NCBI GenBank assembly: GCA_028289965.1
Contig: JAQGKS010000228.1
Span: 1 to 32,560, forward strand
DNA: 32,560 nucleotides
Direction of reading: 5' to 3'
Source: Sphingomonas bacterium
Lineage (GTDB): Bacteria; Pseudomonadota; Alphaproteobacteria; Sphingomonadales; Sphingomonadaceae
Made by a program: the position numbers and the translations under genes. The notes below the pieces were generated by a model. That model saw only the letters and a list, made by a program, of their open reading frames with translations. It was not told the origin of the DNA and did no database searches. Of the stretch, positions 1-32,560 are shown one piece after another. Positions within the stretch are counted from its first letter, which is position 1. Each line of letters opens with the position of its first letter.

Positions 1-270
1 TTCACCTCGGCTTCGTCCTCTGGAGAAGGAAAGCTTGATACTAATGTTGAAGGGTCGGGTCTTAGACCATCTCCTTATACTTAGAATTCCGTGCCGTTTA
101 GTGATTGCGTGGTCGAGGCCATCTCGCACGGCATCGCGTGCGAAATGGATGGCATCGAGAAGGTTGCTTTTCCCGACGCCATTGGGCCCGACGATCACCA
201 CCTCGCGTCCGAGCGAGAGCGACGACTGCGCGATGCTTTTGTACCCAGAGACCTCAATGTGATCCAGCAT
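1..270 (-). CDS. AAA family ATPase (RecF/SMC-like), N-terminal fragment cut by the window edge
   Basis: The reverse strand from the ATG at 270 is open for 90 codons to the window edge. It encodes a typical N-terminus of the AAA_21/RecF-like ATPases: a short beta strand (MLDHIEVSGYKSI), then a Walker A motif GPNGVGKSN at residues 28-36, followed by LLDAIHFARD. A later RHGI segment (about residues 65-68) is also common in this group. Walker B and signature motifs would lie off the edge. Members of this family often act in DNA repair or, together with a nuclease or reverse transcriptase, in phage defence; nothing here decides between these. GC content drops towards the left end (several AT-rich stretches at 35-95), unlike the housekeeping genes to the right, and an IS element lies just upstream. 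Function beyond ATP binding is not known. Confidence 0.75.
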   Translation of the reverse strand, partial: MLDHIEVSGYKSIAQSSLSLGREVVIVGPNGVGKSNLLDAIHFARDAVRDGLDHAITKRHGILSIRRWSKTRPFNISIKLSFSRGRSRGE

Positions 271-592
271 ATCGAGTCATCCACTCCATTGCGCCGACAC
301 GTAGGCAGCGGCGGCCGTCCGACGATATGCCCCGGGCCGGAAGCTACCTAGCCTTAAAGACGGGGGCAACATACCGGGATGCAGGATCCTGCATCAACGT
401 CGACTCCTCGGCCGAACAGAGGGCCCGATTGTGGGATTGAGACTCGCACCGGAAAAGGCGATTCATCATTTGGGTCGCAACGTGAGCAGCCGCCCTGATC
501 TGTGAGAATGCCCAACGCTGAGTAGGGTAGGCGCCGAGCTACCGGAGGGGGAAGGGGCTAACGTGTGGCTGCTGTGCGAATGCGACATTAGC
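271..592. other. Gene-poor stretch between the ATPase start and the IS element
   Basis: No convincing coding region or RNA is seen on either strand. It must hold the ATPase promoter. The only notable structure is the 18-bp palindrome at 378-395. Confidence 0.5.
378..395. promoter_or_regulatory. Perfect 18-bp palindrome upstream of the ATPase gene
   Basis: GATGCAGGATCCTGCATC reads the same on both strands. It lies 108 bp upstream of the ATPase start, in a stretch (271-592) where I see no gene. It could be an operator for a dimeric regulator or the stem of a cruciform; there is no T-run to make it a terminator. Confidence 0.35.
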
Positions 593-595
593 TTA

Positions 596-610
596 GAGTC
601 TGTGTCGGAA
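596..610. repeat. Left terminal inverted repeat of the IS5-family element
   Basis: GAGTCTGTGTCGGAA matches the complement of 1485-1499 at 13 of 15 positions. It is preceded directly by the TTA target duplication. Confidence 0.85.
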
Positions 611-611
611 C

Positions 612-1421
612 TCATCCTGAGCGTGCCAGGCGCCGCGTGAGGAGCATGGCGGAGGCGGGGTAGAGGAAGGCTGTTGCCGAGGCGATCGTCGCCTCGAAGT
701 CCTTGGTGAGCCGGCGGTTGCGGCCGAGCCAGGCGAAGGTCCGCTCGACCACCCATCGTCGAGGGTGGACGACGAAGCCGGACTGGTCGGCGATCCTGCG
801 GACGATCTGGATGTCGATGCTGGTGGCGTTGGCGACGCGATCGGAGTTGTAGGCGCTGTCGGCGAAGGCCTTGGCGACGAACGGGTGTCGCGAGCGCGAT
901 GCCTTGAGCAGCGGCACGGCGCCGTCGCGATCCTGCACGTCGGCCGGATGGATGAGCAGGCCGAGCGGCGGACCGTCGGTGTCGACCATGGCGTGGCGCT
1001 TGCGGCCTAGGATCTTCTTTGCGGCGTCATAGCCGCGTGGGCCGCCTTCCGTGGTTTTCACCGACTGGCTGTCGACCACCGCCGCCGACGGGCACGGCTC
1101 CCGGCCGCGACGTTCGCGATCGGCGGCGACGAGCCCGTGGCTGATCCGGGCGAACAGGCCCTCGTCACGCCAGAGCCGGAACCAGCGCCACAGCGTCGAC
1201 CATGGCGGCAGGTCCGACGGGATCAGCCGCCATGGGCAACCGGCGCGAAGCACGTAGAAGATGCCGTTGACGATCTCGCGCATCGAGCGTGCCCTCGGGC
1301 GTCCACATCGCTTCGGCGGCGGCAGGTACGGCTCGACCAGCCGCCATTCGGCATCGGTCAGATCGCTCGCATAGCGAGGCGCTCGTCGGCTATGATGCCG
1401 ACGGGTGGTCGGGGTCCACAT
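612..1421 (-). CDS. IS5-family transposase (single-frame, DDE)
   Basis: This 269-residue protein has the hallmarks of IS5-family DDE transposases: an N-terminal DLTDAEWRLVEPYLP segment, then RGCGRP-like and FYVLRAGCPWRLIP motifs, then the catalytic triad as D117 (VVDSQS), D188 (FADSAYN) and E226 (VVERTFAW), with the downstream RNRRLTKDFE stretch typical of the family. It cuts and rejoins DNA at the element ends. Many relatives need a programmed frameshift to join two frames; here a single uninterrupted frame covers all domains, so the protein should be made directly. The stop lies 16 bp inside the left end of the element, as expected. I see no sign of decay. Confidence 0.93.
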   Translation of the reverse strand: MWTPTTRRHHSRRAPRYASDLTDAEWRLVEPYLPPPKRCGRPRARSMREIVNGIFYVLRAGCPWRLIPSDLPPWSTLWRWFRLWRDEGLFARISHGLVAADRERRGREPCPSAAVVDSQSVKTTEGGPRGYDAAKKILGRKRHAMVDTDGPPLGLLIHPADVQDRDGAVPLLKASRSRHPFVAKAFADSAYNSDRVANATSIDIQIVRRIADQSGFVVHPRRWVVERTFAWLGRNRRLTKDFEATIASATAFLYPASAMLLTRRLARSG

Positions 1422-1484
1422 GCAGGCTCCAGTCAGCTCTCAGCAACCCTCTGGAATCAGCCAATCCCCGGCCACTCAACCCCT

Positions 1485-1499
1485 TTTCGACACAGCCTC
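1485..1499. repeat. Right terminal inverted repeat of the IS5-family element
   Basis: Read on the minus strand this is GAGGCTGTGTCGAAA, the partner of 596-610. It is followed directly by TTA, the second copy of the target duplication. Confidence 0.85.
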
Positions 1500-1502
1500 T
1501 TA

Positions 1503-2053
1503 GGTGGCCGATAAGAGGCGACAAGCTATTCCCGCGGGCTGCCCGTGCGCCGACCGAATGCGTGTTTCCAAGGCGCCTCTACGGGGCTCCTGCGACGTGT
1601 GTTCGCTCCGAAGCAAGCAAGCGCCTTAGCGCCCGCATGTGGTCGGCTAATCAACGCGTCGTAGCGTGCAGTGCGGTAGTCGGTATGGCTGCGGTTCGTC
1701 GCGACATAACGAAGCACACGCCTCGCGCCGTCTATGAATGAGAAACAATGCTGTGAGACATTCCGCCACAGAAAAGCGCTAAGCTGCTGGAAAGCCTAGC
1801 CTGGTGACCCCTAGATACGGCAACCCATCTTGGTGTGCGCATCTACTCGGCGCCGGACTATTCTCATTGCGCTTGAGCCGAATGGCCGTGGACAGGGCAC
1901 CAAGCGCTTCCACCGCGACGCGAAGAAAGTTCCGTGCGCCAAAGGCATGCATCCCGAGGCAGCCGCAAAGACACACAGATTGTTGGGCGCGATGTTGTGG
2001 GACCGAAAGGTGTCTTGAAAAGCGCAATGAACGCAACAGCTTAGGGGCGGCAT
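1503..2053. other. Stretch without recognisable gene between the IS element and tRNA-Ser
   Basis: Open frames exist on both strands but none looks like a known protein, has a clear ribosome binding site or a consistent codon pattern. It may hold decayed island DNA next to the tRNA 3' end. I looked for a copy of the tRNA 3' end (an att site) in 1-2053 and saw none. Confidence 0.45.
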
Positions 2054-2146
2054 TGGCGGAGACGGAGGGATTCGAACCCTCGGTGGGAGTAATCCCCCCA
2101 CGGCGGTTTAGCAAACCGCTGGTTTCAGCCGCTCACCCACGTCTCC
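2054..2146 (-). tRNA. tRNA-Ser (anticodon GCU)
   Basis: The minus strand folds as a class II tRNA. The acceptor GGAGACG (2146-2140) pairs with CGTCTCC (2064-2058), followed by discriminator G and an encoded CCA (2056-2054). The anticodon arm is GCGGT-TTGCTAA-ACCGC, giving anticodon GCU for AGC/AGU serine codons. A long variable arm with GGGGGG/CTCCC pairing and the TTCGAATC T-loop are present. The length of 93 nt including CCA fits tRNA-Ser. Its 3' end faces the gene-poor, IS-bearing left part of the window, the usual orientation for island integration at a tRNA. Confidence 0.95.
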
Positions 2147-2303
2147 GGGAAGGCCGAGGCGGGCTATAGCCGGGGTGCGCGGTGTTATCAACCGGCTGCT
2201 TGGGTGCGATCCATCGCAATGCGGACGCGGATCGTCGCGGCGTTCATTGCGGGGACATGCGGACCAGGGTTAACGGGTTCGATCCGCGCTGAGGGGGCTG
2301 GCG

Positions 2304-3074
2304 ATGTCGAAACTTCATCTGATCCGAGTGGCTGTCGCAATCGTCGCCGCCGCCGCGCTTGGCGCGACCGCGCCGGCTCATGCGCAGATGCGGACGGTCG
2401 ATCCGAGCGCGGCGATGCAGGCGGAATCATCCGCCCCGCCGCGTGACGACATGGCACCGGTGGCGGTCGACGAGAGCGATCCGGCGCCGCCGGCCTCGAA
2501 CGGCTCCAGCTCCAGTCCCTCCGCGCCGGCGGCCGGGGACACCCGCAACGGCTCTGCGGCGGCAACGCGGCGCGCGACGCCGAACAGCGGCGACACCTTC
2601 CAGGACGACGACGTGTTCGCCGCCGCCGAGGGCGTGTTCGGCAAGGGCGCCCGCGATCTCGCCGCCCTGATCGAGAAGGTGCTGAAGGATCAGGGCCGGC
2701 CCAACGCCTATATCGAGGGGCGCGAAGGGGGCGGGGCCTTTGCGGTCGGCGTCCGTTATGGCTCGGGCACGATGCACCACAAGGTCGAGGGCGATATCCC
2801 GGTCTACTGGACCGGGCCGTCGGTGGGGCTCGATATCGGCGCCAACGGGTCGAAGAGCTTCGTGCTCGTCTATAATCTGTACGACAGCAACGATCTGTTC
2901 GAGCGGTTCCCCTCCGGCGAGGCGGCGGCCTATGTCGTCGGCGGCTTCACCGCCAGCTACATGCGCCGCGGCGATGTCGTGCTGATCCCGATCCGCCTCG
3001 GCGTCGGCTGGCGGCTGGGCGCCAATGTCGGCTACACGCGGTTCAGCCGGACATCCAAGTGGCTGCCCTTCTGA
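2304..3074 (+). CDS. eipA: EipA-like envelope integrity protein (DUF1134), secreted
   Basis: The 256-residue protein starts with a clear signal peptide ending at AHAQ (about residue 28), then a low-complexity Pro/Ala/Ser linker (about 30-95), then a compact DUF1134 domain to the C-terminus. Recognisable conserved stretches are FGKGARDLAALIEK, GGAFAVGVRYGSG, YWTGPSVGLDIGANGSK, VYNLYDSNDLFERFP and the final RLGANVGYTRFSR. In Brucella the family member EipA is a periplasmic beta-barrel protein needed for envelope integrity, and the family is almost confined to Alphaproteobacteria. The start is supported by a GAGGGGG ribosome site 6-7 bp before the ATG. It stands alone, facing a convergent amidohydrolase gene 19 bp away. 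The exact role here is inferred from the family. Confidence 0.9.
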   Translation: MSKLHLIRVAVAIVAAAALGATAPAHAQMRTVDPSAAMQAESSAPPRDDMAPVAVDESDPAPPASNGSSSSPSAPAAGDTRNGSAAATRRATPNSGDTFQDDDVFAAAEGVFGKGARDLAALIEKVLKDQGRPNAYIEGREGGGAFAVGVRYGSGTMHHKVEGDIPVYWTGPSVGLDIGANGSKSFVLVYNLYDSNDLFERFPSGEAAAYVVGGFTASYMRRGDVVLIPIRLGVGWRLGANVGYTRFSRTSKWLPF

Positions 3075-3096
3075 TCGCCGGCGCCGCTGCCGATCA
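3072..3096. terminator. Shared inverted repeat between convergent genes
   Basis: TGATCG at 3072-3077 pairs with CGATCA at 3091-3096, with a GC-rich centre. The arms contain the stop codons of both convergent genes (TGA at 3072-3074 on plus, 3096-3094 on minus). No T-run follows on either side, so intrinsic termination is uncertain. Confidence 0.3.
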
Positions 3097-4419
3097 GGGG
3101 CGATAGGTCGATTCGAACCGGATCGGCCGGCCGGTCGCGTGGTCGGCGAGCGCGCCATCCCACATCACGCGGCGGCCGCGGATGATCGTACCGATCGGCC
3201 GGCCGGTCAGCGTCATGCCGGTGAAGGGCGACCAGCCGCAGCGCGACGCCAGCCAGCTTTCCTCGATCGTCCAGCGCGCCTTGAGGTCGACCACCGAGAA
3301 ATCGGCGTCGTAGCCGGCGGCGATGCGCCCCTTGGTGACCAGGCCGAACACGCGCTGCGGCCCGGCCGAGGTCAGCTCGATCAGCCGCTGGAGGCTCAGC
3401 CGGCCGGCCGCGACATGATCGAGCATCAGCGGCAGCAGCGTCTGCACGCCGGGCATGCCCGACGGCGAGGCGGGATAGGGCTTGGCCTTTTCCTCGCGCG
3501 TGTGCGGCGCATGATCGGAGCCGAGCACGTCGGGCACGCCCTGGTTGAGCCAGCGCCACAGCCCGTCGCGATGGGCGCCGGAGCGGATCGGCGGGTTCAT
3601 CTGGGCATAGCTGCCGAGCCGCGGATAGGCTTCCTCGCCCGCCAGCGTCAGATGCTGCGGGGTGACCTCGCAGGTTGCGATGTCCTTGTTCTGCGCGATC
3701 AGCGCCAGCTCGGCCGGCGTGGTGATGTGGAGGATGTGGATGCGGCGGCCGGCGGCGCGGGCGAGCGCGAGGATGCGGCGGGTGGCGAGCAGCGCGCTCT
3801 CGTCGTCGCGCCACACCGGGTGGGAGGCGGCGTCCCCCTCGATCCGCTCGCCGGCGCGGGCGTTCATCCGTGCCTCGTCCTCGGCGTGGATCGCGACGCG
3901 GCGGGTGCCCGACGCCAGCACCCGGGCAAGCTCCGAATCCTCCGAGACGAGCAGGTCGCCGGTCGATGCGCCCATGAAGATCTTGACGCCGGCCGTGCCG
4001 GGCAGCCGCTCGAGCTCGGCTAGGCTGTCGGCATTGGCCGAGGTCGCACCGACATAGAAAGCATGATCGCACCACATCCGATCGCGCGCGCGATCGAGCT
4101 TGTCGGTGATCGCCGCGGCCGAATCGGTGTTCGGCTTGGTGTTCGGCATTTCGAAGATGGCGGTGACTCCGCCCAGCACCGCGGCGCGGCTGCCGCTCTC
4201 CAGATCCTCCTTCGCCTCCAGCCCCGGCTCGCGGAAATGGACCTGGCTGTCGATCACGCCGGGCAAGACGGTCAGCCCGGTGCAGTCGATCGTCTCGCCC
4301 GCGTCGCCCGGCTCGCCAATCGCGACGATCTTGCCGTCCCGCACCCCGACCGAGGTCTCGATCGGGCCGCCCGGCGTCCAGACCGTGCCGTTGTTGAGGA
4401 TCAGGTCGTAGATCGGCAT
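3094..4419 (-). CDS. pyrC: Dihydroorotase-family amidohydrolase (PyrC class I type)
   Basis: This 441-residue protein belongs to the cyclic amidohydrolases (dihydroorotase, allantoinase, hydantoinase). A dihydroorotase would close carbamoyl-aspartate to dihydroorotate in pyrimidine synthesis. Visible features are the first metal motif D57-x-Q59-x-H61 in IDSQVHFREPG, the carboxylated-lysine position K146 in AGVKIFMG, the H in AIHAEDEA, the H in HILHITTP, and the late GSDHAPHT with its catalytic Asp. The first His of the usual HxH is Gln. I recall this QVHFREPG form from other alphaproteobacterial members, so it is probably a subgroup trait, but it makes the exact substrate less certain. The chosen ATG has a CGGAGAAG ribosome site 5-8 bp upstream; an in-frame extension of 23 codons looks unlike the family. 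The gene is divergent from ygfZ, 112 bp apart. Confidence 0.82.
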   Translation of the reverse strand: MPIYDLILNNGTVWTPGGPIETSVGVRDGKIVAIGEPGDAGETIDCTGLTVLPGVIDSQVHFREPGLEAKEDLESGSRAAVLGGVTAIFEMPNTKPNTDSAAAITDKLDRARDRMWCDHAFYVGATSANADSLAELERLPGTAGVKIFMGASTGDLLVSEDSELARVLASGTRRVAIHAEDEARMNARAGERIEGDAASHPVWRDDESALLATRRILALARAAGRRIHILHITTPAELALIAQNKDIATCEVTPQHLTLAGEEAYPRLGSYAQMNPPIRSGAHRDGLWRWLNQGVPDVLGSDHAPHTREEKAKPYPASPSGMPGVQTLLPLMLDHVAAGRLSLQRLIELTSAGPQRVFGLVTKGRIAAGYDADFSVVDLKARWTIEESWLASRCGWSPFTGMTLTGRPIGTIIRGRRVMWDGALADHATGRPIRFESTYRP

Positions 4420-4531
4420 CGTCTTCTCCGTATCGCCGCGCGCGGTCACCGGGGCCCGCTGGAAACCTGTTCCGGCCGCGCTGGACACGAACGGGTTTGT
4501 GTTCGGTGAGGGCTCCTCCTACCTGTTCGCC

Positions 4532-5305
4532 ATGGCTGGAACCACCCTGATCGATCGCGCCCTGCTCCGCATCTCGGGCGCGGAGGTGCGCGATTTCCTC
4601 CAGGGGCTGGTGACGAGCGACGTGGCCGGGCCGCTGCCGGTATGGGCCGGGCTGCTGACGCCGCAGGGCAAGGCGCTGTTCGACTTCATCCTGTGGGCGG
4701 ACGGCGACGATATGCTGGTCGATTGCGAGGCGAGCCAGGCCGATGCGCTGGCGCGGCGGCTGTCCATCTATCGCCTGCGCCGGCCGATCGTGATCGCGCG
4801 CGAGCCGGCGCTCGCCGTGCATCGGTCGGCAGTTGGCGATCAGGGCGTGGCCGATCCCCGGCTGGCGGAACTCGGCCGGCGCTGGCTCGCGCCCGCCTCG
4901 GACGCGGCGGAGGGCTGGCTCGCGCACCGGCTTTCCCTTGGGGTTGCCGAGGGGGTGGCCGAACTGGGCCAGGACAAGACGCTGTGGCTGGAGGCGAATG
5001 GCCGCGAGCTGGGCGGCGTCAGCTTCACCAAGGGCTGCTATGTCGGGCAGGAGAATACCGCGCGGATGCACCACCGCAGCAAGGTCAACCGCCGGCTCGT
5101 CGTTTTGCGCGGGGAGGGGGCGGCCGAGGGCGCGTTGTTGACGGATGCGGCCGGCCGGCCGGCCGGCGACGTGCGGGTAATCTATCCGGAGCTCGGTCTT
5201 GCCGTGGCCCAGCTGCGGGTCGAGTTGCTGGGCAACGGGTTTTTGCTCGGCGGCGCGCCGGCGACGCCGCTGGTGCCCGCTTGGCTGGCGGCGGCGCTCG
5301 GCTGA
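4532..5305 (+). CDS. ygfZ: YgfZ/GcvT-type folate-binding protein
   Basis: The 257-residue protein carries the diagnostic YgfZ signature KGCYVGQE, with the conserved Cys at residue 169. It has the family N-terminus ([21 protein letters not shown]) and the segment [13 protein letters not shown]. YgfZ (IBA57 in eukaryotes) binds tetrahydrofolate and helps build or repair certain iron-sulfur enzymes. I chose the ATG at 4532 because homologous proteins begin close to [13 protein letters not shown]; an in-frame GTG at 4499 would add 11 residues without family support. Aconitase A, an iron-sulfur enzyme of the kind this family helps maintain, lies 109 bp downstream on the same strand. That is suggestive but not proof of a shared operon. 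The protein is shorter than E. coli YgfZ but usual for Alphaproteobacteria. Confidence 0.88.
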
Positions 5306-5414
5306 CGGGGGCGGCGCAGGCTTCTGGCGTCAGAATCCGCGCCCTCCCTTTCCCCTTGCGCCCCCCCTTGCTATGGGGCCGGCCGAGTCTCGCATCGCAG
5401 TAAGGGGAAGCCGC

Positions 5415-8099
<2,685 letters not shown>

Positions 8100-8105
8100 T
8101 CGTGC

Positions 8106-8138
8106 GTCCGGCGCCTTCCTCTCGGGGGAGCGCCGGAC
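8106..8138 (+). terminator. Hairpin after acnA
   Basis: GTCCGGCGC (8106-8114) pairs perfectly with GCGCCGGAC (8130-8138) around a 15-nt loop, 6 bp after the acnA stop. No T-run follows, so it is either a weak intrinsic terminator or a 3'-end stabiliser. Confidence 0.45.
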
Positions 8139-8265
8139 CGCCCGATAATGCCTGGCCGCCGCGGCGACTGCCCGATCGCGCGGCGGCGGCCGCGTGAGTT
8201 CAGTGCCCGTTCAACCACTTCGTGCGTTTATGCGTCATGCACCAATCGCGAAGTGGACCCTCCCC

Positions 8266-8946
8266 ATGGCATTATTCGCTCCCAAGACCCTGGCGCTCGG
8301 CCTCGCCGGCGCGGCGACGCTGGCGCTTGGTGGATGCTATGACGGATATGGCTATAGCGGCGCGTCGATCGGCGTAGGCTCGGGCTATTATGGCAATGGC
8401 TATGCCGATCCGTTTTACGACGGTTATGGCGGCTATGATTATCCGTCCTACGGCTGGTTCGACGGCTTTTATTATCCTGGCAACGGCTATTATATCTACG
8501 ATCGCGGCGGCCGCCGCTTCAGCATGCGCGATCGGGATCGCCAGCATTGGTACGGCAATCGCCGCGACGGCCAGGGTGGCGTCCGCGGCGATGGCCGCGG
8601 CGGCAACTGGCAGCGGCGGGGCGATGGCAGGCCGGGTGACGGCCGACCGGGCGATGGCAGGCCAGGCGACGGCGGCGCGGGCGCTGGCTGGTCGGGCGAT
8701 CGCGGCCCAGGTGTCGTTCGTCCCGATGGCGACCGCGCGCGTTTCGGCATGAGCCGCCGTGGCGACAACGGCCAGGTGCGCGAGCAGGGCAGTCGCGGCC
8801 CGCTGCAAAGCTGGGGCAACCGCCAGCTCCGTGCCCAGCAGGGTCAGGAGGCCGGCGTCGCACCGCAGCGGGAACGCAGCTGGACGCCGCGGACGCCGCG
8901 CGGCGAGGGTGGCGGCGACCGCCAGCGCACCCGCCAGCCGCGCTGA
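8266..8946 (+). CDS. Glycine/arginine-rich lipoprotein with pentapeptide repeats
   Basis: From the ATG at 8266 the 226-residue product has a short signal with a lysine, a hydrophobic core and a lipobox LGGC, placing the lipidated Cys at residue 24. After it come a Tyr/Gly-rich stretch (YGYSG, YYGNGY, YPSYGWFDGFYYPG), then a basic Arg/Gly/Asp-rich region, and six tandem five-residue units related to GDGRP (residues about 119-148). The C-terminus stays Arg/Gln rich. I do not recognise a catalytic domain; the family resembles small envelope lipoproteins of sphingomonads. Upstream in-frame GTG 8194 and ATG 8230 would bury the signal, so the later ATG is preferred although its ribosome site is weak. 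A surface or cell-wall association is inferred from the lipobox only. Confidence 0.7.
   Translation: MALFAPKTLALGLAGAATLALGGCYDGYGYSGASIGVGSGYYGNGYADPFYDGYGGYDYPSYGWFDGFYYPGNGYYIYDRGGRRFSMRDRDRQHWYGNRRDGQGGVRGDGRGGNWQRRGDGRPGDGRPGDGRPGDGGAGAGWSGDRGPGVVRPDGDRARFGMSRRGDNGQVREQGSRGPLQSWGNRQLRAQQGQEAGVAPQRERSWTPRTPRGEGGGDRQRTRQPR
8620..8709 (+). repeat. Six tandem 15-bp units inside the lipoprotein gene
   Basis: Six in-frame 15-bp units encode GDGRP, GDGRP, GDGRP, GDGGA, GAGWS and GDRGP. The first three are nearly identical at the DNA level (GGCGATGGCAGGCCG and variants), and the later ones drift. This is the pattern of slippage-made repeats that could vary in number between strains. Confidence 0.8.
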
Positions 8947-9043
8947 GAACGGCGCGCGCGCTCGCCTGATTGCCGCGATCGCACCGCGGCGGCTTGCAGA
9001 ATGCGCGCGCCCGCGATAGGGCGGCGACCTTCCAGTGCAGGGA

Positions 9044-9134
9044 GGAGCGGTGGCCGAGTGGTCGATGGCGCACGCCTGGAAAGTGTGTAAGGGTTAATAG
9101 CCCTTCGAGGGTTCGAATCCCTCCCGCTCCGCCA
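9044..9134 (+). tRNA. tRNA-Ser (anticodon GGA)
   Basis: GGAGCGG (9044-9050) pairs with CCGCTCC (9124-9130), followed by discriminator G and encoded CCA (9132-9134). The anticodon arm CACGC-CTGGAAA-GTGTG gives anticodon GGA for UCC/UCU. A long variable arm and the GGTTCGAATCC T-arm complete a class II serine tRNA of 91 nt. Confidence 0.95.
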
Positions 9135-9250
9135 TTTGGCTCTTCGCCGCCGCTCCCGCACGGCCGAAAATCCAAGCAAAGCACTGACAGGCAGCCGACT
9201 TTATTCGCCGCCAGCGGTGGTCGTTCACGACCGTCCCAAACCCGTCCCGC

Positions 9251-9515
9251 TCCACGTCCTGTCGAAGGGTTTTCACGGGGCCCGTCCCTATGGCCTGCTC
9301 GCAGGTGCTGCCCGCAAGGCCCATCTCGCCCACGTCCGCAATTTGCTCGGGGTTGCGCCCACGGCGGCCGATGCGCAGGTCGAACTGGAAGACCTTCGTC
9401 TGCCATGCCCATGCTGCGGCGGGCACATGGTGCGTGGAGACCTTCGAGCGCCAGTGTCAGCCCCGCGCCACCGGCTCCTGCGCCACCATCCGGGACACGG
9501 GCATCGTTGATCCGC
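9251..9515 (+). pseudogene. Remnant of an IS91-family transposase, C-terminal part, frameshifted
   Basis: One frame reads LHVLSKGFHGARPYGLLAG, then an LLGVAP segment and LPCPCCGGHM, matching the C-terminal pattern of IS91-type transposases (a basic KGFHRIRHYG-like stretch, then a CPCCGG zinc knuckle). The next expected piece, VETFERQCQPR, continues in another frame from about 9430, so the gene is frameshifted as well as truncated. The catalytic domain upstream is absent; tRNA-Ser lies there instead. This is recognition from memory of the family, without an alignment. The remnant cannot be functional. Confidence 0.55.
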
Positions 9516-10145
9516 GCGGCTTGGCAGCGACAGATCCCAGAGCGCCCGTGATGGCGGAGCCGAAGTCACCTGCGCCCATCGCCGTCAGCGATGCTGCCAT
9601 CTCGAGGAGAGCCGGGTCACCCGCGTTTGCGAACCCGGCATGCCATCTAAACGCGGATCGTCCGGATCCGTTATTGCACTCGCATCGGCCATGCCGCTCG
9701 ACGCCGGAGCAGGTCCAAACCCGGAATCCGGACAGGTTGTTGCCTGCGGTCCGCGGGTTCGGGCCTCCAGACTTTTATACGCCTGCGGCGTCCGAAACTC
9801 TTCAAATAAGCGGAACGGCCGCTCTGGAGCACCTGGATGGCCGGAGCAGACGTTCGTTCAGCCGAAGCATATTGGTTGCCAAGGCCCACCCGGCGCCATT
9901 CAAGGTCTGCAGGCAATGGCTGCTATCGGCCTATCGGCCCAATCCCTTGAAGCCGCGTGCCATTTCACGGCGGCGCGGCGTTGTTCGTCTTCTCTGGTCA
10001 CGCCCTCGACAGCCCTCCGCCCCGGCCGAGGGATAAGGCCGGGAAGCAGGCTCACGGCCTCGGTCAATGCGCGGTTCGACTTACTTCCACCATAAGCCGA
10101 CCCTAGCTTAAGGCTCTGGCGATGGATGGGTACGGAGCCAATTGC
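9516..10145. other. Gene-poor stretch after the IS91 remnant
   Basis: No convincing gene on either strand. Small structures include a CCCGGCC/GGCCGGG hairpin at 10021-10043. The first part may be the non-coding end of the degraded IS91-type element. The CDGSH gene's ribosome site (GGAG at about 10134) is at the end. Confidence 0.45.
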
Positions 10146-10379
10146 ATGACGATTCAAATGAAAACGTTGAAAAACGGTCCGATCAAGGTCAGCGGCGATC
10201 TCAGCCTGCTGCAACTGTCGGACTCAAACGGGATGCCGCATGATCTGACTGGAAAATCGAGCATCTTCCTCTGCCGTTGTGGAGCATCGATCACGAAGCC
10301 GTTCTGCGACGGACAACATTCGAAGATCGGCTTCCAGGCGGCCGAGGCGGCAGTGCAGGCGGACCAGTCTTCAGAGTGA
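10146..10379 (+). CDS. Small CDGSH-type iron-sulfur protein
   Basis: The 77-residue protein has the exact CDGSH [2Fe-2S] pattern: C43-x-C45 in LCRCGAS, then KPFC54DGQH58, giving the three-Cys/one-His ligand set. A short beta-rich N-terminus precedes it (NGPIKVSGDLSLLQL), as in bacterial single-motif members. Such proteins carry a redox-active, fairly labile cluster; roles in redox sensing or cluster transfer are proposed for the family. The ATG at 10146 has GGAG 8-9 bp upstream; an upstream in-frame ATG at 10122 is less well placed. It is isolated between gene-poor stretches, so no partner is suggested by context. Confidence 0.9.
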   Translation: MTIQMKTLKNGPIKVSGDLSLLQLSDSNGMPHDLTGKSSIFLCRCGASITKPFCDGQHSKIGFQAAEAAVQADQSSE

Positions 10380-10811
10380 TCTGCCTGGTCGGTCCTGCTC
10401 GCCGCGGCGCCCGATGCAGACCGGCATGTTGAACGCGTCAACGGCGGCATGGGGGGGGGGGCGACTTGCTCAACGAGACGCTGTCCCTGGCACTTGGCCA
10501 AGGCGAGCGGGCCGTTCCACTAGACAGGATGAGGATCCTCTTGGCCGCAGCCGCGATCCTTCTCTCGTGGGACCCGATTGAAGTAACACAGGGGACAGCG
10601 GTTATCCGGAAGGTGGGCCTGTATTCATCGGCCCCGGTGGGCCGCAATCGCACCGATGATGCAGCCCGGACCAGACGGCTTCAGCGCGCTGTTCGCGCTG
10701 ACCATCGGCGCAAATCAATCGTCATGGCAACATGCCGTCGGACCGCGCGTTGCGGCTGGTGGCCCGCGGCTTCAATAGGGTAGATGAGGCCGCGCCGATT
10801 TCGAGTGGGAC
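10380..10811. other. Gene-poor stretch with an 11-G tract
   Basis: I see no recognisable gene. An uninterrupted run of eleven G lies at 10451-10461, just before a short open frame of no known family (10466-10783). The stretch includes the upstream region of the LysR gene. Confidence 0.45.
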
Positions 10812-11744
10812 GTGACAGAAGGGCCGCATCGCATCGACCGGGATTTTGCAGCGCGGGTCGATTGGAATCTGCTGCGGTTGTTCGTGGCGATTACCCGTGC
10901 CGGCGGCATCGGCGCTGCGGCACGCGCGCTCAATCGTCAGCAGCCGACCGTCAGCGCGGCGCTCAAGAAGCTGGAGGGGATGGTCGGCGCCCAGCTCCTG
11001 CGTCGAACGACGAGCGGCGTGGAGCTGACGACCGCCGGGCGTGCGCTGCTGCTGCTGTGCGAAGACATGTTCGAAGCTGCGCGCATGGTGCCGCACCAGG
11101 TCGCGCAGGCGATGAAGCATGTCGAAGGTTTGGTGCGCGTGCAGATGATCTCCGGGATCACCTCGCCCGACTTCGACGAAGCGATTGCGAGTTTTCATCG
11201 CCGCCACCCCGGGATACAAATCGAGCTGCGTGTTTCGCCATGGCGCGAGGTCCTCAGCGCGCTCGAACGGGGCGAGGTCGAGATCGGCGTCGGCTATGAC
11301 AGCGAGGTGCAAACGAGCCTGAGCTACGAGCCGTTGTTCGTGGAGGCGCAGCAGCTCTACTGCTCGTCGGCGCATCCGCTGTTCGGAACCCGCATCACGC
11401 AGCCGGCGAAGCTGAAGGATGAAGGCTTCGTACTGACGGGCGCCGACGAGCTGGAAAGCATCCGGCGCTTTCGCCATCGCTACGGCCTTGGCACCGTTGT
11501 CACCGGGCGCGCCGAGGACATCCACGAGGCCCGGCGTCTGATCCGCCTTGGCGTCGGCCTGGGCTTCCTGCCGGTCCTGGCGGCGCTGGACGAGGTGCGA
11601 GCGGCAAGGCTGTGGCCGTTGCTGCCGTCGGGTGCCGAGCCATCCTACGACATCTATCTGCTGGCTCGCGCGGTGAAGATGCGGGACACGCCCACCCAAT
11701 TGTTCCTGGATGAAGTGACCCGGCGCCTGCGGGCGCGGCAGTAG
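10812..11744 (+). CDS. LysR-family transcriptional regulator
   Basis: The 310-residue protein has an N-terminal winged helix-turn-helix (about residues 17-76: WNLLRLFVAITRAGGIGAAARAL, then QPTVSAALKKLE and LLRRTTSGVELTTAGRALL), and a LysR substrate-binding domain of two alpha/beta lobes from about residue 100. Translation begins at a GTG; nearby ATGs would cut into the HTH. LysR proteins bind a small effector and act at T-N11-A palindromes. Such a palindrome, ATAGATCAAATCTAT, lies just after its stop and a related half-site follows 60 bp later, both upstream of the beta-propeller gene on the same strand. So the downstream gene is a plausible target, although LysR genes more often lie divergent from their targets. 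The effector is unknown. Confidence 0.93.
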   Translation: MTEGPHRIDRDFAARVDWNLLRLFVAITRAGGIGAAARALNRQQPTVSAALKKLEGMVGAQLLRRTTSGVELTTAGRALLLLCEDMFEAARMVPHQVAQAMKHVEGLVRVQMISGITSPDFDEAIASFHRRHPGIQIELRVSPWREVLSALERGEVEIGVGYDSEVQTSLSYEPLFVEAQQLYCSSAHPLFGTRITQPAKLKDEGFVLTGADELESIRRFRHRYGLGTVVTGRAEDIHEARRLIRLGVGLGFLPVLAALDEVRAARLWPLLPSGAEPSYDIYLLARAVKMRDTPTQLFLDEVTRRLRARQ

Positions 11745-11753
11745 ACCTTCGAA

Positions 11754-11774
11754 GGCATAGATCAAATCTATGCC
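11754..11774. promoter_or_regulatory. 21-bp perfect inverted repeat, candidate LysR operator
   Basis: GGCATAGAT-CAA-ATCTATGCC is a perfect 9-bp dyad and contains a T-N11-A core typical of LysR boxes. It lies 9 bp after the LysR stop and 217 bp before the beta-propeller gene. It could instead be a terminator hairpin, but no clear T-run follows. Confidence 0.5.
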
Positions 11775-11821
11775 CTGCATCTGATTTATCCTTCTAGCGC
11801 GATGGCCTTCCGGGCGGGCAA

Positions 11822-11834
11822 TCGAAGCTATGCC
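11822..11834. promoter_or_regulatory. Second half-site related to the LysR palindrome
   Basis: TCGAAGCTATGCC matches the right part of the palindrome (TCAAATCTATGCC, 11762-11774) at 11 of 13 positions and lies 60 bp further on, in the same orientation. Paired recognition and activation sites are usual for LysR regulators, but their spacing is normally shorter. Confidence 0.35.
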
Positions 11835-11990
11835 GTTGACACCAGCCCCCTCCGCCGACCGGATTGCACGAAGCTGGCGTTGGCATGTCGTGCGAGAGGC
11901 TGCGTTTGCGCTCTTCGCTGCCCGCGCGCTTGCGGTGGGCGGACGGGGTAGCCTGACTCCGCTCGAAGCCAGGAAGGAAGGACTGTCGAG

Positions 11991-12935
11991 GTGATGGGGT
12001 GTGGCAAGTCTTTGTTGATGACGGGATCCGCGATGATCACGGCGATGGGCGCAGCGCTGTCCTCGGCAGCGGTGGCCGCTCCGATCGAACAGGCACTGGC
12101 CGTGCCGGGCTTTGCCGACTTCTTGGCGGTCGACGGCGACGCGGTGTGGGTGACCAATGTCGGCCGCGTCGAGCGCTGGTCGCGAGCGGGCAAGCTTGCG
12201 GAGGTGGTGCTATCGAAGCCCTGCGGCACGATGGCGATCGCGGCTGGATCGCTCTGGGTTGCGGACTGCAAGGACCGCACGCTCAACCGCATCGACCTGG
12301 CGAGCGCAAAGCGAGTTGCCGTCGTCCGAACCGGTCTCGGCAGCCCGGACGGCGAGCTCAACGTCGTCAGCGGCGCGGGCTCCGTCTGGGTTTCAAGTGC
12401 CAGGAACCGGATCGCGCGCGTCGATCCGGGCACCAACAGGGTGATCGCGTCCGTCAAGGTGGCGCCCGGCAGCTATACGCTCGCATTCGGCTTTGACGCG
12501 GTGTGGGCGGTCAGCCTTGTCGGCGAGACCATCCAGAAGATCGACCCCAACAGCAACCGCGTCAGCCGCACGACCAAGCTCGGCCGGCAGCCGGGCTTCC
12601 TCGCGGCCGGGGAGGGCGGCGTCTGGGTGCAGGAGCAGGGCGACGGGACGGTCGCGCGGATCGATCCGGGAACGGGGCAGGTTTCGGGCCGCATCAAGAT
12701 CGATCCCACCCTGAAATATGGTGATATCGACACGGGCGGCGGCCGGGTGTGGCTGCGCACGACCGTCGGCCAGACGTTCGTCGTGATTGATCCCGCCACG
12801 ATGAGCATCGAGGCCCGGATCGGCAAGGCGTCTGGCAGCGGCGCTCTGCGCTACACGCCAGCGGGCATCTGGACATCCGCGCACGACCTACACAGCCTGT
12901 CCTGGTGGAGCGATGTCACGTCAGCCCGCAAGTAA
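11991..12935 (+). CDS. Secreted YncE/Vgb-like beta-propeller protein
   Basis: The 314-residue product starts with a signal peptide ending near AVAAP (about residue 31). The rest is repeated blades with the pattern (V/L)WV..., x-IDP-T-x-V and a Val/Ile-rich strand: DAVWVTNVGRVER, GSLWVADCKDRTLNRID, GSVWVSSARNRIARVDPGTNRV, DAVWAVSLVGETIQKIDPNSNRV, GGVWVQEQGDGTVARIDPGTGQV, GRVWLRTTVGQTFVVIDP. This is the YncE/virginiamycin B lyase-like propeller fold; no lyase active site can be assigned. Two Cys (CGTMAI and ADCKD) could form a disulfide. GTG 11991 and ATG 11994 are both possible starts after AAGGAAGGA. It follows a LysR gene and faces a MauD-like gene, which would suit a periplasmic redox or binding role, but that is inference. 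Confidence 0.8.
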   Translation: MMGCGKSLLMTGSAMITAMGAALSSAAVAAPIEQALAVPGFADFLAVDGDAVWVTNVGRVERWSRAGKLAEVVLSKPCGTMAIAAGSLWVADCKDRTLNRIDLASAKRVAVVRTGLGSPDGELNVVSGAGSVWVSSARNRIARVDPGTNRVIASVKVAPGSYTLAFGFDAVWAVSLVGETIQKIDPNSNRVSRTTKLGRQPGFLAAGEGGVWVQEQGDGTVARIDPGTGQVSGRIKIDPTLKYGDIDTGGGRVWLRTTVGQTFVVIDPATMSIEARIGKASGSGALRYTPAGIWTSAHDLHSLSWWSDVTSARK

Positions 12936-12948
12936 GGGCAGGCACCGC

Positions 12949-13554
12949 TCAGGCGGCACAGGCCTGCCTCGCCCGCCGCAGGCCTGCCATCGCGATCGCC
13001 TCCGACAGGTCGGCGAAGGAAGGCAGCTGGCCGGCCGCGACGAGATCCTCGAGATCCTCGCTACTGCCGACCGCGTGCTTGGCAGCGACCACGCCGTCCG
13101 GCCGCAGCAGGACGGCCACCGGCGTGTCGCTTGCCTCGAAGGTGTCATGTGCAAGCCGGCTGCGCGCATAGATGGCGCCGCTGCCGACCTCGGCAGCCAT
13201 GCGGGGATCGAACTCGTCCGCTCCCACGAAGACGAGCTCGAGCCGCCGCCGCGCGGCGATGCCGCGCGCCGGTTCGACCAGCGACAAGGATTGTTCGGTG
13301 GCCGCAGCCACGAAGATCAGCAGCATGCCACGCGATCCCGGCTGCGGCGCTCCGAGCAGCAGCGGCCGATCGTCCGCGCCAAGCGCGATCAGCAGCGGAA
13401 CAGGCGCGCCGACGATCGCGTGCCGCTGCATCGGCGAATGTTCGAGTGAGGACATGTCGCGCTGCAGGGCGCGAACCTGACGCATCAGGGCAGCCACGGC
13501 GATCAACAGCAATGCGGCGATCGTCCAGAGCAGGAATGTTGACGCGATGAGCAT
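12949..13554 (-). CDS. MauD-like membrane-anchored thioredoxin-fold protein lacking CxxC
   Basis: The 201-residue protein begins with one membrane helix (about residues 2-24, LIASTFLLWTIAALLLIAVAALM), followed by RQVRALQRDM. A thioredoxin-like domain follows (GSRGMLLIFVAAATEQ, RLELVFVGADEF, DTPVAVLLRPDGVVAAK). The layout matches MauD, the accessory protein of methylamine dehydrogenase maturation. In MauD the strand after the first beta sheet carries a CxxC; here the equivalent place reads AAATEQ, so the redox pair is missing. The only Cys in the domain is near the C-terminus. The ATG at 13554 begins right at the membrane helix, as in MauD; an upstream TTG would add 11 residues. No MauE-like or amine dehydrogenase gene is seen nearby. 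It is convergent with the propeller gene, 13 bp apart. Confidence 0.65.
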   Translation of the reverse strand: MLIASTFLLWTIAALLLIAVAALMRQVRALQRDMSSLEHSPMQRHAIVGAPVPLLIALGADDRPLLLGAPQPGSRGMLLIFVAAATEQSLSLVEPARGIAARRRLELVFVGADEFDPRMAAEVGSGAIYARSRLAHDTFEASDTPVAVLLRPDGVVAAKHAVGSSEDLEDLVAAGQLPSFADLSEAIAMAGLRRARQACAA

Positions 13555-13587
13555 GGGAAGGCGCTCCGGACGGTGAAATCCCCGCAA

Positions 13588-13604
13588 GTGTCACGGCGTG
13601 TCAC
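13588..13604. promoter_or_regulatory. Tandem GTGTCAC repeats, 10 bp apart
   Basis: GTGTCAC occurs at 13588-13594 and 13598-13604, one helical turn apart, 34 bp upstream of the MauD-like start and in the shared upstream region of the permease-kinase. This spacing suits side-by-side binding of a response regulator or other dimer. Evidence is pattern only. Confidence 0.3.
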
Positions 13605-13632
13605 CCGGACGTCGGGGTTCCACCATGCGATG

Positions 13633-13649
13633 TTTGACGTAGCCGGAAC
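13633..13649. promoter_or_regulatory. Copy A of the shared motif GTTTGACGTAGCCGG
   Basis: GTTTGACGTAGCCGGAA lies between the divergent MauD-like and permease-kinase genes. The same 15 bp, with the AA displaced by one extra G, occurs at 22481-22498 upstream of the TonB receptor. It is a candidate target of the response regulator encoded downstream; function is inferred from position only. Confidence 0.4.
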
Positions 13650-13926
13650 GACGAGGTCAAAGCCGTGGGAGCAGGGCGCGTTTGAAAGCCGGACCCTGCG
13701 CCCATCCCTGCGTGCAGATGGAACAGCCTTGTTGCCGAAAAACACTAGGCCGTGATGCTGCAATGCAGCATAAGTGGCTTGAGAGCGCCGCGTGCGCCGA
13801 TCCTGCTGGAGCCGCCGACCTGCAACATCGCCGCCCCGTCTTTCGTGCAATGCCGGCCCGATGCTTGAGCGGGACGGTTCGGCTCGGCACGGGCGCGGCC
13901 AAGTCGCTCGGCAGGCGAGCTGCCCG

Positions 13927-16900
13927 ATGAAAGCGGTTCAGCGCATTGTTGCCGATGAACGGCCGGACGGCTGGCTGCCTGGCCTCCGCAGGTTGGAAGA
14001 CGATGCCCTGCGGCAGGTCGCGCCATCCGCGCGGCGCTGGTCGATCCCGACGGTCGGCGGCACGGCGTTTGGGGCGGCCAGCTTCCTCGCCTTCGAGGCG
14101 ATCGGGGCGACGCTGACAATCCGCTACGGCTTCGCCAGCACGGCCGCCGCGACAGCCGTGGCGATGCTGACGATGTTCGCGATCGGGCTTCCGATCGCAT
14201 TCCATGCGGCCCGGGCGGGGCTGACCAGCGATCTGCTCACCCGCGGCGCGGGCTTCGGCTATCTCGGCGCCACGATCCCGTCCCTGATCCGGGCCAGCTT
14301 CACGCTCGTGCTGTTCGCGATTGACGCGAGCATTCTGTCGGGCGCGCTCAACCTGCTGGTGGGCATGCCGTTGTGGGCCGCGCACCTGCTGAGCAGCCTG
14401 ATCGTGATCCCGGCCGCGATCTATGGGATGGCGGCGCTGACGCGCGTGCAGATTGCGACGCAGCCGATATGGCTGGCGCTTCAGATCGCGCCGATCCTTT
14501 ATCTGCTGCTGTCCCCGCACGCGCTGCAAGGTGGGTCGGATGGTGCCGCGGGCGCGGGCAGCGGCGGCGTCGCGCTACTGCCGTTCGGGCTAGCGATGTC
14601 GGTGCTGTTGTCGCTGCTTCCGCAGATCGCGAGCCAGGCGGACACGCTCCGCTTCCTGCCGGCGCCGACCCAGGGGCGGAGATGGCGCTGGTGGGCCGCG
14701 CTGATCGTCGGCGGGCCCGGATGGGTCTTCGCCGGCGGGGTCAAGCTGATGCTTGGATCGGCACTGGCTCTGTTCGCGATCAAGCAAGGCCTCGACGCCA
14801 ACGATCCGGCGGCGATGTTCCACGGCGTCTACCGCGAGATGGTGCCCTCGCCGGCCGTGGCGCTCGCGCTTACCGGCATCCTCATCTTCGTTTGCCAGCT
14901 CCGGGCCAATGCCGCCAACGCCTATTCCGGCTCGATAGCATGGTCGAACGTCTTCTCGCGCCTGACGCACGCGCATCCCGGGCGCGGGGTATGGCTGCTG
15001 GCCAATGTGGCGCTGGCCTTCGTGCTGATGAATGTGGGCACGTTGCGTGCCATCGAGGGGGCGCTCGTTGCCCATGCGAGTTTCGCCGCCGCGTGGATTG
15101 GCGCGCTGGCGGCACACCTGTGCGTGTCGCGGCCGCTGGGCCTCGCGCCTGCCGAGATCGAGTATAAGCGGGCGCATCTCTTCGACATCAATCCGGTTGG
15201 CGTCGGCGCGATGCTGATCTCGCTGCTGGTGTCGCTGCCGGCGCTGGCAGGGGCGCTCGGGCCGGTAGCGGCGGCGTTTGCGCCGGTGATCGGCCTTGCC
15301 GTCGCGTTCGTGGCCGCCCCTGCCATCGCGCTCGCCACGCGGAGCGCCTTCTACGTCGCGCGCACCTCCACCCTCCCAGCGGGCGCCACGCTGACCTGCA
15401 GCGGTTGCGGCCTGGCCTATGCGCGCGGCGACATGGCGTCCTGCCCCGCGCACGATGCACCGATCTGCACCTTGTGCTGCACGCTGGAGGCGCGGTGCCA
15501 CGACCTGTGCAAACCCGGGGGCCGCATCGCGGATCAGGCGACCCGGCTGGTGGCAGCGACCATGCCGTTCGCCGTCCTGCGGTCGCTGCCGCGCGCGGTC
15601 GGCCAGTACGCGATCCTGTTCACCCTGCTTGTCGGCGCGGCTGGCGCCATCCTCCACCTGATCTACCTCCATTATGCCGGCGGGCAGCCCGGGGCGGTTC
15701 GCGACGTGATCGGAACAACCCTTTGGATCGTGTTCACGATCTTCGCGCTGCTGAGCGCGCTCGCTGCCTGGCTGATCGTGCTCGCGCACCAGAGACGTCG
15801 CACGGCCGATCGCGAATCCGCGGCGCAGACGGCGCTCCTGCTGGAGGAGATAGAGGCGCACACTCGCACCGACGCCGCGCTCCAGAAGGCCAAGGAGGCG
15901 GCCGAGGCGGCCAGCGCCGCCAAGAGCCGCTACCTCGCCGGCGTCAGCCATGAGATCCGGTCGCCGCTGAACGCGATCTACGGCTATGCCCAGCTGCTCG
16001 AGCGCGACGGATCGATCCCGCCGCAGGAAGCGGCGCGGGTGATCCGCCGTTCGTCCGAGCACCTCACCAACCTTGTCGACGGGCTTCTCGACATCTCGCG
16101 GATCGAAAGCGGCGTTTTGAAGCTCAGCCGCGACGTGGTGCCGTTTCCCGCCTTGCTCGAGCAGCTGGTCGACATGTTCCGGATGCAGGCAGAGGCAAAG
16201 GGGATCGAGCTTCGCTACACCACCAGCGGCCGGATACCCGCCTTCGTCCGCACCGACGAGAAGCGCCTGCGCCAAATACTGATCAACCTGCTGTCGAACG
16301 CGATCAAATATACCCGCGAGGGCCACGCTGCACTGCATGTGCGCTACCGCAGCCAGATCGCGGAGATCGCGGTTTCCGACAGCGGCATCGGCATCCGGCC
16401 CGAAGACATGGAGCGGATCTTCGAACCCTTCGATCGCGGCAGCATGACGGAGGCAAAGGTCCAGCCGGGCACCGGCCTTGGCCTTGCGATCACCCGCGTG
16501 CTCACGCGCATCATGGGCGGCGAGGTGGAGGCGGAGAGCCGGCTGGGCGAGGGCAGCCGCTTCGTGGTGCGGCTGATGCTGGCGGAGCCCGCGCAGGCAC
16601 CGCCCGACACCGCGCGGCTGCGGCAGATTTCGGGCTATGAGGGCGCGCGTCGCACGGTCCTGCTGGTGGACGACGATCCCGCGCAATTGACGGTGCTGCA
16701 GGGATTGCTCCGCCCCTTGGGCCTAACGGTCTTCTGCGCGTCGAACGGGGACGAGGGGCTGGCGCTCGCCGCCCGCTGTCCCCCCGACATCGCGCTGCTC
16801 GACATCCAGATGCCGGGGATGTCGGGCTGGGAGCTCGCCGCTGGGCTGCGGGCGGCGCATGGCCCGGCGCTGCGGATCGTGATGGTGTCGGCCAATGCGC

Positions 16901-17268
16901 ATGAATTCGCCGCCGGCGGCGACGGGCGCAGCGCGCATGATGCCTTCGTGATGAAGCCGGTCGAGCTCGAGATGCTGCTGGACGTGCTGGCGGTGCAGCT
17001 GAATCTCGCCTGGATCACCGGCGGCGTGACGCCGCCGGCGGAAGAGGCCGCGCCGGTGGACCAGCCCATCGCCGGCGTCGGCCCCTACCTCGCCGAGCTC
17101 AAGCAGCTCGGCAAGATCGGCCATATCCGCGGCATTCGCGCCAAGCTCGACGAGCTCGAACGCGAGCTTCCGTCCAGCCGCCCGCTCGTGATCCGGCTGC
17201 GGGCGCGGGTGAAGGCGTTCGATCTCAAATCCTATCTCAAGATGCTGGAGACCCAGGTGGATGGCTAG
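13927..17268 (+). CDS. Hybrid histidine kinase fused to an NCS1-type permease domain
   Basis: The 1113-residue protein joins a transporter to a signalling chain. Residues about 20-475 are an NCS1-family nucleobase/hydantoin symporter-like domain with about 12 membrane helices; its start (LEDDALRQVAPSARRWS, then GGTAFGAASFLAFEAIGA) is typical of NCS1. A Cys-rich segment at about 491-528 (CSGCG, CPAH, CTLCC, CHDLC) could bind metal. Two further membrane helices, a coiled linker and a HisKA domain follow, with phospho-acceptor His675 in SHEIRSPLN; then the HATPase domain (NLLSNAIKYT, SDSGIGI, GTGLGLAI) and a receiver with Asp959 (LLDIQMPGMSG). It probably senses, and may transport, a nitrogen-rich compound and phosphorylates the regulator encoded next. 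The ATG at 13927 begins just before NCS1 homology; the frame extends further upstream without support. The stop overlaps the next gene by 8 bp. Confidence 0.88.
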   Translation: MKAVQRIVADERPDGWLPGLRRLEDDALRQVAPSARRWSIPTVGGTAFGAASFLAFEAIGATLTIRYGFASTAAATAVAMLTMFAIGLPIAFHAARAGLTSDLLTRGAGFGYLGATIPSLIRASFTLVLFAIDASILSGALNLLVGMPLWAAHLLSSLIVIPAAIYGMAALTRVQIATQPIWLALQIAPILYLLLSPHALQGGSDGAAGAGSGGVALLPFGLAMSVLLSLLPQIASQADTLRFLPAPTQGRRWRWWAALIVGGPGWVFAGGVKLMLGSALALFAIKQGLDANDPAAMFHGVYREMVPSPAVALALTGILIFVCQLRANAANAYSGSIAWSNVFSRLTHAHPGRGVWLLANVALAFVLMNVGTLRAIEGALVAHASFAAAWIGALAAHLCVSRPLGLAPAEIEYKRAHLFDINPVGVGAMLISLLVSLPALAGALGPVAAAFAPVIGLAVAFVAAPAIALATRSAFYVARTSTLPAGATLTCSGCGLAYARGDMASCPAHDAPICTLCCTLEARCHDLCKPGGRIADQATRLVAATMPFAVLRSLPRAVGQYAILFTLLVGAAGAILHLIYLHYAGGQPGAVRDVIGTTLWIVFTIFALLSALAAWLIVLAHQRRRTADRESAAQTALLLEEIEAHTRTDAALQKAKEAAEAASAAKSRYLAGVSHEIRSPLNAIYGYAQLLERDGSIPPQEAARVIRRSSEHLTNLVDGLLDISRIESGVLKLSRDVVPFPALLEQLVDMFRMQAEAKGIELRYTTSGRIPAFVRTDEKRLRQILINLLSNAIKYTREGHAALHVRYRSQIAEIAVSDSGIGIRPEDMERIFEPFDRGSMTEAKVQPGTGLGLAITRVLTRIMGGEVEAESRLGEGSRFVVRLMLAEPAQAPPDTARLRQISGYEGARRTVLLVDDDPAQLTVLQGLLRPLGLTVFCASNGDEGLALAARCPPDIALLDIQMPGMSGWELAAGLRAAHGPALRIVMVSANAHEFAAGGDGRSAHDAFVMKPVELEMLLDVLAVQLNLAWITGGVTPPAEEAAPVDQPIAGVGPYLAELKQLGKIGHIRGIRAKLDELERELPSSRPLVIRLRARVKAFDLKSYLKMLETQVDG

Positions 17269-18181
17269 TGACCCGTCGCGTACCCTGCTCGTGGTTGACG
17301 ACACGCCCGAATCGCTGAGCTTCCTCACCGATGTTTTGGAGCGTGCCGGCCATACCGTGCTCATCGCCAATGACGGCGAAGCGGCATTGGAGCTGCTCGA
17401 CCATATCATTCCCGATCTGATCCTCATGGATGCCATGATGCCCGGCATCGACGGGTTCGAGACGACCCGCCGGCTGAAAGGCGACAGTCGCTTCGCGGCG
17501 GTGCCGGTTATCTTCATGACCGGGCTGACGGAAACCGAGCACGTCGTCGAAGGGCTGCAGGCGGGCGGCGTGGACTATGTCCACAAGCCGGTGGTGATTG
17601 ACGAGCTGCTCGCGCGGATCCGCGTCCACCTGAGCAATGCGCGGGTGATGCAGGGCAGCCAGATCGCGCTCGACGGCAGCGGCCGATCCGTGTTGGCGCT
17701 CACCGTCGACGGCGGGATCGCCTGGACGACGCCGCGCGCCGCAGAGGCGCTTGCGGAGCTTTTTCCGGCCTGGAGCGCTGCTTCCGGCCTGCCGCCCGAG
17801 CCGCTGGTGCAGCCGCTGCGGCGGATGCAGGCGAGCGCGGCGGCGGACGTGCCCGCGACGCGGCTGGAGCTGGGCAGCGCCCGGCTGGAGGTCGCGCTGA
17901 TCGGCCGCAGCGGCACCGAAGAATGGCTGTTCCGGATCAACCATTCCAGCGAGGAAGCGGATGAGCGCGCGCTCGCCCGACGCCACGGACTGACGCTGCG
18001 CGAGGCCGAGGTGCTGCTGTGGATCAGCCGCGGCAAGCCCAATCGCGAGATCAGCGAAATCCTGGGCATATCCCCGCGGACCGTGAACAAGCATCTGGAG
18101 CAGGTGTTCGAGAAGATGGGAGTCGAAAATCGCGCGTCGGCGGCTGCGAGCGCGGTGCGCACGCTCGCCTCGGGATCATAG
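17261..18181 (+). CDS. LuxR-type response regulator partnered with the permease-kinase
   Basis: The 306-residue protein has an N-terminal receiver (acidic pair D13-D14, phospho-acceptor D57 in LILMDAMMPG, T87, K109 in HKPV), a middle region of no known family (about 130-235), and a C-terminal LuxR/NarL helix-turn-helix (LTLREAEVLLWISRGKPNREISEILGISPRTVNKHLEQVFEKMGV). Its ATG lies inside the last codons of the kinase gene, so the two are translationally coupled and form a cognate pair. The middle region resembles that of other regulators with an extra segment after the receiver. Likely targets are promoters in this cluster; the shared GTTTGACGTAGCCGG sites are candidates. Confidence 0.93.
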   Translation: MASDPSRTLLVVDDTPESLSFLTDVLERAGHTVLIANDGEAALELLDHIIPDLILMDAMMPGIDGFETTRRLKGDSRFAAVPVIFMTGLTETEHVVEGLQAGGVDYVHKPVVIDELLARIRVHLSNARVMQGSQIALDGSGRSVLALTVDGGIAWTTPRAAEALAELFPAWSAASGLPPEPLVQPLRRMQASAAADVPATRLELGSARLEVALIGRSGTEEWLFRINHSSEEADERALARRHGLTLREAEVLLWISRGKPNREISEILGISPRTVNKHLEQVFEKMGVENRASAAASAVRTLASGS

Positions 18182-18185
18182 GTTC

Positions 18186-19772
18186 ATGGCAAACGTGTTG
18201 AACGATCCCAACGCGCTGCGCAGTCGCGGCCGGGCGGCGCTGCAACGCGGCGACTGGGCGGAGACGCGAAGAATCGCCACCTCGCTGGCCAGCAACGGCG
18301 ACGCGGCGGAGGCGCTGTTCCTGGCCGGCATGGCCGACGCGGAGAGCGGCCGCGTCAGCGCCGGCCTCGAGGCGCTCGGCAAGGCCGCCGCGCTGCGGCC
18401 CAGCGCGGAATATACCGCGCAACTCGCCCGCTTTTCGATCCAGGCGCGGCGTGATGGCGCGGCGCGCGCGGCCGCCGAACGCGCCGAAATGCTCAAGCCA
18501 GAGGATGCGCTCACCTATGATACGATCGGCTGCGTCTATGCGCGGCTCGGCGACCATGCTGCGGCCGCGCGGATGTTCCAGCAGGCGGTGGCGCGCAATC
18601 CCGACAATGGCGAATATTGCTACAATCTCGGTGCGGCCCTGGGCTTCGTCGGGCGCAGCGAGGAGGCGGAGCGCGTCTTCGAGGCGCGGCTGGCGGCCGA
18701 TGCCGGCAATGGCCGCGTGCACTATGCGCTGTCCGGCCTGCGACGGCAGACCCCGGAGCATAATCATGTCGCCCGGCTCGAAGCGGCGCTCACCGCCGCT
18801 CATGGGGCGGATGACCGGCTGCGCATCCGCTATGCGCTTGCCAAGGAGCATGAGGATCTCGGCCAGGCAGCGCCCGCCTTCGCCCATCTGCACGCGGCGA
18901 ACGAGCAGAGGCGGGGCGCCATTGGCTATAGGTTCGAGCAGGATCGGGCGATCTTCGATGCACTGGAGCATGTGTTCGGTGCGGGCGATCCGCTGATCGG
19001 AGGCGGCATCGACGAAGCGGCGCCGATCTTCGTGGTCGGCATGCCGCGGACCGGCACGACGCTGGTCGACCGCATCCTTTCCTCCCACCCCGACGTGCAG
19101 TCGGCGGGCGAGCTGCAGGCCATGCCGCTGGCGGTGAAACTGGTCGCGGAGACCCGCACGCGAACGATCGTCGATCCGGACACGATCGCCGCCACCCGCG
19201 GGCGTGACGCGGGCGAAATCGGTCGGCTGTATCTGGCCCGCGCCCGCGAGCATCTGCAGGAGGCCAAGCCGCGCTTCCTCGACAAGCTGCCCGCGAATTT
19301 CCTCTATGTCGGCTATATTGCGCAGGCGCTGCCCAACGCGCGGATCGTCTGCCTGCGCCGCAATCCGATGGATACGGTGTGGAGCAACTACAAGCATCTG
19401 TTCGCGAGCAACTCTCCTTATTATCATTATTCCTACGGCCTTGAAGACACGGCCAATTACTATCTGCGCTTCGATCGGCTGATGCGCTTCTGGAGCAGGC
19501 TGCTGCCGGGCCGGGTGCTGGAAATCGGCTATGAGGCCATGATCGACGATCAGGAGCGGGAGACGCGTCGGCTGCTGGACCATTGCGGCCTGTCCTGGTC
19601 GGACGCCTGCCTCGATTTCCATCGCAACAGTGCCGCGGTCGCCACGCCGAGTGCGGCGCAGGTGCGGCGGCCGATCAACCGGGATGCAGTTGGCCGCTGG
19701 ACCGCTCATGCCGAAGCGCTCGGGCCCGTGCGCGCGATGTTCGAACGCGCCGGCATCCTTCCCGAGACCTGA
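18186..19772 (+). CDS. TPR-repeat sulfotransferase family protein
   Basis: The 528-residue protein has tetratricopeptide repeats over roughly residues 5-250 (for example DTIGCVYARLGDHAAAARMFQQAVARNP and the following YCYNLGAALGFVGRSEEAERVF). A sulfotransferase domain follows, with the 5'-phosphosulfate loop as MPRTGTT at residues 286-292 and the 3'-phosphate element LRRNPMDTVWSNYKH. Family members move a sulfonate group from PAPS to an acceptor; the acceptor here is unknown. It starts 4 bp after the response regulator stop, so it is in the same operon as the two-component system. It is convergent with a TonB-dependent receptor; TPR-sulfotransferases beside TonB receptors are common in sphingomonads and Caulobacter relatives, but why is not established. 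Confidence 0.9.
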   Translation: MANVLNDPNALRSRGRAALQRGDWAETRRIATSLASNGDAAEALFLAGMADAESGRVSAGLEALGKAAALRPSAEYTAQLARFSIQARRDGAARAAAERAEMLKPEDALTYDTIGCVYARLGDHAAAARMFQQAVARNPDNGEYCYNLGAALGFVGRSEEAERVFEARLAADAGNGRVHYALSGLRRQTPEHNHVARLEAALTAAHGADDRLRIRYALAKEHEDLGQAAPAFAHLHAANEQRRGAIGYRFEQDRAIFDALEHVFGAGDPLIGGGIDEAAPIFVVGMPRTGTTLVDRILSSHPDVQSAGELQAMPLAVKLVAETRTRTIVDPDTIAATRGRDAGEIGRLYLARAREHLQEAKPRFLDKLPANFLYVGYIAQALPNARIVCLRRNPMDTVWSNYKHLFASNSPYYHYSYGLEDTANYYLRFDRLMRFWSRLLPGRVLEIGYEAMIDDQERETRRLLDHCGLSWSDACLDFHRNSAAVATPSAAQVRRPINRDAVGRWTAHAEALGPVRAMFERAGILPET

Positions 19773-19804
19773 CGGCCTTCGCAAAGCAAGATTTCGCAAA
19801 GCAA

Positions 19805-19835
19805 GAAAAAAGGGTCGCCTCTCGCGAGGCGACCC
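19805..19835 (-). terminator. Intrinsic terminator of the TonB receptor gene
   Basis: A perfect 10-bp stem, GGGTCGCCTC/GAGGCGACCC (19812-19821 with 19826-19835) and a 4-nt loop, is followed on the minus strand by a run of six T (19811-19806). It lies 24 bp past the receptor stop and is a textbook Rho-independent terminator for the minus strand. Confidence 0.9.
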
Positions 19836-19858
19836 AGGTCTTTCGCTCGCAGGAGGAA

Positions 19859-22333
19859 CTAGAAGCGGAACCGGCCCTCCACGCCGAGGGTCCGCGGATT
19901 CAGGACAGCGCGGTTATAGTAGCGCACCGCGATCCCATCATTGACCCCGATCCGCGACCGATCGTTGCCGATCGACGTGACCGCATATTTGTCGAAGATG
20001 TTGTTCGCCCAAAGGCTGAGGTCGAAGCGTTCAGTGCTGTAGGTGACCGACGCACGGTGCGTCATATAGTCTGGAATCAACTCGCCGAACGTCCGGGTGC
20101 CGCCCAGGCGGGAGACGATGCTGCCGCGGTAGACGGCGGTCCAGTTGGTGATCAGTTCGCCCGATGCCAGCGCATAGGTGTAGGTGGTGCCAAGGCTGGC
20201 CGCATGCCTGGCCGAACCGGGCAGGCGATCGCCCGACAAAGCGTCCAGCTGCAGGAACTTCGGCCGCACATCATAGTCTCCGGGCACTCGGCGCACCGTG
20301 ATGAGACCCGGGACGGCGGAGGTGAGCTCCGCATCGGTGTAGGAATAGGTGCCATTGATCACCAGCTCCGGCACCGGCCGCGCGTTGACCGAGGCCTCGA
20401 AGCCCTTCGAACGCGCGGTGCCGCCGTTCACCGTGATGCCGGTTGCACCGTAGAGAGTGGCGGAGTCCACCTGGATGCCGTTCCACTTGATATGGAAGAT
20501 ATTGGCATTGATGGTGAGCTTGCGGTCGATCAGCTGGGCGCGCACGCCGAGCTCGATGTTCTTCGTCTTGTCAGGACCATATTGCTGCTCGTTCGGCAGA
20601 GCGCAGGCATTCTGCTGGCCAAGCGGGAGCGGATCGGGGCAGGGCGCGACACGGTTCGGACCGCCCAGGCGATAACCCTTGCTGTAGGTGGCATAAACCA
20701 TGAAGTCGCGCGACATCTTGTAGGAGGTGTTGAGCTTCCACACGAACCCGTCCTGCCCGCCCTTGCCGCCAGCCGGCCTGATCGACGGATCGAACGGGCT
20801 GATCGGATCCCCGAGCAGCGGCAGCACAAGCGCGCCCTGGATCTCGGAGGTGTAGTCGAAGTAGCGAAGGCCGCCGGTGACCTGGAAGGCATCCGTCACG
20901 TTGAAGGTCGCTTCGCCGAATACCGCTTTCTCGACGATCTTGCTCTTGATGAAGCTGACATATTCCAGATCGTCGGGATTTCCGGTAACGCCGAAGACGT
21001 TGGAGAGCCCCGGCGTGCTTTCGAAGTAGAACTGATCGCGCTTCTGTTCGTTGTAGAAGCCGCCCAGCACCCAGTTGAGCGGCCCGCCGTGACGTGAGAC
21101 GAGGCGGACTTCCTGGTTGACCTGAGTGCGCTTGTCGCGCGTCTCGGAAAAGCCGGAGAAGGACGGGAAAGCCTCATAGTCATAGTCGAGGTCGAGCAGA
21201 AGGTCCGTCACGTCGAACTGACTGCGGCTGAGCACGTCCGTGTAGGCCGTCGTGGAAACCAGATCGGCGAAGTCCCACAGGTTCGCGTTGAGCTCGAAGC
21301 TCACGAGGTGGGCGCGGCGCTTCGCGGGCTCGAGATAGCGCGACGCGATCTCGTAGCGGCCGGTGCCGAGCACGCCCGCGCTGTTCGATTGACGCCCGTC
21401 GGTCTTGGTCTGCTGGTAGCCGTAGGTGACGATCGCCTTCACGTCGGGATTGAGCTGCAGCAGCAACTGGTTGCGCGACGTGATCGTCTTTTCGAAGTTG
21501 ATGTCCTTCTGCCTGCGCAGGTTCGCGTCGTAAGCGGCATCGGTGAAGTTGCCGTCAGCACCGCCAGGCTGCGGGATCGACACGCCCGGCTGCTGGATCA
21601 GAAGCGGGGAGTCGATGAAGCCAGGATCGAAATAATAGCCGAAGGTGCTGCGCAGGGCGATGTGATCGGTAACCAGTGGAATATTGATGACGCCGTCGAC
21701 CTGGGTTCCGACGTCATTGCTGTGATCCTTGATGTAGACGCGGCCATGCACTTCGGCCTGGTAATCGTCGGCATCGGGGCGCTTGGGAATGTAGCGGATG
21801 GCGCCGGCGAGCGTACCGAGGCCATAGAGCGTGCCTTGCGGTCCGAGCAGGGTTTCCACGCGAGCGATGTCGAGCAGCTTGAAATCGTAGTAAAGCGGGA
21901 CTTCGCCCAGATAGATGCCGAGCGCATCGTCATAGCCGGCACCCAGATCGTCGGAGTCGCTGGCGTTGAGGCCGCGCAGGACCACCGTCCCGGTCGAGCG
22001 GGGACCGGTGTCGGAAACGGTAATGCCCGGCGTGAAATCCGCGATGTCCCGGATGTCGTCGACACGCTGCTGGGCGAGCATATCGCCGGACATCGCGCTG
22101 ATGTTGATCGGCACGTCCTGCAGGCTCGCCGCGCGGCGGGTCGCGGTCACGACGATCTCGCCGCTGTCGGCACCGGCCGCCGCCGCGGCGCTGGTCGGAG
22201 CCTGCGCCGTTTCGATCGGCGCTGCCGGGGCCGTTGCGTCCGCCGGCTGCGCCAGTGCGGGTGCGGTCGCGAGCGCGCCGGTCAGGAAAGTTGCGGAGAG
22301 AAGAGTAAGTCGTCGTCTGCAGGTGCTGTGCAA
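19859..22333 (-). CDS. TonB-dependent outer-membrane receptor
   Basis: With the TTG start at 22333 the product is 824 residues: a signal peptide (Arg-rich start, then LTLLSATFLTGALATAPALAQ), an Ala/Pro-rich linker, and a TonB box-like EIVVTATRR. A plug domain follows (DVPINISAMSGDMLAQQ, then VVLRGLNASDSDD and RVETLLGPQGTLYG), then a 22-strand-type barrel ending in the aromatic VEGRFRF. It imports a bulky or scarce compound across the outer membrane using TonB energy. The TTG is chosen because GGGGGA lies 7-12 bp upstream and the signal peptide begins there; the frame's only earlier ATG would add 47 residues of unlikely sequence, and no other Met precedes the plug. It is downstream of two MBL-fold genes on the same strand, 338 bp away, with its own upstream region. 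Confidence 0.93.
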   Translation of the reverse strand: MHSTCRRRLTLLSATFLTGALATAPALAQPADATAPAAPIETAQAPTSAAAAAGADSGEIVVTATRRAASLQDVPINISAMSGDMLAQQRVDDIRDIADFTPGITVSDTGPRSTGTVVLRGLNASDSDDLGAGYDDALGIYLGEVPLYYDFKLLDIARVETLLGPQGTLYGLGTLAGAIRYIPKRPDADDYQAEVHGRVYIKDHSNDVGTQVDGVINIPLVTDHIALRSTFGYYFDPGFIDSPLLIQQPGVSIPQPGGADGNFTDAAYDANLRRQKDINFEKTITSRNQLLLQLNPDVKAIVTYGYQQTKTDGRQSNSAGVLGTGRYEIASRYLEPAKRRAHLVSFELNANLWDFADLVSTTAYTDVLSRSQFDVTDLLLDLDYDYEAFPSFSGFSETRDKRTQVNQEVRLVSRHGGPLNWVLGGFYNEQKRDQFYFESTPGLSNVFGVTGNPDDLEYVSFIKSKIVEKAVFGEATFNVTDAFQVTGGLRYFDYTSEIQGALVLPLLGDPISPFDPSIRPAGGKGGQDGFVWKLNTSYKMSRDFMVYATYSKGYRLGGPNRVAPCPDPLPLGQQNACALPNEQQYGPDKTKNIELGVRAQLIDRKLTINANIFHIKWNGIQVDSATLYGATGITVNGGTARSKGFEASVNARPVPELVINGTYSYTDAELTSAVPGLITVRRVPGDYDVRPKFLQLDALSGDRLPGSARHAASLGTTYTYALASGELITNWTAVYRGSIVSRLGGTRTFGELIPDYMTHRASVTYSTERFDLSLWANNIFDKYAVTSIGNDRSRIGVNDGIAVRYYNRAVLNPRTLGVEGRFRF

Positions 22334-22480
22334 CTGATGTCCCCCAAAGCGCGTTCGTTTGTCTGTGGCTTCACGAGCATCTCTCCAGCGGGGGCAGTGC
22401 CGTTTTTCGCTGCCTCGGGATGGTCCCCTTTTTCCCGCTATCGTGACGCTATGGAGCCCGGCGGCGAGAACCAATGGGGC

Positions 22481-22498
22481 GTTTGACGTAGCCGGGAA
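22481..22498. promoter_or_regulatory. Copy B of the shared motif GTTTGACGTAGCCGG
   Basis: GTTTGACGTAGCCGGGAA lies 148 bp upstream of the TonB receptor start. It repeats 13633-13649 with one inserted G. A CCAATGG just before it loosely matches CCATGCG before copy A. Candidate operator; no direct evidence. Confidence 0.4.
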
Positions 22499-22514
22499 TC
22501 TTATGCATCCAACT

Positions 22515-22530
22515 GAGAATAAACGAGAAT
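22515..22530. promoter_or_regulatory. Tandem GAGAAT repeats, 10 bp apart
   Basis: GAGAAT occurs at 22515-22520 and 22525-22530, exactly one helical turn apart, upstream of the TonB receptor. This is a spacing often used by response regulators. Pattern only. Confidence 0.25.
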
Positions 22531-22635
22531 CCTAAATGGCAAGGTCGCGCCAGCCGTCTCCGGAATCAGCCGATGTCCCGGTCCAATGAGGTCGAAATGC
22601 GTGCCCGTGAGCGACGTTCCGGCACGGGCGGCGAG

Positions 22636-22669
22636 GAGGAGGAGGGCGACACTTCGCCGCCGTCCTCCT
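22636..22669 (-). terminator. GC-rich hairpin after the exported MBL gene
   Basis: On the minus strand, AGGAGGA with a following GGCGA pairs with TCGCC and TCCTCCT around a short loop, a few bases past the stop at 22672. There is no T-run, so it may only stabilise the 3' end. Confidence 0.3.
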
Positions 22670-22671
22670 GC

Positions 22672-23673
22672 CTAGCTGTAGCGGTAGGGATTCTTGTCGA
22701 TCGTGGTGGTTCCGCGGGTCTGGTTGCAGAGGAATACCTTGCCCGTGAAGTAGATGCCCGGCTCCTTGACGGTCTTGGCGACCTCGAACGCATGGCGAAG
22801 ATCGGCGACGGACATCTGCACGGGTGCCTCGTCAGGCTGGTAGGTCATGCCATAGGGATAATCCTCACCCTTCGTGCTGATCTCGACATGGCAGCCCATG
22901 ACGTGGGTGACCGGGTTGCGGTCGCAGAAGTCGATCAGCCGCTGCATGCTGGCGAACCAGATGTCCCAGAAGCTGATGTAGCAGCGCCCCGCGTAGAACA
23001 TGTCGCCGGTGAACAGGATCTGGGTGTAGCTGTCATAATAGGTGAATTCCGAAACGACATGACCCGGCGATCCCCAGACAAGAATGTCGCGACCGCCGAG
23101 GTCGACCGTCACCACTTCTTCCGGAAACCGGGTCATGCCCCAGAAACCCACCATCTCGTCATGGGTGAGGCCCATGTAGCGGGTGTTCGGCCGGTCGGCG
23201 AACTGGTTGACTGCGGCATAATGGTCGGCATGGAGATGGCTGAACGCCACCAGCAACTCCAGCTCTTCCGGACGACGGCCATGGCGTGCGCACCATTGGG
23301 CAATGCATGCCTCGACGGCACCACGCAGATCCCAGTCGTTCCGCAGGGTAACGAAACCCTCGTCGAGAAGCAGCACGCGATCATTGCCGAAATAGAGCGG
23401 CGCGAACGGCGCTTCGTAGCTGTACGACTTGTTCTGGCGCAGGATTGCGGTGTGCGGATTGTACCAGTGGACCTGGACTGGCGGATCCTTGTCGTCCATC
23501 GCGGACGGGAAGCCGCAGATCCATTTGGTAGGGAAACTGCCCGTGGCTGGCAGGTTGCTCTTGAAATCGATGCGGCGCCCGGTCGCGGCCTCTGCAGCCT
23601 CGGTGAGCAGCGCTCCGGCGACGGGTAGCACCGCGGCGGCGGTGGGAAGGGCGAGGAAGGTTCTGCGATCCAA
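22672..23673 (-). CDS. Exported metallo-beta-lactamase-fold hydrolase (complete metal site)
   Basis: The 333-residue protein begins MDRRTFLALP, a twin-arginine-like signal, followed by a hydrophobic stretch and an AEAA cleavage region (about residue 29). The MBL fold carries all metal motifs: HLHADH (SHLHADHYAA), the His in GSPGHVVSEF, the Asp in TGDMF and the His in MGCHVEIS. It should bind one or two metal ions and hydrolyse an unknown bond, probably in the periplasm. The start is TTG at 23673 with GGAG 7 bp upstream; the Tat motif begins right there. It follows the degenerate paralogue by 18 bp in one operon. Shared segments (Q-N near residue 80, EAPF, LLFGN/LYFGN, HVE) show the two are related. 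The substrate is not known. Confidence 0.88.
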   Translation of the reverse strand: MDRRTFLALPTAAAVLPVAGALLTEAAEAATGRRIDFKSNLPATGSFPTKWICGFPSAMDDKDPPVQVHWYNPHTAILRQNKSYSYEAPFAPLYFGNDRVLLLDEGFVTLRNDWDLRGAVEACIAQWCARHGRRPEELELLVAFSHLHADHYAAVNQFADRPNTRYMGLTHDEMVGFWGMTRFPEEVVTVDLGGRDILVWGSPGHVVSEFTYYDSYTQILFTGDMFYAGRCYISFWDIWFASMQRLIDFCDRNPVTHVMGCHVEISTKGEDYPYGMTYQPDEAPVQMSVADLRHAFEVAKTVKEPGIYFTGKVFLCNQTRGTTTIDKNPYRYS

Positions 23674-23690
23674 GGGAAATCTCCGCGGGC

Positions 23691-24779
23691 TCAGAAGGGG
23701 CGGGGCGGGGTGATGTTTGGCACCCCCTGGGGCCAGACGTCGGTCTTCTGATCGGGGCTCACCCCGTTGAGCAGGATGAAGTCCGGACGGATCAGTACCA
23801 TGTCGCTGCCCCGCACCTCGCGGGCGTAGGTCAGCGCCTCGTCGATCAGCGCCGGCTCCATCTGTAGCACGCGCTCATAGGGCTTGTAGTTGGCGAAACG
23901 CGGATAGGACTTGCCGGGCACGAACTGCATCTCGACGTGGCCGCCCATTACCCATTTGACGGGATGCGCCTGCTTCCAGTGTGCGAGCCGATCGAGCGAG
24001 GCGACATAGTCGCGGTCGTTGCCGATGTTGATCTTGCCTGGAAACAGGAGATCGCCGGTCAGCAGGAAGCGGGTGTAGCGATCGTAGAAGCTGATCCCGT
24101 CTCTGTGCGTGCCAGGCGTGGCGATCACGTCGACGATGCGATCGCCGAGATCGATGGTGGAGGTCGTGTCCGGCCAAGCGGCATCGAGCCGGTGGAAGCG
24201 CTTCATGGCGGCCAGCGGCAGCGGCGCGATGCGGGTCTCCGCGCGGCCGGCAAACTGTCCGACGCCCTGGTTCTGCGCGACATCCTCGCCCGACGTGTGG
24301 ACGATGATAAGCGGGATCGAGCGCCGCCCGCGCATCTGGCACCAGCGCGCGATCACCGCGTCGACGGTCGCGCGGAGCGGATACCATTGCGACTGCGCGG
24401 TCGCGCCCGTGTCGATCAGCAATACGCCGCTATTGCCGAACAGAAGGTAGGTGAACGGTGCCTCCCAGTGGACGCACATATTCTGGCGCATGACGAACGT
24501 GTCTTCATTGTACTGGACCACCTGGACCCTCGGGTCGCGGTTCTTCGCGGCCACGTTGGAGCCATAGGTCCAGCGAAAGGCGAGGTTACCGGGAGCGGGC
24601 CCGTCGCAGCCGTAATCGTGGCGCACAGGTCCGCTGCGCCGCAGCAGGACGGCGCTGTCCGTGTTGCGGGCGCCGGGCGGATTAAAGCCTTCAGCGGGAC
24701 TGCCATTCGGGTGAGCAGCACCGGTCGCCCCGGGCTGATGTGCCGACATCGTCGGCGTCCTGAGCGGCGGCTGCGCCAT
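23691..24779 (-). CDS. Metallo-beta-lactamase-fold protein with degenerate metal motif
   Basis: From the ATG at 24779 the product is 362 residues with no signal peptide and a Pro/Gly-rich N-terminus. It aligns with the neighbouring MBL protein: MRQNMCVHWEAPFTYLLFGN, then LLIDTGA, WCQMRGRR, TPGTHRDG, TGDLLFPG and GGHVEM. However the main HxHxDH motif reads HTSGED, so three of its metal ligands are missing, while the later His, Asp and His remain. It is therefore unlikely to be a classical metallo-hydrolase and may be a binding, regulatory or altered-chemistry partner. The ATG at 24779 has AAGGAA 6 bp upstream; a frame extension to 24941 would overlap the divergent ABC gene and is rejected. First gene of the two-gene MBL operon. 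Confidence 0.8.
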   Translation of the reverse strand: MAQPPLRTPTMSAHQPGATGAAHPNGSPAEGFNPPGARNTDSAVLLRRSGPVRHDYGCDGPAPGNLAFRWTYGSNVAAKNRDPRVQVVQYNEDTFVMRQNMCVHWEAPFTYLLFGNSGVLLIDTGATAQSQWYPLRATVDAVIARWCQMRGRRSIPLIIVHTSGEDVAQNQGVGQFAGRAETRIAPLPLAAMKRFHRLDAAWPDTTSTIDLGDRIVDVIATPGTHRDGISFYDRYTRFLLTGDLLFPGKINIGNDRDYVASLDRLAHWKQAHPVKWVMGGHVEMQFVPGKSYPRFANYKPYERVLQMEPALIDEALTYAREVRGSDMVLIRPDFILLNGVSPDQKTDVWPQGVPNITPPRPF

Positions 24780-24870
24780 GATATTCCTTGCTATTCGCCT
24801 GACCAACACGGGTGCGCCGGCCGCGCGAGAGGCGCACGCCGGCGGTTCGGCGGCAAGGTGGTCAAATGGC

Positions 24871-24898
24871 GTATTACACTTTCGCCCCCCGGTAATAT
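24871..24898. promoter_or_regulatory. Candidate NikR-type operator between the divergent operons
   Basis: GTATTAC (24871-24877) and GTAATAT (24892-24898) form a dyad with a 14-bp gap, one mismatch in seven. Published NikR operators have this form (GTATGA-N16-TCATAC in enterics; GTGTTAC-N13/14-GTAACAC in Geobacter). It lies 33 bp before the ABC operon and 92 bp before the MBL operon. The right half TAATAT and the complement of the left half TAATAC also look like -10 boxes, so binding would block transcription both ways. The likely binder is the NikR-like protein encoded in the ABC operon. Confidence 0.55.
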
Positions 24899-24931
24899 TC
24901 CTGCTGCAGCACGGCATTAGGAAGCGAACAT

Positions 24932-26020
24932 ATGCTCGCATGGATTAGCAGACTTCGTGTGACGACTGCCATGGCGACGGCGCTCGCTCTGGCCTCCTGC
25001 AGCGGCGGCGACGCCCCGGACGGGGCGCAGGCGCGAACCGAATTCTCGATCGGCTGGTCGATCTATGCCGGCTGGATGCCGTGGCCCTACGCCCAGCAGA
25101 GCGGCATCGTGAAGAAATGGGCCGACAAATACGGCCTCAAGATAAACATCGTGCAGATCAACGACTACGTCGAATCGGTCAACCAGTATACCGCCGGCAA
25201 GCTTGACGGTGTCACCGTCGCGAGCATGGATGCGCTCACTATCCCGGCCGCGGGCGGCAAGGATACGAGCGCGATTATCGTCGGTGATTATTCGAACGGC
25301 AACGACGGGGTGGTGCTGAAAGGCGGAGGCGGCCTGGCCGCGATCAAGGGCCGCACCGTCTACCTCGCCGAATTGTCCGTCTCGCATTATCTGCTGGCGC
25401 GCGGACTTGAGACTGCGAAGCTCTCGCTGACCGACGTGAAGACGGTCAACACCTCGGATGCCGACATCGTCGGCGCCTTCGCCAGCCCGTCGGCGACCGC
25501 AGCAGTGGCGTGGAACCCGCAACTGTCCGAGATCGCGACGGCGCCGAGTGCCAAGCTGGTGTTCAGCTCCGCCCAAATCCCGGGCGAGATCCTGGATCTG
25601 CTGGCGGTCGATACCGCAACGCTCGCCGCCAATCCCAATCTGGGCAAGGCGCTGGCCGGCATCTGGTACGAGACGATGGACGTCATGCTGCGCCAGGATG
25701 CCGAGGGCGCGAAGGCGCGCGCGGCGATGGCGAAGCTTGCCGGCACCACGCCGGAGACCTTCGAGGCGCAGCTGAAGACGACCTTCCTCTACGGAAAGCC
25801 GGCCGCCGCGGTGGCCGCGACGAAAGCCCCGGCACTGGTCGCCGCGATGATGCGGATGCGCGACTTCAGCTTCTCCAAGGGCCTGTTCGGGCCGGGCGCG
25901 CCTTCGGCAGACGCAGTCGGCATGGCGTTTCCAGGCGGTAAGACGCTCGGCAATGCGCAGAACGTGAAGCTGCGCTTCGACAATACCTACATGCAGCTTG
26001 CTGCGGACGGTAAGCTCTGA
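24932..26020 (+). CDS. ABC transporter substrate-binding lipoprotein, urea-carboxylase-associated type
   Basis: The 362-residue protein has a lipoprotein signal with lipobox LASC, Cys at residue 23, then a NMT1/TauA-like periplasmic binding domain (FSIGWSIYAGWMPWPYAQQSGIVKKWADKYGL, DALTIPAAGG, YLAELSVSHYLLARGL). It matches the group of binding proteins found in urea-carboxylase gene regions. It should capture a small nitrogen compound in the periplasm and hand it to the permease; guanidine or a relative is favoured by context. The ATG has AGGAAG 7 bp upstream. It is the first gene of a seven-gene, mostly overlapping operon and lies behind the candidate NikR-type operator. Confidence 0.9.
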   Translation: MLAWISRLRVTTAMATALALASCSGGDAPDGAQARTEFSIGWSIYAGWMPWPYAQQSGIVKKWADKYGLKINIVQINDYVESVNQYTAGKLDGVTVASMDALTIPAAGGKDTSAIIVGDYSNGNDGVVLKGGGGLAAIKGRTVYLAELSVSHYLLARGLETAKLSLTDVKTVNTSDADIVGAFASPSATAAVAWNPQLSEIATAPSAKLVFSSAQIPGEILDLLAVDTATLAANPNLGKALAGIWYETMDVMLRQDAEGAKARAAMAKLAGTTPETFEAQLKTTFLYGKPAAAVAATKAPALVAAMMRMRDFSFSKGLFGPGAPSADAVGMAFPGGKTLGNAQNVKLRFDNTYMQLAADGKL

Positions 26021-26030
26021 GTGCGCTGGC

Positions 26031-26846
26031 ATGAGGCTCGTCAATCGGCGCCCGCGCGGGGGATCGAGCCTGGCGCTCGGCGCGCTCCCGCTCCTCGCAC
26101 TCCTCGCCTTCTACCTCTTCGCCTCCGCCGCGCGGCATGCGGAAAATCCGGCGGACAAGGTCCTGCCGACCCCCGGCATGATGGTGTCCGCGATGAGCAA
26201 TCTGCTCACCCAGCCGGATCCGCTGTCGGGTCGCCTGATCTTTTGGGCGGATACGGCAGCCAGCCTGCAGCGACTGGGGCTCGGTCTCGGCATCTCGGCC
26301 GTTGCGGCGCTTCTGATCGGCCTCGCGCTGGGCGTGCTGCCGCTGCTGCGCTCGAGCTTCGGGCCGACCGTGACCACGATCGCGGTGGTGCCGCCAATCG
26401 CGCTGCTGCCGGTGTTGTTCATCGTCTTCGGGCTTGGCGAGGCAGCCAAGGTCGCGCTGATCGTGATCGGAGTGGCGCCTTTCATGGTTCGCGACTTGGC
26501 GATCCACGTTGCGGCGATCCCCATCGAGCAGATGATCAAAGCGCAGACCCTCGGCGCGTCGAGCTGGCAGCTGACGCTGCGCCTGGCGCTGCCGCAGGCG
26601 ATGCCGCGGCTGCTCGCGTCCCTGCGGCTCTCCCTGGGGCCAGCCTGGGTCTACCTGATCTCGGCCGAGGCGATCGCATCGGACATCGGGCTCGGCTACC
26701 GCATCTTCCTGGTCCGTCGCTACCTGTCGATGGACATCATCCTGCCCTATGTGGCTTGGGTCTCGCTGCTCGCGATCGCATGCGATCTGGCGCTGCTGTG
26801 GCTGAGCCGGCGCGCCTTTGCCTGGGCGCACGAGGGCGGACGATGA
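26031..26846 (+). CDS. ABC transporter permease
   Basis: The 271-residue integral membrane protein has about six helices and the cytoplasmic EAA-like loop that docks the ATPase (AQTLGASSWQLTLRLALPQAMPRLLASLR). It is of the SsuC/TauC type that usually works as a homodimer. The ATG at 26031 starts 10 bp after the binding-protein stop; an earlier in-frame start would overlap that gene. Its stop overlaps the ATPase start (ATGA). Confidence 0.93.
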   Translation: MRLVNRRPRGGSSLALGALPLLALLAFYLFASAARHAENPADKVLPTPGMMVSAMSNLLTQPDPLSGRLIFWADTAASLQRLGLGLGISAVAALLIGLALGVLPLLRSSFGPTVTTIAVVPPIALLPVLFIVFGLGEAAKVALIVIGVAPFMVRDLAIHVAAIPIEQMIKAQTLGASSWQLTLRLALPQAMPRLLASLRLSLGPAWVYLISAEAIASDIGLGYRIFLVRRYLSMDIILPYVAWVSLLAIACDLALLWLSRRAFAWAHEGGR

Positions 26847-27628
26847 GCGCGGTGCTCTCCTTCCGCGGCGTCTCGGTCGAATATGGCGACAAGCTCGTGC
26901 TCGAGCGGGTCGACTTGGATGTGGCCGAAGGGTCGTTCGTGTCGATCCTTGGTCCGTCGGGAGCGGGCAAGAGCACCTTCCTGCGGCTGGTGCTCGGTCA
27001 GGAGGCGCCGACGCGGGGACGGATACTGCTCGACGACAAGCCCCTTGTCGCCGAGTGCGGACCCGATCGCGGTGTGGTGTTCCAGCGTTATTCGGTGTTC
27101 CCGCACCTGACCGCACTGCGCAATGTGATGTTCGGTCTGGAATGCAGGGCGGCGCCGTTCACGGCGCGACTATTCGGCACCCGCTGCCGCGAAGCACGCG
27201 AGCAAGCGGCCGCGATGCTGGAGGCGGTCGGCCTAGGCAGCAGCCTGGACGTCTATCCGGCGCAGATGTCGGGCGGCATGCAGCAGCGGCTCGCCATCGC
27301 GCAGGCCTTGATCATGCGCCCGCGCATCCTGCTGCTTGATGAGCCGTTCGGCGCGCTCGATCCGGGCATCCGCAAGGATATGCACGGGCTAATCACCCGG
27401 CTGTGGCGCGAGCAGAACCTCACCGTGCTGATGGTGACCCATGACCTGAAGGAGGCTTTCCTGCTCGGCACCCGGGTGCTGGTGTTCGACAAGCGCCGCC
27501 ACGATCCCCACGCGCCCCACCGCTTCGGCGCAACCGCCGTTTACGATCTGGCGCTGAACAAGGATGCGCCGGTGACCATCCCCGATGCGCTTGCCAAGCA
27601 TATGGGCGTGGAAGGAGTCGGGGCATGA
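26843..27628 (+). CDS. ABC transporter ATP-binding protein
   Basis: The 261-residue ATPase has Walker A GPSGAGKST, Q-loop VVFQRYSVFP, signature MSGGMQQRLAIAQAL, Walker B ILLLDEPFGALD and switch His in MVTHDLKEA. It is of the SsuB/TauB subfamily and ends with an extra stretch (about 210-261, KRRHDPHAPHRFGATAVYDL) seen in urea-carboxylase-linked members. The start ATG overlaps the permease stop by 4 bp with GAGGGCGGA upstream; a longer open frame upstream only reads through the permease gene. It powers the uptake system formed with the two preceding genes. Confidence 0.95.
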   Translation: MSAVLSFRGVSVEYGDKLVLERVDLDVAEGSFVSILGPSGAGKSTFLRLVLGQEAPTRGRILLDDKPLVAECGPDRGVVFQRYSVFPHLTALRNVMFGLECRAAPFTARLFGTRCREAREQAAAMLEAVGLGSSLDVYPAQMSGGMQQRLAIAQALIMRPRILLLDEPFGALDPGIRKDMHGLITRLWREQNLTVLMVTHDLKEAFLLGTRVLVFDKRRHDPHAPHRFGATAVYDLALNKDAPVTIPDALAKHMGVEGVGA

Positions 27629-28104
27629 GCGGGTTGCCGACCAGCATAGCGCGGCTCAGCATGAGCCTGCCGGCGGGCCTGTCGCGCGAACTGGATCGCA
27701 TGGTCGAGGAGCGCGGCATCCCCTCCCGATCGCAGCTGATCGCCGAGCTGATCCGCAACGCACTCGCGGAACATGGCGCCAAGATGCGGCCGGCGGGCAT
27801 GCTCGCGGGCACGATCACCCTCATCTATCGCGGCGACGTCGGCCTCGTGCGGCAGCAGCTTGCCGAGACGCAGCAGGCCTATCTCAAGGAAGTGATCTCC
27901 TCCCAGCACGTCTTTCTCGAGGACGATCAGTCGCTGGAGGTGCTGCTGGTCCAGGGACCCGCCGAACGGCTCCACGGCCTGTGCGATGCGCTGCGCACGG
28001 TGCGCGGCGTCCAGCAGCTGAGCCTTTTCACCACCACCGCGCTGCTGCCTCCCCTTCATGGGGGCGGGCCGCGCGCCCCTTCATCGGCTGCGGAGGCTGC
28101 ATGA
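27625..28104 (+). CDS. NikR-like ribbon-helix-helix regulator with altered metal site
   Basis: The 159-residue protein has the two NikR domains: an N-terminal ribbon-helix-helix (IARLSMSLPAGLSRELDRMV, then PSRSQLIAELIRNAL) and a C-terminal ACT-like domain (GTITLIYRGDV, then HVFLEDDQSLEVLLVQG and VRGVQQLSLFTTTA). By alignment to E. coli NikR the ligands H76, H87, H89 and C95 become Q84, H95, F97 and S103, so three of four nickel ligands are lost. A different effector, or none, is likely. It probably represses its own operon and the divergent MBL genes through the dyad at 24871-24898. It overlaps its neighbours by 4 bp on each side. Its C-terminal tail is Pro/Gly/Ala rich and may be disordered. 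Confidence 0.87.
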   Translation: MSGLPTSIARLSMSLPAGLSRELDRMVEERGIPSRSQLIAELIRNALAEHGAKMRPAGMLAGTITLIYRGDVGLVRQQLAETQQAYLKEVISSQHVFLEDDQSLEVLLVQGPAERLHGLCDALRTVRGVQQLSLFTTTALLPPLHGGGPRAPSSAAEAA

Positions 28105-28925
28105 CCATGACGCTACACGATCCCCGCGCCGCCCAGGCGCATGCCCGGGCCCAGGCCGGCACCATCACAGAGGCGATGCCGCTGCTGCCACCGATCGCCG
28201 ACGACCTGCCGGCGGGTGTCACCCGCGACGACCTTGTCTGGGAGGAGACGATCGCCGGCGGCGGCTATGCCTCGCGACAGCTGGCGCGCGGCAGCCGGCT
28301 GCGTCTGATCGACCTAAAGGGCGACGCCTGCGCCTCGCTCAACATCTTCAACGCCGCCATGCCCACGGAGCGGCTGAACGTCGCCGACACGGTCAAGGTG
28401 CAGTGGAACGGCTATCTTGGCGCGGGCAAGCTGCTGCTGTCCGACATGGGCCGGGTGCTGATGAGCATCGTGGAGGATGAGGCGGGCACGCACGATGCCT
28501 TCTGCGGCCCCTCCACCGCCGCCTCCAACGCGCGGCGCTATGGCGAGGGCGGCAATTGGAGCGGCTATCCCAGCGCGCGCGACCGGCTGCTGCTCGGCGC
28601 CTCCAAGCATGGCCTCGGCCGCAAGGACGTCCACCCCTGCGTCAACCTGTTCAAGGGCATGCGGATCGAGGCCGACGGCGCGGTGACGCCCGAGGTAGGT
28701 CCGTTCGCGCCCGGCCGCACTGTGCTGCTGCGGGCCGAGATGGACGTGGTGGTGATCATCGCCAACTGCCCCCACGTGCTCGATCCGCGCACCGCCTGGA
28801 GCGTTGCGCCGCTCCGCGCGACTGCCTGGCGGGGCCCGCCGACGCCGCCTGAGGATGCGATCCGCACCGCGATGCCGGAAGGTCTGCGCGCCTTCCAGAA
28901 CGTCGAAGACCTCTATCGCCGCTAA
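28101..28925 (+). CDS. DUF1989 protein, urea-carboxylase-associated; probable carboxyguanidine deiminase subunit
   Basis: The 274-residue protein belongs to the DUF1989 family of urea-carboxylase-associated proteins. Typical stretches are RLIDLKGDACASLNIFNAAMPTERLNVADT, GKLLLSDMGRVLMSI, HDAFCGPST and HPCVNLFKGMRIEADG, with a conserved Cys/His pattern (C near DAFCG, HPC, NCPHVLDP) that may bind metal. Proteins of this type were shown elsewhere to act as a two-part carboxyguanidine deiminase (CgdA/CgdB), turning carboxyguanidine into allophanate and ammonia. It is slightly longer than its partner, as in known pairs. The start ATG overlaps the regulator stop by 4 bp. Which of the two subunit names applies I cannot decide. 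Confidence 0.88.
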   Translation: MTMTLHDPRAAQAHARAQAGTITEAMPLLPPIADDLPAGVTRDDLVWEETIAGGGYASRQLARGSRLRLIDLKGDACASLNIFNAAMPTERLNVADTVKVQWNGYLGAGKLLLSDMGRVLMSIVEDEAGTHDAFCGPSTAASNARRYGEGGNWSGYPSARDRLLLGASKHGLGRKDVHPCVNLFKGMRIEADGAVTPEVGPFAPGRTVLLRAEMDVVVIIANCPHVLDPRTAWSVAPLRATAWRGPPTPPEDAIRTAMPEGLRAFQNVEDLYRR

Positions 28926-28933
28926 GGACCACG

Positions 28934-29569
28934 ATGACCGACGATGCTGCTCTTGCCGGCCTGCCCGGCACGTTGATCCACGACGAAACCGTGCCCGCGC
29001 GCGCACGCTGGATGCACGAGGTGAAGGCGGGACAGACGCTCCGCGTCGTCGACCTCGAAGGCAACCAAGCGGTGGATTTCCTGCTTTACTCCGCCGCCGA
29101 CGATGCCGAGCGCTATAGCGCGCAGGACACGATCGCGGCCCAGGCCAACATCTTCCTGCGCGAAGGATCGGTGCTGCTGTCGAATGAGGGCAGGCCGATG
29201 ATGACCATCGCCGCCACCAGCGTCGATTACCACGACACGATCGGCGGCGCCTGTTCGTGCGAGTCCAATACGCTGCGCTACGGCCATCACACAAAGGCCC
29301 AGCATGCCTGCGTCGACAATTTCCTGGACGCCAACCTGCGCGCTGGCCGCGGCAAGCGCGACATCGTGTCGAACATCAACTTCTTCATGAACGTGCCGGT
29401 CGAGGCGGACGGCGCGCTGGGCATCGTCGACGGCATCTCCGCGCCGGGCCTGATGGTCGACCTGCATGCCGAGATGGACGTCGTCGTGCTCGTGTCCAAC
29501 TGCCCCCAGATCAACAATCCCTGCAACGGCTTCAATCCGACGCCGGTGCGCATGATCGTGGTGGCATGA
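28934..29569 (+). CDS. DUF1989 protein, second urea-carboxylase-associated subunit; probable carboxyguanidine deiminase subunit
   Basis: The 211-residue protein is the partner DUF1989 member: LRVVDLEGNQAVDFLLYSA, RYSAQDTIAAQANIFLREGS, then the motif-rich HDTIGGACSCESNTLRYGHHTKAQHACVDNF with clustered Cys and His, and the ending LVSNCPQINNPCNGFNPTPVR. Together with the preceding protein it should form the deiminase that follows guanidine carboxylation. It starts 8 bp after its partner's stop and its own stop overlaps the carboxylase start. The shared order transporter, two DUF1989 genes, carboxylase is the conserved arrangement of this pathway. Confidence 0.9.
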   Translation: MTDDAALAGLPGTLIHDETVPARARWMHEVKAGQTLRVVDLEGNQAVDFLLYSAADDAERYSAQDTIAAQANIFLREGSVLLSNEGRPMMTIAATSVDYHDTIGGACSCESNTLRYGHHTKAQHACVDNFLDANLRAGRGKRDIVSNINFFMNVPVEADGALGIVDGISAPGLMVDLHAEMDVVVLVSNCPQINNPCNGFNPTPVRMIVVA

Positions 29570-32560
29570 TGTTCGGGACGGTCCTGGTCGCGAACCGCGG
29601 CGTCATCGCTCGCCGCATCATCCGCACGCTCCGGCAGATGGGGGTCCGCTCCGTCGCGGTCTATTCCGACGCCGACGTCGCCTCGCCGCATGTCGCCGAA
29701 GCCGACGTTGCGGTCCGGATCGGCCCGGCGGCGCCGGCGGACAGCTACCTTAACGTGCCAGCGATCCTGGCGGCTGCACGCGAGACCGGGGCGGAGGCGA
29801 TCCATCCAGGATATGGCTTCCTGTCCGAAAATGCGGAATTCGCCGAGGCGTGCGAGGCGGCCGGCATTGCGTTCATCGGCCCCGCGCCGGACGCGCTCCG
29901 CGCCTTCGGCCTGAAGCATAGCGCCCGCGAACTGGCACGTGCCAATGGCGTGCCGCTCGCACCCGGAACGGAGCTGCTGTCCGACGCCGAGGCGGCGATC
30001 TCCGCGGCCGCGGAGATCGGCTTCCCTGTGATGCTGAAGGCGACCGCCGGCGGTGGCGGCATCGGCATGCGGGTGTGCGCGGACGCCAGCGCGGTGGGGC
30101 AGGGCTTCGAGGCGGTTGCGCGGCTGGGTGCCGGCAATTTTGCCAATTCGGGCGTGTTCCTGGAGCGCTACATCGCGCGCGCACGCCATATCGAGGTGCA
30201 GATCTTCGGCGACGGCAAGGGCCGCGTGATTGCGCTCGGCGAGCGTGACTGCTCGCTGCAGCGGCGCAACCAGAAGGTGGTCGAGGAGGCACCCGCCCCG
30301 AACCTGCCGGATGCGGTCCGCGCCGGCCTGATCGAAGCTGCGATCCGGCTGGGGGAGGCGGTCGCCTATCGCTCGGCGGGCACGGTCGAGTTCCTCTATG
30401 ATCCCGAGCGACGGGACTGGTATTTTCTGGAGGTCAACACGCGCCTGCAGGTCGAGCATGGCGTGACCGAGATGGTGACCGGAGTTGACCTGGTCGAATG
30501 GATGGTGCGCGGCGCAGCCGGCGATTACCGCTTCATGGACATGGCTCCGTTCGTGCCGAACGGCTGGTCGATGCAGGCGCGGCTCTATGCCGAGGATCCC
30601 GCCGCCGATTTCCGCCCGGCATCGGGCACGCTGATCGAGGCGAGCTTCCCCGACGATGTCCGCGTCGAGACGACGGTCGAGTCCGGATCGACCGTCAGCA
30701 CGCATTATGATCCGATGCTCGCCAAGCTTATCGTCTACGCGCCGGATCGCAAGGCGGCGGCATCGGCGCTGCAGGCGGCGCTGGAGGCGACCCGCCTCTC
30801 CGGGATAGAGACCAACCTGCGCTGGCTGCGCGATGTCGTGCGCAATGATGAATTCAAGGCAGGGGAGGTGTCGACCAAGCTGCTGGAGCGGATCGAGCAT
30901 CATCCGCGCAGCATCAGCGTCAAGCAGGGTGGCGCCGCGACGAGCGTCCAGAACTATCCCGGCCGCATCGGCCTGTGGGCGATCGGCGTGCCGCCGTCCG
31001 GCCCGATGGACGCGCGCTCCTTCCGGCTCGGCAATCGCCTGCTCGGCAATCCGCAGCATGTCGCAGGGCTAGAGGTGACCGCGACCGGGCCGACCCTGCT
31101 GTTCAACGCCGCGACCCGGATCTGCCTGACGGGTGCCGATTTCGGCGCCACGATCGACGGCCGCCCGGTGCCGCGCAACGAGCCGCTGACGGTGAACGCC
31201 GGTCAGACGCTGGCGCTCGGCCGCGTCACGGGCGGGGGGCTGCGCGGCTATATCCTGTTCGCGGGCGGGCTCGACATTCCCGACTATCTCGGCAGCAGCA
31301 GCACCTTCGAGCTGGGGGAGTTTGGCGGGCATGCCGGAAGGCGCCTTCTGACGGGCGATACGCTGCACCTCTCGCCAGTCACGCCCGCGGTGATCCCGAG
31401 CCGCCGCCGCGTCGACCAGCCCGCGCTGGGACCGGACTGGACGATCCGCGTCCTCTATGGCCCACACGGCGCGCCCGACTTCTTCACCCCCGACGACGTG
31501 TCGACGATCCTCGAGGCTGAGTGGCGCGTCCACTATAACAGCAACCGCACCGGTGTCCGGCTGGTGGGCCCGAAGCCGCATTGGGCGCGCAAAGATGGTG
31601 GCGAGGCGGGGCTCCATCCGTCGAACATCCACGACAATCCTTATGCCATCGGCGCGTTGGACTTCACTGGCGACATGCCGATCATCCTGGGGCCGGACGG
31701 GCCGTCGCTGGGTGGCTTCGTCTGCCCCTTCACGATCATCATGGCCGACCTCTGGATGGCGGGGCAGCTCGCGCCAGGCGACCGCATCCGCTTCGTGCTC
31801 GCCGACCTTTCCGAGGCGGAGAGCGCAGTTGCGGAAGAAACCGGCTGGATCGACGGCAGCGAAGCACCGTCGCCGCCGCCGCCCGTCCGCACGCTCGCGA
31901 TCGCCGATGCGTCACCCATCCTGGCCGATCTGCCGGCCAGCGGCGGCCGTCCGCGCGTGCTCTACCGGCAGCAGGGCGATGACAACGTGCTGGTCGAATA
32001 TGGCCCGATCCGGCTCGACCTCGAGCTCAGGCTGCGGGTCCATGCCGCGACGGTGGAGCTGGCACGGTTGGCGCTGCCCGGCATCATCGACGTGGTGCCC
32101 GGGATCCGATCCTTCCAGGTCCATTTCGACGACCGGATCCGCCGTTCCGCGCTGCTCGATGCGCTGCTGGCGATTGAGGAACGGCTTGGCGGGCTCGACG
32201 ATTTCGTGACGCCGTCGCGGATCGTGCACCTTCCGCTCAGCTGGAACGATCCCGCCATCCACGAAACGATCGACCGCTATATGGCGGTCGTGCGCGACGA
32301 TGCGCCGTGGTGCCCGGACAATATCGAGTTCATTCGCCGCGTGAACGGGCTCGCGACGATCGAGGAGGTCCGCAGGATCGTGTTCGACGCCAGCTACCTC
32401 GTCTACGGGCTGGGCGACGTCTATCTCGGCGCGCCGGTGGCGACCCCGATCGACCCGCGGCACCGGCTCGTCACCACCAAATATAATCCCGCGCGGACCT
32501 GGACCCCGCCAAACGTGGTCGGGATCGGCGGTGCCTATATGTGCATCTACGGGATGGAGG
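29566..32560 (+). CDS. Urea/guanidine carboxylase, biotin-dependent, cut by the right edge
   Basis: The first 998 residues are present: a biotin carboxylase domain (about 1-450; VLVANRGVIARRIIRTLR, ATP-grasp KATAGGGGIGMRV, catalytic EVNTRLQVEHGVTE), then the urea-type carboxyltransferase domains AHS2/KipA-like (NYPGRIGLWAIGVPPSGPMD, HPSNIHDNPYAIGALDFTGDMP) and AHS1/KipI-like (VLYRQQGDDNVLVEYGP). The C-terminal biotin-carrying domain is beyond the edge. The enzyme carboxylates urea or guanidine with ATP and bicarbonate. The substrate-site residue D699 (GALDFTGD) is Asn in true urea carboxylases as I recall them, which favours guanidine. Start ATG 29566 overlaps the previous stop; ATG 29569 is also possible. 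Allophanate hydrolase is expected next. Confidence 0.95.
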   Translation, partial: MMFGTVLVANRGVIARRIIRTLRQMGVRSVAVYSDADVASPHVAEADVAVRIGPAAPADSYLNVPAILAAARETGAEAIHPGYGFLSENAEFAEACEAAGIAFIGPAPDALRAFGLKHSARELARANGVPLAPGTELLSDAEAAISAAAEIGFPVMLKATAGGGGIGMRVCADASAVGQGFEAVARLGAGNFANSGVFLERYIARARHIEVQIFGDGKGRVIALGERDCSLQRRNQKVVEEAPAPNLPDAVRAGLIEAAIRLGEAVAYRSAGTVEFLYDPERRDWYFLEVNTRLQVEHGVTEMVTGVDLVEWMVRGAAGDYRFMDMAPFVPNGWSMQARLYAEDPAADFRPASGTLIEASFPDDVRVETTVESGSTVSTHYDPMLAKLIVYAPDRKAAASALQAALEATRLSGIETNLRWLRDVVRNDEFKAGEVSTKLLERIEHHPRSISVKQGGAATSVQNYPGRIGLWAIGVPPSGPMDARSFRLGNRLLGNPQHVAGLEVTATGPTLLFNAATRICLTGADFGATIDGRPVPRNEPLTVNAGQTLALGRVTGGGLRGYILFAGGLDIPDYLGSSSTFELGEFGGHAGRRLLTGDTLHLSPVTPAVIPSRRRVDQPALGPDWTIRVLYGPHGAPDFFTPDDVSTILEAEWRVHYNSNRTGVRLVGPKPHWARKDGGEAGLHPSNIHDNPYAIGALDFTGDMPIILGPDGPSLGGFVCPFTIIMADLWMAGQLAPGDRIRFVLADLSEAESAVAEETGWIDGSEAPSPPPPVRTLAIADASPILADLPASGGRPRVLYRQQGDDNVLVEYGPIRLDLELRLRVHAATVELARLALPGIIDVVPGIRSFQVHFDDRIRRSALLDALLAIEERLGGLDDFVTPSRIVHLPLSWNDPAIHETIDRYMAVVRDDAPWCPDNIEFIRRVNGLATIEEVRRIVFDASYLVYGLGDVYLGAPVATPIDPRHRLVTTKYNPARTWTPPNVVGIGGAYMCIYGME

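Follow-up and report, generated by a model that had tools for sequence, protein, structure and literature searches.

What does a histidine kinase sense when its N-terminal half resembles a nutrient transporter? The question is posed by one open reading frame in a 32,560-nucleotide stretch of a Sphingomonas bacterium genome (contig JAQGKS010000228.1; hereafter ‘the window’), which a preliminary description had read as a nucleobase/hydantoin-type symporter fused to a hybrid kinase. Our answer, to which we assign a probability of roughly 0.65, is that the protein is a two-component sensor of small urea-like nitrogen compounds, with its NCS1-derived domain acting as ligand receptor; the ligand would be urea or short amides in most relatives, and urea or possibly guanidine in the window genome.

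Architecture and distribution of the kinase

Reading from the N-terminus, the 1113-residue protein (13927–17268, + strand, as are all its parts; open reading frame, domain search and family alignments) comprises an NCS1-like domain of 12 helices (residues about 21–470; 13987–15336), assigned from an AlphaFold model, fold matches and hhalign; a module of eight cysteines, ‘Cys8’ (residues 491–528; 15397–15510), delimited by family alignment, models and weak zinc-finger matches; two further helices in the AlphaFold model (residues 556–584 and 589–644; 15592–15858), the second of which heads towards the kinase dimerisation domain; and lastly HisKA (residues 665–729; 15919–16113), HATPase_c (residues 776–885; 16252–16581) and Response_reg receiver (residues 911–1020; 16657–16986) domains, all well over their Pfam cut-offs and together placing the protein in the hybrid histidine kinase class. 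A GTG at 13792 is a possible further-upstream start; we set the start to the ATG at 13927 because relatives begin at about that point. Overlapping the stop codon is a gene (17261–18181, + strand) for a receiver joined to a LuxR/GerE helix-turn-helix, which Pfam and family synteny mark as the putative cognate response regulator. The permease fused to a full kinase plus receiver, and the helices between the cysteines and the kinase, stand as first described.

The fusion of NCS1 and HisKA is not a one-off: the same architecture recurs across the Pseudomonadota, in alpha-, beta- and gammaproteobacteria, and at 98 of 99 loci the gene adjoining the kinase on its downstream side is a relative of the LuxR-type regulator. 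Weak matches at three loci (L029–L031) were not counted as family members. At two loci (L175, L176) the NCS1-Cys module sits on a kinase without receiver, FmdA/FmdB still lying no more than 7 kb away. We found no description of this family among the best few of the long result lists returned from the open-access literature.

The membrane domain, its cavity and the cysteine module

Sequence searches leave the N-terminal half unnamed, be it by Pfam (whole protein; first 645 aa) or NCBIfam (635 aa); not one of the 45 family members searched matches PF02133 at E≤1, and a search of the PDB sequences with the family profile gave one RING finger (E 3.9). Scattered weak Pfam matches in other members (commonest DUF6526, 12/45, best E 0.0031) we take for chance. 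The AlphaFold model of the domain (pLDDT 82) nevertheless matches CodB with a Z of 35.1 over 394 residues and Mhp1 with 30.3, the next fold reaching 22.8 and SLC5-type chains at most 22.5 among the matches listed; and hhalign aligns the family profile colinearly with four NCS1-like proteins, three of which had been found with PF02133 (probability 97.7%, E 1.7e-12). The SSF/SLC5 domain likewise has no Pfam match in the 45 members, though the same search also missed PF02133.

The fold of the symporter is as first proposed; its chemistry probably is not. At the positions of Ser312/Thr313, which we take to be the Na+ ligands of Mhp1, 116 of the 118 family rows carry K326 and I327; the window protein has Arg and Ala instead, and one row (L109) has a gap. 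The presumed aromatic sandwich around the substrate, Trp117/Trp220 of Mhp1, is replaced as well: position 129 is Phe in 86 and Leu in 32 of the 118 rows, and position 230 is Leu in 117, with one gap. The Asn of TM8 is retained, as in Mhp1, so that of the substrate-site residues the Na+ ligands and both Trp are lost and the Asn is kept. Because the former are replaced, we read the domain as a receptor rather than a symporter, and nucleobase/hydantoin symport appears unlikely from the sequence; of the two signals envisaged in the preliminary description, flux and occupancy, occupancy fits better. Beyond these replacements and the absent PF02133 match, it is the added Cys module and kinase that set the family apart from Mhp1 and CodB.

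Could the domain still transport its ligand, with the kinase reading the flux? The 12-helix NCS1 fold is complete in the AlphaFold model, and CbrA is described as histidine transporter and kinase at once (PMC7096432). A standalone relative (at L177) adjoins a CN-hydrolase, a UrtA-like match (27%) and an AmiR-type regulator; since it too has Arg at the Na+-site position, as in the window, Na+ independence alone does not rule out transport. Against this, the Na+ site and Trp sandwich are gone family-wide, and 77 to 82 of 99 loci encode dedicated UrtABC-type importers in the vicinity of the kinase; we consider a transporting sensor unlikely.

Behind the transporter core, the cysteines fall at 491, 494, 506, 514, 517, 518, 524 and 528 (C-x2-C-x11-C-x7-C-x2-CC-x5-C-x3-C), with H509 and H525 among them, exactly where about eight Cys with His had been noted. 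All eight are invariant in 81/81 aligned rows (20/20 in a smaller alignment), which argues that the cluster is more than chance; the 81 rows include L109, whose cysteines are readable in the frame used there (elsewhere its frame, which is broken, spans 204 aa). The suspicion that this segment is unusual for NCS1 transporters also holds: it is a constant feature of this family, its cysteines missing from none of the aligned homologues, and used alone as a query against 190 genomes it matched, among the matches listed, only this family, in at least 12 genomes.

These same properties, invariance and a match to its own family alone, would suit a redox or Fe-S/metal sensor for which the membrane domain is mere scaffold. 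The model of the module (pLDDT 68) has a best structural Z of 4.1 and Foldseek E-values of at least 0.63, none significant, and yet most of these weak matches are zinc fingers, sharing C-x2-C pairs in a treble-clef arrangement; many transporter-core residues equal the cysteines in invariance; and the gene context is one of nitrogen-compound catabolism. We thus regard the cysteines as very unlikely to be the signal input. From the models, a structural zinc finger is more likely than the redox input first suggested, our best guess being a two-site Zn finger behind the transporter core.

Equally, the kinase might sense cytoplasmic nitrogen status, the membrane domain being inert. The SLC5 domain of CbrA is reported as dispensable for signal perception (PMC9100948), and ammonia also represses fmd (PMC10781810). 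A related observation weighs against our main reading: the transporter domain of CbrA is described as not essential for kinase activity, histidine being without effect on it (PMC7096432). In the present family, however, the cavity residues are nearly invariant, and neither PAS nor any other cytoplasmic sensor domain is matched by Pfam in the window protein or the 45 members; sensing of nitrogen status strikes us as distinctly improbable.

Gene neighbourhoods and an operator-like palindrome

The gene context of the family, a new observation, is what directs us to urea-like compounds. Amide/urea ABC, formamidase (fmd), amidase (amiE), urease, urt or urea-carboxylase genes accompany the kinase at 106 of 117 other loci (L178, without the transporter part, being excluded from this count); 70 of the 117 have fmd-type neighbours (a formamidase, a UrtA-like binding protein for amides/urea, or both), resembling the fmdCABDEF formamide/urea system of Methylophilus. 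None of these genes is found at the remaining 11, of which four end just upstream of the kinase and seven do not (L035, L040, L106, L112, L124, L127, L129). On a FastTree tree of the family, from which L109 was left out because its frame is broken, there are at least nine switches between gene-context types. Of the ligands originally put forward, purines and hydantoins are unsupported in the contexts examined; guanidine fits the window neighbourhood, and urea and short amides fit the relatives.

Many promoters at family loci are marked by a palindrome, ATACGTCAWWTGACGYAT, which occurs in 31 of 73 kinase-upstream regions, where mononucleotide shuffles average 0.15. All 36 near-perfect sites fall within 6.2% of the sequence, the motif having been discovered in the very upstream regions where this enrichment is counted; of the 14 sites more than 1 kb from the kinase, 11 fall within the 3.6% of sequence that precedes FmdA/UrtA/UreD. 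The best site has at most 2 of 14 mismatches in just 52 of 119 rows; in the other 67, window included, it is no better than in whole-locus shuffles (n=40; best site with 2 mismatches in 1, 3 in 15 and 4 in 24).

The three best matches in the window are all degenerate: ATGCGATGTTTGACGTAG upstream of the kinase (13625–13642, + strand; 4/18 mismatches to the family palindrome); ATGGGGCGTTTGACGTAG upstream of a TonB-dependent receptor (22474–22491, + strand; 4/18); and a site with 5/18 mismatches (24857–24874, + strand), 57 bp before the ATG of an ABC binding-protein gene that opens the carboxylase operon. The TonB-dependent receptor (19859–22474, − strand; true start probably further inside) is a candidate regulon member. 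The first two sites have zero mismatches to a clade pattern by construction, since it was written to fit both; in 3.0 Mb of the organism's own genome, a single further site with at most one mismatch to this pattern was found, on a contig (C87) that shares a terminal overlap of exactly 127 bp with the end of the window and carries the carboxylase end and allophanate hydrolase.

The carboxylase operon and the proposed signalling path

The operon (all + strand) encodes an ABC substrate-binding protein (24932–26020; TIGR03427, putative urea ABC), a TauC/NtrB-like permease under the cut-offs of those models (25998–26846), an ATPase (26832–27628; start approximate, ABC_tran lying in the second half of ORF 26021–27628), UAAP1 (28233–28925; TIGR03425, start approximate), UAAP2 (28934–29569; TIGR03424) and a urea/guanidine carboxylase cut by the contig end (29566–32560; TIGR02712). 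D699 of this carboxylase aligns with Asn1330 of yeast urea amidolyase 5i8i, which we take to be the active-site position that tells the two enzymes apart. Asp as against Asn in the active site is reported to separate guanidine from urea carboxylase (PMC12186494), and the window enzyme is, by its Asp, of the guanidine type. No UrtA, FmdA or urease match was found in the organism's own genome (87% complete), which weighs against our main reading. Riboswitches, guanidine type included, are likewise absent from the whole window at gathering thresholds, only two tRNAs being matched, and from the region 22400–27000 at E≤1.

Is this operon tied to the kinase at all? It begins 6.75 kb behind the regulator, with a sulfotransferase and opposite-strand genes between; the site before the binding-protein gene is degenerate; and just 3 of the 117 other loci have a carboxylase (≥45%) nearby (a 30% match to part of the protein at L058 was excluded from the counts). 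We accordingly rejected the guanidine operon as a standard family neighbour. Even so, L130 has the same order of kinase, regulator, NMT1 binding protein, UAAP1, UAAP2 and carboxylase with Asp, L114 and L115 have an Asn-type carboxylase 6 kb downstream, and the sole additional clade-type site of this genome is found where the operon continues, on contig C87; a chance association seems to us somewhat unlikely.

The cavity of the window protein also departs from that of the family, a second point against our main reading, RANAANAYSG standing in place of KINVTNAYAG and Asp in place of E133; D133, R326 and A327 are unique to the window, and A330 is shared with L192 only. One might speculate that NCS1 receptor kinases are widespread urea-type sensors and that this cavity has been retuned into a protein receptor for guanidine replacing a riboswitch, although we think this improbable. 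Riboswitches are described as the only known guanidine receptors besides transporters and enzymes, with the remark that signalling proteins may yet emerge (PMC12186494, 2025).

On our preferred reading, that of a receptor for urea-like compounds, a small amide-type ligand would sit in the old substrate cavity of a domain that is no longer a Na+ symporter; binding would change the conformation of the transporter-like helices, and the Cys module with the helix pair behind it would relay this change to the kinase. Via its own receiver, the kinase would then phosphorylate the LuxR-type regulator encoded alongside, which is predicted to bind ATACGTCAWWTGACGYAT, or degenerate forms with an intact TTTGACGTA half, and so to activate its own operon as well as the genes by which the compound is taken up and broken down.

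The nearest parallels are the SLC5/STAC histidine kinases CrbS, CbrA and RpuS, of which CrbS and RpuS are hybrid and have LuxR-family regulators, the CrbR operator being an imperfect palindrome (PMC5715377, PMC9100948). They share with the window family a sodium-symporter-like domain on a kinase, and CrbS/RpuS the LuxR-type regulator; the window family differs in its NCS1 rather than SLC5 fold, its Cys8 module, its lack of a PAS match, and its association with genes for urea/amides rather than for acetate, pyruvate or histidine. EupR/Csal869 was set aside as its kinase carries SSF and PAS domains (PMC2964678). Ks-Amt5, an anammox ammonium sensor kinase reported to bind ammonium without translocating it, likewise has a former transporter as the receptor part of a kinase; its domain is Amt, however, and the abstract describing it mentions no Cys module (PMC5764959).

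Bacteria respond to urea and formamide by inducing uptake and hydrolysis genes, yet the account of this induction in PMC10781810 names no sensor kinase and, within the Methylophilus fmd cluster, only a putative positive regulator. With the present family there is now a concrete candidate for the urea/formamide sensor, one that is widely distributed and comes with a predicted operator that can be tested; if our reading is correct, NCS1 would join the transporter folds turned receptor, with the Cys module as coupling element.

Architecture of the kinase and its cysteine module

The open reading frame at window positions 13927–17268 (plus strand) encodes 1113 amino acids, for which a domain search returns HisKA, HATPase_c and a receiver at the C-terminus; eight cysteines lie at residues 491–528, bearing out the preliminary description of a Cys cluster ahead of a full kinase and receiver. 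The start of the adjoining regulator gene (17261–18181; 306 aa, receiver plus LuxR-type HTH) overlaps the kinase stop. A gene with TPR and sulfotransferase matches follows immediately (18186–19772, plus strand), and an IS4/5-family transposase gene (DUF4096, DDE; 612–1421, minus strand) sits near the start of the contig; the window is one entire contig of a 3.0 Mb genome in 301 contigs, 87% complete.

With the first 600 residues as query, 23 of 289 genomes across the class gave a match: that of the window, 19 with clear relatives (40–53% identity) and three with weak ones. Phylum-wide, a profile search matched 43 of 299 genomes, a few weakly, and a species-genome scan confirmed at least 591 relatives; genome titles for the best 80 retained, a sample biased toward window-like sequences, Bradyrhizobium and Rhizobium, name alpha-, beta- and gammaproteobacteria.

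In an AlphaFold model of residues 1–645 (pLDDT 82, pTM 0.85) we see that helices 1 and 6 are broken, as in LeuT-type transporters. Foldseek places Mhp1 and CodB at the top, and VIA-align gives Z 35.1 for CodB (394 residues aligned, rmsd 3.5) and 30.3 for Mhp1, the next fold scoring 22.8 and the urea transporter DUR3 21.8. The Pfam sequence search matched PF02133 in none of 45 family members; profile–profile alignment to four NCS1-like proteins covers residues 31–402 (97.7%, E 1.7e-12). By this alignment and a second mapping, Ser312 and Thr313 of the Mhp1 Na+ site correspond to K326 and I327 in the family, and Trp117 and Trp220 of its aromatic sandwich to F/L129 and L230; Gln121 becomes E133, and Asn318 is retained as N331. 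The window alone among 118 aligned rows carries R326, A327 and D133, and shares A330 with one other (L192). The nucleobase/hydantoin-type symporter proposed earlier stands as a fold but not in its Na+ ligands and Trp sandwich, the loss of which argues against nucleobase symport, while the conserved polar cavity points to a smaller ligand. In membership the protein counts as a hybrid histidine kinase; its fold makes it a relative of NCS1 that lacks the NCS1 Na+-site features.

Absence of the Cys cluster from close homologues, the test set beforehand, was not what we found: all eight cysteines are kept in 20/20, 81/81 and 117/118 rows of three alignments, the sole incomplete row (L109) having a gap within a broken frame. 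Used alone as query against 190 genomes, the Cys region matched at least 12, and among the matches listed all lie in family frames (1130–1241 aa). Predicted by itself (pLDDT 68, pTM 0.47; modest confidence), the module forms beta hairpins; C491/C494 lie close to the first of these, and C514/C517 flank the start of a short helix in a treble-clef-like manner. Foldseek with this model gave no significant match (best E 0.63); VIA-align gave Z of at most 4.1, most rows being RING, ZZ, FYVE, LIM or similar zinc fingers. We infer two putative zinc sites, 491/494/514/517 and 506/518/524/528.

Gene neighbourhoods of the family

The regulator follows the kinase in 98 of 99 loci, the contig ending before that point in the exception (L039). 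UrtA-like binding proteins occur in 82 of the 99, mostly divergent from the kinase; the counts for UrtB, UrtC, FmdA, FmdB and UreC are 79, 77, 52, 49 and 14. NCBIfam names representative neighbours UrtA, UrtB, UrtC, formamidase and aliphatic amidase. With 18 further loci, and with closely related genomes each counted separately, one or more urea/amide genes are present in 106 of 117: 70 of fmd type, 32 with urt and/or urease, three with urt and carboxylase, and one with amidase. In four of the 11 lacking such genes (L034, L084, L092, L109) the sequence breaks off a short way upstream of the kinase gene.

Pfam identifies urease alpha, UreD, UreE and UreF upstream of the kinase in L036 (a MAG) and L037 (Sphingobium psychrophilum), and a CobW/UreG-type GTPase in L093 (a Phenylobacterium MAG). 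One urease assignment, in a Lysobacterales MAG (L045), depends on a UreG at a distance of 11 kb; behind the regulator of this locus lie two arginase-family ureohydrolases (10468–15478), and it further has a sulfotransferase match and a TonB receptor divergent from the kinase. On a FastTree tree there are at least nine changes among three context types, and the window, on a long branch, groups with L036–L038 (local support 97), whose kinases follow urease operons.

In L175 (6999–9656) and L176 (7163–9847) a kinase lacking the receiver (from Pfam for L175, from the printed sequence for L176) carries the NCS1-Cys module; FmdA and FmdB are still close and the adjoining regulators are of other types, so that the output is swapped with sensor module and neighbours retained. 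A standalone NCS1-like relative (L177, 8449–9942, plus strand), 497 aa long, has neither Cys module nor kinase. It lies beside a CN-hydrolase gene, a UrtA-like match (27%) and an AmiR/ANTAR regulator, which suggests amide transport. In L178, a plus-strand frame from about 7900 retains, besides the kinase, only the final helices and the tail of a Cys-rich stretch, with a regulator relative nearby; it is perhaps a frameshifted gene.

A candidate operator

Counting dyads in 74 non-redundant kinase-upstream regions (<80% identity) yielded the palindrome TACGTCA-NN-TGACGTA, one example dyad occurring in 31 of 74 versus 0.4 in mononucleotide shuffles. Sites with at most two mismatches occur in 31 of 73 kinase-upstream regions versus 0.15 in shuffles, and the 36 sites with no more than one mismatch in 14 that occur across 75 non-redundant loci (1.42 Mb) all fall within the 6.2% upstream of kinase or urea/amide genes, both counts including the regions from which the motif was found. 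A partly independent test was restricted to the 14 sites at a distance of over 1 kb from the kinase: 11 of them fall in the 3.6% that precedes FmdA, UrtA or UreD, and three lie elsewhere. Weighing against the motif, over all 119 rows the best site has at most two mismatches in only 52, that of the remainder, the window among them, being no better than in shuffles.

In the window's clade one half-site is often degenerate, ATGGGGC(A/G)TTTGACGTA. The exact TTGACGTA half is absent from L034, L035, L040, L093 and L112 (five of 19 other clade loci), and from L114 and L115, which carry the full-palindrome type instead. Two exact TGACGTA half-sites occur in the window, one ahead of the kinase gene and the other ahead of a gene for a TonB-dependent receptor (19859–22474, minus strand), a possible outer-membrane uptake component linked to the sensor; in L045 a site likewise lies between the kinase and the divergent TonB receptor gene. 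The third-best palindrome match in the window, at 24857, is 57 bp before an ABC binding-protein ATG. Genome-wide, the clade pattern, composed to fit the two window sites, finds one further site with at most one mismatch and one with two, versus one for a reversed control; the former, on contig C87, precedes a hydroxylase-like gene a few kb from an allophanate hydrolase gene.

The carboxylase operon and the likely ligand

Genes for a TIGR03427 binding protein, a permease, an ATPase, UAAP1, UAAP2 and a TIGR02712 carboxylase make up the neighbouring operon. Contig C87 shares exactly 127 bp with the end of the window and supplies the carboxylase end and the allophanate hydrolase (L199, 10485–13012). 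Alignment places Asp in the window carboxylase at Asn1330 of the yeast urea enzyme, probably the residue that distinguishes the two activities; L130 also has Asp, and L114 and L115 have Asn. By the Asp/Asn active-site rule given in PMC12186494, which tells guanidine from urea carboxylases, the window enzyme would be a guanidine carboxylase. Scans of the whole window, and separately of part of it, found no riboswitch, and the 87% complete source genome gave no match to UrtA, FmdA or urease. The window kinase itself may sense urea or guanidine; for guanidine we consider this improbable.

The analysis establishes architecture, fold, conservation, gene context and the distribution of the motif. 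For the family we infer the ligand, the zinc, the direction of control and binding to the motif, and put at about two in three the probability that its members are receptor kinases for urea-type compounds. In mode of working the family would resemble CrbS/RpuS and Ks-Amt5, but it falls in neither group, since it differs from both in membrane domain and target genes.
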